From contig JAHLLQ010000001.1 in assembly GCA_020444065.1 (NCBI GenBank), positions 248,001 through 312,000 on the forward strand: a stretch of DNA of 64,000 nucleotides, given 5' to 3'. Within the stretch, counting starts at the first letter, position 1, and each line of letters opens with the position of its first letter. The stretch comes from a bacterium (GTDB lineage Bacteria > Sumerlaeota > Sumerlaeia > SLMS01 > JAHLLQ01). A model generated the notes under the pieces. The model ran no database searches. It was given only the letters and a program-made list of their open reading frames with translations, and was not told the DNA's origin. Position numbers and translations under genes: made by a program. Positions 1 to 64,000 of this stretch are shown piece after piece.

Positions 1-657
1 TGCCGCCTCGAGGACGGCATTCAGATTGTAGTGTTCGAGAAGTTGATGGATCTCGCCGCGCTGAGTGCCTGGATGATCATCGGATGGATACTGGCACCGA
101 ATCTGGCCTGGTGGGTTCTGGCTACGCTGGGGCTGGGATTCGTCATTATCGCGGTCGTCTATTCGGTCTACTTCATCCCCCGCGGTCGAAGTATCCTCTA
201 TGCAGTCGTGCCCGGGTTTGTGCAGCGAAACCGCAAGTTCCAGAAGATCGAACATCTCCTGGAGGCGGGGCCGCGCGTGATGCAAGTGATTCACGCCTCA
301 GGCGATCGTCGCGGCAAGATCATCGTGTGGAGCTTCATCATCTGGCTGCTGCACCTGCTGCAGATCTACTGCTTCTTCCAGGCCATGCATGCGGATGCGG
401 GCCTGTTCGGCGTGCTGGCGCGCGTACCCATCGCAATCTTCGCAGGACTGCTGCCGATCGCCGTTGCAGGGATCGGAGTCCGAGACTGGGCGATCGTCGC
501 GATCTTCGGATCTGCAGCGAACCCCCGCGCCTTGCTGGTGGGTGTGGGATTGTTGGTGTCGCTGCGCTACGTCGTTCCGGCTGCGGCGGGACTTGCGTTC
601 GTGGGACGGTACTTCACGATGGCGAAGGCTGCTCGGACATCCACCGCCGACTCTTGA
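1..657 (+). CDS. Flippase-like membrane protein (UPF0104/LPG-synthase TM family), 5' end missing
   Basis: The reading frame is open from base 1 to a TGA at 655-657, so the N-terminal part lies outside the window. A GTG at 31 is in frame, but the preceding codons (CRLEDGIQIV) read as normal protein, so I treat the gene as truncated by the window edge. The visible ~218 residues hold five or six hydrophobic segments with short basic loops. The sequence RLEDGIQIVVFEKLMDLAAL matches the loop-helix found in the UPF0104/lysylphosphatidylglycerol-synthase transmembrane family, as does the segment GLLPIAVAGIGVRDWA (family pattern: PIS-x-GlGvRE-xx). Members are polytopic inner-membrane proteins thought to flip or modify lipids, often beside glycosyltransferases. 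The substrate cannot be told from sequence. Four bases separate its stop from the convergent tspO stop. Confidence 0.75.
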   Translation, partial: CRLEDGIQIVVFEKLMDLAALSAWMIIGWILAPNLAWWVLATLGLGFVIIAVVYSVYFIPRGRSILYAVVPGFVQRNRKFQKIEHLLEAGPRVMQVIHASGDRRGKIIVWSFIIWLLHLLQIYCFFQAMHADAGLFGVLARVPIAIFAGLLPIAVAGIGVRDWAIVAIFGSAANPRALLVGVGLLVSLRYVVPAAAGLAFVGRYFTMAKAARTSTADS

Positions 658-660
658 ATC

Positions 661-1137
661 TCAGTTCATCATCCAGATCGCCGCATTCAGTGCGGTCGCA
701 TAGCAGACCCACGCCAGGTAGGGCGCCAGGAGCCACGCCGCGGTCTTGTCGTAGAGGCGGAACTGGTTGATTGTCCCGATGATCGCAGCGATGAGGAGGA
801 GAATCACAACCAGACCCATGAACGGACTGCGTATGCCGAAAAAGTAGATTGACCACGAGGCATTCAAGACCAGTTGGCCGACATAGTATGCCATCCCCCG
901 CCGCGCGCCGTCATAGCCGCGTCTGATCCAGATCCGCCAGCCGGCGATCGCAATCAGGATGTAGAGAATGGTCCACGCCGGCCCGAATACCCAGTTTGGC
1001 GGGGTGAACCCCGGCTTGCGGAGTCCGCGGTACCAATCGTCGACCGACAGGGAGGTGAAGTATCCGCCGATCAGGGCTGCCACCAAGACAGCCAGGAAGA
1101 AAACTCCCAGACCAATCCACTCACGCCTGTTTTTCAT
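661..1137 (-). CDS. tspO: TspO/MBR family tryptophan-rich sensory protein
   Basis: A 158-residue protein with five hydrophobic helices, the normal length for TspO. Diagnostic motifs are present in order: DDWYRGLRKPGFTPPNWVFG after helix 1, then PAWTILY, then NASWSIYFF in helix 3, and APYLAWVCYATALNAAIW in helix 5. The many Trp residues and the PYLAWVxYAtxLN signature are those of the porphyrin- and cholesterol-binding family. TspO proteins sit in the outer or inner membrane and bind tetrapyrroles, and they affect stress responses. The ATG at 1137 is preferred over an in-frame GTG two codons upstream because GGGGAA lies about 8 bases before it. The gene stands alone and is convergent with the preceding membrane protein gene. 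Confidence 0.93.
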   Translation of the reverse strand: MKNRREWIGLGVFFLAVLVAALIGGYFTSLSVDDWYRGLRKPGFTPPNWVFGPAWTILYILIAIAGWRIWIRRGYDGARRGMAYYVGQLVLNASWSIYFFGIRSPFMGLVVILLLIAAIIGTINQFRLYDKTAAWLLAPYLAWVCYATALNAAIWMMN

Positions 1138-1299
1138 TCGCACAGTTCCCCAGCGGGCGGTTGACTTTCAGGGGCCCGCAAATGTCCTTTGAGAGAGCTT
1201 CGGGCGCAGCCCCGCACCGGCACAAGGGCAACAAGCTCAGGGCGGCGCAATTCTTGTTACTCCTCGCCTCAGGATCTTGCGGGGAAGAAACCACAATTC

Positions 1300-2298
1300 A
1301 TGCCGAATTCGACGAAAAACGAGACCAATCGCTTTGACGCTCTTCTGACAGGATGCGGCGAGGGGCTAAAGCGCCGTCCGCTGGAAGTCCTGCAGTTGAA
1401 CGTCGGGCGTCTCTGCAACCAGACTTGTCGCCATTGCCACGTGAACGCCGGCCCGACGAGGACGGAGTTGATGTCTCGGGAGGTCGCCGAGGCCTGCATC
1501 CGGTTCCTGGACGCCACGCCCTCGATCCACACGGTGGATCTGACGGGCGGTGCGCCAGAGTTATCCCCAGCCTTCCGATATCTGGTCAAGGCGGGGCGTG
1601 CGCGCGACAAACGAGTGATCGATCGATGCAATCTGACGGTTCTGTCCGAACCCGGGCAGGAGGGTCTGGCGGAGTTTCTCGCCGAGAGTGAAGTCGATAT
1701 TGTAGCATCTCTCCCCTGCTACACGGCGGAGAATGTGAACAAGCAACGCGGTGACGGTGTCTTCCACGGCTCGATCGATGGATTGCGCATGCTGAACGAG
1801 CTAGGATTCGGCATCTCTGAAGGCGAATCCCAGCCCGGCGAGCGGCGTCGCTTGGATTTGGTCTACAATCCCGGCGGTCCGTCTCTGCCTCCCTCCCAAG
1901 CCGTGCTTGAAGCGGACTATCGGAAGCGGCTGTGGGAAGATTTCGGGGTTCGATTCAACAACTTGCTGACGATCACGAACATGCCGATTGGACGATTCCG
2001 TAGCGATCTGCAGCGCGCCGGCCAATTGAATGAGTACATGGAGCGCTTGGAGGAAGCCTTCAATCCAGGCGCCATCGAAGGGCTCATGTGCCGCGCGTAC
2101 CTGTCAGTCGATCACGAAGGGTATCTGTACGATTGCGACTTCAATCAGATGCTCTCCTTGCCGCTGGGCGGCGGAGAGCGTAAGAGCATTTTCGACATGA
2201 CGGCGGAGCAGGTCGCCGCTCTGAACATCGCAACAGACGATCATTGTCTGGGATGCACGGCGGGTTGCGGATCGTCCTGTGGCGGAGCACTGACCTGA
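1300..2298 (+). CDS. arsS: Radical SAM/Cys-rich protein, ArsS (arsenosugar biosynthesis) type
   Basis: 332 residues from the ATG at 1300. The frame is open to 1189, but the upstream part is not protein-like. C39, C43 and C46 form the radical SAM CxxxCxxC motif (LCNQTCRHCHVNAGP) that binds the 4Fe-4S cluster and SAM. LTGGAPELSP carries the GGE-like SAM-binding segment. The C-terminus has CRAYLSVDHEGYLYDCDFNQ and the Cys-rich end CLGCTAGCGSSCGG (C316, C319, C323, C327). This layout belongs to the TIGR04167-type family named ArsS, which makes the 5'-deoxyadenosyl arsenical in arsenosugar biosynthesis. Some relatives carry selenocysteine in the Cys-rich tail; here every position is an ordinary Cys codon. 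No arsM lies beside it, so the arsenic role is inferred from the family only. It is followed after 19 bases by the next gene and likely leads an operon through 5972. Confidence 0.85.
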   Translation: MPNSTKNETNRFDALLTGCGEGLKRRPLEVLQLNVGRLCNQTCRHCHVNAGPTRTELMSREVAEACIRFLDATPSIHTVDLTGGAPELSPAFRYLVKAGRARDKRVIDRCNLTVLSEPGQEGLAEFLAESEVDIVASLPCYTAENVNKQRGDGVFHGSIDGLRMLNELGFGISEGESQPGERRRLDLVYNPGGPSLPPSQAVLEADYRKRLWEDFGVRFNNLLTITNMPIGRFRSDLQRAGQLNEYMERLEEAFNPGAIEGLMCRAYLSVDHEGYLYDCDFNQMLSLPLGGGERKSIFDMTAEQVAALNIATDDHCLGCTAGCGSSCGGALT

Positions 2299-2317
2299 TA
2301 CGGGAAAGAGAATCATC

Positions 2318-2818
2318 ATGACCAAACTGGAAGTTCTGTCGGGCCTCCCAGGTGAGGCCGTTCTTCGGATCGTTCCGATCGAGGGTGGACTTTCTTCGCA
2401 ACAAGCGACACCTCTGCTCGAGGTCCTCCGGGCGCTGATCGATCAGTGGAAAGAGGGCGGCGTTGTCTCCGCCGGCGACGCGGAATTGCTCGAGGACGGG
2501 CACTTCGTCGCGATCGCATACGTTCCGGCGGAAGGCGACGTCTCCGGCTGCACGAAGGATCAACTGACGCACGTTCTGCTGGGATTCGAGAATCAGCTCG
2601 GACAACGAATGCTGAACGCCCCTCGGCTGGCCGTCAGAATCGATGGCAGTGTCTCGATGATGAATAATCTCCAGTTCAAGGAGCTTCGCAATGAGGGGCG
2701 GATCACGCCGGAAACTGTGGTCTTCGATCACCTGCTTGGGCAGCTCGATGAACTGCAAAGCGGTCGCTTCGAAACAACAGTCGCGGACAGTTGGTACGCC
2801 CGCATCGGGGCAGCCTGA
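2318..2818 (+). CDS. Conserved small protein, unnamed family resembling the SGCxxD protein of Bacteroidetes
   Basis: 166 residues, soluble, no signal peptide or membrane segment. The start ATG at 2318 has GGGAAAGAG eight bases upstream. Visible features are a conserved-looking DVSGCTKDQL segment near residue 75, FKELRNEGRITPETVVFDHL near 120-140, and a C-terminal DSWYARI. From memory, these match the layout of an uncharacterised Bacteroidetes family often mislabelled as ABC transporter ATPase (SGCSID, then F-x2-L-x4-I-x3-T-x-VF-x2-L, then SWHSR). There is no Walker motif, so it is not an ATPase. It sits between arsS-like and argD genes in the same direction. The function is unknown. Confidence 0.7.
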   Translation: MTKLEVLSGLPGEAVLRIVPIEGGLSSQQATPLLEVLRALIDQWKEGGVVSAGDAELLEDGHFVAIAYVPAEGDVSGCTKDQLTHVLLGFENQLGQRMLNAPRLAVRIDGSVSMMNNLQFKELRNEGRITPETVVFDHLLGQLDELQSGRFETTVADSWYARIGAA

Positions 2819-2892
2819 GAGCGCCCGCCCGTTTTTCCCTCCGTCATAGTCCGGGTTTCCCTTTCGTGGCCCGGGGCACTTAGGGCCAAATG

Positions 2893-2909
2893 CCTACCAG
2901 GTTGGTAGG
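2893..2909 (+). promoter_or_regulatory. 7-bp hairpin just upstream of the argD ribosome binding site
   Basis: CCTACCA and TGGTAGG are perfect inverted repeats separated by GGT, ending five bases before AAGGAG (2914-2919) of the aminotransferase gene. A second, weaker stem (GGCCC 2868-2872 with GGGCC 2883-2887) lies just 5'. There is no T-run, so it is not an intrinsic terminator. It could tune translation start or mRNA stability, but this rests on position and symmetry alone. Confidence 0.4.
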
Positions 2910-2923
2910 GAATAAGGAGAATC

Positions 2924-4135
2924 ATGACAGCGACATCGACAAACTCGGATCTGGCCCAGCGCGCGGCGCACGTCCTGATGGGTAATTACGGCGAGCGCAA
3001 CCTCGCGATCGTGCGCGGCGAAGGCGCGCGTTGCTGGGATGCGGACGGGAATGAGTACCTCGATTTCCTGGCCGGCATCGCCGTCAACAACGTGGGGCAT
3101 TCGCACCCGGCCGTCGTCGAGGCGATCGCGCGCCAGGCAAAGGAAATGATCCACTGCTCGAATGCATTTCTGATCGAGCCGCAGATTCGCCTGGCAGAGC
3201 GCTTGACCGAAGCAACCGGCATGGAGCGCGCCTTCTTCTGCAACAGCGGAACGGAAGCGACCGAAGCTGCCATCAAGACCGCTCGCATCTGGGCTCGGAA
3301 TACTCGCGGCACAGGTCACCACAAGGTGATTGCGTTCGAGGGCAGCTTTCACGGTCGAACGCTCGGGTCAATGTCTGCAACGTGGTCCAAGAAGGTTCGC
3401 GAGGGATTCGATCCGCTGACACCAGGATTCGAGTTCGCAAAGCTGAACGACCTGGAAAGTGTCGACAAGGTCTGGAGCGACGAGGTCGGCGGCGTGCTCG
3501 TCGAGACCATCCAGGGCGAAGGCGGAATCCATCCGTGCACGCAGGAATTCCTGGAAGGTCTGCGCGAGCGCTGCACCGAGCGCGGGGCGGCACTGATTGT
3601 CGATGAAGTGCAGTGCGGCATGAGTCGTTCGGGTCGCATTATGGCCTACCAGCACCTCGACATCGAGCCGGACATCGTGCCGATCGCAAAAGCCATCGGC
3701 GGCGGGCTGCCGCTGGGTGCGCTTCTCGTCAAGGACGAGTACGGCCAGCACCTTGCCAAAGGAACGCACGGTTCCACATTCGGTGGCAATCCGGTGGCTT
3801 GCGCGGCTGGATTGGCAGTGTGTGATGTGTTGTTCGAGGACAGCCTGCTTCGCCAAGTCGGCGAAATGGGCTGCTACTTCTGGGGGAAGCTGGAGGAACT
3901 GAAGTCTGAGTTCCCGGATCTGATCGAGGGCGTCCGCGGAAAGGGACTCATGCTTGGCCTGATCATGAAGAAGCCGTCCATGGACATGGTGGCCATCGGC
4001 CGTCGTCATGGAATGCTCTTCAACTGCACGGCCGATCGCGTGATTCGTTTCCTGCCACCGCTGATCATCACTCGCGATGATATCGACGAAGCGGTGGTAA
4101 AGCTGCGCAGTTCCTTGACCGACTTCAGTAGCTGA
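2924..4135 (+). CDS. argD: Acetylornithine aminotransferase-type class III aminotransferase
   Basis: 403 residues, normal for ArgD. PLP-dependent fold type I enzyme that would transfer an amino group between N-acetylornithine and 2-oxoglutarate in arginine synthesis. Motifs: FLAGIAVNNVGHSHP near 48-61, CNSGTEATEAAIK near 106-118, SFHGRT at 141-146, VDEVQCGMSRSG near 226-237 with the PLP-contacting Asp227, Schiff-base Lys256 in PIAKAIGGGLPLGA, and HGSTFGGNPVAC. The C-terminal GVRGKGLMLGL and TADRVIRFLPPLII are typical of ArgD. The strong AAGGAG ribosome binding site sits at 2914-2919. Two further class III aminotransferases (12229 and 17710) occur nearby but belong to a different operon. A broader specificity (ornithine or succinyldiaminopimelate) cannot be excluded. 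Confidence 0.88.
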   Translation: MTATSTNSDLAQRAAHVLMGNYGERNLAIVRGEGARCWDADGNEYLDFLAGIAVNNVGHSHPAVVEAIARQAKEMIHCSNAFLIEPQIRLAERLTEATGMERAFFCNSGTEATEAAIKTARIWARNTRGTGHHKVIAFEGSFHGRTLGSMSATWSKKVREGFDPLTPGFEFAKLNDLESVDKVWSDEVGGVLVETIQGEGGIHPCTQEFLEGLRERCTERGAALIVDEVQCGMSRSGRIMAYQHLDIEPDIVPIAKAIGGGLPLGALLVKDEYGQHLAKGTHGSTFGGNPVACAAGLAVCDVLFEDSLLRQVGEMGCYFWGKLEELKSEFPDLIEGVRGKGLMLGLIMKKPSMDMVAIGRRHGMLFNCTADRVIRFLPPLIITRDDIDEAVVKLRSSLTDFSS

Positions 4136-4229
4136 AATCGGCGAACATTCGCCTGAATTCGCGGGCAACCATGGGACACATTCGAGCCCCAGAGGATTTG
4201 TTCGCCCAAAGACCCGGAAGGATCGCACC

Positions 4230-5972
4230 ATGACGCAGGACAACAACGAGAAGCTCAGCAAAGTCGAGCATATCAAGCTCGCCAGCAACGGACTCTACGG
4301 TCCGATACCCGATGAACTCGAGCAGCCGACGGATCACTTCTCGGAAGATGCGATTCAACTGCTGAAGCATCACGGCACGTATCAGCAGGACGATCGCGAC
4401 GCTCGCCGTGAACGCCGCAAGGCGGGTCTCGGGCGGGATTACAAGATGATGGTTCGCACGAAGACGCCGGGCGGACTCATGAGTGCGGAACAATACCTGA
4501 TCTGTGACAACCTTGCGACGTCCCTTGGCCAGGACGATATGCGAATCACGTCGCGGCAGGGATTTCAGTTTCACGGCGTCGTGAAGGGCAACCTGCGCAC
4601 GCTGATTCACGAGTTGAATCGGCTGGCCGACATGCACACGAGGGGTGCGTGTGGCGATGTTGTCCGCAACGTAATGGCTCCTGCCATCGCGGACGTCGAT
4701 CCAGCGTTTGCGAACTGCGCGTCGGAACTGGTCACGATTGCGCAGGAAATCAGCGACCGGTTTCTGCCTCAGTCGAGTTCCTACTTTGACCTGTGGCTCG
4801 ACGATGAGAAGGTGACAGTAAACTCCGACGGGACTGTGACGTTCAAATCCAAGGCCCCGAGCAAGCCCGTCGAGGAGCCGATCTACAAAGACGCCTACCT
4901 GCCCCGCAAATTCAAGATCGGTATCGCCACGGAGTTTGATAACTCCGTCGATGTGTACACACAGGATCTTGGCCTGATTGCGCAATTGGATTCTGAAGGA
5001 CGAATCGTCGGCTACGAGGTGCTCTGCGGCGGTGGCCTCGGGCACAGTCACAGCAAGCCGCATACTTACGCTCGGCTTGGGACGCACATAACGTTTGCTG
5101 CGCCCGATGAACTCATCGCCATCGTCGAGGCTGTCGTGAAGGTGCAGCGCGATTTCGGCAATCGGGAAGACCGCACACAGGCGCGCCTCAAGTACACGAT
5201 CGACCGAATGGGCGTGGATGCCTTCCGCGCAAAGGTCGCTGAGTACTACGGCAACGATCTTCCGGCGGCGAAGAACATTGTTCCGAAACGCCAGCCTGAC
5301 TATCTGGGCTGGCACAAGCAGGCCGATGGAAAAAACTACATCGGAATCTGGGTCGAGAACGGTCGCGTACGGGACTTCGAGGGAAGCTTTCAATTCAAGA
5401 GCGGGCTGCGCGCAATCATTGAACGTTTCAAACCGTCGGTCCGCCTGACGCCGCATCACAATGTCGTTCTGTCCGGCATCGCCGACGCGGATGTGAATGC
5501 GGTCAACGAGATGCTGGCGCAGTATTCCATCCCGACGAGAAAAGACATCTCGGAATTGCGAAAGCTGGAGATGGCATGTCCTGCCCTGCCTCTGTGCGGG
5601 CTGGCGCTTTCGGAGGCGGAACGCGCGATGCCGGCGATCATCAAGGCCATCGAGGATGCCGGGCACAGCGACGCCGAGATCACCATCCGCATGACCGGCT
5701 GTCCGAACAGTTGTGCCCGTCCGGAAACAGCGGAGATCGGGCTGATCGGCCGTGGCCCGGGCAAGTACAACGTCTATGTTGGTGGCTGCCAGACAGGCAC
5801 TCGGATGAACACGCTGATGATCGAGACGCTGCCCGAGGACAAGCTCGCCCCCACGATTTCACGGCTCATCTCGATTTGGAAGAGCGAACGCGCCGACGGT
5901 GAGACCTTTGGCGACTGGTCTCATCGCATCGGCGCGGAGAAACTCGCTGAACGTGTTGCGGAATCGGCCTGA
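4230..5972 (+). CDS. cysI: Assimilatory sulfite reductase hemoprotein (beta) subunit
   Basis: 580 residues. Catalyses six-electron reduction of sulfite to sulfide. The siroheme/4Fe-4S ligands are visible: C450 and C456 in CPALPLCGLALSEAER, and C491 and C495 in TGCPNSCARP. Siroheme-contacting arginines are likely in the ITSRQGFQFHG stretch (106-115) and the RRERRKAGLGRDY region near 60-71. The two-fold ferredoxin-like/hemoprotein repeat of the family is complete. No flavoprotein (cysJ), ferredoxin-NADP reductase or other sulfate-assimilation gene is in the window, so the electron donor is unknown. AAGGA lies upstream of the ATG at 4230. The 94-base spacer after argD holds a small GGCGAA/TTCGCC hairpin. 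Transcription is probably stopped at 6014-6036. Confidence 0.93.
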   Translation: MTQDNNEKLSKVEHIKLASNGLYGPIPDELEQPTDHFSEDAIQLLKHHGTYQQDDRDARRERRKAGLGRDYKMMVRTKTPGGLMSAEQYLICDNLATSLGQDDMRITSRQGFQFHGVVKGNLRTLIHELNRLADMHTRGACGDVVRNVMAPAIADVDPAFANCASELVTIAQEISDRFLPQSSSYFDLWLDDEKVTVNSDGTVTFKSKAPSKPVEEPIYKDAYLPRKFKIGIATEFDNSVDVYTQDLGLIAQLDSEGRIVGYEVLCGGGLGHSHSKPHTYARLGTHITFAAPDELIAIVEAVVKVQRDFGNREDRTQARLKYTIDRMGVDAFRAKVAEYYGNDLPAAKNIVPKRQPDYLGWHKQADGKNYIGIWVENGRVRDFEGSFQFKSGLRAIIERFKPSVRLTPHHNVVLSGIADADVNAVNEMLAQYSIPTRKDISELRKLEMACPALPLCGLALSEAERAMPAIIKAIEDAGHSDAEITIRMTGCPNSCARPETAEIGLIGRGPGKYNVYVGGCQTGTRMNTLMIETLPEDKLAPTISRLISIWKSERADGETFGDWSHRIGAEKLAERVAESA

Positions 5973-5983
5973 CGGATTCTGTC

Positions 5984-8272
5984 TTACTTTGCATTCGTCG
6001 TGGAGTTCTGCTGGGCCGCCGTTTCGGCGGCCTTTTCCTTCGGCAGCTCTTTTGCCTTACTGGCCGCAGTCTCTTTCTTGACCTTCGGCGTGCGCTGCGC
6101 GCGCTTCCCCTTGGACTTGGAAGTCGTTCGCCTTCCACCCTTGTGTCGCTTGCTCAGTTCGGAGGCAAGTTCCTCCGGTGGCAAAGCACCTTCCCACTTT
6201 TCTCCGCTGCTCTCGACGGCTTCTACCATCAAGAGTTCTTCCTGGCTGCGGAAGGGTTGTTCGCCAGAACGGAGTTTCGGTCGGCGGTATTTGCCATCCG
6301 AATTCATGTAGCGCGCCTTCACGTTGTCCTTTTGGCATGATGCGAAGATCTCGTTGATCAGACGATTTTTCAGATCCGCGTTGTTGACTGGGAACATGAC
6401 CTCAATGCGCCGATCCATGTTTCGGTCCATCCAATCCGCCGAGGAGAGGAAAACCTTCGTGTCGGGGTCTTCACCAAAGATGAAAATGCGGCTATGCTCC
6501 AGGAAGCGATCGACGATTGACCAAATGCGAATGTTCTCGCTGATGCCCTTGATGCCGGGGCGCAGGCAGCAAATACCGCGGATGTTGATGTCGATCTGCA
6601 CACCGGCACGACTGGCGCGATAGAGCTCAACAATGATGTCCGGGTCGACGAGCGAGTTCATCTTGGCCCGAATGCGAGCGGGTTTGCCGCGTTCGGCCTT
6701 TTCGCGCTCGGCCGCGATGAGCGCCGTCGTTTTTTCGCGCAGGTGCTCCGGGGCAACGATGATGCGTTGCCAACGCGGCGAATGCGAGTAGCCCGTAAGC
6801 ATATTAAACAGTTCCGACGCGTCTTCGCAGAACCCCTGGTCGCAAGTGAACATGCCGAGGTCCGTGTATAGCTTCGCTGTCGATGGATTGTAGTTGCCGG
6901 TTCCCATGTGGACATAGCGACGGATTGCGTCGCCTTCTTTGCGAACCACGAGGGCGACCTTGCAGTGCGTCTTCAGACCAACGAGGCCGTACACGACATG
7001 GACGCCGGCTTCTTCCAACTGGCGCGCCCACACGATGTTGTTTTCCTCATCGAATCGGGCCTTCAGTTCAACCAGGGCCGTGACCTGTTTGCCGTTCTCA
7101 GCGGCGCGAATCAGCGACTTGATGATCGGCGAATCGCCGCTCGTGCGATAGAGTGTCTGCTTGATGGCGAGGACCTGGGGATCGTTTGCCGCGTCACGGA
7201 TGAAGTCGACAATCGGTGCAAATGATTCAAACGGATGGTGGAGCAGAATGTCCTGGCGACGGATGCGACTGAACATGCTGCCGTGCCGGCGCAGGTTCTT
7301 GCGGATGTTTGGCTGGAATGGCGCGACCTTCAGATGGTCGTAGCTGTCCAGTCCCCAGATAACCGAAAGTTCGGAAACGGCGATCGGCCCGTTCACGCGA
7401 TAGACCTGCAGGTCGTTCAGCCCGAGCATCCGCATCAGGTACCCAGTGAGAAGCTCGGACGCCTTGTGCCCGATCTGCAATCGGACGGCCATGCCGCGTT
7501 CACGCTCGCGAATTTCCGTCTCGATGTATTTCAGGAGATCTTCGGCGTCGATTTCCTTGTACTCGATATCTGCATCGCGAGTCACGCGGAAGGGAACGGC
7601 CTCTTTGACCTTCAGTCCTGGGAACAGGGAAGAGAGATTCTCGATAATCAGATCTTCCAGAAGAACAAATCGTCGACGTCCCTGCGTCGGTGGAATCTCG
7701 ATCAAGCGAGGCAGCACCGAAGGCACCTGGACAATTGCGATCATCGGCTCGCCCGAGCGAACGCGCTTTGATCCTTCCAGGTGAACGATGACATTCAGCG
7801 ACAGACCCTTCAGACGCGGAAACGGGTGTCCGGAGTCCACAGCCAGCGGTGTCAAAACGGGGAAAATCTCCTTCGCATACAACTCGCGAGTGTGCTTCTG
7901 CATCTTGCGCGATAGCGACGACGGATGCATGATCAGGATTCGTTCATCAGCCAGCCGCGGAACGATTTCTTCGCGAAAGCAATCATAAAGGGCATCGACC
8001 TGGGCGTGCGCTTCCTGATGAATGAGGTTGAACTGCTCGGAAGGCGAAAGCCCCGCAGGCGTGCGCCGACGAACGCCGGAGAAGATCTGGTCTTGCACCC
8101 CCGAGACGCGCACCATGAAGAATTCGTCAAGGTTCGTGGCGACAATGCCAAGGAACTTGAGGCGCTCGAACAACGGCGTTGCGGGATCTTGGGCCTCTTC
8201 CAGCACGCGTTTGTTGAACGCGAGCCAGGAGAGTTCCCGGTCGACGAAGTGCTTGGTATCCCGATAAGCCAT
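5984..8272 (-). CDS. ppk1: Polyphosphate kinase 1 with basic C-terminal tail
   Basis: 762 residues. Makes polyphosphate from ATP by an autophosphorylated histidine intermediate. The N-domain start FVDRELSWLAFNKRVLEEA is a family signature. H436 (GLKTHCKVAL), H455 (RRYVHMGTGNYNP, the phosphorylated His of the family) and H593 (FLEHSRIFIFG) are in place, as are the ATP-binding RARFDEENNI-type and SSADWMDRNMDRRIE segments. Residues after ~690 form a Lys/Ala/Thr/Ser-rich tail of about 70 residues absent from most homologues. AGGAGG lies eight bases before the ATG. It is divergent from the methyltransferase gene across 57 bases. Confidence 0.96.
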   Translation of the reverse strand: MAYRDTKHFVDRELSWLAFNKRVLEEAQDPATPLFERLKFLGIVATNLDEFFMVRVSGVQDQIFSGVRRRTPAGLSPSEQFNLIHQEAHAQVDALYDCFREEIVPRLADERILIMHPSSLSRKMQKHTRELYAKEIFPVLTPLAVDSGHPFPRLKGLSLNVIVHLEGSKRVRSGEPMIAIVQVPSVLPRLIEIPPTQGRRRFVLLEDLIIENLSSLFPGLKVKEAVPFRVTRDADIEYKEIDAEDLLKYIETEIRERERGMAVRLQIGHKASELLTGYLMRMLGLNDLQVYRVNGPIAVSELSVIWGLDSYDHLKVAPFQPNIRKNLRRHGSMFSRIRRQDILLHHPFESFAPIVDFIRDAANDPQVLAIKQTLYRTSGDSPIIKSLIRAAENGKQVTALVELKARFDEENNIVWARQLEEAGVHVVYGLVGLKTHCKVALVVRKEGDAIRRYVHMGTGNYNPSTAKLYTDLGMFTCDQGFCEDASELFNMLTGYSHSPRWQRIIVAPEHLREKTTALIAAEREKAERGKPARIRAKMNSLVDPDIIVELYRASRAGVQIDINIRGICCLRPGIKGISENIRIWSIVDRFLEHSRIFIFGEDPDTKVFLSSADWMDRNMDRRIEVMFPVNNADLKNRLINEIFASCQKDNVKARYMNSDGKYRRPKLRSGEQPFRSQEELLMVEAVESSGEKWEGALPPEELASELSKRHKGGRRTTSKSKGKRAQRTPKVKKETAASKAKELPKEKAAETAAQQNSTTNAK
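6014..6036 (+). terminator. Intrinsic terminator of the sulfite reductase operon, inside the 3' end of ppk1
   Basis: GGCCGCCG (6014-6021), a TTT loop, CGGCGGCC (6025-6032) and TTTT form a perfect 8-bp GC stem followed by a U-run on the plus strand, 42 bases after the cysI stop. The same bases encode part of the Ala/Lys-rich tail of the convergent ppk1 protein. Confidence 0.8.
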
Positions 8273-8329
8273 TCTGACGTCCTCCTGACAAACTCTTCAA
8301 CTGATCTACAGTGTGAAACGGCAAGTATT

Positions 8330-9211
8330 ATGGCTTCGGCAGACAGGCAATGGCAAGTGAATCCGGGCGGGGCGGGCTCCGATCGTTGGGAAATGAACGC
8401 CCGACACTGGAGCGAAACCCTGGACGCCGCGAACCTCGGCCGCGAGGAGTCTCAAGTCGATACGGAGCGGCAGCTTGCGCTGTATGAAACGGCCGACGTG
8501 CGGCTGGCACTGGACGCGATGGAACCGCTGCGAGACAAGTGGACGGTGGATCTGGGCGGAGGGCTTGCGCTGGGTGCGATCTTGTTGGCACGCCGCGGGG
8601 CGCGAGTCGTCATCAGCGATCTCAGCGTTCCGCGAATGAAGGCAGCCCGCGAAACCGTCCGACGGCTCGGGCTCGAGGATCGAATTCACTTCGTGGTGGC
8701 AAAAGGCGAAACGCTTCCGTTTGCTGACGGCGCCGTCGAGCGACTTTTCACGAAGAGCGTCCTCATTCACACGGATCTGCCACACGCCGCTCGCGAATGT
8801 GGACGCGTTCTCGCGCGCGATGGTCGCGCTGCCTTCATCGAACCAATGCGTCGCAATCCATTTGTGAATCTCTATCGGAGACTGCTGGCGCCGAAAATCT
8901 GGACAGAGATCACAACTTACTTCCGTCCCGCCGAGTTTCGTACGCTTCGCAAAGGCATGGGCAAGTCACGCCAGGCGCGGCTCGAACCGATGTACTTCCT
9001 CGGCTTTTTCGCATCCGCGTTTCAATTCGCACTCCCCCACCCGAAGATCGCGCGCATTCTGGAAGGTGTGTTTCTGAGAATCGATCGCGTGCTGTTTCGG
9101 GCTCTTCCGTCCCTCCGCAAGCATGCCTGGTTTGGAGTGCTTGTTATTTCGCCCGGCGAAGGCAAACATCGGCCTCGGAAAGCAAACGCAAAGCGGCATT
9201 CTGCCAAGTAA
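8330..9211 (+). CDS. Class I SAM-dependent methyltransferase
   Basis: 293 residues from the ATG at 8330. An open frame extends 400 bases further upstream, but only as antisense to ppk1. The Rossmann SAM-binding motif I is VDLGGGLALGAILLARRG near residues 79-96, the acidic strand-2 end is VVISDLS, and the post-motif segment AKGETLPFADGAVERLFTKS is followed by LARDGRAAFIEP. This is a methyltransf_11-like domain (residues ~60-170) with a basic C-terminal region containing hydrophobic segments. Substrate unknown. Its last 68 bases overlap the 3' end of the convergent glycosyltransferase gene. Confidence 0.8.
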   Translation: MASADRQWQVNPGGAGSDRWEMNARHWSETLDAANLGREESQVDTERQLALYETADVRLALDAMEPLRDKWTVDLGGGLALGAILLARRGARVVISDLSVPRMKAARETVRRLGLEDRIHFVVAKGETLPFADGAVERLFTKSVLIHTDLPHAARECGRVLARDGRAAFIEPMRRNPFVNLYRRLLAPKIWTEITTYFRPAEFRTLRKGMGKSRQARLEPMYFLGFFASAFQFALPHPKIARILEGVFLRIDRVLFRALPSLRKHAWFGVLVISPGEGKHRPRKANAKRHSAK

Positions 9212-10283
9212 ATTGCTGCGCGCGACGAACTCCGAGTTCAGCGCGTTTCACTGTCTCCGTCCCTCGTTTCAAGGCGTCTGCTATTGCCGCTGCCCATTCG
9301 CGCGAATCGTCTGGATCAACCAGCTTCGCCGTTCTCCCATCGCCGGTCAGCCAGCGGTTTGTCGGAATGTCCGAGGCGACGAGCGGCATTCCACACGCCA
9401 TGGCTTCGATCACCGGCAAACCAAAGCCCTCGAAGCGTGAGGGGAACACGGCACAATCCGCCTGGCGCGTGAATTCGGCAACTTCCGAGGCGTCTGCGGG
9501 TTCAACGCGACGGATGGAGATTCCTGCACTTGTTCTCCGGAGGAAGAGCTCCTGGTCCTTGTTCGCTCGCGCGAGGAGCACAAGCTCCGGCACAATCTCA
9601 CGCAAGGGCGCTTCTCGCAGCGCTTGGAATAGGATTTCGTGGTTCTTCCGCGGTTCAATGGAGGCGGCGTACACAAGTCGCGGATGGTCGTTGTTGGTGC
9701 GCGGCTTGAGAGGACAGAAGACTTGCGGATCGATTCCGCAAGGTACGATTCCGATTGGGCCTTTGCCAGAGATGCCAAGATGCAGAATCCGCTTCGCTGA
9801 GAACGGCGAAATTGTCGCGACGTGATCGGCGTAGCGAGCGCTCCAACGCGTCATTGTGCGGAGGTACCAGGCGAATTTCCGCGGATAATTGCCCGGGCAT
9901 TCCCAGGCTATCGTATCGAGAATCATCAACAATCGAGCAAACGGACGCGGCCCAACCGGACCAACAAAGGCAGGGCTGACAAGCACATCTCCATGCAGGC
10001 GCTTCATCAACCCGCCGATGCGAGCCTGCAGCCACCAATCGCCCTGAGGGTGAACTTCGTAGTCGGCCGATACATCGACGACCTCGATGCCGGTGACATT
10101 ATTCCAAGTGTCTTCAACCCACGAGGAGGTACCGGCGGTTTCCGAGGCAAGCCGGAGCGCCGTGACACGCCATCCATGTGCGCTGGCCGTCTCACCGAGG
10201 CCCATGAGCAACCCCGCGACGAAATGACCAACACCCGTGGCGCCCGGCCGAATCGTGCGCGCGTCGATGACAAGATGCCTCAC
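9144..10283 (-). CDS. Glycosyltransferase family 4 (group 1)
   Basis: 379 residues. A GT-B fold retaining glycosyltransferase. The N-terminus MRHLVIDARTIRPGATGVGH is the usual family opening. The C-domain has LVYAASIEPRKNHEILFQAL near 210-230 and the acidic motif CAVFPSRFEGFGLPVIEAMACG near 300-320 (E-x7-E), which binds the sugar nucleotide, followed by PLVASDIPTNRWLTGD. The start ATG overlaps the stop of the upstream gene by four bases, so the two are translationally coupled. It is the last gene of a three-gene operon (11832 to 9144). Acceptor and donor are unknown. Confidence 0.88.
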   Translation of the reverse strand: MRHLVIDARTIRPGATGVGHFVAGLLMGLGETASAHGWRVTALRLASETAGTSSWVEDTWNNVTGIEVVDVSADYEVHPQGDWWLQARIGGLMKRLHGDVLVSPAFVGPVGPRPFARLLMILDTIAWECPGNYPRKFAWYLRTMTRWSARYADHVATISPFSAKRILHLGISGKGPIGIVPCGIDPQVFCPLKPRTNNDHPRLVYAASIEPRKNHEILFQALREAPLREIVPELVLLARANKDQELFLRRTSAGISIRRVEPADASEVAEFTRQADCAVFPSRFEGFGLPVIEAMACGMPLVASDIPTNRWLTGDGRTAKLVDPDDSREWAAAIADALKRGTETVKRAELGVRRAQQFTWQNAALRLLSEADVCLRRAK

Positions 10284-11368
10284 GCCTGGGCGTCCTCGAG
10301 AGACTCAGGAGCCGGCTCCGAATCGTCCTCCGAACCCAAGGGAACAACGTGCTTCATCAACAGCGCGTGAATGGCCTTCGTTGTCTCCTCGGCGGGTGCT
10401 CCCCCACCGGCCTCGACAGGACAACGCTCGTGATCGGAAACAAGCTCGGAAAGCGCCGCGTACAGGTTGGCCGCCTCTGCTCGTCGGCCAAGGAGGAACA
10501 GGACTGCGGCAGCAGCAGCCAGAAAGCCTACCGGCCCGGGCTGGCGGTCGCGCGGCAGTCCGGTGTGGCCTACCTGAGCCGCTCGCAACTGGGGACCGCA
10601 CAGGATGCGGGGCACAAGCGCGGGAGTATGCAGCGCGGCCCATGCGCCGGCGATGGGAGGTGCCGTCATCCCTGTTGTAATCGTGACAGTGGGAGCCTGT
10701 TCGCCGGCGACGAGCAAACATGCTGCTTCCTCCGGCGAAAGAGTGCGGCTCTCAGCCATCAAGCGAGCGCCAAGTCCCTGGACAATTGCTGCACGCCACT
10801 CTTCGTAAATGGCCGGCCAGTGCACACTGGGAAACGCCAGTCCGACGGGCTCCGTGGCTGTCGCGGCAATCTGCGCAGCGATCTCGCCGCAGAGGGACAG
10901 GCTGCGGCGGTCGAGCGCGATAACTGCCGCTCCCCCATCGGCTTTGCGCTGGCGCAAACGCCGGCTGCGTCGCTGGAGTTTGAAAGGAATGGTCGAGAGT
11001 TCCAGGCCGTCGTGCAGTTCGCCGCGCGCCGGTGTCAGAATCCACCGCGGAGCCCCCCCACGCCCGGGAGCGACCCAGCCATAAACGGCGCCACCGGTGG
11101 CTAGGCTCCAATCGTCGGAAGGACTGATCGATGCGGTAGCCGGACCGACGACAAGACCGGCAGCGCGCACGCGGCGCGCATGGCGCTTCAGATCGCCGTC
11201 CTGCTGACGACTGAACGTGGTAATGGTGAACCAGATTCCAGGGAATGCCAGCCGCAGGAGGGGCTCCGCCTGCTGGGCAATCTGCTTGTCCGTCGAGTCA
11301 AGAGTGACGAGGGCAACACGGCGCTGGGAAGCGCCTTCCCGGCCGGCGGTCCCCTCGTCCTGGGTCAT
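10280..11368 (-). CDS. Degenerate isocitrate/isopropylmalate dehydrogenase-like protein
   Basis: 362 residues, no signal peptide. No close family comes to mind, but the second half follows the isocitrate/isopropylmalate dehydrogenase plan: a basic segment (KLQRRSRRLRQRKADGG), a helix of RSLSLCGEIAAQIA type, FPSVHWPAIYEEWRAAI where active enzymes have KANVxxxxxLW, LRAAQVGHTGLPRD where they have EAVHGSAPDIAG, and GPVGFLAAAAAVLFLL where they have NPIAxxLSAAMML. The catalytic Lys, the metal-binding Asp residues and the N-terminal GDGIG motif are not seen. If homologous, it is a pseudoenzyme. It overlaps by ATGA both the upstream PTS IIA-like gene and the downstream glycosyltransferase gene, so it is expressed with them. 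The acidic tail (EDDSEPAPESLEDAQA) is non-conserved-looking. Alternative: an unrelated unknown protein. Confidence 0.5.
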   Translation of the reverse strand: MTQDEGTAGREGASQRRVALVTLDSTDKQIAQQAEPLLRLAFPGIWFTITTFSRQQDGDLKRHARRVRAAGLVVGPATASISPSDDWSLATGGAVYGWVAPGRGGAPRWILTPARGELHDGLELSTIPFKLQRRSRRLRQRKADGGAAVIALDRRSLSLCGEIAAQIAATATEPVGLAFPSVHWPAIYEEWRAAIVQGLGARLMAESRTLSPEEAACLLVAGEQAPTVTITTGMTAPPIAGAWAALHTPALVPRILCGPQLRAAQVGHTGLPRDRQPGPVGFLAAAAAVLFLLGRRAEAANLYAALSELVSDHERCPVEAGGGAPAEETTKAIHALLMKHVVPLGSEDDSEPAPESLEDAQA

Positions 11369-11832
11369 GTCATGGCCTCATAGGCTTCGATGAAGAGGTC
11401 CACGACCTCCTCATTCGTCTTCGCCATCAGGATCTTCTTCCGAAAATCGCCGTCCTTCAGCGCACGGACCAGCTTGCTGAGAACCTTCAGGTAGTCGCCG
11501 GATTGGGACTCGTTGCATCCGATCATCACGACGATGTGGGCCGGCTTCTCGTCGATCGACTGGAAGTCGACGCCCTGGAAGCTGCGCCCCACGGCGATCA
11601 CGAAGTCCTTGATCGATGGAATCTTGACGTGAGGAAGCGCGACACCGATCCCAACTCCGGTTGAGAGGGTCTTCTCGCGCTCGAGGATGCGGTCGAGGAG
11701 TTCCTTGCGATCGGTGACCTGCTCGGAATTGCCGAGGACATCGACCAATTCACGCAGGACGTCCTCCTTGGTAGAGCTTTTCAAATCCGCCACGCGTGAC
11801 GGTGAGAACATTTTCTTTGGATCAATAGCCAT
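11365..11832 (-). CDS. PTS IIA-like domain protein (fructose/PtsN type)
   Basis: 155 residues, a single EIIA type-2 domain. The phosphorylatable His lies in TGVGIGVALPHVKIPSI near residues 58-74. Other family landmarks are RELVDVLGNSEQV, ILEREKTLSTG, and IVVMIGCNESQSGDYLKVLSKLVRAL. Stand-alone copies (PtsN-like) usually serve in regulation instead of sugar uptake. No EI, HPr or IIBC gene is visible here. It is first in a minus-strand operon with the dehydrogenase-like protein (4-base overlap) and a glycosyltransferase, which suggests a regulatory role in carbohydrate or envelope metabolism. That suggestion is inference. Confidence 0.88.
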   Translation of the reverse strand: MAIDPKKMFSPSRVADLKSSTKEDVLRELVDVLGNSEQVTDRKELLDRILEREKTLSTGVGIGVALPHVKIPSIKDFVIAVGRSFQGVDFQSIDEKPAHIVVMIGCNESQSGDYLKVLSKLVRALKDGDFRKKILMAKTNEEVVDLFIEAYEAMT

Positions 11833-12228
11833 CGGTTGATTTCCGCCTCTTGGAGAGCCAGTGAATTTCCTGGATAGTGCGCGGGAGGCCCCCCGAGGGT
11901 CAAGCGGGAGCAGGATGGGTCCAGCACAAGCGATTCCGGTGGAGGGCCGAGATGCGGTCTGTCGAGGCCGATCGGAGAGAGCTTCAACCCCATCGCAGCC
12001 GCAAACAGAATGGGAGCCAGACCTTGGCGGTAAACCACTGGAATCAATAACGTTATGCCCATCAAACCCGATCGCTACCGGACAGGCGCAAAATAGAGTT
12101 CAAGCGACTGTCATAAAGCCTTGAAACCTGCCTGCTATTGCCCCTACAAGCGGAGCAGGTAGGTGCGAACCGTGTCGCGGAGGTGTCTGTCGCGATGCGG
12201 AAGATTATTGCGAGAAGGATTGCCGCAC
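11833..12228. other. Non-coding gap between divergent operons, with two dyads
   Basis: About 400 bases with no convincing gene on either strand. It must carry the promoters of both the PTS IIA-like operon (-) and the seven-gene catabolic operon (+). Two symmetric sites are visible: the perfect 10-bp palindrome ATAACGTTAT at 12047-12056, and an inverted repeat CCTGCCTGCT (12127-12136) / AGCAGGTAGG (12154-12163) with a 17-base spacer. Either could be a regulator binding site. I cannot assign -35/-10 boxes with confidence. Confidence 0.4.
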
Positions 12229-13836
12229 GTGTCTCTTGGGAAGATTGGTCATCGCACTCCCCGCCGCGAGGTCTATCCCAGCGAGTGGGTCGAATCTGAA
12301 GGTATCCCCGGTCACAAGCGCCCGGCCCTGTTCTACCAGGATCCGAAGCCGCTGCCGATCGCCGATCATGGCGAAGGGATTTACATCTACGACAAAGAAG
12401 GCAACCAGTACCTGGACGGCTGCAGTGGCGCGATCTCCACGAATCTTGGTCATGGGCACAAGCGCATCATCAAGGCAGCCGAAGAGCAGATGAAGAAGAT
12501 CGCGTTTGCCTATCGAACACAGTTCGAGTCGGAGCCGGCAAACGAGCTCGCAGACTTGCTGGCCCGTCTATCTCCGCCGGAACTGAATCGCGTTTTCTTC
12601 GTCAACTCGGGTTCCGAAGCCGTCGAGTCTTGCATCAAGTTGGCACGTCAATTCTGGTGGTCGGTCGGGCGCACGGGAAAGAACCTTATCATCGCACGCA
12701 GACCGTCCTATCATGGGGCAACGCTGGGTGCGCTATCGGCAACGGCTTACGCTCCGCTGAACATCCCGTTCCGCAGCCTTCAACTGCACTTCCCGAAGGT
12801 CTCGGCACCGTACTGCTATCACTGTCCTCTCCAGAAAGAGTACCCCAGTTGCGACATGGCGTGTGCGCGTGATCTGGAGCGCACAATCCGCGTCTGGGGG
12901 CCGGAGAACATCGCCGCCTTCATTACCGAGCCCATCGGCGGCGCATCGACCGGTGCGGCCGTTCCGCCGGACGAGTGGTTCCCGATGGTGGAGCGCATCT
13001 GCAACGAGTACGAAATCCTGCTGATCGTCGATGATGTCATGACCGGCTGCGGACGCACTGGGACTTTCTATGGGTACGAGCACTGGGATATTACGCCTGA
13101 CATGGTGGCCGTGTCGAAAGGGCTGTCCGGCGGCTACACGCCGATCGGCGCGTGCATCGCCAGCGAGGAAGTCGTGCAGCCGGTATTGGAATCCGGCGGA
13201 TTCATGCACGGACATACCTATGCAGGAAATCCATTGTCCGCGGCAATCGCGCGCGAAGTCGTGATGACCATCGTCGACGATGGACTCGTTGAAAATGCCC
13301 AGAAGATGGGAACGATCATGCACGAGCGCCTGTGGGAGATGAAGGCCAAGTACCCGATCATCGGCGATATCCGAGGGCGCGGGTTGATGGCGGGCGTAGA
13401 GTTCGTGCGCGATCGCGGTCTGCGCGAGCCGTTCCCGCCGAACTGGCGTGTTGCGCTGGAAGCCACGGACATTGCCCGTGAACAGGGCCTGCTGATCTAT
13501 CCGAGACGTTCGCTGTATGGACTCTCCGGCGATCATGTTCTTCTCGCGCCGCCGCTGATTGTGGATGAGGCTGGCATCGAGGAATTGATCCTGCGGTTTG
13601 ACAGGACCATGGAGGGCTTGATGAGACTGCTCGAACGTTTCCTCGAGCCGGAGCCGGCGGATGTCGACGATGGTACGGTCCACCGCTACGAGACCGCGGA
13701 GCATCTGCCCGATTATGCCATCGGCAAGATCGAAGACATCCAGCCAGACTTGTCCGTCAACGTGTCGGCTCAGATGTCTGAAGGTGCAGACGATCTCAAG
13801 GGCGTCGACCTGGTCGAAGAAAGTGATCTGCTGTGA
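12229..13836 (+). CDS. yodT: YodT-like class III aminotransferase with Cys cluster and C-terminal extension
   Basis: 535 residues from a GTG at 12229 with GAGAAGGAT upstream (an ATG further 5' lacks a ribosome binding site). PLP enzyme: FFVNSGSEAVESCIKLA, SYHGATLGALSATAY, DDVMTGCGRTGTFYG, Schiff-base Lys297 in VAVSKGLSGGYTPIGA. The segment APYCYHCPLQKEYPSCDMAC holds four cysteines (C196, C199, C208, C212). The same CxxC-x8-C-x3-C pattern is remembered in Bacillus YodT (PYCFRCPVQKVYPTCQLACA), which is why I call it YodT-like. The last ~70 residues are an acidic extension not expected in the family. It is the first gene of the operon and overlaps the CoA-transferase A start (GTGA). Proposed role: transamination of the 3-amino group of N6-acetyl-beta-lysine to a 3-oxo acid (inference). 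Confidence 0.85.
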   Translation: MSLGKIGHRTPRREVYPSEWVESEGIPGHKRPALFYQDPKPLPIADHGEGIYIYDKEGNQYLDGCSGAISTNLGHGHKRIIKAAEEQMKKIAFAYRTQFESEPANELADLLARLSPPELNRVFFVNSGSEAVESCIKLARQFWWSVGRTGKNLIIARRPSYHGATLGALSATAYAPLNIPFRSLQLHFPKVSAPYCYHCPLQKEYPSCDMACARDLERTIRVWGPENIAAFITEPIGGASTGAAVPPDEWFPMVERICNEYEILLIVDDVMTGCGRTGTFYGYEHWDITPDMVAVSKGLSGGYTPIGACIASEEVVQPVLESGGFMHGHTYAGNPLSAAIAREVVMTIVDDGLVENAQKMGTIMHERLWEMKAKYPIIGDIRGRGLMAGVEFVRDRGLREPFPPNWRVALEATDIAREQGLLIYPRRSLYGLSGDHVLLAPPLIVDEAGIEELILRFDRTMEGLMRLLERFLEPEPADVDDGTVHRYETAEHLPDYAIGKIEDIQPDLSVNVSAQMSEGADDLKGVDLVEESDLL

Positions 13837-14525
13837 TTGATCGTACAGAGGGACTCGAGCGCGCGATCGAATCGACAATTCGATCCGGACAGACAATCAT
13901 GGTTGGAGGATTCGGAAGAGGCGGCGTGCCTTTCTCCATCCTCGAATACCTCTCAGATCGACCGGATACGATCCGCGATCTCACGCTTGTCAAGAACGAC
14001 GCCAACGAACCCGGCCTTGGAATCGGTGCGCTCCTGCGCAACGGCCAGGTTAGGAAACTGATCGCCACGCACATCGGACTGAACCCGGAATTTATCGATC
14101 AGATGAACCGCGGCGAAGTCGAGTGCGAGCTTGTGCCGCAGGGCATTTTTGCGGAACGAATTCGAGCCGGCGGCGCAGGGATTCCGGCCTTCCTGACAGA
14201 CATTGGAATCGGAACCGTTGTGGCGGAAGGCAAACAGCGTGTGGAACTCGACGGACGCGAAGTGTTGCTGGAACGGGCGTTGCGCGGCGACGTCGCCATC
14301 ATATGCGCGGATAAGGTCGATCGCGCGGGAAATTCCTGGTGGCGCGGCTCGAATCGCAACATGTGCGTCGCCATGGGAACGGCCTGTGATCGCGTGATTG
14401 TTGAAGCGAAGAAAATCGTGGAAATCGGTGAACTCGAACCGGAGAGCGTGCATCTGCCTTGCGTGTACGTCGACTACGTCGTCCAGGCCCAGCCCCGCCG
14501 GCACCAGCAGGAGGCGTCGTCATGA
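13833..14525 (+). CDS. 3-oxoacid CoA-transferase family, subunit A
   Basis: 230 residues. The start GTG overlaps the preceding TGA (GTGA). Family I CoA-transferase alpha subunit: TIMVGGFGRGGVPFSILEYL near 23-42 is the glycine-rich CoA-binding signature (GGFGxxGxP), and GGAGIPAFLTDIGIGTVVAEG near 112-132 is the F-x-T-x-x-G-x-GT region. KVDRAGNSWWRGSNRNM and YVDYVVQAQ complete the fold. With the next gene it forms the usual alpha/beta pair. It corresponds to YodS of the Bacillus yod operon. It would move CoA from succinyl- or acetyl-CoA to a 3-oxo acid. The exact acid is not readable from sequence, but the operon suggests 3-oxo-6-acetamidohexanoate. Confidence 0.88.
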   Translation: MIDRTEGLERAIESTIRSGQTIMVGGFGRGGVPFSILEYLSDRPDTIRDLTLVKNDANEPGLGIGALLRNGQVRKLIATHIGLNPEFIDQMNRGEVECELVPQGIFAERIRAGGAGIPAFLTDIGIGTVVAEGKQRVELDGREVLLERALRGDVAIICADKVDRAGNSWWRGSNRNMCVAMGTACDRVIVEAKKIVEIGELEPESVHLPCVYVDYVVQAQPRRHQQEASS

Positions 14526-15190
14526 GCTTCTGGAAGAAAATGGGGACGGAGGAAGAGATCATCGTCCGGCGCGCCGTGAAAGAGCTGCGCAGCGGGATGG
14601 TCGTGAATCTCGGCATTGGAATGCCGACTTTCGTTCCAGGTGTTCTGCCAGCGGATGTCGATGTGGTGTTCCAATCCGAGAACGGCTTCACCGGGATGGG
14701 AACGCCGCTTGAGAATGGAACCCCGGACAACGACATCATCGATGCGGGCGGAAGGGCTTGCACCTTGATAGATGGCGCGGCCTGTTTCGATAGCGTAACA
14801 TCCTTCGGGATTATTCGCGGTGGTAATCTCGACATGGCAATCCTCGGTGCATTCGAGGTCAGCCTGCGTGGCGATCTGGCAAACTGGATGATTCCGGGCA
14901 AGCTGACACCCGGCATGGGAGGCGGAATGGAACTGGCGCAGAAGGCGAATCACGTGCTCGTCGTCAGCCGCCATTTGGACAAGAAGGGGCGCGGCAAGCT
15001 CGTGCCCGAATGCACGCTGCCACTCACGGCTCCACAGTGCGTCGACACACTGGTGACAGACCGCGCGCTCTTCCGGCGGATCGACGGCTGGATGACGCTG
15101 TGCAGCGTGCACCCCGACCACACGGAAGAGACGGCGCTGGAGGGCATCGCGGCGGATGTCCGCGTCGCTGACGATCTCGAGCCGTGGTGA
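14522..15190 (+). CDS. 3-oxoacid CoA-transferase family, subunit B
   Basis: 222 residues. The ATG at 14522 overlaps the subunit A stop (ATGA) and is preceded by AGGAGG. The catalytic glutamate that carries the CoA thioester is E53 in VFQSENGFTGMG (SENG motif). VVNLGIGMPTFVP near 27-40 and IIRGGNLDMAILGAFEVS near 98-115 are family landmarks, followed by MGGGMELAQKANHVLVV. Partner of the preceding subunit A, corresponding to YodR of Bacillus. Together they would activate the oxo acid for thiolytic cleavage by the thiolase encoded two genes downstream. Confidence 0.9.
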   Translation: MSFWKKMGTEEEIIVRRAVKELRSGMVVNLGIGMPTFVPGVLPADVDVVFQSENGFTGMGTPLENGTPDNDIIDAGGRACTLIDGAACFDSVTSFGIIRGGNLDMAILGAFEVSLRGDLANWMIPGKLTPGMGGGMELAQKANHVLVVSRHLDKKGRGKLVPECTLPLTAPQCVDTLVTDRALFRRIDGWMTLCSVHPDHTEETALEGIAADVRVADDLEPW

Positions 15191-15215
15191 GACGAGCTTG
15201 ACGAAAGGAAGTGCG

Positions 15216-16517
15216 ATGAAACTGGAGCAAACCGAAATTCGAGCTGCTCTTGAGTCACGGCGTTCGTGGGCGGTCGATTCACTGACGGAGTGGGTGCGAC
15301 GGGCGAGTACGCTGGGCAATGAGCAAAGCGCACAGGAACACGTGGCGGCGCTGTATGAGCAACTTGGCCTTGCGACGAAGATGCTCCCGGTCGATCACGA
15401 CAAGATCAGCAAGTTGCCCGGCTATTCGCCGGTCGATTGGAGTTATGAGGGCCGCCAGAATGTCATTGGAGTTCACGATCCCGGCACAAACGAAGGGCAA
15501 TCGCTGGTCTTTAACGGGCACGTCGATGTGGTGAGTCCTGAGCCGATTTCGCTGTGGTCGAATCCGCCATTCGAGCCAAAGGTCGTGCAGAACGAAGAGG
15601 ATGGCGAGGAGTGGATGTACGGCCGCGGCGCGGCGGATATGAAGGGCGGCTCGATGTGTTTCCTTTGGGCAATGGCAGCGCTACGCGATATGGGGCTCGA
15701 ACCGGCCTCCAAGGTGATCTTCCAGTCGCCGCTCGAAGAAGAGTGCACGGGAAATGGAACGTTGGCTCTCCTTGCGGATGGTTACACGGCAGATGGGTGC
15801 CTGATTCCTGAGCCTTTCAACGAGACGATTCTTCTGCGCCAGGTCGGAGTGATCTGGTTTGATGTACGCATTCTCGGCAAGACAACGCATGTCCTCGGTG
15901 CCGGCAGCGGAGTGAATGCGATTGAGAAGATGTGGGTGATCATTCAGGCTCTTAGAGAGCTGGAGACCGAGCTCAATCAGCCGGAACACATCCCACCCTC
16001 GTACGCAGGAATCGAGCATCCAATCAATCTGAACGTCGGCACAATTCAGGGAGGCGATTGGGCGAGCACCGTCGCTGGCGAGTGCGTCACGCGCTTCCGC
16101 CTCGGGCTGTTCCCCACGGATACTGTGGAGGAGCTGAAAGAGGCCATCCAGATGACTGTCGCCCAGGCCGCCGCAGAGGATCCCTGGCTGGCAGAGTACC
16201 CGCCCACGGTTGAGTTCATCGGCTTCCACGCTGAAGGGGCGAAGTTCGATCCCGACTGCGACTTGGGGCAGACCCTACGCGACGCCCACGAGGAATGGCG
16301 AGGCGTCGAGCCGGTGCCATTGCGGGCAACGTGCACGACGGACGTGAGGTTCTTCACGAATAACTACGATATCCCGGCGACATGCTATGGCCCGAAGTGC
16401 CGTAACATCCATGCAGCGGATGAGAAAGTCAGCATCGATTCCATGCAACGCGTCGCCGAGGTCATGGTGACTTTCATTGAACAATGGTGTGGGCTGAGAA
16501 AGAGGGACGGAGCATGA
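15216..16517 (+). CDS. yodQ: YodQ-like M20 family deacylase (ArgE/DapE-type)
   Basis: 433 residues from the ATG at 15216 with AAAGGAAG upstream; Bacillus YodQ has nearly the same length. Di-zinc M20 amidohydrolase: metal ligands in VFNGHVDVVSPEP (His, then Asp as base-supporting residue), YGRGAADMKGG (bridging Asp), SPLEEECTGNG (catalytic Glu and metal Glu), LIPEPFNE (metal Asp/Glu site) and KCRNIHAADEKVS (last His). The lid domain lies around 190-310. It would remove an acyl group from an amine, as ArgE does with N-acetylornithine. In this operon the fitting substrate is 4-acetamidobutyrate or its precursor, yielding 4-aminobutyrate (inference). Confidence 0.85.
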   Translation: MKLEQTEIRAALESRRSWAVDSLTEWVRRASTLGNEQSAQEHVAALYEQLGLATKMLPVDHDKISKLPGYSPVDWSYEGRQNVIGVHDPGTNEGQSLVFNGHVDVVSPEPISLWSNPPFEPKVVQNEEDGEEWMYGRGAADMKGGSMCFLWAMAALRDMGLEPASKVIFQSPLEEECTGNGTLALLADGYTADGCLIPEPFNETILLRQVGVIWFDVRILGKTTHVLGAGSGVNAIEKMWVIIQALRELETELNQPEHIPPSYAGIEHPINLNVGTIQGGDWASTVAGECVTRFRLGLFPTDTVEELKEAIQMTVAQAAAEDPWLAEYPPTVEFIGFHAEGAKFDPDCDLGQTLRDAHEEWRGVEPVPLRATCTTDVRFFTNNYDIPATCYGPKCRNIHAADEKVSIDSMQRVAEVMVTFIEQWCGLRKRDGA

Positions 16518-17695
16518 AACTGCGCGAACCGATCGCCCTGTATGGTCTGAATCGCACGCCGATGGGAAAGCTCGGCGGAATGCTGGCGAAGTTCGAGCCG
16601 TATGAGTTGCTTGCGGCGACATTTCGCGAGACGCTGAAGTCCATACCAACGCCCGCACCGGAAGATGTTCTCACTGGCTGCGTGAGAAACGGAATCGGCA
16701 ACATCGCGCGAGTGGCCGCGCTCGCAGCCGGCGTCGACGAATCCGTACCGGCAGCGACAATCGATCGCCAGTGCGCCTCCAGCCTGGAGACGCTCGCGAT
16801 CGCTGCGGCCAAGATCAACGCTGGCCTCGCGGATCAACTTCTGATCGGAGGCGTGGAGAGCGCCAGTCGTGCCCCATGGATGTTCGAGAAGACTTCACGG
16901 CCCTACAGCTACGCAGAACCGCGTGCATTACGCATTCGCATGGCAACCGAAGAAGTCGGCGATCCGCCGATGGGCGAAACGGCAGAGATCCTGGCCGATG
17001 AGTTCTCTATCACGCGCGAGGACATGGACGCGTTTGCCTGCGAAAGCCATCGGCGTGCAGCCGAGGCGGCTGGGCAATTCGCTGATGAATCCGCCGCCGC
17101 CGGCGCGGCGTTGCTTGCGAAAGCTGATTCTATAGTGGATGAATGCGTCCGGCCGGACACTTCGATCGACAAGTTGGCCAAGTTGCGTCCGGTCTTCCGA
17201 CGCGACGGGCGCGTAACCGCCGGGAATTCGTGTCCTTTGAATGACGGAGCGGCATCGTGTCTGGCCGTCTCAAAGGGCACGGCACAGAAGATTGGCGCTC
17301 CCGACGCTTGGATCACCGGCGTCTCGACGGTGGGTTTGGCTCCGAAGCGAATGGGTCTCGGCCCAGCCATCGCGATCCCTCGTCTGTTGAAAGAACAAGG
17401 CATCGCGATCGAAGATGTCGATCTTGTGGAAATCAACGAGGCGTTTGCCGCGCAGATTCTGGCGGCTCTTCGAAAGATGGAGCAGGATGGTGTCGCCATT
17501 TCACGCGATCGCCTGAATATCTTCGGCGGCGCGATTGCACTTGGGCATCCGCTCGGTGCGACAGGGTTACGGCTGGTCGTGACATTGGTGAATGCGCTGC
17601 GCGTGCGCGGCGCGAACCGAGGAATCGCGGCACTCTGCGTCGGCGGTGGCCAGGGTATGGCCCTGATGTTGGAACGCGAATTGTCGGATAACTGA
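16514..17695 (+). CDS. Acetyl-CoA C-acyltransferase (thiolase)
   Basis: 393 residues, usual thiolase length. The ATG at 16514 overlaps the previous stop (ATGA). Nucleophile Cys87 in TIDRQCASSLETLAIA, NEAFAAQ near 310, general-base His in GGAIALGHPLGATG and second Cys in CVGGGQGMALMLE. All four thiolase signatures are intact. The enzyme would cleave a 3-oxoacyl-CoA to acetyl-CoA plus a CoA ester shortened by two carbons. In the proposed route that means 3-oxo-6-acetamidohexanoyl-CoA to 4-acetamidobutyryl-CoA. Bacillus yod operons lack such a gene, so its presence here supports the thiolytic step. Confidence 0.92.
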   Translation: MKLREPIALYGLNRTPMGKLGGMLAKFEPYELLAATFRETLKSIPTPAPEDVLTGCVRNGIGNIARVAALAAGVDESVPAATIDRQCASSLETLAIAAAKINAGLADQLLIGGVESASRAPWMFEKTSRPYSYAEPRALRIRMATEEVGDPPMGETAEILADEFSITREDMDAFACESHRRAAEAAGQFADESAAAGAALLAKADSIVDECVRPDTSIDKLAKLRPVFRRDGRVTAGNSCPLNDGAASCLAVSKGTAQKIGAPDAWITGVSTVGLAPKRMGLGPAIAIPRLLKEQGIAIEDVDLVEINEAFAAQILAALRKMEQDGVAISRDRLNIFGGAIALGHPLGATGLRLVVTLVNALRVRGANRGIAALCVGGGQGMALMLERELSDN

Positions 17696-17709
17696 GAAAG
17701 GAATAGATA

Positions 17710-19005
17710 ATGGCAACGGGTACGTTGACGAATGCAGAACTAATGAAGCGGCGCGAGGCGGCTGTTCCGCGCGGGCCGTTCAATGTGGGGCCGATCTTCG
17801 CCGACCGCGCAGAAGGCGCGCTGCTCTGGGATGTTGAGGGCCATGAGTACATCGACTTCTGCGGCGGAATCGGCGTTGTAAACTCCGGGCACAATCATCC
17901 GGCCGTTGTGGATGCGGTGAAGAGGCAAGCCGACCGCTTCATTCACACGTGCTGGCACGTGGCCATGTACGACGAGTACCTGCGCCTGGCAGAACGTCTG
18001 AATGAATTGGTCCCCATGCCGGGTCCGAACAAGACGGCATTCTTCAACAGCGGCGCAGAAGCGGGTGAGAATTGTGTGAAGATTGCTCGCGCCTATACGG
18101 GACGCGCCGGTGTCGTTAGTTTTGAACGTGGCTTCCATGGACGCACGCTTCTCGGAATGACGATGACCGGAAAAGTGAAGCCCTACACGGCCGGTTTTGG
18201 CCCCTTTGCTCCGGAAGTCTATCGTCTCCCCTACCAGCCGTTCTTTAGCGATCGCCCGCGCACGGACGACGAGGTTCGCGCCGAATGCCGTGGCGCACTC
18301 GATCGCCTGTTCCACTATCATATCGAGCCGGAGAGCATCGCATGCATCATTGTCGAGCCAGTGCTCGGCGAAGGCGGATTCTACCCGATCCATCCGGTGG
18401 CGTTCGCCATGTTGCGCGAGGAGTGCACAAAGCACGGGATCGTGCTCGTCAGCGATGAAGTGCAGGCCGGCTTCGGACGTTGCGGGGCAATGTTCGCCTG
18501 CGAGCGCTACGACATTGTCCCAGATCTGATTGCGATGGCGAAGTCACTCGGTGGCGGCATGCCACTCAGCGCTGTGACAGGCACTGCTGAGATTATGGAC
18601 GCTCCCGGGATTGGCGGGATCGGCGGAACGTATGGCGGCAATCCGCTGGCATGTGCTGCCGCGAATGCCGTGCTGGATGTGATGGAGAAGGAAGCTCTGC
18701 CGGAGCGCGCGAATGCGATCGGCAAGAAAGTTCTCTCGAAATTCCGCGATCTGCAGGCGCACGACTGGGTGGGCAATGTCCGTGGCCTCGGTGCGATGTG
18801 CGCCATCGAAATCATCGATCCCGAGACGAAGGCGCCGGATACAGCTCGGGCCGGACGGATCACAGTGGCGGCTCGCGAGAAGGGCCTACTCGTGATGACC
18901 GCCAGCGGAAATGTCATCCGAACATTGATGCCGCTGGTCATCACCGACGACCAACTCGACCGCGCCCTCGACATCCTGGCGGACGCCATCGCATCTGCTG
19001 GGTGA
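17710..19005 (+). CDS. gabT: 4-aminobutyrate aminotransferase-type class III aminotransferase
   Basis: 431 residues with AAAGGAA before the ATG. PLP enzyme: DFCGGIGVVNSGHNHP near 49-64, FFNSGAEAGENCVKIAR near 111-127, FHGRTLLGMTMTGK near 142-155, VSDEVQAGFGRCG near 247-259, Schiff-base Lys278 in IAMAKSLGGGMPLSA. The long insert PYQPFFSDRPRTDDEV and the FHYHIEPESIACIIVEPVLGE region are as in GabT. It would convert 4-aminobutyrate and 2-oxoglutarate to succinate semialdehyde and glutamate. The immediately following aldehyde dehydrogenase makes this assignment strong. Confidence 0.88.
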   Translation: MATGTLTNAELMKRREAAVPRGPFNVGPIFADRAEGALLWDVEGHEYIDFCGGIGVVNSGHNHPAVVDAVKRQADRFIHTCWHVAMYDEYLRLAERLNELVPMPGPNKTAFFNSGAEAGENCVKIARAYTGRAGVVSFERGFHGRTLLGMTMTGKVKPYTAGFGPFAPEVYRLPYQPFFSDRPRTDDEVRAECRGALDRLFHYHIEPESIACIIVEPVLGEGGFYPIHPVAFAMLREECTKHGIVLVSDEVQAGFGRCGAMFACERYDIVPDLIAMAKSLGGGMPLSAVTGTAEIMDAPGIGGIGGTYGGNPLACAAANAVLDVMEKEALPERANAIGKKVLSKFRDLQAHDWVGNVRGLGAMCAIEIIDPETKAPDTARAGRITVAAREKGLLVMTASGNVIRTLMPLVITDDQLDRALDILADAIASAG

Positions 19006-19049
19006 TTTATCTCCGTCCCTACTTATTGAAAAGGTAAAGGAGCTCCAAA

Positions 19050-20414
19050 ATGCCATACCAGACACTGAATCCCGCGACCGATGAGTTGGTCGAGGAGTAC
19101 CCATATCTGGAGCAACCGCAGATCGATGCGGCGCTGGATCGAGCCGTCGCGACACACAAGGATTGGCGAAAGGTCCCGTTCGCACGCCGCGCGGAGGGGC
19201 TGATGAAAGTCGCCGATGCGCTGGAGAAACGTGCCGAAGAATTCGCGCGAACAATGGCGTTGGAAATGGGCAAGCCCGTTACAGAGGGCAAGGGCGAAGC
19301 GCAGAAGTGCGCGTGGGTTTGTCGCTTCTATGCCGAGAATGCGGAAGAGATGCTGAAGAGCGTGAGTGCCGAGTCGGATGCCTCGGAATCGTTCGTTCGT
19401 TACGATCCGCTCGGCCCCATCCTGGCCATCATGCCTTGGAATTACCCCTTCTGGCAAGTGTTCCGCTTTGCTGCTCCGGGGCTAATGGCGGGCAATGTGG
19501 CTCTGCTGAAACACGCTTCAAACGTGCCTCGTTGTGCAATGCAGATCGAGGAACTCTTTCGCGATGCAGGGTTCCCCGAACATGCCTTTCAATCAATCTT
19601 CGTTTCCGGGTCGCAGGCCAGCGCAATCATCGGCGATAAGCGCATCAAGGGCGTCACGCTGACTGGCAGCACGGAGGCCGGGCGCAAGGTCGGCGAGGCT
19701 GCCGGACGTGCCATCAAGCCCTGCGTGCTCGAACTCGGTGGCAGCGATCCGTTCATCGTCCTGGACGATGCAGACGTCAAGACCGCCGCAAAAGTCGGTG
19801 TAGCCTCGCGTTGCCTGAACAGCGGCCAGAGCTGCATCTCAGCAAAGCGATTCATCGTGACCAAGGCCGTTTTGGATGAGTTCACAGAGATTTTCACCAA
19901 CATCATGAAGGGGCGCGTGATGGGCGATCCGATGTCGGATGAGACGGATGTCGGACCGCAGGCACGGCCGGACCTTCGCGATGAATTGGCAGAACAGGTC
20001 CAGCGAAGCATCGATGCTGGAGCGAAGGCGGCGTGTGGCGGCTGCGTTCCCGAACGCAAGGGCGCTTTTTATCCGCCGACTGTCCTGACGGATGTTCGTC
20101 CCGGCATGGCTGCTGCAGATGAGGAGTTGTTCGGTCCCGCGGCTGCGATCATCGCGGTCAAGAACGAGGCCGAAGCGATCGAAGTCGCCAATCGCACAGA
20201 CTTCGGCCTGGGTGCGAGCCTCTGGACGGAAGATGCGGATCGCGCCAAGCGACTGATCCCTGAGATCGAAGCCGGCGCCGTTTTCGTGAACGGCCTTGTG
20301 AAGTCCGATCCTCGCCTGCCATTCGGCGGCATCAAGGAATCCGGCTTCGGCCGCGAGCTTTCGCGCGAAGGGATCCTCGAATTTGTCAACCAGAAGACCG
20401 TCTGGATTCGGTAA
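19050..20414 (+). CDS. gabD: NAD(P)-dependent succinate-semialdehyde dehydrogenase
   Basis: 454 residues, the length of GabD1-type enzymes. AAAGGAG precedes the ATG. Aldehyde dehydrogenase signatures: MPWNYPFWQVFR near 128-139, TGSTEAGRKVG near 205-215, general-base Glu228 in LELGGSDPF, catalytic Cys262 in NSGQSCISAKRF, and EELFGPAAAI. It would oxidise succinate semialdehyde to succinate, the last step of the operon's route into the TCA cycle. A GC-rich hairpin lies just downstream (20441-20470). Confidence 0.9.
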   Translation: MPYQTLNPATDELVEEYPYLEQPQIDAALDRAVATHKDWRKVPFARRAEGLMKVADALEKRAEEFARTMALEMGKPVTEGKGEAQKCAWVCRFYAENAEEMLKSVSAESDASESFVRYDPLGPILAIMPWNYPFWQVFRFAAPGLMAGNVALLKHASNVPRCAMQIEELFRDAGFPEHAFQSIFVSGSQASAIIGDKRIKGVTLTGSTEAGRKVGEAAGRAIKPCVLELGGSDPFIVLDDADVKTAAKVGVASRCLNSGQSCISAKRFIVTKAVLDEFTEIFTNIMKGRVMGDPMSDETDVGPQARPDLRDELAEQVQRSIDAGAKAACGGCVPERKGAFYPPTVLTDVRPGMAAADEELFGPAAAIIAVKNEAEAIEVANRTDFGLGASLWTEDADRAKRLIPEIEAGAVFVNGLVKSDPRLPFGGIKESGFGRELSREGILEFVNQKTVWIR

Positions 20415-20440
20415 CGCTCAGCTTCAGCCAACCTGCTTCA

Positions 20441-20476
20441 CGCCCCCGTCAGGAACCACTGGCGGGGGCGCTTGTT
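20441..20476 (+). terminator. Probable terminator of the seven-gene operon
   Basis: CGCCCCCG (20441-20448) and CGGGGGCG (20463-20470) form an 8-bp stem with a 14-base loop, followed by CTTGTTT. It starts 26 bases after the gabD stop and overlaps the hflC stop on the other strand, so it may work in both directions. The U-tract is interrupted. Confidence 0.6.
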
Positions 20477-21597
20477 TCGGTTTCGTTCGACGCCGCGTCA
20501 TTGCCGAGCAGGTCGACTTCGCCATCGAGCAACTCTGGCAGATCCGCTTCTTCCGATTTGTCATCGCCGATGATGTCCTTAAGATCTGGAATCGGAGGCG
20601 CATTCTCAAGGTCGCCAATCGAACCCAGTTCCTTTAGGTACTGGAAGTAGGAAGTGTCCGTTCCAAGGACAAGAGTTGTTCCAGACCCGATCGTCGTTGG
20701 ATAGCTTTCCAGGGTGCGCAGGAAAGCGTAGAACTCGGGATCGCTGCTGAAAGCCTGGCCATAGATGCGCGTCGCTTCCGCATCGGCCTTGCCTTTGATT
20801 TCCTCGGCCTTTCTCTGCGCAACAGACTGGATCTCGCGCAGCTTCTTCTCGGTCTCACCCCGGATTTCCGCACTGCGCCCTTCACCTTCGCTGCGGAACT
20901 GCGTTGCGATGCGTTCGCGTTCCGAAATCATCCGATCATAGACCTTCTTTCGAACCTGCTCGACGTAATTCAGCCGCTTGATGCGGAAGTCGACGAGTTC
21001 AATGCCGATAGTTGGCGTTTGAGCCGACGCCTTCTCCAGGATTCGCTCTGTCAGCCCTTCGCGTCCGATTCGGATTTCGCGAGTCAGCGTCTCTTCGTCG
21101 GTTTCGCTGCTCACGACAACCTGGTCACGCTCCAGATCTGCCCGCGCAACATCCCAGGTGGTCGAGCGGACAATCTCCACCAGTTCCAGGCTGGAGATCT
21201 CGTCACGAACGACAGAATCGATGATGTCGTCCAGGCGCGACTGCGCGCCTTGCTCATCTCGCACGCTTTCGAGGAACAACTGCGGTTTCACGATCTTCCA
21301 GCGCGCGGTGGTATCGACGAAGATGAACTCGCGACCCTTTGTCGGGATTTCATTCGGGAATCCATCCCAGGTCAGCAGTCGCTTGTCGAAGCGGCGGACT
21401 TCCTGGATGAATGGTTTCTTGAAGTGCAGTCCCGGATCGTCGATCGGCTCACCGACGGGAGCGCCAAACTGCAGGATGATCACCTGCTCCTTCTCGTCGA
21501 CTGAGTACATTGCGGATCCCAGTGTAATCAGGACGAAAAGGCCAACAATACCGAAGAAGACAGTGGCAAGGAGGGTCGATTTACGAACGGCAGCCAT
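20449..21597 (-). CDS. hflC: HflC, SPFH-family protease modulator
   Basis: 382 residues. One N-terminal membrane helix (about 10-30), then an SPFH/band-7 domain: VDEKEQVIILQFGAPVGEP, DPGLHFKKPFIQEVRRFDKR and FVDTTARWKI. A Glu/Arg-rich coiled coil (about 215-280) includes RERIATQFRSEGEGRSAEIR. HflC pairs with HflK to form the periplasmic-side cage that controls the FtsH protease. The ATG at 21597 is chosen over a GTG one codon earlier because AAGGAGG sits seven bases upstream. It overlaps the hflK stop (TGATG). The acidic Asp/Glu-rich tail after ~330 is longer than usual. Confidence 0.93.
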   Translation of the reverse strand: MAAVRKSTLLATVFFGIVGLFVLITLGSAMYSVDEKEQVIILQFGAPVGEPIDDPGLHFKKPFIQEVRRFDKRLLTWDGFPNEIPTKGREFIFVDTTARWKIVKPQLFLESVRDEQGAQSRLDDIIDSVVRDEISSLELVEIVRSTTWDVARADLERDQVVVSSETDEETLTREIRIGREGLTERILEKASAQTPTIGIELVDFRIKRLNYVEQVRKKVYDRMISERERIATQFRSEGEGRSAEIRGETEKKLREIQSVAQRKAEEIKGKADAEATRIYGQAFSSDPEFYAFLRTLESYPTTIGSGTTLVLGTDTSYFQYLKELGSIGDLENAPPIPDLKDIIGDDKSEEADLPELLDGEVDLLGNDAASNETETSAPASGS

Positions 21598-22595
21598 CAC
21601 TTCACCTCCTTGGCGGAATCGAGATTCAGTATGGGCAAGGGGCCGGCCTGTCCTTCTTCCATCAGGTAGATCTGGCCAACCTTCGGCAGAACTTCATCAA
21701 TGGATTCGAGATAGAGACGCTGGCGCGTGACTTCCGGTGCGCCGCGATACTCGCGAACAATCGAAAGGAATCGAGCGGCTTCGCCCTTCGCACGATTGAT
21801 GCGCTCCACGCTGTAGCCTTGCGCTTCGGCGATCGTCTGGCGCGCTTCGCCGAGAGCGCGCGGAATCACCTCGTTCCGATGTCGCTCGGCTTCGTTGATC
21901 ATCCTCTCGCGCTCCTGGCGCGATTCGTTGACGGCGTTGAAGGAGGGCTTCACGCGGTCCGGCGGCGTGACGTCCTGCAGCTCAACGCGCAGGATTTCGA
22001 TGCCTGAGTCGTAAGACTTCAGTAGCGCCTGCATCTCTTCCTGCGCTTTGCTGGCGATCTCAACACGTCCGACCGTCAGCGCATCGCTGCCGAGGCGATT
22101 GCCGATGATGCGGCGCATGGTGGCTTCGGAGACATCACGAATGGCCTCTGCCGGATCGCGAACGCCACGGAACAGGTACTTCACGGGATCGCTGATTCTG
22201 TATTGAACGACCCATTCGACATCGATGACGTTCAGGTCGCCAGTGAGCATTAGCGATTCATCGCTGAAGTTCTGCTGCGAGTACTGCGTGCGCTGACCGG
22301 CCTCGACGGTGCGGAATCCAAATTCCTGCTTCAGGATACGCTCCGTCGGGACGAACTGGGCCCGATCGATGCCGAAGGGGATTTTGAAGTGCAGCCCCGG
22401 GTCGGAGACGCCGATGACCTTGCCGAAGCGCCGAACGACCGCGCGGCCTTCGGGTTCGACGGTATAGACGGAGCTGATCCCGCCGATGATCAGAATGAGC
22501 AAGACAATCAGGGCCACCAGACCCTTGACGACCGCCCTCCCGTGGCGAGCAATGTCCACCACTTGGGGGAAGTCCTGATTTCCTGGTGTACGCAT
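21597..22595 (-). CDS. hflK: HflK, SPFH-family protease modulator
   Basis: 332 residues from the ATG at 22595, which has GGAGGT six bases upstream (an upstream GTG lacks this). A membrane helix near 25-48 is followed by the band-7 domain: VEPEGRAVVRRFGKVIGVSDPGLHF split across 52-76, and the HflK-typical QVQY/YRISDPVKYLF region, GNRLGSDALTVGR and ILRVELQDVTPPDRVKPSFNAV. A coiled coil spans about 230-290. Forms a hetero-multimer with HflC around FtsH. Unlike many HflK proteins it lacks a long Gly/Pro-rich N-terminus. Confidence 0.93.
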   Translation of the reverse strand: MRTPGNQDFPQVVDIARHGRAVVKGLVALIVLLILIIGGISSVYTVEPEGRAVVRRFGKVIGVSDPGLHFKIPFGIDRAQFVPTERILKQEFGFRTVEAGQRTQYSQQNFSDESLMLTGDLNVIDVEWVVQYRISDPVKYLFRGVRDPAEAIRDVSEATMRRIIGNRLGSDALTVGRVEIASKAQEEMQALLKSYDSGIEILRVELQDVTPPDRVKPSFNAVNESRQERERMINEAERHRNEVIPRALGEARQTIAEAQGYSVERINRAKGEAARFLSIVREYRGAPEVTRQRLYLESIDEVLPKVGQIYLMEEGQAGPLPILNLDSAKEVK

Positions 22596-23035
22596 ATAGA
22601 GACCTCCGAACACGAGAAGCGTGCGGTTACTTTCACTGTACGGCGGTCAGGCTGCCTTTATTCACCGGACGGAGGCAAGGATGGGATTCGGGCGGCCCAG
22701 AATGGAAACGCCCCCGGGAGGTCATCCCTCCCGGGGGGCGTTGAAAAGGTCCCGCTTCGCCGTCCAGCCGTGGCCTTAGAACCTCAAGGTAAGGTGGGCG
22801 CCCGCATGACAACCTCATGATTCCCTGACTGAGAGGGCATTCAATCCGCCATCACAAAAGGCTCCCCAGTAGTATACATTGGCTCTGAAAACCTTGGGCC
22901 GAACCAACGTCGCAGGAAGCTCTTCCGTCCCATAGGGACATTCGAATTCTCCGACCAAACGGGCCCTTTGGCAACTGCAATCGACGCGTTCGGTTTCCCT
23001 TGCATTCGAGCGCAGACGGGCCTCACCGTGTCACG
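22596..23035. other. Non-coding gap holding a long GC-rich hairpin
   Basis: No credible gene in 440 bases. The main structure is an inverted repeat at 22707-22721 and 22727-22742 (15-16 bp, one bulged G, five-base loop). It may be a terminator for the upstream serine-hydrolase transcript or a structured 5' leader of hflK. Only a weak T-rich stretch follows on the minus strand. A minus-strand TATACT hexamer at 22871-22876 could be a -10 element for hflKC, but no good -35 partner is seen. Confidence 0.4.
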
Positions 23036-24325
23036 TTACGGCGACTCTGCAATGGTGCAAGGGATGGCTCCTTCCAGCAGCTTCGTGATCATCCCGCGCT
23101 GCATCACGCCCTTGCGCACAATTCCGAGCACCTTCCGGATATATTGCTCGTCGATTGGGCCGTCCCACTTGGGGTGGTTTGGATTCGAGAGGAGCACCAG
23201 AACGGTTCCTGTGTGGGGATCGGCCCACATCGCGCTGCCCGTGTCGCCCGTCCAACCGAAGCTGCCATCTCCAAAGCCATCGAGCGCAAACCCAAGCCCC
23301 TGACTATCTCCGCCCTCCAACGTCGGATCGGGCGTCAGCGCCATCCGCAGCGTATCGCTCGTGAAGAGGTCGTCGAGGCCTTCCTTGTAAGAATGGATCA
23401 TCAGCTTCGCGAATATACCCGCGTCGTCTGCTGTCGTAATCAGTCCACCATTTCCTGCCGACGGTCCCAGGATGTAAGCCGTCGGGTCTGCAGCCTCGCC
23501 CCAGGCCATGCGGCCCAGCCAATCGCTGTACTGCGCCGGAGCCGTGCGCCCGCGCCAATGAACGGGCAAGTCGTGCACCGTGTTCGCCATGCCAATCGGC
23601 ATGAGGAGTTCGTCAATCGCGTACGACTGGACGGGCTGGCCGATGATGTTCTCGATAATCAAGCCAAGCAGAAGGAAATTCAGTCCGCTGTGTTCGACGC
23701 GCTGGCCGGCATCATCTGCGAGTGGAATTGTATGGATGAAATCCAAGAGCCCTTTTCGATCGCGTACTTTGTTCGGCAATCTCACGAACCCGGGCAGACC
23801 GGAGCTATGCCGCATGAGTTGCTCGATCGTAATCTGGCCAATGGGAGTGCCCTTGTAGCACTGCAAATACTGCTCGACGTGGTCGTCGAGTGCCAGTTCG
23901 CCGCTCTCGATTAGGCCCAAGGCAAAGGGCACGACCGTCATGACACCCGTCAGGGATCCGACTTCGTACAGCGTCGACCATTCCGTCGGCTGCTTCTCAG
24001 GCTCTGTGATCAGATAGCCGATTCCGATCGGCATGTTGTCGCCCATCATCCCGTCTGCGTACAGGACTGCACCGGGAATCTCTCTATCCTTCACGGAATC
24101 TGTCAGGAGAAGGACGGCCTCGATGAACTCGCGAGGTGAAATGCGCGAAACGAGCATTCGATCCGTGTTCAGCCCAAGGCGAATCAGGTCGCTGTTCTCG
24201 TCGAGTTGGGCCTTGAGTTCCGGATCGATGGGGGCTGTGCCGCCGAGGAGATACTCGGATTCCTCCGCCCGCGCCCCGAGCACGAAGATCATCAAGAGAG
24301 TAATTAGCGTGCCAGCACGGATCAT
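23036..24325 (-). CDS. Exported serine-hydrolase-fold (beta-lactamase family) protein lacking catalytic residues
   Basis: 429 residues from the ATG at 24325, chosen because it begins a signal peptide (MIRAGTLITLLMIFVLGARA). The fold is that of class C beta-lactamase/DD-peptidase homologues: LMRHSSGLPGFVR near 170-182, IIENIIGQPVQSYA, LLMPIGMANT, and the C-terminal VLVLLSNPNHPKWDG. The SxxK motif reads S124-L-T-G127, so the general-base Lys is missing. The YxN motif reads H212-S-G214, and the HxG region reads GWTGDTG. It is probably not a hydrolase. The birA stop lies seven bases upstream, so the two are probably co-transcribed. It could be a binding or decoy protein in the periplasm. Confidence 0.8.
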   Translation of the reverse strand: MIRAGTLITLLMIFVLGARAEESEYLLGGTAPIDPELKAQLDENSDLIRLGLNTDRMLVSRISPREFIEAVLLLTDSVKDREIPGAVLYADGMMGDNMPIGIGYLITEPEKQPTEWSTLYEVGSLTGVMTVVPFALGLIESGELALDDHVEQYLQCYKGTPIGQITIEQLMRHSSGLPGFVRLPNKVRDRKGLLDFIHTIPLADDAGQRVEHSGLNFLLLGLIIENIIGQPVQSYAIDELLMPIGMANTVHDLPVHWRGRTAPAQYSDWLGRMAWGEAADPTAYILGPSAGNGGLITTADDAGIFAKLMIHSYKEGLDDLFTSDTLRMALTPDPTLEGGDSQGLGFALDGFGDGSFGWTGDTGSAMWADPHTGTVLVLLSNPNHPKWDGPIDEQYIRKVLGIVRKGVMQRGMITKLLEGAIPCTIAESP

Positions 24326-24332
24326 TTGGAAT

Positions 24333-25178
24333 TCAGTCCTCAAGGGGGCTTGCGACCAATCGGCGGCCGATTCCCTCCACATCAACAATAAGCGCGCCGG
24401 TTGGATCGATGCCCTTTGCAACGCCGGTTTGACGACCGTGACGGGCATCCTGATAGGTCACGGATGTGCCAAGGGTCGCGCAGTTTTCACAGTATTCCTC
24501 GAGCAGAGCACGAGTCTGCGGCGGATGCTCAATGGCTTCCAGCACCCAGCCGAGAATCGTCAGCGCGCACGGCAGCCAACCGGGGAATTGCTCACCTAAG
24601 ATTGCGCGAACCGAGGTCGCTGGGGGCTTGCCGTCGTCGATCTTCGGAAGTTCCTCCTCGGTCTGCCTCAGATTCAGCCCGAACCCAATCACGATTCCTT
24701 CGCCGGCGGTCTCGCACAAGATCCCTGCGATCTTCTTTCCGTCCACCAGAACATCGTTGGGCCACTTCAGCTCGGCGCCAGTAAGGCCAATATTCTGAAG
24801 GCTTTCCATGACCCAGTGCCCGACGCACAAGGGAAGGGCGCTGGTCGGTTCAGGGAAGATCTTGCGAGGTCCGGAGAGGCTGACCAGCAGCGACGAACCC
24901 GGCGGAGCAACCCACTGGCGCTCCTGGCGGCCTCGGCCGGCAGTTTGGAAGTCAGTCAGGAATACTCGCGGCCACGCGATTCCGCCCAACGTCAGAGCCA
25001 TCCGGCGGGCTTCCGCATTGGTCGAATCGAGTTCCTTGTGGAGGCGTAAGTCCCATTGCGGGAACAGGTTGTGTATTGAGCGCGCTAACGCCTGAAGTTC
25101 GGCAGTCGGCGGATTCTGCTGGTCGATTGTTATCTTCGGTTTGGGCATTTGCTTGTCAGTAGGGGCATTTCGCCGCAT
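24333..25178 (-). CDS. birA: Biotin--[acetyl-CoA-carboxylase] ligase, catalytic domain only
   Basis: Up to 281 residues (a second ATG at 25148 is possible; neither has a clear ribosome binding site). Attaches biotin to the carboxyl carrier protein via biotinyl-5'-AMP. Motifs: KELDSTNAEARRMA, the adenylate loop AGRGRQERQWVAPPG, and ELKWPNDVLVDGKKIAGILCE with the biotin-contacting Lys, then VIGFGLNLRQ. The C-terminal SH3-like domain includes VTYQDARHGRQTGVAKGIDPTG. There is no N-terminal helix-turn-helix, so it is a monofunctional ligase, not a repressor. It is divergent from the DUF2203 gene. Confidence 0.92.
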   Translation of the reverse strand: MRRNAPTDKQMPKPKITIDQQNPPTAELQALARSIHNLFPQWDLRLHKELDSTNAEARRMALTLGGIAWPRVFLTDFQTAGRGRQERQWVAPPGSSLLVSLSGPRKIFPEPTSALPLCVGHWVMESLQNIGLTGAELKWPNDVLVDGKKIAGILCETAGEGIVIGFGLNLRQTEEELPKIDDGKPPATSVRAILGEQFPGWLPCALTILGWVLEAIEHPPQTRALLEEYCENCATLGTSVTYQDARHGRQTGVAKGIDPTGALIVDVEGIGRRLVASPLED

Positions 25179-25279
25179 CCTTAGAACCGGCGCTTTCCTT
25201 GCATTCGATCAAAGTTACGCCGCCACGGCAAGCCATGCATTCACCTGCGGCCGGAAAAACTGCGACGAGGATTCGGGGC

Positions 25280-25732
25280 ATGACCCAATTCAAGAAACAC
25301 TTCACAGTTCGAGAGGCGCAGGAGCTTCTGCCGGGCGTCCAGGCGCTGCTGCGCCGGATTCACAATCTGCTTTCCCAGCCGATCCTGATCGAAATGGAGG
25401 AAATGCGCCCCGTTCGCCCTGCATCGGAACGTGCCCGCTCGATGGTCATCGAGGGTCCCGCCGCGCCAGACCTCCCAATCGATCAGTTGCCTCTCCCCCG
25501 CACCGTCGAAGGCAGGCATGAAGAGGCGGACAAGATCCTGCGCTCGATGGTCGAGCGCGGAATCCTCATCCAGGACGTCCGCCGTGGACTGATCGATTTC
25601 CCGCATATGTTGTACGGGGAACGCGAAGTTCTTCTGTGCTATGAACTAGCGGACGGCGATGAGATCGGTTGGTATCACGATCTGCACGCCGGCTTCTCTG
25701 GGCGCCAGCCCATCCCACTCGATGCGGAGTGA
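25280..25732 (+). CDS. DUF2203 family protein
   Basis: 150 residues from the ATG at 25280. The family signature is present at both ends: HFTVREAQELLPGVQALLRR at 7-26 and the C-terminal IQDVRRGLIDFPHMLYGE, LLCYELADGDEIGWYHDLHAGFSGRQP. Soluble, no signal. The family is widespread and uncharacterised. It often sits near general metabolic genes. The final FWHDL/GFAGRQ-like motif with conserved His and Asp could be a metal site, but this is not established. Convergent with the dipeptidase gene. Confidence 0.85.
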   Translation: MTQFKKHFTVREAQELLPGVQALLRRIHNLLSQPILIEMEEMRPVRPASERARSMVIEGPAAPDLPIDQLPLPRTVEGRHEEADKILRSMVERGILIQDVRRGLIDFPHMLYGEREVLLCYELADGDEIGWYHDLHAGFSGRQPIPLDAE

Positions 25733-25747
25733 TTGGATTCTGGATCG

Positions 25748-27313
25748 TTACTCGGTCGCTGCCAGCAGACCCATCGCTGTCCCGTAGATCCGGGCATTGC
25801 GAATGATGGATTCCACGGGCATCCGTTCGTCAGCCTGGTGAGCCAACTCGGGCTCGACTCCAGACAGAATCGGTCCGAAAGCGCAGCAATTGGGAATCGC
25901 CTTGGCGTAGGTCGTTCCGGCGGTCGCCTTCAATTCGCCCTTCTCGCCCGTCACCAATTCATAGCCCTGCTGCAGCGCCTTGATGTACGGAGCGACGGCT
26001 TCATTCTCGGGATCGAGGAAGATCGCGTCCTTGGCCTTGCCGCGCTTGGAGGCCTTGATTTCCAGGCCCGTGACGCGTCCGTATTCTGCACCGGCCTCGG
26101 CGCAGCGCTTCAGCGTTTCCGCCGTCAGCAGCCCCATAGTCGGGCGCACGTTCAAAACGGAGCGTCCCTTTTCGGCGTCCATCTCTAGCAGAGAAAGACT
26201 GACGGTCGTGTCGCCGATGAAGTGATGGCTGGCGTGCAGATTGAGATTGGTTCCGGTCAGGTCCGAACCTGCGATGTAGAGGAAGCCCGCGTACTTTCGA
26301 ACGCTCTCCGGGAATGTGGTGATGGACTTCATGAAGTCGAGCGCATCAAGAATGGCGTTGTGGCCCTTCTCCGGCGTCGAGGAGTGCGTGCCTTTGCCGA
26401 GGAACGTCACGACGGCTTCACAACGCCCGTCGCCCAGTGCGCGTTCCTTGTTCGGCAGCAGCGTGATATTCGCTCCGCTGTGTTCGACCGTGTACTCGGT
26501 GGTGGCGCGAACAAGTTCCTTCATGACCTCGGCGCGCTTGTCCGCGGGGAAACGCAAAGTCAACTCGCAGACGCTCGGCACGATGTTCTCGCGTTCGCCA
26601 CCGATCAGGCTGACAAACTCCATCCCCGTCTCGGCGTGTGGGCCTTCATCGGTCCAGTCGGCATCGAGTTGGACGGAAATCATGCCCTTCTCGCCGTTGA
26701 TGATCGGGAAGTTCGCGTCGGGCGTGAAAGCGAAGTTGGGTGCGGGATTCAGTTCCAGGTACCGGGCGATGTCGCCCCAATCGCTGGTTTCTTCCGTGGT
26801 GCCGATGACGATATTCACCGTGCAGGGCAGTTGGATCCCAGCTTCCTTCAGAGCCCACAATCCGTAGAGCGACTGGATAAGTGGCCCCTTGTCATCCTGG
26901 ATGCCGCGTCCCCACAAATGGCCGTCCGCAATCTCGCCGCTGAACGGCGGATAGGTCCACTCGCCCACTGGCGTTACGACGTCGATGTGTGTCGCGATGT
27001 CGTAGATGGGAGCATTCGGATCGGGGTGCGGCCAACTGATTTCGCCAGCCAGATTATCCACGACGCGGAACTCGAAACCCATAGCGTGGGCGCGCTCGCC
27101 CAACCACTCGAAGCACGCAGGGATCTGCTCCTGGTACTTCGCTTCCTGCTCGGGACTGCCGCCGCTGACCGTTTCAAACTGCAGGATCCGAGTGCTGTCC
27201 GCGAGCAACTCGTCGCGATGCTCTTCCATGAAGGCCGCTACCAGCTCATTGATCTGCTGGGGGGCGAGGGCCTTGTTCGCCGGGTTCTCGGTGCTTCGCG
27301 GGGCTGACTCCAC
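25748..27313 (-). CDS. M20 family dipeptidase (PepV/Sapep-like)
   Basis: 521 residues from a GTG at 27313 with GGAGAG nearby. Di-zinc metallopeptidase: IYDIATHIDVVTPVGEW (His and Asp), LWGRGIQDDKGPL (bridging Asp), IGTTEETSDWGD (catalytic Glu, metal Glu), FTPDANFPIINGEKG (metal Asp) and the last His in ELAHQADERMPVE. The large lid (about 210-400) and the GTTYAKAIPNCCAFGP segment are typical of PepV-type Xaa-dipeptidases. Cytoplasmic, no signal peptide. It is distinct from the YodQ-like M20 enzyme at 15216. No operon partner is evident. Confidence 0.88.
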   Translation of the reverse strand: MESAPRSTENPANKALAPQQINELVAAFMEEHRDELLADSTRILQFETVSGGSPEQEAKYQEQIPACFEWLGERAHAMGFEFRVVDNLAGEISWPHPDPNAPIYDIATHIDVVTPVGEWTYPPFSGEIADGHLWGRGIQDDKGPLIQSLYGLWALKEAGIQLPCTVNIVIGTTEETSDWGDIARYLELNPAPNFAFTPDANFPIINGEKGMISVQLDADWTDEGPHAETGMEFVSLIGGERENIVPSVCELTLRFPADKRAEVMKELVRATTEYTVEHSGANITLLPNKERALGDGRCEAVVTFLGKGTHSSTPEKGHNAILDALDFMKSITTFPESVRKYAGFLYIAGSDLTGTNLNLHASHHFIGDTTVSLSLLEMDAEKGRSVLNVRPTMGLLTAETLKRCAEAGAEYGRVTGLEIKASKRGKAKDAIFLDPENEAVAPYIKALQQGYELVTGEKGELKATAGTTYAKAIPNCCAFGPILSGVEPELAHQADERMPVESIIRNARIYGTAMGLLAATE

Positions 27314-27563
27314 GGATTCTGTCTCTCCTCGTCGTTAAAAAGTCCTGAGGGCTTCTCAACCCACCAAGGGAAGCATCATGGGAGCCACGATCATGCTGGA
27401 TCAAGGTTAACCTGCAGATGGGATTTCCGAAGTTGTCCAGGATATCGTACTCCGCGGGCAGACCACGGGTGAAGATGTCATTTTCAAGGGTCAAACGCCA
27501 TTTGACCTCGTCTCACAAGTGCGCATCAATAGAGTCCATCGTGGAATTCGGGAGGATGGGCCG

Positions 27564-29387
27564 GTGAGCATGCGGAATCCTATGACAGACACCTTGGGCG
27601 CGCAGCAGAGACCTGGAACGGCGATTTCGCTGCTTTTTTGTGCGATTTTCGCGCTCTCGGTTACATCCCTTTTTGCCCAGGAGATGGACCTGGGCGTCGA
27701 ACCGGAGTTGGAGCAGACGCGCTATCGCGTCGACGGAACCGTCCGCGGCCCCGCCGGTCCGGCCGAAGGCGTAACGGTTCACCTGGAAGTCAGCGACATG
27801 CGCATCCGCCGCCAAGTCGGCTATCTTCAGACGCACACGGATACGGAGGGAATGTTCACCTTCGATCTGAGTGAGTACGACTTCCCGCAGCTCGGCCTTG
27901 AGTTCTACACCGTCTCGCCTCGGTTCATCGAGGGCCTGAAGATTGAGGTCGTGAATCGAGAAGACCTGCCGCTTTCGCTGGAATTGAACCTTCAGCCGGG
28001 CACGATGGCGCGCGGAACAGTGCATGATACAGAGGGCAATCCCCTGCCGGAGGTCTACATCCAGGCACCCGGAATTCGCCCGCAACAGAGCGACGAGGAT
28101 GGCGATTGGGAGTGCTTCGGAATCCCGCCCGGATTCACGCGGCTGCAATTCACGAAGGATGGCTACGCGACCGAGCAGCTCGAGATCAGATCCCAGGAAC
28201 CGGAAGTCCTCGAAGGATTCGAGATCACGATGAAGAGCTCGCGCCAGTTGATCGGGCGTGTGGTTAACTGGGGGGGACAGCCCGTGCCGGAGGCGCTGGT
28301 GACCTTCGAGTATCGCGACCGCGGCAAGAACGCCGTAACCAACGAAGAAGGCGTCGCAAGGATCGTGGGCATTCCGGCGGTCATCGAGGAAGGCGCGGCG
28401 GAGGTTCTTCTGCAGGCAAAGGGCTACCTTCCGACCCGGTTGCCCCTGGATCCGAACGAGATCGGCGAGAGGCCAATCGACTGGACGATCGATCGTGGCG
28501 TGTCACTTGCAGGAACCGTGAAGCTGCCGGATGGAACGCCGGCGGCAGGTTCAATCATCATGGCGGGCGAAGAAGCCGCCGGAGCGCCGCAGGCACAGGC
28601 ATCGGCAGATGGAACATGGGAAATCGGTCCATTCCCACCGGGAGAAGAACTGATCCTCACCGCCCTGCCGCCCAGCTTCGAACCGACATGGAGCATTGCG
28701 GACCTCGTTGTTCAGCCGAGCGCGGAGTCGAACAAATACAAGGGCAACGTCGAGCTCTGGCCGAAGGGCTTCTCGAGCACCTTCGCGATCGAGTACGATG
28801 GCACCACGATGCGAATGCGGCGATACGACAAGGGGGATCACGGATTCGGCGCGCCGATCAACTACGAAGCCCCATGGGACGGCGCGTCTGGCTACTTGGA
28901 GGGAACGCTCGAGGTCGTCGGAATGATGCAATCCGGAAACTTCACGCTCCGCCAGCGCAGTTCATTTGGTGAAGGACTGGCCGGGGAATGGGAGCTGCGA
29001 GAAGAAATCGGCGCCTCGGAACTGAAGGTCGCCCCCGTCCAGGAAGTCGTGCAGTTGCCTTTCATTACTGGACTTGCAAATATGGACTTCAAGCTGGATG
29101 TCGCCCAGGAATTGTCCGGCCAGGTGCTGACCGAAGACGGGCACCCATTCATCGATGGCTACGTGTTCTTGACCAGGTGGAACGACACGGATGTCTTCAC
29201 GCCCCGGGCTGAAATCGAAGCCGCCGGACGGTTCCATTTCAATCGCGTTCCGCAGGGGGTCTTCTACCTGATCGCGTATGATGAAGAACAAGCGAACTCC
29301 GCCGGGCCGTTTCCGGCCCGAGGCGGAGTAAATGACCTGCAGTTAATTGCGGGAGATGACGGCGAGCACGATCCGCTCGACGACTGA
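27564..29387 (+). CDS. Secreted protein with repeated carboxypeptidase-regulatory-like domains
   Basis: About 607 residues from a GTG at 27564 with GGAGG eight bases before. A signal peptide (GTAISLLFCAIFALSVTSLFA, cut near AQE) is followed by a string of beta-sandwich modules of the CarboxypepD_reg/SpaA type. Examples are VDGTVRGPAGPAEGVTVHLE, ARGTVHDTEGNPLPEVYIQA, LIGRVVNWGGQPVPEALVTF, LAGTVKLPDGTPAAGSIIMA and, last, LSGQVLTEDGHPFIDGYVFL. A central segment (about 390-500) lacks the repeat and may be a separate domain. No enzyme motif, anchor or lipobox is seen. Probably periplasmic or surface-exposed. A strong hairpin lies in its 3' end. Confidence 0.8.
   Translation: MSMRNPMTDTLGAQQRPGTAISLLFCAIFALSVTSLFAQEMDLGVEPELEQTRYRVDGTVRGPAGPAEGVTVHLEVSDMRIRRQVGYLQTHTDTEGMFTFDLSEYDFPQLGLEFYTVSPRFIEGLKIEVVNREDLPLSLELNLQPGTMARGTVHDTEGNPLPEVYIQAPGIRPQQSDEDGDWECFGIPPGFTRLQFTKDGYATEQLEIRSQEPEVLEGFEITMKSSRQLIGRVVNWGGQPVPEALVTFEYRDRGKNAVTNEEGVARIVGIPAVIEEGAAEVLLQAKGYLPTRLPLDPNEIGERPIDWTIDRGVSLAGTVKLPDGTPAAGSIIMAGEEAAGAPQAQASADGTWEIGPFPPGEELILTALPPSFEPTWSIADLVVQPSAESNKYKGNVELWPKGFSSTFAIEYDGTTMRMRRYDKGDHGFGAPINYEAPWDGASGYLEGTLEVVGMMQSGNFTLRQRSSFGEGLAGEWELREEIGASELKVAPVQEVVQLPFITGLANMDFKLDVAQELSGQVLTEDGHPFIDGYVFLTRWNDTDVFTPRAEIEAAGRFHFNRVPQGVFYLIAYDEEQANSAGPFPARGGVNDLQLIAGDDGEHDPLDD
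29296..29329. other. Strong inverted repeat in the 3' end of a coding region
   Basis: ACTCCGCC-GGGCCG, loop TTT, CGGCCC-GA-GGCGGAGT (with one extra C by the loop): about 14 bp with a small bulge. It lies 58 bases before the stop of the secreted protein gene and about 65 bases past the stop of the convergent yugP-like gene. It could end the latter's transcript, though no U-run follows on the minus strand. Confidence 0.45.
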
Positions 29388-29393
29388 GCGAGA

Positions 29394-30116
29394 TCAGTCG
29401 CGGCCGCCCAACAGACCCAGCCGAATCATGAAGTACAGCAGAGTCAGCATCGCGGTCACGGTGCCGGCGACGTAGGTCATCGCCGCTGCTCCCAACACCT
29501 TCGAGACAGCCGCGCTTTCCTGGGGCCCGGAGATGAGTCCGAGCTTGGGCAGCATCTTCTTTGCGCGAGAGGAAGCATCGAACTCGACGGGCAGATTCAC
29601 AATCTGGAACACGACGACGGCCGCAAACAGGACTACGCCAACGAGAGCGATCATCTTCCCGAAAGCAACCATGCCCATCATCATCATGATCATCCCGATG
29701 AAGATGGCTCCCCAGGAGAGATTGGATCCAAAGGCGGCCACCGGCACGATCGCATTGCGCACAGCCAGCGGGGCGTACTTGCGAGCATGCTGGACGGCAT
29801 GTCCTGCTTCGTGACAGGCAACGCCCAGCGACGCCACGCTGCGCCCATCATAGACTGTCGGCGACAGCCGCAGGACTTTGCTGCGTGGGTCATAATGATC
29901 CGACAAGAACCCGGAAACGCGCTCGATGCCCACCACGTCGCCAAGACCGGCTTCGCGCAGCATCTCGTGAGCCGCCTGTGCCCCAGTGACGCCGGAAGAG
30001 CTTTGGACCTTGCTATACTTGCTAAATCGAGATTTTACAAGGAGACTCGTCCCGCCGGCGAGCACGAGGCCTGGCAGCAACACCAAAACGATGTAGAGCG
30101 GATCAAAGAATATCAT
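29394..30116 (-). CDS. yugP: YugP-type neutral zinc metallopeptidase (membrane)
   Basis: 240 residues from the ATG at 30116 (GAGG nine bases upstream; a TTG two codons earlier is less likely). An N-terminal membrane helix precedes the zinc motif CHEAGHAVQHA near residue 105, followed by further helices near 120-175 and 205-235. The conserved SGFLSDHYDPRSKVLRLSP and LPVEFDASSRAKKML segments identify the DUF2268-unrelated YugP/Zn-peptidase_2 family. Membrane-embedded protease of unknown substrate. Convergent with the preceding gene by six bases. Confidence 0.9.
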   Translation of the reverse strand: MIFFDPLYIVLVLLPGLVLAGGTSLLVKSRFSKYSKVQSSSGVTGAQAAHEMLREAGLGDVVGIERVSGFLSDHYDPRSKVLRLSPTVYDGRSVASLGVACHEAGHAVQHARKYAPLAVRNAIVPVAAFGSNLSWGAIFIGMIMMMMGMVAFGKMIALVGVVLFAAVVVFQIVNLPVEFDASSRAKKMLPKLGLISGPQESAAVSKVLGAAAMTYVAGTVTAMLTLLYFMIRLGLLGGRD

Positions 30117-30218
30117 TGTCAAACCCTCGGCCTAATCTGGTCTGGGGGAGGTCATACTGCCCCGCCACGTCATGCTCTTTAGAGAAAGGCGTGCCCATAC
30201 GAACAAAAATCGAACAGG

Positions 30219-31505
30219 TCAGGTGGCCAGGATGATCTTCGGGGCCTTCGGCATGAATGCGAACGAGGCGAACGAGACCATGCAGGTGCGGTCCGAACTG
30301 TTGTTCTGGTCGTAGCGCAGCAACTTAGCCTGATGATCGCCATCGAGCGCGGACAAGAGGCAATATATAGGAGCAATCGAACAGACTCGCGTAGCGTTGG
30401 CGTCATCGCGGAAGAACTCAAAGAACGCGTCGGGCTCGATGGCCTCGATGTGCTTCAGCGCGTTGCGATCGCGCTCCCCCACAGCCTGGACAAACTCATC
30501 GCTGTTCAGTTCCTGATCGCCGAACTGCGGGCCGCAGTGCGAGAAATCCACGCCGCCAATCAGAACGACGCGATCGCCTTCGCGCTGCAGGACTTTGCGA
30601 AGTGCCTCGACGAAATCCTGGATTTCCGCTTCGGTCTTCGGCGATCCTCCATCGACCAACAGGTCTTCAAACGAGGACACAAGAATCGGCACAATCTTGA
30701 ATGGACGGTTCTTCAGGACATGCTGAAGGTAGACGACCTGCAATTCAATCGTATGCTCCTCGCCGTGCAGATACTCCTCCGCGTACAACTCGCCGCCGAA
30801 CTCTTCGGCCAGTGAATCGAGGAGCTCGGTATCCACCTCGACGGTGCCGAGTGGCGTCTCGAACGGTTTGCGCGTTGCGATGAAGCGATGCGTCGCGTCG
30901 CAATGAAGCGTTCCGAGAATGATGAACGTCGTCGCGCGAGTGTGCTCGGCAATGGCCTTGTAGGCCCAGGCATAAGCCTCTCCCCCGCGCTGGTAGTCGA
31001 TGTGCGGAGAGAGAACCGCGCGCACGTTCGCGTGGGGAAGTTCCAGCTTCGCGGGAGGCGAATTCCGCGACATCCCGTGTCGGCGCAACTCCTCGCCCAG
31101 GTCCTTCATCATCTTCAGGCGATCTTCCTCGACGAAGACGACAGACTGACGCGTCGGTGCATCCTGGTAACGCTGCTTCCGCTCTTCCCACTTCTGCTGA
31201 AAGCGCTCGGAGAACAACAACAACGCCTCGTCCAGTTGTTGAGCCATGTTCTGCAAGATCTCGACCGGGATCGGCGTTCCGAATTCCTTTCCGGCAACCG
31301 TCGCGAGTTCCTGGAGCGTGTGCTGGCCGTCCGCGAACTGGAGAAAGAAGATCAGAAGCGGGTCGGGCTGCAGAGCAATCAGACCCTCAATGACGTTCAG
31401 TGGGTCGCGCACTACGAGGACGGTCTGCTCGCCGGCCTGCGCGGGAACGATCTCCACCGGACGGACGGCGGGCGTATCGAGTGGGAAAACAGGGAATTCG
31501 TTCAA
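30219..31505 (-). CDS. amrB: Memo-like protein (AmmeMemoRadiSam system protein B) with N-terminal domain
   Basis: 428 residues. The C-terminal ~270 residues are a Memo domain: VLSPHIDYQRGGEAYAWAYK near 163-182, FIILGTLH, GEEHTIELQVVYLQHV and LIGGVDFSHCGPQFGD, with the His/Asp/Cys residues that bind metal in some homologues. The first ~120 residues form a separate helical domain (LQPDPLLIFFLQFADGQHT) that is also seen in other bacterial Memo proteins. The usual partners AmmeA (AMMECR1) and the radical SAM AmmeR are not in the window. The function of the bacterial system is unknown. The gene stands alone on the minus strand. Confidence 0.85.
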   Translation of the reverse strand: MNEFPVFPLDTPAVRPVEIVPAQAGEQTVLVVRDPLNVIEGLIALQPDPLLIFFLQFADGQHTLQELATVAGKEFGTPIPVEILQNMAQQLDEALLLFSERFQQKWEERKQRYQDAPTRQSVVFVEEDRLKMMKDLGEELRRHGMSRNSPPAKLELPHANVRAVLSPHIDYQRGGEAYAWAYKAIAEHTRATTFIILGTLHCDATHRFIATRKPFETPLGTVEVDTELLDSLAEEFGGELYAEEYLHGEEHTIELQVVYLQHVLKNRPFKIVPILVSSFEDLLVDGGSPKTEAEIQDFVEALRKVLQREGDRVVLIGGVDFSHCGPQFGDQELNSDEFVQAVGERDRNALKHIEAIEPDAFFEFFRDDANATRVCSIAPIYCLLSALDGDHQAKLLRYDQNNSSDRTCMVSFASFAFMPKAPKIILAT

Positions 31506-31592
31506 ATCAAAACCTCCAGGGGCATCAGGCGCCGCCTCGGCGGACGCGGGCGCCCATTGCAGGCACCGCGGCGCGGCACTGGCAACGGAAAC

Positions 31593-32330
31593 TCATGGAT
31601 TCGGCGCGAATTCGACGAGATAAACGCCCTGGGTGCGGTAATCGTATCCAACGTGACCAGACAGAAGAAGACGCTCATCCTTCGGAATGGCTTCATCAAG
31701 GACTGCGGTCAGTTCAATCCACAGGTCGTGGAAACTCCGCACTTCCTCCGGCTCCCGCTGAAGGTAAGTCTCTCGGTCCGCGCAGTCTGATGAGCAGAGA
31801 TAGACTAATCCACTTCGGGGATCTCCAACGATCTCTTCAGACAAAGCTTCCGGTTCGATGTGGCAAGTCGCGAGCAGAAATCCTTCTTCCGATGGACGCA
31901 CAACAAGTATTCGAAAGGCTGCGTCTGGCACGATGAGGAGATGGGAATCCGATGAGAGCTCATGCTGACGATGGCAGTCGATGAGTCGATTCTGGAGTTC
32001 GCAGAGTTCCGATTTGCTCAACAACCCGGCCCTCCATCCCCCGCAGGCAAGCAGGCGATCATCATTCCAGATTACGGTTCCGTCCTCCCATGCGGCGAAG
32101 AGAACGGAGACTTGCCGAAGAGATTGCCGTTCCCAGTCCTCCCGGTCTCTTGTCCGGAGGATCTGACAGGGCGCTTTTCTAGTGTAGATAATGATCGGTG
32201 GGGTCACGGCAAGACGCTGGATGAGGGCTGAGGTGCGTTCATCATCCATCGCGAGGGATTGTCCCAGGACCATCCCGCCATGGCTTAAGAAAGTCAATAC
32301 GCCCAGCATTAGGAGAATCAGATGTTTCAT
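31593..32330 (-). CDS. Hypothetical exported protein
   Basis: 245 residues from the ATG at 32330, which has GGGAGAG just upstream and begins a clear signal peptide (MKHLILLMLGVLTFLSHGGM, cut near VLGQS). The mature part is a mixed alpha/beta protein with several Cys residues (CQIL, LLACGG, CELQ, DCHRQ, ATCHIE, CSSDC), which could form disulfides outside the cytoplasm. I recognise no family. Segments such as SVLFAAWEDGTVIWNDDRL look like a beta-rich domain seen in small exported planctomycetal proteins, but this is only a resemblance. Divergent from the DUF1697 gene. Confidence 0.65.
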   Translation of the reverse strand: MKHLILLMLGVLTFLSHGGMVLGQSLAMDDERTSALIQRLAVTPPIIIYTRKAPCQILRTRDREDWERQSLRQVSVLFAAWEDGTVIWNDDRLLACGGWRAGLLSKSELCELQNRLIDCHRQHELSSDSHLLIVPDAAFRILVVRPSEEGFLLATCHIEPEALSEEIVGDPRSGLVYLCSSDCADRETYLQREPEEVRSFHDLWIELTAVLDEAIPKDERLLLSGHVGYDYRTQGVYLVEFAPNP

Positions 32331-32421
32331 GATTTCTCTCCCCACGATGATCCGACCTTGCGCACGAGGGGCGAGTTTGCTGCAGTGCTCTCAGAATCGG
32401 GATTCCCAGAGGGGACAGCGC

Positions 32422-32937
32422 ATGGCCTCGATCGTCTTCCTTCGCGGCGTGAATGTGGGTGGAAAAAAGTCGTTCCGCCCATCGCAACTGACAAAGGAAC
32501 TGAGTCATCTCGAGATGACGAGCATCGGTGCGGCCGGGACGTATGTGGTGCGGTCGCGCCTGGCAGCGGCGAAACTGCGATCCGAGATCAGCGAGGCGCT
32601 GCCGGTTGAGGCCGAGGTCATTGTGTGTTCTGCGGAGGGTCTATCGAAGCTGGCTGCTGCGGACCGATTCGGCCGCTTGCCGGATGAATGGATCAAGGCG
32701 GCAACGATTCTGGCAGCAAAGCCGAAGAAGAGCCCAGAGTTGCCAATCGATGTACCCGCGGGAGAGGACTGGCAAGTTCGGCTCGTCGATCAGATCGGTC
32801 CGTTTGTCCTGAGCCTTCGGCGGCGGATCGGGAAGAGGCTGATCTACCCGAACGAAGTCGTGGAGAAGCATTTCGGCGTGCCCGCCACAACGAGAACGTG
32901 GAATACGATCGAGAAGATCACCGCCGTGCTGAAGTAG
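32422..32937 (+). CDS. DUF1697 family protein
   Basis: 171 residues from the ATG at 32422 with GAGGGG upstream (the longer open frame further 5' runs antisense to the exported protein gene). The family signature is exact at the N-terminus (MASIVFLRGVNVGGKKSFR, the usual FLRGINVGG) and C-terminus (NEVVEKHFGVPATTRTWNT, the usual VxEKxLGxxxTTRNWNT). The IGAAGTYVVRS segment matches too. The family is small, soluble and uncharacterised. A palindromic element follows directly after its stop. Confidence 0.87.
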   Translation: MASIVFLRGVNVGGKKSFRPSQLTKELSHLEMTSIGAAGTYVVRSRLAAAKLRSEISEALPVEAEVIVCSAEGLSKLAAADRFGRLPDEWIKAATILAAKPKKSPELPIDVPAGEDWQVRLVDQIGPFVLSLRRRIGKRLIYPNEVVEKHFGVPATTRTWNTIEKITAVLK

Positions 32938-32939
32938 CT

Positions 32940-33076
32940 CCAGATCGTTCTCAGACTTCTGCTTGTGCCAAGGTCGAGGCGCGCAAGGCGGTGGCCGACG
33001 GGAACGTACTGAAGTACGTGACCGAGGCAGCCGACCGCAGCGCAACGAAGAAATTGGGACAATGAGAACGCCCTGC
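32940..33076. repeat. Palindromic intergenic element, probably a dispersed non-coding repeat
   Basis: A ~137-base stretch with imperfect terminal inverted repeats: CCAGATCGTTCTCA (32940-32953) and TGAGAACGCCCTG (33063-33075) pair at 11 of 13 positions. A perfect internal palindrome ACGTACT-GA-AGTACGT lies at 33004-33019, with further imperfect pairing between the arms. It encodes nothing credible. The sequence style (palindrome centre, TTGGGACAA near one end) recalls small dispersed elements I have seen in unrelated genomes. I see no second copy in this window. Confidence 0.5.
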
Positions 33077-33170
33077 ACGTGACTCTTGCATTACAGCTAT
33101 CCACTTGACGCAACGGGTCTGCATTGCGCACGATTCAATCCTGACGAAATCAGATTCTGGAGATTATGCA

Positions 33171-33908
33171 ATGCCAAACGACCCGGTGGTTGTGGATGCC
33201 GCGACGCCAGCCCCCAGAACTCCTAGCGACGCCATCACGCCGAAAGAGAAAGACCCCGACCGGCATCAGCAGTTCCTGTATCGAATGACGGATGGCCCAA
33301 TCAATCTGCTGTTTCTTGGCGACTCGATGCTGGATCTGTGGCCAAAGCTCGGTGAGTATTCCTGGCTGAGATTCGCTCAACACTATCCTGCCGACTTTGG
33401 AGTCATGGGAGACGCGACGGAGAACGTTCTTTGGCGAATTGAAAATGGTGAGCTGGAGGGAATTCATCCCCGAGTTCTCGTTCTCTTGATCGGCACGAAT
33501 AACATTGGCCTGTATCCAACAGAGAAGCCGGAGTGGGCGGCCGCGGGGGTTGCTAAGATCGTGCAGATCGTCCGACAGAAGTTGCCCATGACGAAGATCT
33601 TGCTTCTGGCGATCTTTCCTCGTGAAGAAAAAGACAACCCGATCCGTCAGCGAGTGGAAGAGGTGAATCAGATCATCTGTCACCTGGGCGAGGACCCAAT
33701 GGTCACGTACTTGGATATCGGCCACATCTTCCTGGATCCCGATGGGAATCTCATCCCGGGCATTACGGTTGATGGATTGCACCCGAGCGGAAGAGGATAC
33801 GATGCATGGTATGCGGCGATGATGCCGACTTTGAGCCAGATGTTGCGTCGGCCCCCCAGGCACTATCGCATGTCTGCGCGCCGTCTGCGCGCCCCGAAGC
33901 GGCACTGA
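33171..33908 (+). CDS. SGNH/GDSL-type esterase (PAF acetylhydrolase beta/gamma-like)
   Basis: 245 residues from the ATG at 33171 with GGAG upstream. SGNH hydrolase blocks: block I LLFLGDSMLDLW with Ser52, block II Gly in FGVMGDATENVLWR, block III LIGTNNIGLYP with Asn, and block V DGLHPSGRGYDAW with the catalytic Asp and His. The FGVMGDxTENVLWRI and LIGTNN patterns are those of the platelet-activating-factor acetylhydrolase beta/gamma subfamily. No signal peptide is obvious, so it may be cytoplasmic or its export is not classical. Substrate: acetyl or acyl esters, unknown. Bounded by a terminator. Confidence 0.88.
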   Translation: MPNDPVVVDAATPAPRTPSDAITPKEKDPDRHQQFLYRMTDGPINLLFLGDSMLDLWPKLGEYSWLRFAQHYPADFGVMGDATENVLWRIENGELEGIHPRVLVLLIGTNNIGLYPTEKPEWAAAGVAKIVQIVRQKLPMTKILLLAIFPREEKDNPIRQRVEEVNQIICHLGEDPMVTYLDIGHIFLDPDGNLIPGITVDGLHPSGRGYDAWYAAMMPTLSQMLRRPPRHYRMSARRLRAPKRH

Positions 33909-33943
33909 AGCTTCAGCATTCTCAGTTGCTCAGTCCTGAAGAA

Positions 33944-33983
33944 AGAATTGGCCCCCTCGTTTGCTCGAGGGGGGCCGAATTCT
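33944..33983. terminator. Bidirectional terminator between convergent genes
   Basis: AGAATT-GGCCCCCTCG, six-base loop TTTGCT, CGAGGGGGGCC-G-AATTCT. The stem is about 16 bp with a bulge, and A/T-rich flanks can supply U-tracts in both directions. It sits between the esterase stop (33908) and the stop of the giant minus-strand gene (34013). Confidence 0.75.
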
Positions 33984-34012
33984 CTGAACGTTCCGGGACT
34001 GCTCCCCCACCG

Positions 34013-37000
34013 CTACTGGAAGACCCACTGGTTGCTCTTATTTGCGAGAGCCATGAGATCGACGGTAACGGTCGGGTGGTCGGGGTCATTGGTGGTGACA
34101 ACCAATTGTGCGTCGAGTTGGCCGAAGTCGGAAGGATTGCAGCGGAGCAAGACCGTGCGCTCCTCGTCGACGGCCATGGGATCGAGTGACGGCAGTTGGA
34201 TGATAGTGTAACTGGCCGCCGCGGCGCCGGTAACGGTGATTCCGTCGCCGGTGAATTGCAGTTCCTCGGACCCGGTGTTCTTGATCGTGAGCAGTTCCTG
34301 CTTCGTCGCGGAGTGCGTCATCGTGCCGTAGTCGATGCTGGTTGGGGTCACCTCGCATCTCGGAGCATTCAAGAGAGTTGATGTCTCGATCGTGTCGGGA
34401 ATCGGCTCCTGAAGGCCCACATTGTCAGAGGCACGCGTCGCGAATCCATACGTATGGCCAAGCTCGCCGGAATAACTGGCCGTCCCACCAAATACACGGC
34501 GACGCCAGAGATTGAGTTCGCCGCCGTCCTCTGACACATAGATATCGACGAAGGCGGCTCCCGATCCGGCCGGGCCATCGTCCATCGTCCATTCAAGTTC
34601 TACCGTGCTGCTGTTCGTTTCTCCAGGCAAAGCCGTCAGTCCGCTGTCAGGCGCCTGACTGTCGATGGTGTTCACCGTCAGGTTTGTCAGTATCGGATCG
34701 TTGAGATCGAAGACGATGTTCGCCTGGTTGAGTATTTGAGTTCCATCCGGCAGGTCCGGCAACGCATCGATCCGGAATCGGATGTAGCCCTCACCGGTTC
34801 CCTGCTCATCGTTTGGCGGAAGGAATCCCGCGAGAGGATCCTCGACCAACTCGCGCGTGTTGGGATCGATCGAACGCATCGCGAGAGTCATGATGCCCGA
34901 AACCTGATCGAAAGAGACCGCGACCTCGACTGGATTCGGATCGGTGCTGACGAGAGTCTGCGTTGTGAAGACCTGTGCGCTTGCCGGCAGAACGATCATC
35001 GCATCGTTGAACCCGATCTCCTCGATCTCCAGCGTGGACCAATCGAGCGCCGAGTCGATCTGATCAGTCACAATGACCTCTTGGGCCGAGGCTGTCGCCG
35101 ATGTCACATTTTCGAAATGCACCGTGTAGACGAGCGGCTCGTTGCCGGAGATGAACCCTTCGTCTCCGACGCCGGAGGGAGCCGATTTGTCGTTTGGATC
35201 GGCCGCCGAGATGACCTTGATCCTCTTGTTGTTAGGTTTCTTCTCGGGAAGTGGGCAGGTCACCGTATCGTTCTGCGTCAACCGCTTCCAGGTGTAGGTG
35301 TTATCCGGATCAGTCCCCATGATGAGGTTCTCCAGATGCAGGAAGGCACAGAAGTTGGCCTGCCACGTCTGGTAGCAGTCGTTGTTGACGATCCACTCAT
35401 CGGGACCGGCGTCATCGAGAGGCAATAACGTCGATTCGACGTAATTGTCAACAATGTACGAGTTCCCATTGGGCGAGGTGAGCATGACGGTCGTGTGGCC
35501 AATGCCAAGACCGTTCTTTGTAATACGTGTGACACTCCATCCATTGAGTGGATTGCCGGGAACAGAACCCTCCGTGTGCAACTTGGTGCGCAGATCATCC
35601 GCAGCACCCACGCATGCCGTGTTCCAGAACTTCATGAGGAAGTTGTTCTGATACCAGTGTTCCTGTGCAATGCGATAGGCTTCGCGGAGGGCCTCCAATT
35701 CATCCTCCGGGAAGTCGCAGAATTCATCCCTGTAGCTGTCGGACCGAGTCGGAGGACATGCCGGACAGAAAGCGGCGTCTAGAGATGGGGCAAGGTTGTA
35801 GATGGCCAATTGGAAGTCACCGTTGTTTGATGGCTTGATTGTGAAGGAGGAACTGCCTGTTTCTCCGGGGCGAAGCATTGGAAGGACAATCGGCCCCGCC
35901 ATCTGCATCCCATCGCTGTTTGTGACAATTGTTGGTGAGTAGTATCCCAGGCTTCCATAGGTGCCGTGTCCACCGAACGAGGAGTCCGGAGAGAGGCCAA
36001 ACGATGGCGGGATGTTTGCCAGGTAGATGACACCACCATAGGCGTTGGTATTTCCACGATTTCCGTAACGGAGTGTATAAGTCGCTTTTCGGCCTCGCCG
36101 GATCGTGTCTGGTCCGGATATATCGGTCCAGATATCTGCAGAGCCATCGCGCTGAACGATCACGGCATTCGCAAGCGCGTCCTGGCTTGTTTGTTTCTCG
36201 ATTCGCAAATCGTAGGCCCCCGGTGTCGCGCCGGCCAACGGGAACGTCGCTCTGAGGTGAGTCGAATCGAGCACCTCGACTGAAGTGGCTGCGACCTGTG
36301 CACCGCCGTGATCCAGTTTGCAGCCGATGCCCGATTCAAATCCGGCGCCTCGGATATCGAACGTTGTGTTGCCAAGATTTCCCGCGATGGACGGCGAACA
36401 TGCCTCCACGCCAAAGGGCAACGAGACGGCTGCGATGCTGTACTCATCGACGCCTATGGCGAGAGTCTCCGGATTCATCGTGATGAACCAGGTGGTGGGA
36501 TTTGCGCTGCTCGGCAGGAAGAGATCCGGCGACGACTCGCCCCACTCTGCGCTTGCGACTTCATAGGCAATCGACGACGGAATATCGTAGCGCGATGCGT
36601 AAAGCGCGGTCGTCGCATCTCCCAGTCGGGTCACGGAAACCTTCACATCGACTCCGCCGGGCACATCAACGCGGAACCACTCGCGGCGATCAACTTCGGT
36701 GAAGATGCTTTCGATTGCACTGCCATCGACAACGAGTGGCTGCAGGTCAACGTTTACAGGTGCAATCGAGAGCGCATTGTTATTAACCAGGTTCGCGCCC
36801 TCGAAGACGGTTGCGTGGCTGTTTGTGCGAACTCGCCAGTGGTATGCACCCGGGATGGCCGCAGGCATCAGGAAACTCATCATGCCCGATGTCGTCTTTC
36901 CGGGAGCGAGCGTCAGCCCCTCGCCGACTTGCGCTTCGCCAATCTCGACTCCTGGATCATCCGGATTCGTCGAATCGGAAACGCCCAGGAGATCGAACCA

Positions 37001-40000
37001 CGGCCCCGTCACAGGTTCCGAGCCCAGATTGGAGATCGTCCAGCGGAGTGTCGTTGTTGTACCGGCCACGACATCGGACGGTCCCATGATCGACGTCACA
37101 ACGAGATCCAGTGGGGATGGCGCCGTTTCGACGAACTCGATCGCTCCCATATCGGGGAACGTTCCGTCCAGCATCGCCGTGCCCGTGTTTGGAGTGCGCG
37201 GATCATCGTAGCGTGGGCTTCCGTAGAAATCGTGCTGAGTCGCCTCATCGCCTTCCGCGGCATCGATCATTGGGCTCACGTAGTACAAGCCGTAATCTCG
37301 CCTTGTAGCGTTCTTGTACTCCGGATCGACGGACACATTACCGTTGGTCCCGACAATGTCTTCCATTCCACTGAAGTTGATGCCCTGCGTGCTCCAAACG
37401 TTGGAGTAGCGCATATCGATTGGCGGCGAGCCACAGCACACCGCGAGGCCAACTTCGAGCGAATTGGAAATGATGCTGTTGTAGAGTTCGATCTTTCCAC
37501 CATGTGCCAGAACGCTGTGGCGGCAATCATCGATCGTGCAGTGCCGCGCGATAATGTCGCCGATTTGAGTTTGCAGTCCGCGCTCGCAATTTACGATCAG
37601 ACAATTCTCGAAGATTGCCGTGCCGCCCTGGATCATGACGGCATTGAAGAGTGAATCGAGAATCTCGCTATTGGAGACATTGATGAGAGCGTTGCCGTCG
37701 GATCGAATCGCGCCGGTGGAATCCCAGTTTCCAGTGGGCGAACCCGCGCCATAAGTAATCCGGACATGCTCAAGTGTGGCTGTGCCTCCATCGATGTGCA
37801 GCCAACGCCAGTCTCCCGGCGCAGGCGTTGTCGCATCGCCATCCTCGTTTGTGTCTCCACCAATAGAATCGTCCCGAATCGACGTGAACGTTATAGGATT
37901 CACGAGCGTACCGTTGGCGATCAGGTTTCCTCCACCCTGAACGACGATCTCGAGCATTGGATCGAACTTCACGATGGCCCCTTCGGCGATCTCCAGCGTG
38001 ATGCCGGACGGAACCGTGATAACCCCCGTGATGTGATGGATGGAGGTCTTACTCCAGAGTTCCGAGTCGGCCAGAATGCCGCTGTGCGTCGTACGCAGCC
38101 AACGGAGTTCGACATTTTCGTTCCTCAGGAACTGGCCGCCTGACTCAACAGTGATACCGACCCAATCGCCTGGAAGCGGACGGCTTGCGCCGCCATCCAG
38201 ATTCGAATCGCCGCCCGCCTCATCATCCTTGAGGGACGTGAAAATGATCTGCGCGCGCGAAGCTGCCGAGGCATCGAGGATCGCGCCGGACTCCACGGTG
38301 ATTCCCGAATCCTGAGTGAATTTCACGACCGCACCGCTCGCAAGAGTGACAACCGATCCCGTGGTCAGGTGCAGGTCTCCTTCAACACAATGGACCTTGT
38401 CCGCTGACCAGAACTCGTTGCCTGATATGCTGCCACTGTGCCACTCGAGTGAGTTATTGACCAACGCATTCATTGTGCTGTCGGTCACCCAGTGGCCTGA
38501 TGTGTCCCTGACGGATACCTGCAGTTGGTACACTCCATCGGCGACGCTTGTTGTATCCCACATCGCCGAGCCTTCGTCGGAGAATCCGCTGGCAACAGTG
38601 GTACTCCAACCCGTGCGATACGCCCGGAGTCGCGAACTGATACCCCAGCCTGTACCAAGGACTCTCCAGGTAATTTCTTCCGTATCGTGGAGCACCCAGT
38701 CGTTCGGCGCGGTCCACACAATGTATGGATCGGGAGAAAGGACGATCGAACCCTCCTCACCTGGATTCTGCCCGCCAGTGCCGCCGGAGACGTTCAACTG
38801 TGTTTCAGTGAAGTCTCCATCCTTTGAATAGGCCGCGATTCGGCCACCGGCACCGGCACCACACTGCCACTCCACATTTCCACCAATCGCGGTCACAAAA
38901 CCGCTTCCCGTCAGATTGGCGGCATTAAGAAGGACAGAACCGCCCGACCCGCCGGCGCAGTCGCCGGAGCCGGCAAGGCCGTTGGCCTCCACATTGCCGT
39001 CGATCGTGAGGGTCTCGCCTGTGGCGATCTCGATTGCTCCGCCGCCGTGGCCGCTCGGCGTTCCCTCATCTCCGGTTCCGCCGCCGGATCCCAAATCCAG
39101 CGGAATGTACATCGATCCGTAGGGAAGGCCGGGCACTCCAACACTACCGGCCCCGCCGTAGCCACCGTGGCCCGCGCCACCGCCGCCATTCCCATTTCCA
39201 AATCCACCACCGCCGGGACCGTAGCCGTTGGACTGGCGCGCAGGGCTTATGTATCCTTGTCCAGTCGCAGTAATGAGTGATGTCTCGTCGAGTTCGAAGT
39301 TCCGGGCTGTCAACTTGACGCCCTGACCGGCCCATTCATCATTCACGAGCGCCGTGCGGTTCTTGCCACGGGCAAGCACCGTCGAGCCGTTAATTATCCG
39401 TGTCTCATCGAGGACATCGAGCCAAGATCCGCCCGCCATCTCGAATTCCGATGCATTCTCAATTTGAGCAGACCACACCGTGAACTGCTCATCTTCCTCA
39501 AGGAAGAATCGGTGCGGGAAATACATCGCGAGGCCGGGCACGCTCTCGTCGACGAAGACGACGGTGCCCTGCTGGCCGTATCTACTCGGTGTCGGAGACG
39601 CCCCGCCACTCACGTCGGCGCCAGCGCTCCCGCTGTAGTTTGTGTTGTGATCGTAGTGGACGGCGATTCGCCCGCCGCCACCGCCTGGGGTAGTGGACCA
39701 GTTCGTATCTCCCCCCACGGCCTGCATCAGGCCGCTTCCCTTGATCGTGTCTGTCTCGACAAGAATCGAACCGCCCGCGCCGCCTGCACAATCCTGTGTG
39801 CCGCTGGCGCCATTGCAACTGACTGTTCCGTTCAGCGTGAGAGTGTTGACGACTTTGAGATAGACGGCGCCGCCGCCGTGGCCACTCGGAGTGCCCTCAT
39901 CACCGGCACCACCGCCGGAACCAAGATCCATCGGATAGAGCGGCGATCCATAGTGCAGTGCGACGGGCGTGCAATAGCCAAGCCCTCCGTCGCCACCGTA

Positions 40001-43000
40001 TGCGCCACCACCGCCGCCGCTTCCGACGCCGTTGCATCCGCCGCCAGGTCCATTGCCGACGGACTGTCTGCCTGGTGATGTATAGCCCTCACCGTCGGCA
40101 TTAATGGTGGCGCCGGCATCGATTGCGAAGTTGTAGGCAGTGATCTGAATGCCGGCTCCGGCCCAGACTCCGCCGACCATTGCCGTGCGGTTCTTCCCGT
40201 GTGCCAGGATCGTTGCGTTGCCTTCGACTGCGATGTCGCCGCGGGAGAGCTTCAGATGCGAACCACCGCTCATTTCAAAGGTCGCTTCGTTGTCGATCAG
40301 CATTTCACCCGCGGCAAATGTCTCATCTTCCTCCAGGAAGAATCGGTGCGCGACGTGCATACGACCGCCACTCAGAGTCTCATCGACGATAATAACGGTG
40401 CCTTCCTGGCCAACCCGCGCAGAAGAAAATCCGGGATCGACGGAGAATCCGTCGGTCTCGTCGTAACCGCTATTTGCACTGTAGTAGACCGCGATGCGGC
40501 CGCCGCCTCCCGAGGCCGTTCCCCACTCGGTTCCTCCGCCTTCCGCGCGGAACAGCCCAACGCCGTCGAGTTCATCTGATTCAACCCAGATCGAGCCGCC
40601 GGAACCACCCGCGCAATCGCCAGCGCCGCTGCCGCCATTCATCGTTACAAGGCCGTCGTTCGTGAAGAGACTATCAACGAGGATGTGAATTGCCCCACCG
40701 CCATGGCCGGTCGGCACACCTTCATCACCATTTCCGCCTGCAGAACCAAGATCCGTCGGTTCCATCGGCGAACCGTAATGCAGGACGGACAACCCGAAGT
40801 GATTTACGCCGCCATCCCCACCATACGCTCCGCCGCCGCCTGAGTTGCCTGCGCCGGCAAGTCCGCCACCCGGCCCATTGCCCGCCGTGTTGTATGCCGG
40901 CCGGGCGGTGTAGCCTTGAGCATCGCCAGTGATTGTCGAACCGGCTCCGATTGTCAGATCTGCGGCAGAGATTGTGACGCCTTCGCCGATCCACTGGTCC
41001 AAGACCTGGGCCGATGCGTTCTTGCTGCGGCACCAGATTGTCGAATTCTCGTTGAGCAAGAGTGGTCCTCCCGCCACGAGTTGCGAGCCGCCGCCCATTT
41101 CAAACATCGCTTCGTTGTCGATGATGATTTCTTGTGCGCCGAACACTTCATCGGGTTCCAAGAGGTAGCGATGTGCGAAGTGCATTCTATCGCCCGTTAC
41201 CGATTGGTCGACAACGATGACGGTTCCTTCTTGTCCGACATGCAAGTCAGAGTAACCTGGATCGACTGAGAATCCTGCCTTCTCATCGTATCCGACATTC
41301 ACCTCGTAATAGACTGCGATGCGGCCCCCTGCGCCGGAACCAGTCCCCCATTGCGTGCCACCACCAACTGCCTGGAAGAGGCCAGAGCCGTTCAGGCGGT
41401 TCGTCTCGACGAGAATCGAGCCGCCCGCACCGCCCGCGCAGTCTCCCGAAGCACCCGCACCGTTTGCGGTGACGAGACCGTCGTTCCTCAGAAGTTCTTC
41501 AACGGAAAGGTAGATTGCTCCGCCGCCGTGTCCGACGGGACTGCCTTCATCACCAGCACCGCCGGCAGATCCCAGATCCAACGGCAATGTGGGCGAGCCG
41601 TAATGCGCGGCTATTGCGCTGGCATTGCTGATGCCGCCATCGCCCCCGTAGGCACCGCCGCCACCGCCGTTGCCGACTCCATTTGCCCCGCCACCGGGGC
41701 CGTTACCCTGCGTCTGGCGCCCGAGACAGGTGTAACCCTGGCCATCGGCAGTAATCGTCGAACTTGTGGCCACGGTGAGATTCCGGGCCGAAATCACCAC
41801 GCCCTCGCCTTGCCAGCTTTCATCGACCATTCCTGTCCGGTTCTTGCCACGACACAGGACGGTGGCTTCGGTGATCTCCATGTCGGTATTTGCCTTCAGG
41901 TGTCCGCCGCCGCCGATCTCGATCAGTGCATCGTTATCCATCAGGATCTGTTCGGCGACAAATTCCTCACCTTCCTCGAGCAAGTACCGATGGGCGAAGT
42001 GCACGGCATCGCCGGGCACAGACTGATCGACGACGATGACGGTGCCTTCCTGTCCGAGGTGGCTGCTTGCCGCACCGGGGAGCACATTGAAGCCATCCCA
42101 TTCATCAAAACCTTCGTTGGTTGTGTAGTAGACGGCAATGCGTCCGCCTGCTCCGGAGGCCGTGGTCCACTGGGCGCTTCCACCGATGGATTGGAAGACG
42201 CCTGTGCCATCGAGTCTGGACGTCTCGACAAGAATAGCCCCGCCGGACCCGCCGGCACAGTCACCCGAAGCGCCCGCGCCGTTTGCGCTGATGGTTCCAT
42301 TGTTCAGCAGGAGATCGCCGACGGTCAGACGGATTGCACCGCCACCATGACCGACAGGGCTTCCTTCATCCCCGGTTCCACCGGCCGATCCCAGGTCAAG
42401 CGGCATCGTCGGAGAGCCGTAGTGCGATGCGACCACGCCGTAGTGGCTGCTGCCGCCATCGCCGCCAAAAGCGCCACCACCACCGCCGTTTCCAACGCCG
42501 TTGGTGCCGCCCCCCGGGCCATTGCCATTCGATTGCATACCGGGGCATGTGTATCCCTGGCCATCGGCCGTGATGATTCCCGTATCGCCAACAGTCAGAT
42601 TGTTCGCGGAGATCACAACTCCCTCGCCTTGCCACAGTCCGCCCACCTGGGCCGTTCGGTTCTTTCCGCGGCAAAGGATGGTTCCGGCGCCGTTCACAGT
42701 GAGATCGCCCGTCGCCGTGAGTTGGGCACCACCACCGACTTCGACAAGAGCGCTATTATCGATCACGATTTCTTGCGCGGTGAACGTCTCATCCTCTTCC
42801 AGAAGATAGCGATGTGCGAAGTGCACCGCGTTTCCAGTCACCGATTCGTCGATGACGATCACGGTTCCTTCCTGGCCATTGATGCCACTTGAACTTCCAG
42901 GCTGAACGGAGAAGCCGGCAGCCTCGTCGAATCCTTCATTCGAGGTGTAGTAGACCGCGATTCGTCCTCCGGCGCCGGATGCGGAGCCCCATTGGGTGCC

Positions 43001-43771
43001 GCCACCCTCCGCCTGGAAGATGCCCGAGCCGCCAAGACGTGCCGCCTCGACCCAGATCGATCCGCCAGCCCCACCCGCGCAATCGCCCGATGCGCTGTTT
43101 CCATTGGCCGTGATCGTTCCGTTGTTTGTGAGCAGATCGTGGACAACGAGATGCATCGCCCCGCCGCCGTGACCGGTGGGGGCTCCTTCATCTCCCGTTC
43201 CACCGGCCGAGCCAAGATCGATTGGTTCGAGAGGCGATCCGTAGTGTGCCGCCACAACCCCGGGAAGAGTCCTGCCCCCATCGCCGCCGTAGGCACCACC
43301 GCCACCAGTGTTTCCGTATCCGTTAGCTCCGCCGCCGGGGCCGTTGCCGTCCGACTGCATTCCGGGGCAGGTGTAGCCTTGCCCGTCCGCAGAGAGGAAA
43401 CCCCCGGTCGCGACGTCCAGTGTATTCGCCTCGATCGAGACACCCTGGCCGACCCAGAGCCCGCCAACTTGCGCGCTGGCGTCTTTGCCTTGCAGGACAA
43501 CGGCACTATCGGTCGCGATACTGAATTCGCCCGCGACGGTAACAGAGGAACCGCCGGCGATTCGAAGCGTTGCACTGTTCGTCACCGTCAGGCTGTCGTA
43601 GGCGTATGTGCCCTCCGGCCAGTCCTGGTCGGCATCAACGACCAGGTCTCCCTGAGCAGAGGCACCTGCGAAGCTGATAACGATGAGAGTTGCAGTCAAA
43701 GCGAGTACACGACTGACAAAGCAAGACGTGAACGCCCCACGGCGCCCAGAGAAAGTCTCGGAAGACATCAT
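34013..43771 (-). CDS. Giant exported multidomain repeat protein (3,252 residues)
   Basis: The start ATG at 43771 follows AGGAGG by five bases and begins a long signal peptide (cut near ASAQGD). Domains in order: six ~274-residue Gly-rich units (about 45-1680); a short Ig-like linker; a right-handed beta-helix region with imperfect repeats (about 1780-2200); a CARDB-like domain (LVVTSIMGPSDVVAGTTTTL); a pre-peptidase-C-like segment; an IPT-like domain; a DUF11-like domain; a Cys/His/Asp-containing module (about 2690-2807); a DPNDK-type surface repeat; a fibronectin-like part; and a final Hydin/choice-of-anchor-D domain (PTSIDYGTMTHSATKQ). There is no LPXTG, PEP-CTERM or type IX tail. Likely an adhesin or extracellular matrix protein; role and anchoring are inferred. 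The gene is transcribed alone. Confidence 0.85.
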   Translation of the reverse strand: MMSSETFSGRRGAFTSCFVSRVLALTATLIVISFAGASAQGDLVVDADQDWPEGTYAYDSLTVTNSATLRIAGGSSVTVAGEFSIATDSAVVLQGKDASAQVGGLWVGQGVSIEANTLDVATGGFLSADGQGYTCPGMQSDGNGPGGGANGYGNTGGGGAYGGDGGRTLPGVVAAHYGSPLEPIDLGSAGGTGDEGAPTGHGGGAMHLVVHDLLTNNGTITANGNSASGDCAGGAGGSIWVEAARLGGSGIFQAEGGGTQWGSASGAGGRIAVYYTSNEGFDEAAGFSVQPGSSSGINGQEGTVIVIDESVTGNAVHFAHRYLLEEDETFTAQEIVIDNSALVEVGGGAQLTATGDLTVNGAGTILCRGKNRTAQVGGLWQGEGVVISANNLTVGDTGIITADGQGYTCPGMQSNGNGPGGGTNGVGNGGGGGAFGGDGGSSHYGVVASHYGSPTMPLDLGSAGGTGDEGSPVGHGGGAIRLTVGDLLLNNGTISANGAGASGDCAGGSGGAILVETSRLDGTGVFQSIGGSAQWTTASGAGGRIAVYYTTNEGFDEWDGFNVLPGAASSHLGQEGTVIVVDQSVPGDAVHFAHRYLLEEGEEFVAEQILMDNDALIEIGGGGHLKANTDMEITEATVLCRGKNRTGMVDESWQGEGVVISARNLTVATSSTITADGQGYTCLGRQTQGNGPGGGANGVGNGGGGGAYGGDGGISNASAIAAHYGSPTLPLDLGSAGGAGDEGSPVGHGGGAIYLSVEELLRNDGLVTANGAGASGDCAGGAGGSILVETNRLNGSGLFQAVGGGTQWGTGSGAGGRIAVYYEVNVGYDEKAGFSVDPGYSDLHVGQEGTVIVVDQSVTGDRMHFAHRYLLEPDEVFGAQEIIIDNEAMFEMGGGSQLVAGGPLLLNENSTIWCRSKNASAQVLDQWIGEGVTISAADLTIGAGSTITGDAQGYTARPAYNTAGNGPGGGLAGAGNSGGGGAYGGDGGVNHFGLSVLHYGSPMEPTDLGSAGGNGDEGVPTGHGGGAIHILVDSLFTNDGLVTMNGGSGAGDCAGGSGGSIWVESDELDGVGLFRAEGGGTEWGTASGGGGRIAVYYSANSGYDETDGFSVDPGFSSARVGQEGTVIIVDETLSGGRMHVAHRFFLEEDETFAAGEMLIDNEATFEMSGGSHLKLSRGDIAVEGNATILAHGKNRTAMVGGVWAGAGIQITAYNFAIDAGATINADGEGYTSPGRQSVGNGPGGGCNGVGSGGGGGAYGGDGGLGYCTPVALHYGSPLYPMDLGSGGGAGDEGTPSGHGGGAVYLKVVNTLTLNGTVSCNGASGTQDCAGGAGGSILVETDTIKGSGLMQAVGGDTNWSTTPGGGGGRIAVHYDHNTNYSGSAGADVSGGASPTPSRYGQQGTVVFVDESVPGLAMYFPHRFFLEEDEQFTVWSAQIENASEFEMAGGSWLDVLDETRIINGSTVLARGKNRTALVNDEWAGQGVKLTARNFELDETSLITATGQGYISPARQSNGYGPGGGGFGNGNGGGGAGHGGYGGAGSVGVPGLPYGSMYIPLDLGSGGGTGDEGTPSGHGGGAIEIATGETLTIDGNVEANGLAGSGDCAGGSGGSVLLNAANLTGSGFVTAIGGNVEWQCGAGAGGRIAAYSKDGDFTETQLNVSGGTGGQNPGEEGSIVLSPDPYIVWTAPNDWVLHDTEEITWRVLGTGWGISSRLRAYRTGWSTTVASGFSDEGSAMWDTTSVADGVYQLQVSVRDTSGHWVTDSTMNALVNNSLEWHSGSISGNEFWSADKVHCVEGDLHLTTGSVVTLASGAVVKFTQDSGITVESGAILDASAASRAQIIFTSLKDDEAGGDSNLDGGASRPLPGDWVGITVESGGQFLRNENVELRWLRTTHSGILADSELWSKTSIHHITGVITVPSGITLEIAEGAIVKFDPMLEIVVQGGGNLIANGTLVNPITFTSIRDDSIGGDTNEDGDATTPAPGDWRWLHIDGGTATLEHVRITYGAGSPTGNWDSTGAIRSDGNALINVSNSEILDSLFNAVMIQGGTAIFENCLIVNCERGLQTQIGDIIARHCTIDDCRHSVLAHGGKIELYNSIISNSLEVGLAVCCGSPPIDMRYSNVWSTQGINFSGMEDIVGTNGNVSVDPEYKNATRRDYGLYYVSPMIDAAEGDEATQHDFYGSPRYDDPRTPNTGTAMLDGTFPDMGAIEFVETAPSPLDLVVTSIMGPSDVVAGTTTTLRWTISNLGSEPVTGPWFDLLGVSDSTNPDDPGVEIGEAQVGEGLTLAPGKTTSGMMSFLMPAAIPGAYHWRVRTNSHATVFEGANLVNNNALSIAPVNVDLQPLVVDGSAIESIFTEVDRREWFRVDVPGGVDVKVSVTRLGDATTALYASRYDIPSSIAYEVASAEWGESSPDLFLPSSANPTTWFITMNPETLAIGVDEYSIAAVSLPFGVEACSPSIAGNLGNTTFDIRGAGFESGIGCKLDHGGAQVAATSVEVLDSTHLRATFPLAGATPGAYDLRIEKQTSQDALANAVIVQRDGSADIWTDISGPDTIRRGRKATYTLRYGNRGNTNAYGGVIYLANIPPSFGLSPDSSFGGHGTYGSLGYYSPTIVTNSDGMQMAGPIVLPMLRPGETGSSSFTIKPSNNGDFQLAIYNLAPSLDAAFCPACPPTRSDSYRDEFCDFPEDELEALREAYRIAQEHWYQNNFLMKFWNTACVGAADDLRTKLHTEGSVPGNPLNGWSVTRITKNGLGIGHTTVMLTSPNGNSYIVDNYVESTLLPLDDAGPDEWIVNNDCYQTWQANFCAFLHLENLIMGTDPDNTYTWKRLTQNDTVTCPLPEKKPNNKRIKVISAADPNDKSAPSGVGDEGFISGNEPLVYTVHFENVTSATASAQEVIVTDQIDSALDWSTLEIEEIGFNDAMIVLPASAQVFTTQTLVSTDPNPVEVAVSFDQVSGIMTLAMRSIDPNTRELVEDPLAGFLPPNDEQGTGEGYIRFRIDALPDLPDGTQILNQANIVFDLNDPILTNLTVNTIDSQAPDSGLTALPGETNSSTVELEWTMDDGPAGSGAAFVDIYVSEDGGELNLWRRRVFGGTASYSGELGHTYGFATRASDNVGLQEPIPDTIETSTLLNAPRCEVTPTSIDYGTMTHSATKQELLTIKNTGSEELQFTGDGITVTGAAAASYTIIQLPSLDPMAVDEERTVLLRCNPSDFGQLDAQLVVTTNDPDHPTVTVDLMALANKSNQWVFQ
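38740..43640 (-). repeat. Six tandem ~820-830-bp coding repeats inside the giant gene
   Basis: The anchor motif G-x-GY-x(4-6)-Q/Y...GNGPGGG recurs six times at about 43370, 42548, 41729, 40908, 40079 and 39248, giving a period of 819-831 bases (~274 residues). Each unit reads: HFAHRYLLEEDE, a short beta-strand series, RGKNRTA-V, GEGVxIxA, the Gly-rich GGGGAYGGDGG, DLGSAGGTGDEGxPxGHGGGA, GDCAGGAGGSI-VE, and GAGGRIAVYY. Units differ at many positions, so the duplication is old. The GGSI...GGGGRIAIYY pattern occurs in many bacterial surface proteins. Confidence 0.85.
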
Positions 43772-44192
43772 TATTCCCTCCTGTTTGGACAACAAAAGAC
43801 GCTCGCCGACACAGCTACTCCACAAGCAGCGCATCCCCGCAGGTATGCGAGTTGGGGTGCAAGCGGACCCAATCCCATTTGGCGAGACTTGGTTTCTTCT
43901 ATCCGATGGACCGATCGGTGTCCATCGGATTTATTTTGTGGATGCAGAGTCCAGAAACCCGCAAGTGATGGTTTGTGAGGGTTTGATGTCACGGCTCAGT
44001 GGAACATGTTCATATATGCAGCAAAGAAGCCAGATTCAGCGCGAAGCAGGTCCGACGACGGGAACCCGCTCCAGTTTCGATCATTGCGGCCCGCTTCACA
44101 ATGGAGCGATCATCTCGCGATGATCGGGCTGATACAAATCGGTGTGACTTCCCCAGCCTTCAATCCAACCTCAAGCGAGTTTGATCGAATCA
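43772..44192. other. Non-coding gap with a long dyad upstream of the giant gene
   Basis: About 420 bases without a gene. The main feature is the inverted repeat ATCCGATGGAC (43901-43911) and GTCCATCGGAT (43920-43930), a perfect 11-bp stem whose loop contains the palindrome CCGATCGG. On the plus strand it is followed by TTATTTTG. It could be an operator or leader hairpin for the divergent giant gene and ribokinase gene, or a terminator-like barrier. No clear promoter boxes. Confidence 0.4.
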
Positions 44193-45119
44193 ATGAAACG
44201 AATCCTGGTCCTCGGTTCCGCAAACATCGATATCGTGCTTGCCACGCAGTCTCTTCCCAAGCCCGGCGAAACTGTGATGGGCAGCGATGTGGAACGCCAT
44301 TTCGGCGGCAAGGGAGCAAACCAGGCCGTCGCGGCAAGGCGTCTTGGCGGGGAAGTCGAGTTTGGAGGCGTCGTTGGCTCTGACTCGGACGGGCAGATGT
44401 ACACGAATCATCTGCGCAAAGAAAACATTGGCCTGCGTGGGTTGCGCACATCTCACGCACGCCCAACTGGCTGCGCCTTGATTACGGTAGACGCTCAGGG
44501 AACCAACACGATCGTGGTGGCACCAGGAGCAAATGGCGCATTCCTGACACCACTCGGTGATAGCGTGGAGGAAGCCATTCGCCAGGCGGAGTACATCCTC
44601 CTGCAATTCGAGATTCCCGCAGAGGCAAATGTCGCGATTATCGAACGGGCTCGGGGATTTGGTAAGAAAGTGATCCTGAATCCTTCCCCGATGAACGTGG
44701 AGTTCTTCCAGAGGCGGCTCCCGATCGACACGATCATTCTGAACGAGACGGAACTCGGCTCGATCACTGGAGGGGGCGATTCGAAGGACGAGGCGGCACT
44801 TGCGAAGCACGGGAAGGATTTGTTGGCGTTCAACATTCGCTGCGCGGTTCTTACGCGCGGTGCTCTTGGCGCGATGTGCATCACCGAAGATGATGCCTTC
44901 AGCGTTCCTGCGCCAAAGATTGAACCGGTGGACACGGTCGGTGCAGGCGACACCTTTGCGGGCGCCTATGCAGTCGCTCTGGCAGAAGGTAAGGACGCGC
45001 GCGAGGCGATCTACTTCGCCAATCATGCCGCGGCACTCTCGGCTCTGAAGCGAGGCGCTCAGTCATCAATCCCCACGCGTGCCGAGGTGATGGAGTTTAT
45101 TCAAAAGCAAAGGAATTGA
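44193..45119 (+). CDS. rbsK: Ribokinase (PfkB family carbohydrate kinase)
   Basis: 308 residues from the ATG at 44193 (a TTG four codons earlier is possible). Phosphorylates ribose at O5 with ATP. Motifs: VLGSANIDIVL near 6-16 (NxD substrate motif), FGGKGANQAVAARRLGG near 37-53, ILNPSPMNVEFF and VLTRGALGAMC, and the PfkB signature DTVGAGDTFAGAYAVAL near 247-263 with the catalytic Asp. The GGKGANQA string is specific to ribokinases. No ribose transporter is nearby. A class II aldolase gene is convergent, which may hint at pentose or deoxysugar use. Confidence 0.92.
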   Translation: MKRILVLGSANIDIVLATQSLPKPGETVMGSDVERHFGGKGANQAVAARRLGGEVEFGGVVGSDSDGQMYTNHLRKENIGLRGLRTSHARPTGCALITVDAQGTNTIVVAPGANGAFLTPLGDSVEEAIRQAEYILLQFEIPAEANVAIIERARGFGKKVILNPSPMNVEFFQRRLPIDTIILNETELGSITGGGDSKDEAALAKHGKDLLAFNIRCAVLTRGALGAMCITEDDAFSVPAPKIEPVDTVGAGDTFAGAYAVALAEGKDAREAIYFANHAAALSALKRGAQSSIPTRAEVMEFIQKQRN

Positions 45120-45130
45120 AGGCAGAGGGG

Positions 45131-46234
45131 CTACGACTGCAGCCGTTCCATGATTTTCGCTGTCACGGCGCGCACCAACTCGGCCGCCTCGGGGTCCAAC
45201 TCATCCGACGGGGGGCAGTTGCAGTCAGCCGGTGGATTGGGAATGCATGTCACTCCAGGTCGCCACTGCTCATCGTCGGCCTTAAGACGATCGACCTGCA
45301 GCCCAAATCGTGGATCGGGCACTCCAAGCGTCTGCTTGATGTCCAATAGCGCCTTCATCTGTTCCGGCGTGAAACGATTCGGCATGCGGCCCAGTTGGGT
45401 CGTCACCATGATCGTACGACAGTAGGCCTCGAGGATTTCCATCTTGAAGTAGGCGTCCTCGACAGAGATGTGGCTCCATGCGACGACGCCATGATTCGCC
45501 ATCAGGATCGTGTTGTGATCGCCGGAAAGCGCCGCAACCTTCTTCGCCATATCCAAGGTGCCGGGCGTCACATAATCTGCGATCGGCGCCTGGCCGATGA
45601 AGATCTCGTATTCCGGCAGGATGTTGTTCGGCGGCTGCACTCCCGCGGCTGCAAATGCCGTCGCGTAGGGCGGATGGCAATGCACGCAAGCCACGGCGTT
45701 CTCCTGCGCCTTCATGATCTCCAGGTGCATCAGGATCTCGCTCGTGCGACGCAGCGTGCCGGCCTTCTGCTCGCCATCCAGGTCGACGAGGCAGATGTGC
45801 TCGGGCTTCATGAAGCCTTTTGAGACCAGCGTCGGCGTGCAGAGCGCCAGGTTTTTCCCAACACGAATGCTGATGTTGCCACCGTTGCCATCGACATATT
45901 CGCGCGCCCACATCCGCCGACCGATGTCGCAGATTTCCTCGCTGCGGCGGAAGTTCAAGTCGGATCGATAGAATGCATCGTATTGTCCCGTCACAGCTTC
46001 CCAGGGCGGACCCGCCGCGGGTGCCGGATTCCGAGCAGGAGGCGGGGTCGGGGTCCAGGAGTGAGTCGGCTGAGCCTCAGCAGGCACTTGGCGCTCTCGT
46101 CCGGGATAGCCCGGGAGTTCTGCGGCCAAGTCCTCCGCAGCGGGCGCGAGGATGGCATCCTCCGGCAAATCTTTCCAGGACTTGCCCGCCTTGATCAGGT
46201 CGTCCATTTCCTGGCCAGTGATGACTTTGCGCAT
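45131..46234 (-). CDS. Class II aldolase/adducin family protein with unusual N-terminal tail
   Basis: 367 residues from the ATG at 46234 (the TTG further upstream lacks support). The C-terminal ~270 residues are a zinc-dependent class II aldolase domain: GNGGNISIRVGKNLALCTPT, SEILMHLEIM, the metal ligands in VHCHPPYATAFA (two His) and the third in LMANHGVVAW. The first ~37 residues (VITGQEMDDLIKAGKSWKDL, then PEDAILAPAAEDLA) and the following Pro/Ala/Thr-rich linker to about residue 80 are extra. The tail has the I-T-x(3)-[LIM]...LP-x-A-x-L-x-P-xA-x-D-LA pattern of N-termini seen in microcompartment-associated proteins of Planctomycetes-type loci (memory, not searched). The Cys-rich C-terminus (CIPNPPADCNCPPSDE) is also unusual. 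Substrate could be a fuculose- or rhamnulose-phosphate type sugar. Confidence 0.83.
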   Translation of the reverse strand: MRKVITGQEMDDLIKAGKSWKDLPEDAILAPAAEDLAAELPGYPGRERQVPAEAQPTHSWTPTPPPARNPAPAAGPPWEAVTGQYDAFYRSDLNFRRSEEICDIGRRMWAREYVDGNGGNISIRVGKNLALCTPTLVSKGFMKPEHICLVDLDGEQKAGTLRRTSEILMHLEIMKAQENAVACVHCHPPYATAFAAAGVQPPNNILPEYEIFIGQAPIADYVTPGTLDMAKKVAALSGDHNTILMANHGVVAWSHISVEDAYFKMEILEAYCRTIMVTTQLGRMPNRFTPEQMKALLDIKQTLGVPDPRFGLQVDRLKADDEQWRPGVTCIPNPPADCNCPPSDELDPEAAELVRAVTAKIMERLQS

Positions 46235-46454
46235 TTCTCTTTGCCCGATTGAGGTTCTTCTCCGCAAGCCCCGCGAGACGCGTCATCCTTTCCGATTCCA
46301 GGCAGCGACACAAGCGCATACGTGCCTTCAGTTGGCATCCAGCCGAATTGGCCAGGCAGGCGGGATGGGAAATCTGAGGGACACGGGCGCAAAAGCTGCC
46401 ACCTGGAAACTCGGGCTTGCTCTTCGGGCGGACTCCCGGGAATGTTTTTCCGCC

Positions 46455-47918
46455 ATGGAAACGAAACCCGCCCAGACTCCCGAACAGCCCGCCACCGGCA
46501 AGAGCCGTGTGCGGAAGCTGAGTATTTTGATCCCCGTCTACAACGAGATTCGCACGTTGGAGCGCCTGCTCACCCGTGTGCAGGAAGCCCCCCTGCCATG
46601 CGATCGCGAACTGGTCATCGTCGATGACTGCTCGAAGGACGGCAGCCGCGAATTCCTAAAGTCCTATCGGAAGCAGCAGGACAATGTGCGTGTGATTCTT
46701 CACAAGAAGAACGGCGGCAAAGGCGCAGCCATCCGAACAGCGATTGCTCACATGACGGGCGATTGGGCGATTATCCAGGATGCGGATCTCGAGTACGATC
46801 CGAACGACTACCAGGCGCTGCTGGTTCCCGTCGAAGACGGCATCGCGGACGCTGTTTTCGGCTCGCGCTTCCTGACCGGGCGCTATCGTCGGGCGATGTT
46901 CTTCTGGCACACCATGGCAAACAAGTTCCTGACGCTGTCGAGCAATGTCCTGAACGATCTGAATCTGACGGACATGGAGACATGCTACAAGCTGATCCGC
47001 GCCGACATTCTCAAGCACCTCGTGATTCGCAGCAAAGGCTTCGATCTCGAACCGGAGTTGACGGCGAAGCTTGCTCGCTGGGGCGCGCGCATTTACGAAG
47101 TCCCGATCGCCTATCGCGGTCGCACATACGCCGAAGGCAAGAAGATCGGCCCCATGGACGCTGTGCATGCCATTCGCGCCATGCTCCGTTATCGATTCTT
47201 CGATCACCAATACACCCGCCACGCGGGATTCATCATTCTGCAGTCCATTCGCCGTGCCCGGAAATTCAATGGCTGGCTCATGTCGCAAGTTGAAGACTAC
47301 CTGGGCGACGAAGTCCTGGAAGCCGGCAGCGGCATCGGCAACCTGACGGATTTCCTTCTCGATAAGGAACGCCTTGTCTGTCTCGATTATGAGGATTTCT
47401 ACGTCGAGCGCCTGCGCCAGTCCTTCTCGCACCTCGGCAATTTCGAGGTTCGCCAAGCCGACCTGACGAAACAGGAAGACCTTGTCGAGGCTGCCAATGG
47501 AAAGCCCTTCGACTCGGTGCTGTGCATTAACGTGATGGAGCACATCGAGCAGGACCTGACCGTTCTCCGCAACTTCTATGAAGTGCTGAAACCCGGCGGT
47601 TATGCGGTGATCCTGGTTCCGCACGACCCGGATCTTTACTCGCCGATCGACAAGGAACTGGGCCATTTCCTGCGCTACTCGAAGAAGCATCTGGCCGACC
47701 GACTGAAAGAGGCCGGATTTGAGGTCGTGGAGACCAAGGGCTTCAATCGAGTCGGCGGACTGGGCTGGCGAATCTCCGGCAAGATCATGCGGCGCAACTC
47801 CATTTCAACCGGCCAGATGCGGCTGTTTGAAATGGGAATGCCCATCATCCGCCAGTTGGAGAAGATTCCGTTCCATTCGCACAACAGCGTAATCGGAGTC
47901 GGCCGGAAACCCGAGTAA
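46455..47918 (+). CDS. Fusion of GT2 glycosyltransferase and class I methyltransferase
   Basis: 487 residues from the ATG at 46455 (poor ribosome binding site). Residues ~20-250 form a GT-A glycosyltransferase of the dolichol-phosphate-mannose-synthase-like branch: KLSILIPVYNEIRTLERLL, VIVDDCSKDGSREFL, the DxD-like IIQDADLEYDPNDY, and the FGSRFLTGRY segment, then ETCYKLIRADI and GFDLEPELTAKLARWG. Residues ~285-487 form a SAM methyltransferase: EDYLGDEVLEAGSGIGNLTD and VLCINVMEHIEQDLTVL, then LKPGGYAVILVPHDPDLY. No membrane helices are evident. A protein with these two activities could add and cap a sugar on a lipid carrier or polysaccharide. It is followed after 23 bases by hisH. Confidence 0.88.
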   Translation: METKPAQTPEQPATGKSRVRKLSILIPVYNEIRTLERLLTRVQEAPLPCDRELVIVDDCSKDGSREFLKSYRKQQDNVRVILHKKNGGKGAAIRTAIAHMTGDWAIIQDADLEYDPNDYQALLVPVEDGIADAVFGSRFLTGRYRRAMFFWHTMANKFLTLSSNVLNDLNLTDMETCYKLIRADILKHLVIRSKGFDLEPELTAKLARWGARIYEVPIAYRGRTYAEGKKIGPMDAVHAIRAMLRYRFFDHQYTRHAGFIILQSIRRARKFNGWLMSQVEDYLGDEVLEAGSGIGNLTDFLLDKERLVCLDYEDFYVERLRQSFSHLGNFEVRQADLTKQEDLVEAANGKPFDSVLCINVMEHIEQDLTVLRNFYEVLKPGGYAVILVPHDPDLYSPIDKELGHFLRYSKKHLADRLKEAGFEVVETKGFNRVGGLGWRISGKIMRRNSISTGQMRLFEMGMPIIRQLEKIPFHSHNSVIGVGRKPE

Positions 47919-47941
47919 TCACCTCACCCAAGGGAAGAGCA

Positions 47942-48586
47942 ATGGCCTCCATAGCGATTATCGATTATGGAATGGGGAATCTGCGGAGCGTCGAGAAGGC
48001 GTTTCAGCATCTTGGCGCCGACGTGGAAATCGTCGAGTCCGCAGAGGCGATTGCAGCCGCGCCGGCGGTGATTCTGCCCGGTGTCGGAGCCTTTGGCGAT
48101 GCCATGAAGGAAATGAACGCGCGCGGGATTCACGATGTCGCGCGCGATCGTGCAACCGAGGCGTCAAAAGGCGGTCGGCCTTTTCTGGGGATCTGTCTTG
48201 GAATGCAGGTTCTCGTTGATGAGGGCGAGGAAGACCCTGGTATCAAAGGGCTTGGCGTCATTCCCGGGACTTGCCCTCGGCTCGTGCGACCGGGACTGAA
48301 GATTCCACACATGGGATGGAATAGCCTTCAGTTCACTCAGCCTTCGAACCCCCTCTTTGAAGGCCTGGACAAGGACGCATACGTGTACTTTGTCCACAGC
48401 TACCACGTCACACCAACGGACGAGACGGTGATTGCTGCGACGACGGATTATGGCGGATCGATCGCTGCGTCGCTTCGCAAGGCGAACCTGTTTGCCTGCC
48501 AATTCCATCCGGAGAAGAGCCAGAACGTCGGACTCACCATCCTCAAGAACTTCTCGGAAATGGCCGCCAGTCATTCGCGTTCGTAA
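47942..48586 (+). CDS. hisH: Imidazole glycerol phosphate synthase subunit HisH
   Basis: 214 residues with AAGGGAAG before the ATG. Class I glutamine amidotransferase: nucleophile Cys85 in FLGICLGMQVLVDEGEE, His189 and Glu191 in ACQFHPEKSQ. The start IAIIDYGMGNLRSVEKAF and the GWNSL...YFVHSYHV region are HisH signatures. It supplies ammonia to HisF in histidine synthesis. Neither hisF nor other his genes are in the window. Orphan HisH copies beside sugar genes can instead serve amidation of a nucleotide sugar with a HisF paralogue, so that role is possible. Its last 16 bases overlap the convergent serine hydrolase gene. Confidence 0.92.
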   Translation: MASIAIIDYGMGNLRSVEKAFQHLGADVEIVESAEAIAAAPAVILPGVGAFGDAMKEMNARGIHDVARDRATEASKGGRPFLGICLGMQVLVDEGEEDPGIKGLGVIPGTCPRLVRPGLKIPHMGWNSLQFTQPSNPLFEGLDKDAYVYFVHSYHVTPTDETVIAATTDYGGSIAASLRKANLFACQFHPEKSQNVGLTILKNFSEMAASHSRS

Positions 48587-49959
48587 TACTCGTCTTCCCA
48601 AACCAGTCCCGTCACCTCTCCGTCGAACCGGATGAACTCCATGATGGAGCCGGAGGCTCGTGCCAGCGCAGTTTCGAGCTGCGATCCGGGGTGAATCGGC
48701 ATTGGAGTAAACTCGACGGCGCTCACGGCTGCCAGTCTCTGCGGTGCGCGCCCCGGCAATTGTACGAGCAAAACATCATCATGTTGGAACACGCGGATCT
48801 TGCGGTCGTCACGCTGATAGTGTCCTTCTGCTTCGTCGGGTGAGAGCCAGCGCGGCGCGGGTGGCACCGGATGCGAATCGCCCGCAAAGGCTTCGTAGAT
48901 CGCGTTGCGCGCGGCGTGCTGGAATGACGGATGAAACATCGTATTCGTGAGAACAATGATCCCAAGTTGCTTCTTCGGGTAGACGAGAACATCGACGCCG
49001 ATTCCATCCGAAGATCCCGCGTGATGATACCCAACCAGTCGTCTCTTTTGGTCGAGCAGAGGCTCCCAGACAAGAAGACGGGGCGTGTCCAGTCCGCCCG
49101 ATTGCGGGACGGTCATCGACTCACTGCTTGCGGCAGAGAGAATCGCACCGCCGCCATTCAGGAAGCACTGCAGAAACGCCGAAAGATCTGATGATGTCGA
49201 ATATGCGCGGCCTGCCCCGAGCGGCAGACGCTCGACCGGAGACTCCAGAGGTCGCCCTGAACGATCGAATCCGATCGCGACGGCGCACTCCTTCGGCGGG
49301 GCGACTTCCGGCGCAAGCACGAGGCTGCGTTCCATGCCGGCCGGCAAGAAGACTCGATCGCGGACGATTTGCTGGTAGGGATTTCCCTCCACACGTTCAA
49401 TGATCTCTGCCAGGAGAGAGAACCCCTCGTTGGTATACTCGTAGTGAATGCCGGCCGGCAGGCGTTGGACCAGGTAACCTTCCTCGTCCACAGCCAACCC
49501 CGATGTGTGGGTGAGAAGATGGCGAATGGTAATAGGATCAGACGTGAGTTCCGGATCTTCCAGCGAGCGACCGAGAAGCTCGGAAGCCGATGAATCGAGT
49601 GAAAGCAGTCCTTTCTCGACCAGTTGAAGAATCACGACTCCCGCGAAGACTTTGCTGAAGGAGGCGAGTGCGAATTGTGTGTCGATGGTCGGCTTGCAGT
49701 CAGCGGTCTCCCCTGCCAGTCCGAACTCATGGTGCCAAAGGAGTCCTTCGCGTCCAACTGCGGCGAAGGCTGCGCCAGGGATGTCTGCTTCATGCGCCAA
49801 CTGATCCAGTCGTTCGTTCAGGCTCACCTCTTCGGCGGTATCCAGCGGGACAGGCACCGATCGACAACCAGTCAAAATCAATGTCAAAATGGCGATAATG
49901 GCCAACGACAGGCCGAAGCATTGAGACCTCTGGAGTTTGAGGATGGTGTCATGCGCCAT
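48571..49959 (-). CDS. Serine hydrolase lipoprotein (beta-lactamase/class C family)
   Basis: 462 residues from the ATG at 49959, which starts a lipoprotein signal ending in a lipobox (LILTGC, Cys near residue 30). A longer start at 50025 adds a non-signal stretch. The class C catalytic set is intact: S-F-S-K in FALASFSKVFAGVV (SxxK), Y-T-N in YEYTNEGFSLLAEI (YxN), and HAGSSDGIGVDVLVY (HxG region). LLTHTSGLAVDEEG is the usual helper motif. It would act as a periplasmic esterase, D-peptidase or beta-lactamase-like enzyme. It contrasts with the catalytically broken paralogue at 23036. Confidence 0.87.
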   Translation of the reverse strand: MAHDTILKLQRSQCFGLSLAIIAILTLILTGCRSVPVPLDTAEEVSLNERLDQLAHEADIPGAAFAAVGREGLLWHHEFGLAGETADCKPTIDTQFALASFSKVFAGVVILQLVEKGLLSLDSSASELLGRSLEDPELTSDPITIRHLLTHTSGLAVDEEGYLVQRLPAGIHYEYTNEGFSLLAEIIERVEGNPYQQIVRDRVFLPAGMERSLVLAPEVAPPKECAVAIGFDRSGRPLESPVERLPLGAGRAYSTSSDLSAFLQCFLNGGGAILSAASSESMTVPQSGGLDTPRLLVWEPLLDQKRRLVGYHHAGSSDGIGVDVLVYPKKQLGIIVLTNTMFHPSFQHAARNAIYEAFAGDSHPVPPAPRWLSPDEAEGHYQRDDRKIRVFQHDDVLLVQLPGRAPQRLAAVSAVEFTPMPIHPGSQLETALARASGSIMEFIRFDGEVTGLVWEDEYYERE

Positions 49960-50250
49960 GGATCTGTGCAGGAAATCTCTCGAAATGGCGTTTTTCGATA
50001 GCCCAACCCCGGGCGACCGTGGCATTCAGGGACAGACTAGAATCTGTGTCACCCCTCGAAATCCATCCTTTTCTGGCAGATTGCCACGAAAAGGACCGGG
50101 TGGAGGCTTTGTGGATTCGACAGCGCAGGCTTGACACTATCCCTAATTGTGGGCACCAGTGCTGTTAGACTCTGCACGGATGAAGATGGTCAGAATGGGA
50201 TTGATGCACTCCAACCGCGCCAGTTCGCAGGCCATGATGGTTACTAATTC

Positions 50251-52086
50251 ATGATCATCCTGAGCTCAACAGCCCTCATGCCAGCTACCGATCCGGTAGT
50301 TCTATTGGCATTGTGGCCGTCGGGTGTAGCGACCCCATTGATGATTGGTGCGGCGGTTGTCCTTCTGCTTGTGGCGACTGCACTCATTATCTGGCAATCC
50401 CGACCCCGCCCGGATCAACAGTCCGGATCGGACTCCCGGGTTGTTGAAGCCGATGCCGAAACGGCTCCAATTCCCAAGGCCGCGAAACCCGCAGCAGAAT
50501 CCGCGTCTGCCACTCAGGAACAGAAGAAATCGACTCCAAAGCCATCCTCGAAGGACCCAGACGACAGCACAGAGACCGATTATCCCTGGGCGAAGGCACC
50601 GGTTGAAGAAGAGAAGCATCGCGATATCCCCTCTGCGGAAGAAGCCGAAAAGGCCAGCACAGATGGGGATTACATGAAGGCTGCGGATTGCTGGCGCTCC
50701 CGCGGCGATCTGCTCCGTGAACGCGCAGCCCTCCTGAAGGCGGACGCCCCGCTGCGGCTCGCGCAAGTCGAGTTGGCGCTCGGGATGGACAATCAGGCGA
50801 TTCCCCGCCTGAACGATGCGCTGTCCGCTTCTCCTTCGGAAGAGAAACTCCGCCTTCGCCTGATCGAAGCTTTGCTCGACGAAGATCACCCCGAGGACGC
50901 GAAGGCTCTTGCAGACGCCGTTGCCCCGGAAGACTCACCAATCGCCGGCAATGCGAAGTTCATCGCCGCCGTTGCTCGCGCCTTCGAAGCCTACGGCGAT
51001 CTCGAAGCGGCTCTCCAGTATTACAAGATCGCAGCAAACCGCGAACAGATCCTGGCCGACGTGCCTGTGCGTCTGATGTACTTGCACCAGATCGTGCGCC
51101 TGGCCGCCGCGCCGGCGCCCAAGCCCGATACACGGACGCCAAGCAAGTTCATCAAAAAGGCGCTCGACGAGAGCCAGGCAAGCTTCCTCGAAGATCCCTC
51201 GACAAACGAACCCGATCGAGTCTCCGATGATGCCACGATTCTCTCGGAGCATGAGGTCATCGTCGGTCATCTGGCTCTCGGCGGTGGAACTCGCGAGTAT
51301 CGCCACTCGGTGCGTTCCGCTGCGTCAGTAGCCTCTCGTCTCGCGCTGACGCGTCTGGTGGGCGAACGCGCATCCTCTGCAGTGTTCGAAGGCGTGGACC
51401 AGATGCTCGACTGCCCGGTTGCGGTAAAGATCTCCCGCGTCGCAACAGAGCATCCCGATTGCGATGTCCTTCGCCAGCGCCTGCAAGCCATCTCGCTCAT
51501 CAACCATCCGAACGTTTCGAAGCTGACGTACGCCGACTGCTATGGCGGCGTGATTCGCGTTGTCACGGAGTACCACTCCGGGGGCAGCCTCGCCATGATG
51601 GCGCAGCGCATGGAGCAGATCGGGCTTCCGCTGATTCTGCGCATTCTGCTCCAGGTGACTTCCGGAATCGCCGCCGCACATCGCCACGGAATCATGCACG
51701 GCGACCTGCGGCCCGAGAATATCATGGTCGGGCACGACCAGTTGATCAAAGTGCATGACTTCAGCCTGCACCCGTGGCCTGTTCGTCGTCCGAATCCAGA
51801 CCAGACGCCCCGCGAAGGCAATCCCTCCGGCATGCAGGAAAACGAGATCCAGATGGATCTCTCGCAGTTCGCCGATGTCATCGAGTTCCTGATCGAAAAG
51901 GCAATGGTTCCTCATTCAACGCCGGAACGCCCGAGTATTCTTGCCGATCCGCTTGAGGAACTTCGCGAAATGGTCAAGCGCGCCCGTCGCGGGGAGTTCT
52001 CGTCCTTCGCACACGCACATCGAATCCTGGCCCAGATTCTGGATCGTTCGCTTCCTCGGCCGGCAAACTCCTTCCGCTCGGAATAA
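50251..52086 (+). CDS. Membrane-anchored divergent protein kinase with TPR-like region
   Basis: 611 residues. A membrane helix (about 30-48) follows a short N-terminus. Residues 50-135 are low-complexity, Lys/Pro/Ala/Glu-rich. Residues 135-290 are helical and TPR-like (YMKAADCWRSRGDLLRERAA, IPRLNDALSASPSEEKLRLR). Residues ~362-600 form a eukaryotic-like kinase domain: LVGERASSAVFEG (glycine loop weak), VAVKIS with Lys393, HRHGIMHGDLRPEN (HGD 483-485 in place of HRD; Asn490 present) and VHDFSLH (DFS 503-505 in place of DFG). The catalytic Lys, Asp and Asn are all there, so weak activity is possible. Its substrate is unknown. It leads an operon with the helix-hairpin-helix protein ten bases downstream. 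The start at 50251 lacks a clear ribosome binding site. Confidence 0.8.
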   Translation: MIILSSTALMPATDPVVLLALWPSGVATPLMIGAAVVLLLVATALIIWQSRPRPDQQSGSDSRVVEADAETAPIPKAAKPAAESASATQEQKKSTPKPSSKDPDDSTETDYPWAKAPVEEEKHRDIPSAEEAEKASTDGDYMKAADCWRSRGDLLRERAALLKADAPLRLAQVELALGMDNQAIPRLNDALSASPSEEKLRLRLIEALLDEDHPEDAKALADAVAPEDSPIAGNAKFIAAVARAFEAYGDLEAALQYYKIAANREQILADVPVRLMYLHQIVRLAAAPAPKPDTRTPSKFIKKALDESQASFLEDPSTNEPDRVSDDATILSEHEVIVGHLALGGGTREYRHSVRSAASVASRLALTRLVGERASSAVFEGVDQMLDCPVAVKISRVATEHPDCDVLRQRLQAISLINHPNVSKLTYADCYGGVIRVVTEYHSGGSLAMMAQRMEQIGLPLILRILLQVTSGIAAAHRHGIMHGDLRPENIMVGHDQLIKVHDFSLHPWPVRRPNPDQTPREGNPSGMQENEIQMDLSQFADVIEFLIEKAMVPHSTPERPSILADPLEELREMVKRARRGEFSSFAHAHRILAQILDRSLPRPANSFRSE

Positions 52087-52095
52087 ACTGATTCT

Positions 52096-52803
52096 ATGTT
52101 CCGCGGCATCACCAGAAACGAGCACTTCGTCGGTTTTGCCGCCATCGCTCTCATTTTCGCAGGAATCATCTATCACCAGGTTCGAGTCGATCAGGACCGT
52201 CGGATCGAAATATCCGGCAGTCCTCAGGAAATCTCCCCGACTGCCTGGCGGGAGTTGGCGGTCGAGGAGCCGACTGAGAGCCAAGGCATCGACGACTCCG
52301 TCATCGAGGGGCAAATCGACATCAATCGCGCGAGCGCGGAAGTCCTGCAGGCTCTTCCCGGCATCGGGCCGACGCGCGCGGAGGCCATCGTGGCCGATCG
52401 TGAGCAGAACGGCCCGTTCGGCACTGTGAACGATCTTGGCCGGGTTTCAGGGATCGGTGAAAAGACGTTGGAGAGCCTCCGACCGATGATCCTGGCGTCC
52501 AATGTCGAGCCGCCACCGACTCCCCGGCGGGAGATTGCATACTCTCCAACCCCGACAGCACCGCGATACACGCCTGTCCCCACGCCAGTGCCGACAGAAA
52601 CTCCCCTGCCCATCATCCATGTCAATCGAGCGACTGTTGCGGAGCTGCAAACCCTTGAGGGTATTGGAGAAAAGCGCGCTCAGGACATATTGGTCGACCG
52701 AACAGCCAATGGACCTTACAGGCATCCGGAAGACTTGATGAGAGTCTCTGGGATCGGCCCGAAGACAATTGAGAAAAACCGCTATCGACTTGTGTTCGAC
52801 TGA
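52096..52803 (+). CDS. ComEA-like protein with two helix-hairpin-helix DNA-binding domains
   Basis: 235 residues. One N-terminal membrane helix (about 10-26), then two ComEA-type HhH domains: DINRASAEVLQALPGIGPTR (about 75-94) with VSGIGEKTLESLRP, and HVNRATVAELQTLEGIGEKR (about 175-194) with VSGIGPKTIEKNRY. A Pro/Thr-rich linker (about 140-172, repeated TPVPTP) joins them. ComEA binds incoming DNA at the outer face during natural transformation, but normally carries only one HhH domain. Whether this protein serves DNA uptake is uncertain; no other com genes are here. It lies between the kinase and a large membrane protein in one operon. Confidence 0.85.
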   Translation: MFRGITRNEHFVGFAAIALIFAGIIYHQVRVDQDRRIEISGSPQEISPTAWRELAVEEPTESQGIDDSVIEGQIDINRASAEVLQALPGIGPTRAEAIVADREQNGPFGTVNDLGRVSGIGEKTLESLRPMILASNVEPPPTPRREIAYSPTPTAPRYTPVPTPVPTETPLPIIHVNRATVAELQTLEGIGEKRAQDILVDRTANGPYRHPEDLMRVSGIGPKTIEKNRYRLVFD

Positions 52804-52876
52804 TTCGGTAGAGTTCCGCGGCAGCCGTTGATGATGATGGGCGGCCGATTCCCCGCGCAGTGGAGATCCTCACTCA

Positions 52877-55399
52877 ATGCAACGGCACTCCGAGCACCTT
52901 CGCCTCCTCGGCCTCCTCTTACTGTTTGTACTTGGTGTCTCCATCGGCCAGGCGGCCGATCTGACCATCAACGCGGTGGCGGGATACGGCGGCTACTACC
53001 GCCCCGGCAAGTGGGCGCCGGTTGTGGTCTCCATCGATAATCGCCCACGCGAGGGCAAGCCCGGCGATACAAGTCTGGACTTTGAGGGGCGCCTGATCAT
53101 CGAGACGCAGAGTTTCTCAACTCGCGGCGGCCAGTACCAATTCACCCGCGACGTCACAGTGCCGGCCTTCTCGACGCAGCGCTTTGTTGTCTATGCCAAG
53201 TTCCCGGAGAACACGTCCGTGCAGCGCCCTTCTCTCGAAGTGCGCGCATCCAGCGGCCGGCGCATTCAAGTTATTCCGCTGGATGTTCAACCCTTGCTGA
53301 AGAACGACGTGTTGATGGTCACGGTCTCGGAGCAATTGGCGCGGTTGTACTTCCCGGTTCCGCGCTCGGGCGCAGTGAACTTCATCAAGCAGGCCGATAT
53401 GTCCACGCAGCACTTCCCCGATCACTGGGCCGGCTACGATTCTGTCGACATCCTCGTATTCCCTCGCTGGCCGGAAGGTCGTTTGACCTCGCAATCCGTC
53501 GATGCGATTCGCGATTGGGTCAACATGGGAGGAACGCTCGTGTTCCTCGGTGGATCGAACTCCAATTCCTACGCGAGCGGAGTGCCGGAAGATCTGCTTC
53601 CTGTGATGACAGAAAGCAGCGCGCCTTTCCTCATCGGCGAGAATGGAATGGTGGAAGCCGATGAAGACACGAGCCTGCTGGAAGAGAACGCTGTTCTCGT
53701 GAGCAGGGCAACGGTCCGGGAAGGTGCGAGTGTCCTGGTCGAAGGGGGAAAGGACATTCCCCTGCTTGTACGGCGCCCCCACGGGCGTGGTCAGATACTG
53801 TTTATCGCATTCGATCTGGAGACCTTGCCTGAGAAAGTCAGAAACCTGTTTGCTCCCTACTGGATGGGAGTACAACCGATCCGGAACGTGGTCGATTGGC
53901 GCTACGCGTTGCCAAAGACACTCGGCGAGTTGCGCCTGATCGCAAAGGGGACCGCTCGCCCGCCAAACGTGGCGCTGATCATCATGATCTGCGTGCTCTA
54001 TACCGTCATCGTGGGTCCCGTGAATTTCTTCATCCTCAACAAGCGCAACTGGATCCAATGGGCATGGCTGACCGTGCCGTTGATCGTCCTGATCTTCTCT
54101 GGGCTGATTTACACGATCGGTACGCTTTCCAAGGGCGGCAAGTACATCGCCCGGGAAATGGCCATCATGCAGGGGACTCAAGGACAGGACACGTTCAACG
54201 ATCAAACGTACGTTGGTATCTTTGTCCCCAGCGCCGGGAATTACTCTTTCTGGTCCGACGATCCCAAGACGGCCATCGGCGATTCGGATCGTTGGTTCGA
54301 AATGGAGGGCCTCGAACGCTCGGCTCTGATTGATCTCGGGGCAGCCGCCGGCAGCGCCGATCTCGGGCTCACGGGTCAATCTCCGGATTTCTTCTACGAT
54401 GGCACGCAAGTCAATGCGCGGCGCTGGCCATTACGGACATTCGATACGGCGATGCTGCAGACCCGCGGCCCCCGTAAACTGGATGGGGCACTTGATGGCA
54501 GCTTCCAGTTCTACGATACGAATGATTCCTATTTGATCGAGGGCGACCTGATCAACAACACTGGAAGAGACTTCTACGCTGCGGGTCTGTTCTTTGGTGG
54601 GCGCGTGCATTTCATCGGTGAGCTTCGGAATAAGGAATCGCGTTCGTTCCAAGGAAGAGACCTGGAGCTTTGGATGAGCCCATCTCCTTCTGCGGCGACC
54701 TCCCCCTGGCGCGGATTCTCTACGGCAGTGGCCGGCATGACCGATTACAGTCACGGCAAGACCGACGAGGCCATCAACCGCGAGAACGCCGAGAAGGTGC
54801 TTAACACGATTTTCAATCCCGGCCTGACGGGAGAGCTCTTTCCGCCGGAGGATGGACGTTTCTGGTTTGTCGGGCTTTCCGAGTCCGAGGACCTGACAGT
54901 CAACATCGGCGGATTTGAACGTGACCTTGGGATGCGTTCGGAGATCGTGATGGTGGAACTGAATCTCGCTCCACCCTTGGGCGATTTCAGGGTCCCGGAA
55001 GAGATCGTGCAGGTGCGACTCCACGATTACACGCGAAACGCACCCTTCACCATCCTGGACAACGGCGACCTGGAGATGCAGAACAGCCAGGGCGTCGTTT
55101 CGTACGAAATGCCCTTCAATTATGGGGGGCTCGCGGGCTCGATCGTGCAACCCATCATACGTGAAGAACACGACACCACCCGCCAAGAATTTAATGTCTC
55201 GATCTACGATAACGAACGCGGAAACTTCCTGATAGCAAACGGTAGCCAGCCGATTCGGGATCGGAGCGACAACATCATCATGCCGTATTCCGGTCGCGGC
55301 TTCGCGTTGCTTGAATCTAAGAAACCCGATGAGAAGACGATTGGGAGTCCCACGACTGTGACTCGCGTCAAATTCCGGATGCAGGGGTATGGCGAGTGA
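52877..55399 (+). CDS. Exported membrane protein with glutamine-amidotransferase-like domain
   Basis: 840 residues. Signal peptide at about 8-26 (LRLLGLLLLFVLGVSIGQAA). The N-terminal 130 residues are a beta-sandwich (YYRPGKWAPVVVSIDN). Residues ~150-330 look like a class I GATase-like flavodoxin fold (YDSVDILVFPRWPEGRL, then IRDWVNMGGTLVFLGG), without a visible catalytic Cys-His-Glu triad. Two membrane helices follow (about 364-387 and 395-417) with the family motif YTVIVGPVNFFILNKRNWIQ. The C-terminal ~420 residues are extracytoplasmic beta-rich. The VGPxNFxxLxxxxR-x-W pattern is shared by uncharacterised membrane proteins of Firmicutes and Planctomycetes. Role unknown. GTGA overlap with the next gene. 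Confidence 0.7.
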   Translation: MQRHSEHLRLLGLLLLFVLGVSIGQAADLTINAVAGYGGYYRPGKWAPVVVSIDNRPREGKPGDTSLDFEGRLIIETQSFSTRGGQYQFTRDVTVPAFSTQRFVVYAKFPENTSVQRPSLEVRASSGRRIQVIPLDVQPLLKNDVLMVTVSEQLARLYFPVPRSGAVNFIKQADMSTQHFPDHWAGYDSVDILVFPRWPEGRLTSQSVDAIRDWVNMGGTLVFLGGSNSNSYASGVPEDLLPVMTESSAPFLIGENGMVEADEDTSLLEENAVLVSRATVREGASVLVEGGKDIPLLVRRPHGRGQILFIAFDLETLPEKVRNLFAPYWMGVQPIRNVVDWRYALPKTLGELRLIAKGTARPPNVALIIMICVLYTVIVGPVNFFILNKRNWIQWAWLTVPLIVLIFSGLIYTIGTLSKGGKYIAREMAIMQGTQGQDTFNDQTYVGIFVPSAGNYSFWSDDPKTAIGDSDRWFEMEGLERSALIDLGAAAGSADLGLTGQSPDFFYDGTQVNARRWPLRTFDTAMLQTRGPRKLDGALDGSFQFYDTNDSYLIEGDLINNTGRDFYAAGLFFGGRVHFIGELRNKESRSFQGRDLELWMSPSPSAATSPWRGFSTAVAGMTDYSHGKTDEAINRENAEKVLNTIFNPGLTGELFPPEDGRFWFVGLSESEDLTVNIGGFERDLGMRSEIVMVELNLAPPLGDFRVPEEIVQVRLHDYTRNAPFTILDNGDLEMQNSQGVVSYEMPFNYGGLAGSIVQPIIREEHDTTRQEFNVSIYDNERGNFLIANGSQPIRDRSDNIIMPYSGRGFALLESKKPDEKTIGSPTTVTRVKFRMQGYGE

Positions 55400-55899
55400 G
55401 CATTCCTCGGATAGCCACTGTGTTGCTGACGCTTATCCTGCTCCCGATTGGGGGCTTCGCAGAGAGCCGTTTTGAATTGCAGGAGCAACCCGGCAGCGAT
55501 GCGTTTCGCGAATTCGTCCTGGTACACCACACAGACAAAAACTCGACCCCGACGGCTGCTCAGGCCGCATTCATCCTGCGCACAACCGACTCTTCGGGCC
55601 TGTTACTGAACATCAAGGTGGTTCCGCGGTATGAGATTTCACGTACGCCGCGGCGGGGAACACCGGTTCCGGAAGCAGGCGGACACGAAGCTCAACTGCT
55701 AGTTGGTGTGAAGAAACTCTCACCGGGCGCGGCATTCGCCGATGACGCCGAAATTTGTCGTTTTCAAGTGCCGGCCAAAGCGCGAGGAGATGTACGTGTT
55801 ATCGTCTCGCGGGATCGAGGCGGATTGCGTTCATGGTCGGGACAGGACCTGACGCCCGCGTCGTCCATCATCGCGAAGAAGTCACTGGGCGACGACTGA
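55396..55899 (+). CDS. Small secreted protein, unknown
   Basis: 167 residues from a GTG that overlaps the preceding TGA (GTGA), so its translation is coupled to the large membrane protein. The signal peptide IATVLLTLILLPIGGFAES is clear. The mature ~145 residues look like a single beta-rich domain (FVLVHHTDKNSTPTAAQAAF, ICRFQVPAKARGDVRVIVSR). No family recognised. By coupling it may form a complex with the preceding protein. Its 3' end overlaps the convergent amidase gene by 18 bases. Confidence 0.65.
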   Translation: MSIPRIATVLLTLILLPIGGFAESRFELQEQPGSDAFREFVLVHHTDKNSTPTAAQAAFILRTTDSSGLLLNIKVVPRYEISRTPRRGTPVPEAGGHEAQLLVGVKKLSPGAAFADDAEICRFQVPAKARGDVRVIVSRDRGGLRSWSGQDLTPASSIIAKKSLGDD

Positions 55900-56979
55900 C
55901 ATTCCCCACTGCTCCCCCGCTGGAACCGTGATGGGTGGCGTGATTGAGGAGTTCTTCGTGCGATTCTCGAACTGAATCGAAAGCGTTCGATCGATCTTCT
56001 CGTCGAACAGCAGATCGTCCCAAAGCCACAAACGATTGCCTCGCCACTCAGTGCGCTCGACGGGCTTGCCGTTGATCGATGCTTGAATCGTGGAGACACG
56101 AATTCGCGCGACCTCCTTGCCCCAGCCTTCTTTCATTCCATCCAGACACTCCACAATGAGCGCACGCCGATCACTCGGCCGCCGATCCGCGAAGATCGAC
56201 TCCACTCGCCACGATGGCACGCCGTTCGAGGCCCACTGCGTCAGCCCCAGCATCAGCGCCCACGCCACGCGCTCGGTGTACTCTTCGGATCGAAGGCGCT
56301 GTTCCTCGGTCGGGTTTGAGAGGAACGAACACTCCGCCAACACCGCGGGCATGTTCGCCTCACGCAGGACGCCGAAGCCGTCGTCGTACATCAGCAGATC
56401 GCTGTAGATGCCGGACGACATGGCCTGCGGCGGACGCAACGTCCACGCGAGACTATCGCTCAGTTCACGTGCGAGATCCAGACTCGCAGGATGCGTATCT
56501 CCATCGCCATGGTACCAGACCGACGAGTAGTTCGCATCGGGCGGACCTGCGTTGAAATGAATGGAGAGAAACAGATCGGCGTTCGCCTGGTTCGCGATGT
56601 CGGCGCGCAGCGTAAGGCTCACGAAACGATCGTCGGCTCGCGTCAGGATCACATTCGCTCCGGCTTCCTCCAGCAATTCCTGGAGCTTCTTCGCCGTGCG
56701 CAGATTCACGACGGCTTCCCGCAGTCCCGTCGGGCCGCGCTTGTATCCGCTCTCCTCGTACTCCGTCCCCACATCTCCCCCATGGCCTGGGTCGAGGACG
56801 ATTGTCAGATCGGCCAGCAGTCGCGCCTGCGGAGGCAATTCATCTGGAATTGGCGGCAACATGGCCCATCCTTCATCGGCGCGGGGATCGAGCGGAATGT
56901 CCGGCGAACCATCGCTGAAGCAGTTCACGAGAAAAAGGGCGGAAACGGAGAGCAAGAGGGACAGGAAAAGGGCTTTCAC
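55882..56979 (-). CDS. N-acetylmuramoyl-L-alanine amidase, AmiC-type lipoprotein
   Basis: 365 residues from a GTG at 56979 with GGAG nine bases upstream; this start gives a short, clean lipoprotein signal (KALFLSLLLSVSALFLVNC, lipobox LVNC). Amidase_3 domain: zinc ligands His in IVLDPGHGGDVGTEYEESG, Glu in GLREAVVNLRTA and His in FLSIHFNAGP, plus catalytic Glu in AVLAECSFLSNPTEEQRL. It cleaves the bond between muramic acid and L-Ala of peptidoglycan in the periplasm. The C-terminal ~100 residues are a separate beta-rich domain. It is the last gene of the minus-strand lepA-HU-rnhB-amidase group. Confidence 0.9.
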   Translation of the reverse strand: MKALFLSLLLSVSALFLVNCFSDGSPDIPLDPRADEGWAMLPPIPDELPPQARLLADLTIVLDPGHGGDVGTEYEESGYKRGPTGLREAVVNLRTAKKLQELLEEAGANVILTRADDRFVSLTLRADIANQANADLFLSIHFNAGPPDANYSSVWYHGDGDTHPASLDLARELSDSLAWTLRPPQAMSSGIYSDLLMYDDGFGVLREANMPAVLAECSFLSNPTEEQRLRSEEYTERVAWALMLGLTQWASNGVPSWRVESIFADRRPSDRRALIVECLDGMKEGWGKEVARIRVSTIQASINGKPVERTEWRGNRLWLWDDLLFDEKIDRTLSIQFENRTKNSSITPPITVPAGEQWGMSVVAQ

Positions 56980-57045
56980 GGGGAGAATACTCCGAGCAGA
57001 TTGCACGGATTCAATCCCGAGAGGTCCTACAAAGGCAAGAAGTCG

Positions 57046-57882
57046 TTAGCGAGCGGACTGCAGGAATCTTTCGGCGCGCTCTGCGATCGCCTGCATGAGT
57101 ACCTCGAAGTCGAGCGGAGGCAATGTATCCCGGGAATCCTCGACCTGGCTTCGGATTGCCGCATACGCGTCCGGCGTGGGCGCTGTCGCATCCAACAGTT
57201 TCATCAGGCGATGGAAGCACTGCGAGCGAAGCGGCTCCTGGCTGAAGAACCCCACTCCATTGAAGGTCATTCGATGGAGCGAAGTGGGCCCGTACTTCTC
57301 GAGCGCTTCGTAATGATCGGCCGTCGCGTAGCCACGATTCCGATCCCAACCATAAAGGGGAAACTCCTCGTGATAGCGATCCATCATGCGGTCGCGTGTG
57401 ACCTTTGCCAGGATGGATGCCGCGGCGATGCTGGACGACTTGGAGTCGCCCTTGATGATCGGAAGTTGGGGCAGAGGAACTGACGGCAACGTCAACGCGT
57501 CCGTAACAAGCGCCCCGGGCTGGGTGGCCATCATTTCTACCGCCCGACGCGCAGCTTCTCGTGTCGCCTCCAGGATGTTCATCACATCGATCTCGTGCGA
57601 GTGGCAAATGCCCACACCCCAGGCTAACGCGCGGCGTTGAATCTGATCGTAGAGCTTCTCGCGGGTTGCAGCGGGGATCTTTTTTGAATCGTTCAGCCCT
57701 GATGGGCGCTTTGCTTCCAGGTCCCAGATGACGGCGGCCGCCACCACAGGACCCGCAAGGGGGCCGCGGCCGGCTTCATCGATTCCGGCGACCAGACAAT
57801 TACCGTGTTGAGAGGACCAGTCCCGTTCGGGACGAATGGTGGGCCGCTTTGCGGCGGTGGCTTTCTTGACGCGTGGGGCCAA
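57046..57882 (-). CDS. rnhB: Ribonuclease HII
   Basis: 278 residues from a TTG at 57882 with GAGG eight bases upstream; no better start is in frame. Cleaves RNA in RNA-DNA hybrids, including single ribonucleotides. Motifs: the active-site pair D35-E36 in [33 protein letters not shown] with the third acidic residue, [20 protein letters not shown] and the [18 protein letters not shown] segment followed by HRMTFNGV. The ~25-residue basic N-terminus and ~50-residue C-terminal helical extension are additions to the ~200-residue core. It lies between the HU gene (20 bases) and the amidase. Confidence 0.93.
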
Positions 57883-57902
57883 AATCTCGGCCTCGGGGCG
57901 GT

Positions 57903-58193
57903 TTATTCGGTCGGGGTGTCGCCGTTGACCTTCTCGCGGAAGGATTTGCCCGGCTTGAAGACCACGACCTTCTTCTCGGGGATGAAGATCTGCTCGCCAG
58001 TCCGCGGATTCCGGCCGTTACGGGCGTTCTTGCTCTTCACCAGGAAGGTTCCGAATCCAACGAGCGAGACTTTTTCGCCCGATTTCAGCCCATCCTTGAT
58101 GGCGTCCAGAAAGATTTCGACGGCTTCATAGGCCTCTGCACGAGCCAGTCCGGTCTTGTTCATTACGAGGTTGGCGACTTCGGCCTTCGTCAT
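57903..58193 (-). CDS. HU/IHF family DNA-binding protein
   Basis: 96 residues from the ATG at 58193 (GGAG five bases upstream; a longer frame exists but the HU length fits this start). Dimeric nucleoid protein that bends DNA. MTKAEVANLVMNKTGL opens the family helix-turn-helix, VSLVGFGTFLVKSKNARNGRNPRTG is the arm signature in two parts (45-58, 59-70) and IPEKKVVVFKPGKSF closes the fold. The ARNGRNPRTGE arm and IPEKKVV are close to IHF-alpha. Located between lepA and rnhB. Confidence 0.93.
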   Translation of the reverse strand: MTKAEVANLVMNKTGLARAEAYEAVEIFLDAIKDGLKSGEKVSLVGFGTFLVKSKNARNGRNPRTGEQIFIPEKKVVVFKPGKSFREKVNGDTPTE

Positions 58194-58319
58194 CGATCTT
58201 CGCTCCGGTGTCGCCCCGCCAGGGATCAATTGCGGGGATTTGAATGTCGACATGCAGGAGATAACTCGTGCGCCGTCAGGTCAATAGAAAGCTGGACAGT
58301 TCTTTCTTCCGGGGCGCCG

Positions 58320-60131
58320 TCACTCCTCATCCAGCTTCAGAACGGCCATGAACGCTTCCTGCGGGATTTCCACGCGGCCGATCTGCTTCATGCGCTTCTT
58401 GCCTTCCTTCTGCTTCTCCAGCAGCTTGCGCTTTCGTGTGATGTCGCCGCCGTAGCACTTCGACGTCACGTCCTTGCGCATGGCCGAGACATCCTCGCGG
58501 GCGACGATCTTGCCGCCGACAGCCGCCTGAATCGCGACCTTGAACATCTGTCGAGGAACGATCTTCCTCAACTTCTGACACAGCAGCCGACCGCGCGGGC
58601 TGGCGTCTTCCCGGTGAACGATCACCGACAGCGCATCCACCGGCTCGCCGTTGATCAGCACATCCAGTTTCACCATGTTGCCCTTCTTGTAGCCCGAGAC
58701 TTCATAGTCGAAGCTCGCGTAGCCCTGGGTCATGGCTTTCAGCTTGTCGTGGAAGTCCGTGACGACTTCCGACAGCGGCAACTCGTAGGTCAGCTTCACG
58801 CGATCCGAGGTCACGAAGTGCATCTCGATCTGCGTGCCTTTCTTGGCCTCGCAAAGCTGCAGTACGTTCCCCATGTAGTCCTTCGGGAAGTAGATGTTCA
58901 CGGTGATGTATGGTTCCTCGACCGTCTCGATCTCCTGCTGGGGTGGCAGTTTCGAGGGGTTCTCAATGAACATCGTCTCGCCATTGGTCTTCGTGATGCG
59001 GTAATTCACGGAGGGTGCGGTGAAGACGAGATCGAGATCGTACTCGCGCTCGAGGCGTTCCTGGATGATCTCCATGTGAAGGAGACCAAGGAAGCCGACA
59101 CGGAAGCCGAAGCCGAGGGCCTCACTCACTTCCGGTTCAACGTGCAGCGCCGCGTCGTTGAGCTGAAGCTTCTCAACTGCTTCCTTCAATGCATCGTAAT
59201 CGTCCGCGGCCGAAGGATACATGCCGGCAAACACGACCGGACGCGCTTCGCGGTAGCCAGGAAGCGCCGCTGCCGCAGGCTTTCTGGCGTGTGTGATCGT
59301 GTCGCCAACGCGCACGTCGCTGATCGTCTTGATGCCGGCGACGACATAACCAACTTCGCCGCAATCGAGCGACTCGACCTTTGCCTGTGCCGGCGTCATG
59401 ACACCGACTTCGGTGACTTCGTATTCCAACCCACCGCGCATGAATCGAATCTTGTCGCCAGCCTGCAGCGCGCCATCGATCACACGCACATAGCACACCA
59501 CGCCTCGATAGACATCGTACAACGAATCGAAGATCAGCGCGCGCAATGGCGCGTCCGGGTTACCACGCGGCGGCGGAATGCACTCGACGACAGCATCCAG
59601 GAGAGCCTTGCAGCCCTGGCCGGTCTTCGCAGAAATCGGAATCGCGAGATCCGGATCGAGCCCAACCGTGTCTCGGATTTGCTCGCGCGTCGACTCAAGG
59701 TCCGCGCTGGGCAAGTCGATCTTATTAATCACCGGCACGATTTCGAGGTCGTTCTCGAGCGCCAGGTACACGTTCGCGAGGGTCTGCGCCTCAACGCCCT
59801 GAGCAGCATCGACGACGAGCACGGCACCTTCGCAGGCTGCCAACGAACGCGAGACCTCGTATGTGAAGTCCACGTGCCCCGGTGTATCGATCAGGTTCAA
59901 CTGGTAGATCTCGCCATCCTTCGCCCGGTGGAAGAGCCGCACTGCCTGCGCTTTGATCGTGATGCCGCGCTCGCGCTCGAGATCCATCGAATCGAGCACC
60001 TGGCTGCGCATCTCACGCTGGGTCAACGTACCGGTCTCCTCCAGGAGGCGATCGGCAAGGGTCGACTTCCCATGATCGATATGGGCGATGATACTGAAAT
60101 TCCGAATCTTGTCGTAGGACGTACCGGGCAC
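58320..60131 (-). CDS. lepA: Translation elongation factor 4 (LepA)
   Basis: 603 residues, the standard length. Ribosomal GTPase that promotes back-translocation or helps 30S biogenesis. G motifs: P-loop [16 protein letters not shown] near 16-31, [27 protein letters not shown]. The LepA-specific [18 protein letters not shown] and C-terminal KMRRCGDI-like region (here [17 protein letters not shown], then [13 protein letters not shown]) are present. The start is a GTG at 60131 with no strong ribosome binding site. It probably heads the lepA-HU-rnhB-amidase operon. Confidence 0.96.
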
Positions 60132-60327
60132 GGAGGTCTTTCTGCTCAGTGGATTTAGGGCGGGATGGGCGGCTGCCCGTTCCCAGGGGCGGGTTATGCA
60201 ATAGTCAGGCCCGGCGGAAAGTCAACGGCTTCTGTTAGTGACTGCTCCCCGATGAGTCCATAATCCCATTGGCCCGGTGGACGAATCGTGTTGGAAAGGC
60301 CCGCAACCTTGCGCCAGGACCATTCGC

Positions 60328-61506
60328 ATGCGGATCGCCTTCATCGGAGTCGCCAGCAATACCCACCTGCAACGGTGGGCGCGATGGCTGACGGCCCGCG
60401 GACACGAGCTGGCCTTGGTCACGCAGGACGAGCCGACAGAGCCAATCCCCGGTGCGGAGTGGCTTCCACCGCGCTGGTCGAAGGCCTTGAACGCCGTGGC
60501 CTTCGGTCTCTTCCGGCATCGCCGGTCCGCGGAGTTCTTTGCCCCCTGGGCTGTTCGGCCGGTCTTGAAGGCCTGGAAACCGGACATCGTTCATGGATTC
60601 GATGCATTGAACAACGGCTGGGCGGCCGTGAGAGCCCTTCCGGATGCCCGCACGGTTGTCGAGCCTTTCGGAAGCGACGTCTTCACGGGCTGGAAAGCCG
60701 GCAAAACGGAGGCCTTCCTGGTGCGCCAGTCCATCCGCCGCGCCGATGCCATAACCTGCAATCTCCCAACGATCGGCCCCTTCCTGACAAGAACGCTCGG
60801 GATCACTCCCCGACTGGCGTGGGGATTCTCCTGGGGCGTAGACCTTGACGTCTTCCGCCCTGAACCGTCAGCGGGAGATCCCGACTGGCGCCGCGCCCTT
60901 GAGATTTCAGCAGAGGCGCCGATTCTCTTCAGCCCAAGGGGGCTCGCGGCCTATCAGGGGCAGGACTACTGGGGCAGCCTCGACGTGATGGATGCGTTCG
61001 CGCGCCTGGCGCCGGAGATCCCCGATTTGCATCTGGCCGTGCTGACGTCGCGCACGGATCCAGTCGTGTTGAAGGACTGGAAAAGCCGGAAGCTGGCCTT
61101 GGGAACCGATGCGCGGCGGGTCATCGAGATTCCCCAACGGCTGAATTCGCAGGAGATGGCCGCACTTTACCGCACGAGCGATGTCTTCGCGAGCGTCCCC
61201 TACACCGATCTGTTGTCCTGCACCGTCCTGGAAGGTCTGGCCTGTGGTTCGCAAGCCGTCGCGGGCGGATGTCCCGATCTGGGGCCTGTCCTGCGCGATA
61301 GCCACGGGATGGAGTTGGAGGTCGTCGCCCCGCGCGATCCGGATGCGCTGGCTGAGGCAATCCGCCGTTCGCTCTCTCGTCGGGATGAGCGCCCTGAGAT
61401 CGCCAAAACAAACCGGCGCGCGATCAGTCATTATCACGATCGGGAAAAGCAGGCCCACCGCCTGGAAGAGCTCTATGAGCGACTGATGGGAAAGAAATCT
61501 GTATGA
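60328..61506 (+). CDS. Glycosyltransferase family 4
   Basis: 392 residues from the ATG at 60328 (AGGA eight bases upstream). GT-B fold: N-domain IAFIGVASNTHLQRWARWLT and PDIVHGFDALNNGWAA, C-domain ILFSPRGLAAYQGQDYWGSL and the E-x7-E motif region SCTVLEGLACGSQAVAGGCPDLG, where the acidic pair is reduced to a single Glu. VVEPFGSDVFTGWKAG carries the GSD motif also seen in bacillithiol/mycothiol-type GTs. Substrate unknown. The TPR-like gene starts within its last codons (ATGA). Confidence 0.87.
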   Translation: MRIAFIGVASNTHLQRWARWLTARGHELALVTQDEPTEPIPGAEWLPPRWSKALNAVAFGLFRHRRSAEFFAPWAVRPVLKAWKPDIVHGFDALNNGWAAVRALPDARTVVEPFGSDVFTGWKAGKTEAFLVRQSIRRADAITCNLPTIGPFLTRTLGITPRLAWGFSWGVDLDVFRPEPSAGDPDWRRALEISAEAPILFSPRGLAAYQGQDYWGSLDVMDAFARLAPEIPDLHLAVLTSRTDPVVLKDWKSRKLALGTDARRVIEIPQRLNSQEMAALYRTSDVFASVPYTDLLSCTVLEGLACGSQAVAGGCPDLGPVLRDSHGMELEVVAPRDPDALAEAIRRSLSRRDERPEIAKTNRRAISHYHDREKQAHRLEELYERLMGKKSV

Positions 61507-63275
61507 GGCACTGGAAGACACGAGATGATCGGCATTGGAGCCGCGCAAGGCGGATGCGGATTATTGTGCCCACATGCCTTAGCGCCACACTCCTCATGTC
61601 GATCCTGCACGCTGATACGATCTTCCTTAAGAATGGGCTGACCGTCGATGGGGTGGTGACACAAGAGACCGACAGTCGCGTGACAATCCGCACGTCGGGT
61701 AGTCTGCTGCAACTCCCTCGATCAACCATCGAACGCATCGATCGCGAGAATCCAAACGCAAACGCCGTTCTGAAGGCGGCCCAGACGCTGCATGGCGGCC
61801 AACTGGCGCAAGGCGTCATCCAACTCCTGGAGGCCGCGGAGTTGGAGGGCGACAAGGGGCAGTTGGAGAAGGCGCTCGTCGACAACGAGTCGACGCTGGT
61901 TCGCGCAGCGGCCGAAATGTCAAGCGATCGCCGCGTCGAGGCCCGCTTCCAGGTTCGCAAGTTGATCGGTGCCGAATTCCTGACAGAACCGGGCAACGTC
62001 ACGCTCGCCCGGATTCTGTCGGAACTGGGCGCCGAAGAAGACGCGGCGGAACTCCTTGATGAAGTTGGAATCGACTATTTGCGCGAGAATCCGCGAGCAC
62101 TGGTCTGGGCCGAGCAATTCCTCCGCCGCCAGATTCGCGCAAATGCAGACGGCGGCCAGTACGACAAGGCCGTTGGGAACATCGAGCGTTTCCGCCTTCT
62201 CAATCCAGAGGGCGCGGAAGGGCAGAAGGCGCTCGTCGCACTCTCCGAATCGGCCGCGGCCCGCGATCGCGATGACTACGAACGCGCCCTGCAGATCATC
62301 GCTCAGGATCTCTGGCCGGAGGTCCCGGAGGTTGCCCGCAATCGTGCGCTCGTTACGTTGCGCCAACTGACCACCTGGGCCGAGTTCCACCAAGAGGAAC
62401 GCAATGCACGGCGATGGCTCAAAACGTGGCTGGTTCCGATCATGCCGATCGAATCGCTCAGCGCCAGCAATCGTCTGATTCGCTCGGAAGCGGCGCGGTC
62501 ACTCAACGATGGCGATGCGGGATGGGCGCTGCGGCTGTTGGAATCGGTCGACGAGGACACACGCACACCGGAGTTGAATCGCCTGCTCAATGCGGCCCAA
62601 TTCGAAGTCAAGCAGGAGGAAGTCGATCCCGACGATCCGATCGCGCTGTTCGAGTTGGCGCAATGGGGCCTGGAACATGACCTGTTCGAACTGAGCCTTC
62701 CGGTCTTCGAGCAGGTCCGTCAGAACGAGCAATTCCGTGAGATCGTGGATGAGCAACTCTCGGTCATGCGCGCCGAACGTGATATGGAACTCCTCGACCA
62801 GGCGATCGAGGCCTACGACAAGGGTCTGCTGTTCGATGTGATCGAGATTTCAAACAAGATCGCGCTGAATCCCGATCACGAGACCCCGGTGCAGAAGCAG
62901 GCCGTGGAACTGGCGGAAGCCGCCCGCAAAGAGATCGCGATGGAACAGCAGCGGCGGCCGTATCAGGCCGAGGCGTTCTACCAGCAGGCAGAGCGCGCGC
63001 ACTTCATGGACCACCCGCAGGAAGCCTGGAATCTGATCGACATGATCCTGACTCACTACGCCGAGACGCCGGCTGCTGAGCGAGCTGCTGCATTGCTTCC
63101 ATCCGTGGCGCGCCAATTCGAGATTCAGTTGCTCGAAGGCCGTCGTACACAGATCCCGGACTATGATGTCGCGATCTCTGAGGGAGCCCTCCAGCGCGCG
63201 GACATGCTGGGCGAAGAAATCCGCCGCCTCCTTCGTGAGATGGAGGCGGCGGAAGATTCAAACGCTTCAGATTGA
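61503..63275 (+). CDS. Exported TPR-like helical protein
   Basis: 590 residues from an ATG overlapping the previous stop (ATGA); an internal ATG at 61554 with AAGGCGG close by would start the signal peptide directly. Signal IIVPTCLSATLLMSILHA. Residues ~40-85 form a small beta domain, DTIFLKNGLTVDGVVTQETD then SRVTIRTSGSLLQLPRSTIE, an LSm/SH3-like fold seen at the N-terminus of many exported planctomycetal proteins. The rest (~90-590) is an all-helical, Glu/Ala/Leu-rich array resembling TPR or Sel1 repeats. No enzyme motif. Probably a periplasmic scaffold. Ends 14 bases before the convergent ammonium transporter gene. Confidence 0.78.
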   Translation: MRHWKTRDDRHWSRARRMRIIVPTCLSATLLMSILHADTIFLKNGLTVDGVVTQETDSRVTIRTSGSLLQLPRSTIERIDRENPNANAVLKAAQTLHGGQLAQGVIQLLEAAELEGDKGQLEKALVDNESTLVRAAAEMSSDRRVEARFQVRKLIGAEFLTEPGNVTLARILSELGAEEDAAELLDEVGIDYLRENPRALVWAEQFLRRQIRANADGGQYDKAVGNIERFRLLNPEGAEGQKALVALSESAAARDRDDYERALQIIAQDLWPEVPEVARNRALVTLRQLTTWAEFHQEERNARRWLKTWLVPIMPIESLSASNRLIRSEAARSLNDGDAGWALRLLESVDEDTRTPELNRLLNAAQFEVKQEEVDPDDPIALFELAQWGLEHDLFELSLPVFEQVRQNEQFREIVDEQLSVMRAERDMELLDQAIEAYDKGLLFDVIEISNKIALNPDHETPVQKQAVELAEAARKEIAMEQQRRPYQAEAFYQQAERAHFMDHPQEAWNLIDMILTHYAETPAAERAAALLPSVARQFEIQLLEGRRTQIPDYDVAISEGALQRADMLGEEIRRLLREMEAAEDSNASD

Positions 63276-63289
63276 TTCTCAAGCTTCGA

Positions 63290-64000
63290 TCAGGCTGTGT
63301 CGTACGCGTGCTCTCCGTGCAGTTCCAGATCCAGTCCGAAGTCCTCGGCGGAATCGGAAACGCGAACCGGGGTGATGAAGCTGATCAGCTTCAGCATGCC
63401 GTAGGAGATGAAGAACGCGTAAGCGGCTGCGAAGATGATCGCGCCCATCTCCACGAGGAAGAAGTGCGTCCCGCCGTGGAAGAGTCCGTTCGCACCCGAG
63501 GGATTGACGGCGGTACTGGCAAACAGGCCCAGGCAAGTCACGCCCAGAACGCCACCGACGCCGTGCACGCCCCACACATCAAGCGCATCGTCCCACGCCA
63601 GCTTGTTCTTCATCTTCACCGCGAAGTAGCAAATCACGCCAGATAGAATACCGATGATTGCAGCGGCACTCATGCTGACGAAGCCGGCCGCCGGAGTGAT
63701 GGTCGCCAGGCCTGCTACGGCGCCAGTCAGGAGTCCGATGAACTTCGGCTTGCCCGTATCACGCCACTCAATGGCCAACCAAACGATCGCGGCGAATGAT
63801 GCGGCGATGTCCGTATTCAAGAACGCCAGGGCCGTAATCCCGTCGACGCGCAATTGGCTGCCGGCGTTGAAGCCATACCATCCGAACCAGAGCAATGCGG
63901 TGCCGGAGGCAATCAGCGGAATATTGTGCGGCCCGCTGGGCTTGGCGTGGCGCTTGCCGATGAAGAAGACCGAGGCAAGAGCTGCCATACCGGCGGTCGC
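63290..64000 (-). CDS. amt: Ammonium transporter (Amt family), N-terminal part outside the window
   Basis: About 236 residues of the C-terminal half; the frame stays open to the window edge, so the gene starts beyond 64000. Membrane channel for ammonium/ammonia. Landmarks: GFNAGSQL, FLNTDIAASFAAIVW (family NTxxAA), GLVAGLATITPAAGFVS-type segment (here AVAGLATITPAAGFVSMSAA), and DALDVWGVHGVGGVLGVTCLG with the second pore His. At least six helices are visible. The GlnK partner gene is not visible. The C-terminal tail (AEDFGLDLELHGEHAYDTA) is the cytoplasmic regulatory end of the family. Confidence 0.93.
   Translation of the reverse strand, partial: ATAGMAALASVFFIGKRHAKPSGPHNIPLIASGTALLWFGWYGFNAGSQLRVDGITALAFLNTDIAASFAAIVWLAIEWRDTGKPKFIGLLTGAVAGLATITPAAGFVSMSAAAIIGILSGVICYFAVKMKNKLAWDDALDVWGVHGVGGVLGVTCLGLFASTAVNPSGANGLFHGGTHFFLVEMGAIIFAAAYAFFISYGMLKLISFITPVRVSDSAEDFGLDLELHGEHAYDTA

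Follow-up and report, generated by a model that had tools for sequence, protein, structure and literature searches.

A run of seven co-directional genes at positions 12229 to 20414 on the + strand of the window (the whole 64-kb stretch of DNA analyzed here, from an uncultured Sumerlaeota bacterium) very probably encodes the later steps of a route of lysine catabolism that leads through N6-acetyl-beta-lysine and 4-aminobutyrate (GABA) to succinate. This reading is based on the genes, their families and conserved motifs, the linkage of the operon to ablA and ablB in gene rows of relatives, and co-occurrence among genomes; the substrates, the CoA donor, the order of thiolysis, CoA transfer, and deacylation, and the catabolic direction are what we infer. 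The strongest evidence is the location of operon orthologues directly behind MarR, ablA, ablB, and ABC transporter genes in three Planctomycetota genomes.

The proteins were assigned with NCBIfam and Pfam models and, for six of the seven, from the nearest solved structures (Table 1), which bears out the gene set, coordinates, and families given in a preliminary description of this DNA. The tight packing noted there also stands: after three annotated starts were shifted inward by comparison with relatives, the intergenic spacings are −4, −4, 25, −4, 14, and 44 bases.

Table 1. Genes of the operon in order, with positions in the window and scores against curated models
Gene product	Position	Strand	Remarks
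Class III aminotransferase (AT)	12229..13836	+	535 aa, GTG start; proposed N6-acetyl-beta-lysine:2-oxoglutarate 3-aminotransferase
3-Oxoacid CoA-transferase subunit A (CoaA)	13833..14525	+	TIGR02429, 196.6 bits; passes cut-off of 128.5
3-Oxoacid CoA-transferase subunit B (CoaB)	14522..15190	+	Start moved from 14459; TIGR02428, 242.9 bits (cut-off, 243.55)
M20-family deacylase (M20)	15216..16517	+	Start moved from 15156; NF005306, 482.6 bits; passes cut-off of 376
Thiolase	16514..17695	+	Start moved from 16484; TIGR01930, 383.3 bits; passes cut-off of 240.55
4-Aminobutyrate--2-oxoglutarate transaminase (GabT)	17710..19005	+	TIGR00700, 549.3 bits; passes cut-off of 506.65
Succinate-semialdehyde dehydrogenase (SSADH)	19050..20414	+	Best model NF006915, 585.6 bits; below cut-off of 730

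The AT has its PLP lysine at K297 in VSKGL, and GabT, whose nearest structures are GABA transaminases, also contains the PLP lysine. CoaB (nearest structure, 3cdk_B) presents the SENG motif, the 433-residue M20 protein (nearest structure, 3pfo) keeps the metal-ligand motifs, the thiolase has all of its Cys, His, and Cys motifs, and SSADH has the Cys and Glu motifs GQSC and LELGG, its nearest solved structures (4it9/3vz1) both being named succinate-semialdehyde dehydrogenase. The PLP lysines, metal ligands, Cys/Glu pair, Cys-His-Cys set, and SENG motif presumably play their usual catalytic roles in these proteins. The best curated model for the AT is NF005375 (YodT type), at 484.6 bits below its cut-off of 535, and the M20 protein, which is closer to NF005306, reaches 305.7 bits with NF005373, below the cut-off of 428. 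The Bacillus subtilis AT and M20 proteins pass these two models with 786.4 and 765.4 bits. The earlier labels “YodT-like” and “YodQ-like” are thus apt as resemblance but not as model membership.

In the proposed route, AblA and AblB, both encoded elsewhere in the genome, would convert L-lysine to beta-lysine and acetylate its N6, respectively. With 2-oxoglutarate as acceptor, the class III AT would remove the 3-amino group and form 3-oxo-6-acetamidohexanoate, onto which the CoA-transferase (A plus B) is proposed to load CoA. The thiolase is proposed to cleave the resulting 3-oxo-6-acetamidohexanoyl-CoA to acetyl-CoA and 4-acetamidobutyryl-CoA. The latter may itself be the CoA donor for the preceding activation, yielding 4-acetamidobutyrate, in which case the thiolytic cycle would need no ATP. 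The M20 protein is proposed to deacetylate 4-acetamidobutyrate or its CoA ester, releasing acetate and GABA, and GabT and the dehydrogenase would take GABA to succinate. A free 3-oxo-6-amino acid would be expected to cyclise, which acetylation of its terminal amine would prevent.

The preliminary description placed kamA and yodP outside the window and made its reading depend on their presence elsewhere in the genome. Both a KamA/AblA-like enzyme (L001) and AblB (L003) are encoded, on contigs C2 and C4, and are unlinked to the operon on C1. AblB passes TIGR03827 (258.8 bits; cut-off, 205.1), and the KamA/AblA-like enzyme scores 289.6 to 290.1 bits, well below the TIGR03820 equivalog cut-off of 525.4. 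This low score and the location of both genes away from the operon weigh against the reading. Aligned to residues 8 to 340 of 2a5h, the latter keeps the three Cys, R112, R134, D293, D330, and K337, among which we take the Cys to be the radical-SAM triad, Lys337 to hold PLP, and D293 and D330 to bind lysine. This AblA belongs to a divergent clade, separate from canonical AblA, that is formed by the AblA of two Planctomycetota rows (L060 and L064), one of the metagenome-assembled genome (MAG) Bin270, and the five of Sumerlaeota and has a support of 1.0. Relatives of the divergent AblA also occur on rhizobial plasmids (50% identity) in other gene settings, which counts against the reading.

In three Planctomycetota loci (L060, L064, and L191), the genes MarR-AblA-AblB-ABC-ABC-AT-CoaA-CoaB-M20-thiolase-GabT form a single row. 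SSADH follows GabT in L060 and L191, and the contig of L064 stops after GabT. The operon orthologues are 51 to 70% identical to the window operon, the ABC transporter is of the amino-acid type, and the ablA is of the same divergent type as that of the window genome. The AblB of L060 passes its cut-off (211.3 bits; cut-off, 205.1); the AblB proteins of these rows are only 35 to 36% identical to that of the window genome, a point against the reading. Among 294 Planctomycetota genomes, the window-type AT is found in three and the divergent AblA in four (55 to 56% identity, 571 to 583 bits; the next by score, 42% and 236 bits). All three AT genomes are among these four (hypergeometric p of about 1e-6, with kinship ignored), and the fourth has a 3.3-kb contig that stops after MarR-AblA-AblB.

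In G018 and G020, two further Sumerlaeota genomes from the family of the window genome, the first six genes also stand in this order (56 to 75% identity), so the gene order is not due to chance. Neither has a dehydrogenase gene adjoining gabT, which counts against the reading, as do two further observations: G019, a genome of the same family that is 80% complete, encodes AblA and AblB and has no AT match at 1e-60, and a MAG of the Desulfuromonadales carries a window-type AT (L062) together with AblA/AblB pairs of the canonical type.

The same chemistry could serve another purpose, namely, the recycling of N6-acetyl-beta-lysine stored as a compatible solute, for example after a drop in salt. 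The ablA-ablB systems for osmolyte biosynthesis in methanogens and Pelobacter share the first two enzymes and the intermediate with the proposed route, and PMC3543383 proposes this osmolyte for Pelobacter. Furthermore, ablA, ablB, and the operon lie apart in Sumerlaeota, and separate regulation would therefore be possible. In those osmolyte systems the product is thought to accumulate, and the window genome has an AblA from a different clade. However, with the rows of the three Planctomycetota genomes the solute would be broken down at the same time as it was made; because synthesis and breakdown share one apparent transcript there, acetyl-beta-lysine looks like an intermediate. Moreover, in Bin270 a divergent ablA accompanied by a MarR gene exists apart from a canonical ablA and ablB, as if the divergent enzyme served a different task. 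Of the two purposes offered in the preliminary description, the flow of lysine carbon to succinate is thus supported by the ablA-ablB-operon rows, and osmolyte recycling, less supported, is unlikely.

Loci encoding this AT family were surveyed more broadly, with 49 AT-bearing genomes searched for AblB and the KamA family and 80 AT loci for partner genes. AblB over the cut-off is present in all seven genomes whose AT is at least 62% identical to the window AT, versus 1 of the 42 others; for the KamA family, the counts are 7 of 7 and 7 of 42. The AT orthologues at L024, L025, L060, L064, and L191 have 64 to 68% identity. The 41 of 49 genomes searched that have no AblB over the cut-off are, by record title, proteobacterial or Desulfobacterales, and the AT/CoA-transferase/M20 set is therefore not everywhere tied to AblAB. 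CoA-transferase genes occur around the AT in 46 of the 80 loci and BKACE in 32, with both in none; M20 accompanies 44 of the 46, and an HDAC-like deacetylase 28 of the 32. These are unrelated parts, and both pairs fit beta-keto acid cleavage and deacylation. In 18 of the 46 CoA-transferase loci there is no thiolase within 7.5 kb, which contig ends explain only in part; this and the genomes without AblB over the cut-off count against the reading.

These loci raise the alternative that the window operon applies the same logic to another N-acylated beta-amino acid, for instance a C5 homologue or a compound taken up from outside. Those with a 44 to 51% identical AT and CoA-transferase/M20 partners often have amino-acid ABC transporters, and their genomes, as far as searched, encode no AblB over the cut-off except for the Marinimicrobia one. 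In addition, 12 of the 46 CoA-transferase loci contain a further M20-family amidohydrolase, joined in L054 by an alanine racemase. Against this, the window-type orthologues share one row with ablA and ablB, and GabT and SSADH fit a C4 product and therefore a C6 substrate, whereas a C5 substrate would yield beta-alanine; we regard this alternative as quite improbable. A mere patchwork of acetoacetate activation and thiolysis, N-acetylornithine-type deacylation, and the GABA shunt would agree with several generic or sub-equivalog scores and with gabT and SSADH being common genes, but it is highly improbable given the six-gene order kept in L060, L064, L191, and two Sumerlaeota relatives, the link to ablA/ablB, and the fact that BKACE and CoA-transferase never occur together in the AT loci surveyed.

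One of the closest known counterparts of the proposed lysine-to-succinate operon is found in Bacillus, whose genes we take to be named yodT-yodS-yodR-yodQ-yodP-kamA. In agreement with the preliminary description, the order AT-CoaA-CoaB-M20 recurs there: the annotated loci of Bacillus velezensis (L193) and Cytobacillus spongiae (L196) read AT-CoaA-CoaB-peptidase-ablB-ablA and are flanked by no other gene of the pathway, and B. subtilis (L197) has the same order, seen as far as ablB. According to PMC6522883, the function of B. subtilis KamA is undetermined and YodT is uncharacterized. Identities to the window proteins are 39 to 42% (AT), 40 to 43% (CoaA), 48 to 53% (CoaB), and 30 to 32% (M20), and the Bacillus AblA is 36 to 39% identical to that of the window genome. 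While the Bacillus set is joined to ablB (and in two loci to ablA), these genes lie elsewhere in the window genome. The last three window genes are, as had been claimed, missing beside the Bacillus genes: thiolase, GabT, and SSADH do not adjoin them, and tblastn at 1e-15 found neither thiolase nor SSADH in the L196 and L197 loci, L193 being judged by annotation only.

On this reading, the operon is a gene-level variant of a route reportedly worked out in the Barker laboratory in the 1970s to 1981 for aerobic beta-lysine degradation by enzymes of a Pseudomonas, said to pass through N6-acetyl-beta-lysine, 3-keto-6-acetamidohexanoate, 4-acetamidobutyryl-CoA, GABA, and succinic semialdehyde. To our knowledge, no genes are known for that pathway, and the titles and abstract openings among the open-licence PMC matches listed contain no gene assignment for lysine breakdown via acetyl-beta-lysine. 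At about 36.5 kDa, the reported deacetylase-thiolesterase subunit resembles in size the HDAC-like protein found with BKACE (342 aa in L055) more closely than it does the 433-residue M20 protein. The alphaproteobacterial BKACE/HDAC-like sets (L055, L090, and others) use the same AT family (44 to 47% identity) and would follow the same logic of beta-keto acid formation and deacylation, with BKACE replacing CoA-transferase plus thiolase in the cleavage and an HDAC-domain protein replacing M20 in the deacetylation. Lysine fermentation by KamA, KamDE, Kdd, Kce, and Kal/Kat (PMC3149608) likewise starts with lysine 2,3-aminomutase and cleaves a beta-keto acid but proceeds through other intermediates without acetylation, GABA, or succinate.

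A broader reading, toward which we lean with some reserve, is that the window operon is one form of a widespread, modular acetyl-beta-lysine route. Around a single AT family, this route would combine one of at least two non-homologous cleavage modules, either BKACE or CoA-transferase (alone or together with thiolase), with an M20 or an HDAC-like deacylase module. Beta-keto acid cleavage would cost no ATP where the thiolysis product serves the CoA-transferase as CoA donor. The acetyl group would shield the terminal amine as the beta-amino acid is cut down from C6 to C4, and the sporulation-time yod operon of Bacillus would also gain a function.

Through the ablA-ablB-operon rows of distant relatives, a gene set is linked to a way of degrading lysine about which little is known. 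If the reading is correct, the Planctomycetota row would be a candidate complete lysine-to-succinate set that could be transferred to a laboratory host, the Bacillus yod genes would gain a testable role, and the annotations “aspartate aminotransferase family,” “ArgE/DapE deacylase,” and “KamA family radical SAM” could be made specific. On the same condition, the presence of ablA and ablB in a genome need not signify osmolyte synthesis.

The seven reading frames proposed for the operon are all present, and NCBIfam and Pfam place them in the families proposed: a class III aminotransferase (AT), CoA-transferase subunits A and B (CoaA and CoaB), an M20 deacylase, a thiolase, a GABA transaminase (GabT) that lies over its NCBIfam model cut-off, and a succinate-semialdehyde dehydrogenase-like enzyme (SSADH). 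Comparison with relatives shifted three starts inward, giving intergenic spacings of -4, -4, 25, -4, 14, and 44 bases. The catalytic motifs are conserved in the orthologues compared, by alignment for AT, M20, GabT, and SSADH and by pattern search for the others; the CoaA pattern had no match in locus L024 (pattern search alone), and alignment shows the motifs around the M20 metal ligands to be variable in Bacillus and in the Rhodobacteraceae locus L054. Compared with the AT forms of Bacillus and L054, the window AT has 85 to 100 extra residues, spread over both ends, and carries a CxxC-x8-CxxxC motif that recurs in the AT of Cytobacillus. A search of the window for regulatory RNA elements (Rfam, gathering thresholds) returned a 6S RNA as its sole match.

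Coordinates of features in the window and in the loci compared with it
Feature	Sequence	Coordinates	Strand	Remark
PTS EIIA-type gene	window	11365-11832	-	5' of operon; Pfam
AT	window	12229-13836	+	first gene of operon
Next large frame	window	20449-21600	-	3' of operon
6S RNA	window	22745-22921	-	RF00013, 76.5 bits
Second KamA-family protein	L002 (window genome)	1441-2583
Canonical ablA, ablB, divergent ablA	L168 (Bin270)	69-6051
Divergent-AblA relative	L192	15989-17263
Divergent-AblA relative	L194	11986-13290
Divergent-AblA relative	L195	3197-4477
AT-CoaA-CoaB-M20 and AblB	L067 (Marinimicrobia)	3573-8284
Amidohydrolase and racemase genes	L054 (Rhodobacteraceae)	17279-19554

The preliminary description had tied its reading of the operon to lysine 2,3-aminomutase (kamA/ablA) and beta-lysine N-acetyltransferase (yodP/ablB) being present in the rest of the genome (5.2 Mb, 14 contigs). 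AblB is encoded there over its cut-off, and so is a candidate for the aminomutase, a KamA-family enzyme, L001 (562 amino acids as the longest frame), which scores 290 bits against the AblA model, below the cut-off of 525. L001 aligns to 2a5h with D293 and D330 kept, the residues that bind the lysine side chain. Assignment of L001 as a glutamate 2,3-aminomutase (235.6 bits, cut-off 650) or an arginine 2,3-aminomutase (219.5 bits, cut-off 600) was rejected, both aspartates being retained. A second KamA-family protein of this genome, L002, lacks the lysine-binding aspartates, with an arginine at position 293 and a gap at 330, and was rejected as the lysine enzyme. In the window genome, ablA, ablB, and the operon are mutually unlinked.

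That orthologues of the operon belong with ablA and ablB is settled by a gene row in Planctomycetota. In two MAGs (L060 and L064), genes for MarR, AblA, AblB, an ABC substrate-binding/permease protein, an ABC ATPase, AT, CoaA, CoaB, M20, thiolase, and GabT follow each other on one strand with small gaps; SSADH closes the row in L060, and the L064 contig stops after GabT. A third locus, L191, holds the complete row including SSADH, its coordinates being tblastn ends and its SSADH being truncated where the extracted sequence stops. The row proteins are 51 to 70% identical to the window's seven, and the AblA is 56 to 58% identical to that of the window genome; for the AblB of L060 and L064 the value is just 35 to 36%. 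The AblB of L060 is over its cut-off, and its AblA falls below the AblA cut-off, as does that of the window genome. In a tree of a chosen set of KamA-family proteins (L051 and L153 left out), the AblA of L060, L064, and five Sumerlaeota and one of those of the Bin270 MAG form a clade with a support of 1.0, apart from canonical AblA. Among 294 Planctomycetota genomes, with at most four candidates scored per genome in the AT and AblA scans, four carry the divergent AblA (55 to 56% identical to that of the window genome, 571 to 583 bits), the next by score reaching 236 bits. Three of the four also have the window-type AT, which was not found in the remaining 290; the AblA of the fourth is on a 3.3-kb contig that stops right after AblB. 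A further 71 genomes have more distant KamA-family matches alone and no window-type AT.

In Bin270, canonical ablA and ablB adjoin an ablA of the divergent type, which is accompanied by a MarR gene, and the two AblA types in one genome hint at two separate jobs. Relatives of the divergent AblA also occur on plasmids (L192, L194, and L195), at about 50% on those of rhizobia and about 45% on those of Klebsiella; one is close to polyketide/adenylation genes, and another lies beside genes annotated as hypothetical.

A search of 40 genomes of the phylum, including the window genome, found the divergent AblA (73 to 100%) and AblB over its cut-off in all five genomes of the window's family, and the AT at 66% or above in four (the window genome, G017, G018, and G020), with no match to it in G019, which is 80% complete. 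The AT is 66 to 76% identical in three Candidatus Sumerlaeota / Sumerlaeia relatives. None of the remaining 35 genomes has an AT or AblA of family-level likeness, and 5 have AblB over its cut-off.

A wider scan of genome contigs gave at least 551 relatives of the AT, and the loci of the best 80 were compared (L058, L059, and L063 were taken as G018, G020, and G017 and are not independent of the phylum search). The searches for AblB and KamA-family proteins took in 50 of these 80 loci and covered 49 genomes, L136 being left out. AblB is over its cut-off in all 7 genomes with an AT of at least 62% and in 1 of the 42 others, and a KamA-family protein is so in 7 of 7 versus 7 of 42; the counts and the P values ignore kinship, and the tables behind the P values were compiled by hand from the AblB counts given here and those of the phylum and Planctomycetota searches. 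The one genome among the 42 is a Marinimicrobia MAG (L067), in which AT-CoaA-CoaB-M20 is followed by a convergent AblB gene adjoining that for M20, a further, distant link between the AT set and AblB; no KamA-family match was found in this genome.

The genes near the AT (tblastn, at least 60 bits, within 7.5 kb; best 80 of 551 loci) differ in their cleavage systems. CoaA is present at 46 loci, together with CoaB at all 46, M20 at 44, and thiolase at 28, whereas BKACE is present at 32, together with an HDAC-domain protein at 28 and an L055-like GNAT at 10; no locus has both CoA-transferase and BKACE. M20 accompanies BKACE at a single locus (L091), an HDAC-like gene lies close by at one of the CoA-transferase loci, and neither cleavage system is found at L063, where the contig ends, or at L076, where an HDAC-like gene is present. 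A beta-keto acid can be cleaved either by CoA-transferase with thiolase or by BKACE, and an amide can be hydrolysed either by M20 or by HDAC-like proteins; this replacement of modules around the AT is consistent with a transamination that yields a beta-keto acid, which is then cleaved and deacylated. A patchwork acting on plain acetoacetate and N-acetylornithine was rejected in view of the conserved gene order, the ablA/ablB link, and the mutual exclusion of BKACE and CoA-transferase.

In alphaproteobacterial loci (L055, L090, L088, L091, and others), BKACE and an HDAC-like protein directly after the AT replace CoA-transferase/thiolase and M20; some of these loci add a GNAT, and L091 has M20. 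The HDAC-like protein of L055 (342 amino acids) matches the reported subunit size of the Pseudomonas deacetylase-thiolesterase. Behind the thiolase at L054 and comparable Rhodobacteraceae loci come genes for an M20-family amidohydrolase and an alanine racemase, which suggests entry of an additional acylated or D-configured substrate at this point. Since AblB over the cut-off is lacking in 41 of the 49 genomes and amino-acid ABC transporters lie at many of the best 80 of 551 loci, the substrate may be imported at these wider loci, or another one used; the loci alone are no proof of substrate.

The order in B. velezensis and Cytobacillus is AT-CoaA-CoaB-peptidase-ablB-ablA, and that in B. subtilis is identical as far as ablB, with AT, CoaA, CoaB, and M20 30 to 53% identical to the window's four proteins. 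Thiolase, GabT, and SSADH, described earlier as missing from the Bacillus operon, are indeed lacking at all three loci. Two papers bear on these genes: in one, ablA clusters with ablB and both are termed lysine degradation genes (PMC2821294), and in the other, two strains of the B. cereus group show higher kamA abundance under CO2, which is assigned to lysine catabolism (PMC2654142).

In the proposed mechanism, 4-acetamidobutyryl-CoA would serve as the CoA donor, so that beta-keto acid cleavage would be ATP-free. The same chemistry was reportedly described in Pseudomonas by the Barker laboratory, and a literature search, largely without subscription journals, found no assignment of genes to the acetyl-beta-lysine route; the operon would therefore represent a known type of route in modular form and at the level of genes. 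Of the two purposes considered, lysine catabolism is preferred to osmolyte recycling, since in Planctomycetota the genes for synthesis and breakdown share one row. The ABC ATPase of the L060 row has 11 matches at 1e-30 in the window genome, just 34 to 40% identical, and no dedicated importer was recognised among its genes; with no close orthologue of that ATPase, the lysine used by this organism may come from peptides or turnover.

Follow-up and report, generated by a model that had tools for sequence, protein, structure and literature searches.

An independent domain of about 140 amino acids with conserved Cys, His and Asp (or Asn) residues is embedded in a giant surface protein encoded in the window, as we call the whole analysed DNA stretch of 64,000 nucleotides. 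On balance we favour the interpretation that this module is a surface-displayed thiol hydrolase using Cys2741, His2780 and Asp2796 on a papain-like core, probably a peptidase working in cis or in trans. Together with its homologues it makes up a small, previously unnamed family, and the recurrence of the three residues in these distant relatives makes a papain- or transglutaminase-like enzyme likely. If the module is active, an enzyme within a giant surface protein, beside a self-crosslinking domain, has been missed by the current profile libraries, and a new thiol-enzyme family would be present in fibrillar adhesin-like proteins of little-studied phyla. The features on which the analysis is based are the following.

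34013..43834, minus strand: giant protein of 3273 aa, from the ORF reading and domain scans, several domain names being given by inspection
35765..36148, minus strand: DUF11-like domain, about residues 2563-2690, a homologous segment N-terminal to the module
35309..35728, minus strand: Cys-His-Asp module, about residues 2703-2842, without a known family, from homologue alignment and models
34664..35200, minus strand: DPNDK/DUF7619 domain, about residues 2879-3057, CnaA-like (Pfam PF24595, E=2.4e-21), with a predicted intramolecular isopeptide bond (PMC12617251)
35612..35614, minus strand: Cys2741, proposed nucleophile, Cys in 6/7 members and Ser in L126
35495..35497, minus strand: His2780, proposed general base, present in 7/7 members
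35447..35449, minus strand: Asp2796, proposed third triad residue, Asp in 6/7 members and Asn in L072
35186..35188, minus strand: Lys2883 of DPNDK, predicted isopeptide lysine, assigned by homology
35063-35065, minus strand: Asp2924, predicted isopeptide partner, assigned by homology
34727-34729, minus strand: Asn3036, predicted isopeptide partner, assigned by homology

The minus-strand open reading frame passes through the module region without a stop. At the N-terminus of the protein a hydrophobic segment resembles, by inspection, a signal peptide, and it is followed by Gly-rich repeats, six in number and each about 275 aa long. These repeats (GNGPGGG ... GHGGGA; window 39000-43400, minus strand), which start at residues 163, 437, 710, 985, 1260 and 1537, make up the N-terminal half of the protein. 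The other domains upstream of the module are a beta-helix-like region and CARDB, PPC-like, IPT-like and DUF11-like domains, while the approximately 430 residues C-terminal to it hold DUF7619, FN3-like and HYDIN/ASPM-type domains. The Cys-bearing motif WNTACVGAADDL covers residues 2737-2748 (35591-35626), the His2780 motif GIGHTTVML residues 2777-2785 (35480-35506) and the Asp2796 motif YIVDNYV residues 2793-2799 (35438-35458). The codons of the three residues lie exactly where an earlier note on this DNA had located them, and the same note had correctly positioned the module between a DUF11-like and a DPNDK domain, which in our analysis cover about residues 2563-2690 and begin at residue 2879, respectively.

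The first relatives were found via a GTDB contig scan whose query combined the module with the conserved DPNDK domain as an anchor. Three module homologues were obtained in this way, L045 (Chloroflexi), L043 (Anaerolineae) and L072 (Geobacter sp. UBA698), with phmmer E-values of 8e-21, 9e-15 and 2e-7, respectively, and whole-genome profile searches added three modules from Armatimonadota (L126, L129 and L130). The seven members are distributed over four phyla: the window module belongs to Sumerlaeota, two are from Chloroflexota, one is from Geobacter and three are from Armatimonadota. Only the known members turned up in the profile searches of 400 Chloroflexota, 251 Armatimonadota and 247 Geobacter-phylum genomes. 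A single-sequence search with the module gave no real relative in 40 same-phylum genomes and 99 further relatives, no module was found by searches run without a positive control in 273 Planctomycetota and 268 Verrucomicrobiota genomes, and there was neither a relative among viral contigs and plasmids nor a second copy in the source genome. The module is rare and scattered among the genomes surveyed, a distribution which suggests horizontal transfer or loss. Weak single-sequence matches (e.g. L042) were attributed to chance, their alignments missing the triad, and the PHROGs matches were also at chance level. A relation to DUF2686, hinted at by a weak match of one member (E=0.025), was rejected, as hmmsearch and hhalign against E. 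coli YjfZ show no relation.

Identity between lineages in the seven-module alignment is 17-32%, and when one sequence per lineage was taken (window, L045, L043, L072 and L129) 10 of the 134 gap-free columns were invariant in these five divergent members (18-32% identity), namely Cys2741, Trp2766, His2780, Ser2787, Pro2788, Tyr2793, Pro2805, Gly2810, Pro2843 and Pro2861. The conservation pattern of the Cys and the His exceeds chance: two positions named in advance would both fall into the invariant set with a chance of about 0.5%, a figure that ignores the above-average conservation of Cys and His in general. Cys2741 is the sole conserved cysteine inside the domain, Cys2860 being part of the linker. 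The Asp2796 column reads D, D, D, D, N across the five lineages (N in L072), and such D/N alternation occurs as in other papain-like triads. The Cys-His spacing is 33-43 and the His-Asp spacing 16-20 across the members, with values of 39 and 16 in the window. Lack of conservation in homologues had been named in the earlier note as grounds for giving up the idea; in the seven sequences which form the whole depth of the alignment the Cys is kept in six, the His in all seven and the Asp in six, with Asn in the remaining one, so the idea stands in this respect.

In the Armatimonadota member L126 the module Cys is replaced by Ser. Taken with the Asp to Asn change in L072, this speaks for a domain that descends from papain-like enzymes but is not catalytic, which would be losing its active site and serve as a structural spacer or bind peptides; inactive transglutaminase domains are known from large surface proteins and polymorphic toxins (PMC3482391). 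We nevertheless judge this decidedly unlikely, since Cys and His are among so few invariant columns in five lineages and the selection data point the other way. The dN/dS of the module is 0.10 in L129 versus L130, the closest Cys-bearing pair, which is the lowest of five regions compared, and it is 0.28-0.30 in pairs with the Cys-less L126, although the numbers involved are small and DUF7619 also shows raised values on the L126 branch. In the L129/L130 pair the module is under purifying selection.

Conservation of Cys, His and Asp/Asn in this order, as in the broad papain-like superfamily (clan CA), was found, and the module would most likely have a core of this superfamily with transglutaminase-like order and spacing. 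Pfam and NCBIfam models, those of NlpC/P60 and C39 among them, gave no match to the module, and a PDB sequence search with it gave matches at chance level. Transglut_core (PF01841) had no match at E up to 10 in the module members that were scanned one by one, and the transglutaminase-type HxW is not conserved; BTLCP/LapG (PF06035) had no profile match in the members scanned, and the residues flanking the module Cys, Ala and Val in the window, are acidic in no member, as opposed to the calcium-site residues of BTLCP. The conserved Gln preceding the catalytic Cys in papain family C1 is absent from the 5/5 and 4/5 columns. The invariant Gln of adhesin thioester domains is missing too, and the N-terminal half is helical and not mainly beta. 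The module is consequently not assigned to Transglut_core, BTLCP, C1, NlpC/P60 or thioester domains, whose defining features it lacks.

AlphaFold models of the window module (pLDDT 70.5, pTM 0.73) and of the L129 module (pLDDT 70.5, pTM 0.71), both built on the seven-row alignment, consist of two helices followed by five strands. In both, the predicted order is helix, helix with the Cys, strand, strand starting at the His, strand ending at the Asp, and two further strands, which at this modest model confidence fits a papain/transglutaminase-type core. The likeness to transglutaminases and papain that had been noticed earlier is therefore retained as regards the order of elements (Cys helix, His opening a strand, Asp closing the following one) and not as regards a family match; the comparison with transglutaminase, C39 and NlpC folds that had been proposed with it gave nothing significant by sequence or by fold search. 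Foldseek against the PDB with both models returned no significant match (all E-values > 0.1), and a viral fold library search with the module likewise returned nothing significant. Rank 1 for the window model was Aichivirus 2A, an insignificant match that belongs with the papain-like ones, and apart from it neither NlpC/P60 nor C39 occurs among the Foldseek matches listed. The weak matches include five entries of the Marasmius oreades agglutinin MOA (probability up to 0.21, TMq 0.37-0.38, E about 2), with the highest TMq among the matches listed, and other papain-like proteins, i.e. USP15, USP4, USP18 and a Josephin-type clippase. Many unrelated folds appear in the top lists as well, and for this reason the papain-like matches are a lead and not a proof.

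The missing significant structural match, together with the predicted position of the Cys inside a long helix and not at its N-terminus in both models (confidence nearby is low, with block means of 53-85, and it is low again in the C-terminal third), would be in line with a different alpha/beta fold, where Cys and His are kept for metal binding, as a buried pair or for folding. The order, the spacing and the D/N alternation suit a triad, however, and several papain-like entries are present among the weak fold matches; we thus consider a different fold unlikely.

Two known systems come nearest to a papain-like thiol hydrolase of this kind. MOA possesses a Cys215-His257-Glu274 triad with spacings of 42 and 17 (PMC8244254); its cysteine-protease domain lies inside a binding protein of several domains, an arrangement like that proposed for the module, with its 39 and 16, but MOA is a metal-dependent fungal lectin without a sequence match to the module. 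The BTLCP proteases LapG and DvhG (PF06035) share the C-H-D triad, a similar order of elements and a function linked to giant adhesins (PMC13090378). They are separate proteases acting in trans, however, and their Cys has acidic flanks (in DvhG Asp316 and Glu318 flank Cys317 and form a calcium site, PMC13090378), in contrast to Ala and Val around Cys2741.

In the mechanism that we propose for the thiol hydrolase, Cys2741 would attack the carbonyl, His2780 would act as the base and Asp2796 would orient His2780, the module being displayed on the large secreted surface protein between the DUF11-like and the rigid DUF7619 domains. Peptide-bond hydrolysis would be the most likely reaction, and its target may be the host protein, cut in cis, or neighbouring proteins in trans.

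A transglutaminase-like crosslinker would employ the same residues in another way: the side chain of a Gln would be bound by the Cys as an acyl-enzyme and then linked to a Lys, either in a neighbour or in the protein itself. The C-H-D order and a strand between the Cys helix and the His are the family pattern of transglutaminase-type enzymes, and both are seen in the module, as is the His-Asp spacing of 16; the module also adjoins the Lys-containing DPNDK. Beside the failure of Transglut_core to match, the chemistry of the neighbouring domains argues against it, as intramolecular isopeptide bonds are predicted, or have been shown, to arise autocatalytically in DUF7619 and DUF11 domains (PMC12617251), the prediction for DUF7619 involving Lys, Asp and Asn (PMC12617251). 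In our six-sequence DUF7619 alignment the residues at the predicted bond positions, Lys2883, Asp2924 and Asn3036, are invariant. Crosslinking beside the module would need no enzyme if DUF7619 forms its own bond as predicted (PMC12617251), and isopeptide crosslinking by the module, which had been suggested in the earlier note, becomes less likely. Furthermore L045 is without the DPNDK Lys and its triad is complete, and the putative enzyme thus does not depend on this Lys. Altogether we find a crosslinker very unlikely.

By the alignments the Lys is not universal in DUF7619. In L126 the module Cys (here Ser) is missing as well as the DPNDK Lys (DANDV), and L045 lacks only the Lys (DPNDI), with the full triad retained. 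The double loss in L126 had brought up the DPNDK lysine as a possible target of the module, a possibility that was dropped because L045 has lost the Lys and kept the triad.

The place of the module is fixed. All module-bearing proteins show the order DUF11-like domain, module, DUF7619, with a slot of about 175-200 aa, where DUF7619 and the CLIPPER domain DUF11, as predicted or known intramolecular isopeptide domains, flank the module as a frame and the module is a separate alpha/beta domain. The parts further upstream differ: Gly-rich repeats and a beta-helix in the window, a beta-helix in L043, a PD40 propeller in L045 and a laminin-G-like domain in L072. The C-terminus of L045 has a hydrophobic stretch and then basic residues, by inspection consistent with a membrane anchor. 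Some DUF7619 proteins that carry other inserts have the DUF11-like domain too. No conserved column is present in the 300 residues preceding DPNDK when 54 DUF7619 proteins of many phyla are compared; an RHS-associated core was recognised there in 14 (NCBIfam) and a caspase domain in 3 (Pfam), other contents being helical or beta-propeller-like. Measured from the DUF11-like left edge, the inserts range from 137 to over 1200 aa, weaker left-edge matches being partial and approximate. These differing contents make the module one of several kinds of insert. It is possible, and we propose it only tentatively, that bacterial surface proteins generally use the DUF11-like/DPNDK (DUF7619) pair as a frame on which exchangeable cargo is displayed, and that the module is the first representative of a new family of enzyme cargo; enzymes (the module and caspase-like domains), RHS cores with variable domains after them, and helical domains would then be swapped into one place across unrelated phyla. 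The variable cargo position before DPNDK is open to a systematic survey.

Since other DUF7619 proteins have caspase domains in this slot, or RHS cores followed by a variable domain, and since polymorphic toxins are known to include papain-like domains with toxin and processing roles (PMC3482391), the module might also be a toxin-like effector cargo of a polymorphic surface system, acting on other cells. Processing domains of papain-like and caspase-like type, known from large surface proteins and polymorphic toxins, are thiol peptidases placed inside giant secreted proteins, as the module is proposed to be, and the Tox-PL-2 motif of Zhang et al. 2012 (C, NxxH, DN; PMC3482391) is similar to the C, H, DN of the window module. 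Nevertheless, the papain-fold toxin families give no Pfam match, and polymorphic effector features are absent: the module is internal, being followed by DUF7619 and further domains and by no recognised toxin. The surrounding genes are GDSL lipase-like, PfkB kinase, Memo-like and aldolase genes, among which no operon partner or candidate immunity gene was recognised, and no neighbour gene common to the loci of the homologues was seen. An effector role is in our view highly improbable, and a peptidase displayed on the surface remains the reading that we prefer.

Several arrangements of the slot were recorded in other DUF7619 proteins. An internal RHS core and a variable domain, followed by DPN[DE]K/DUF7619, are found in L033, L067, L071, L075, L078 and L090, and also in L097, L101, L108, L121 and L122; these cores sit inside the proteins, whereas in classical RHS toxins they come at the protein end. 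A caspase-like domain (SGHGG ... DSCHS) stands directly before DPNDK in Verrucomicrobiota surface proteins (L052:7116-8015, L055:7116-8015 and L059:7116-8015). The source genome itself encodes two more giant DUF7619 proteins, L030 and L031 (2896 and 2138 aa), in which the slot before DPNEK has different, unannotated content.
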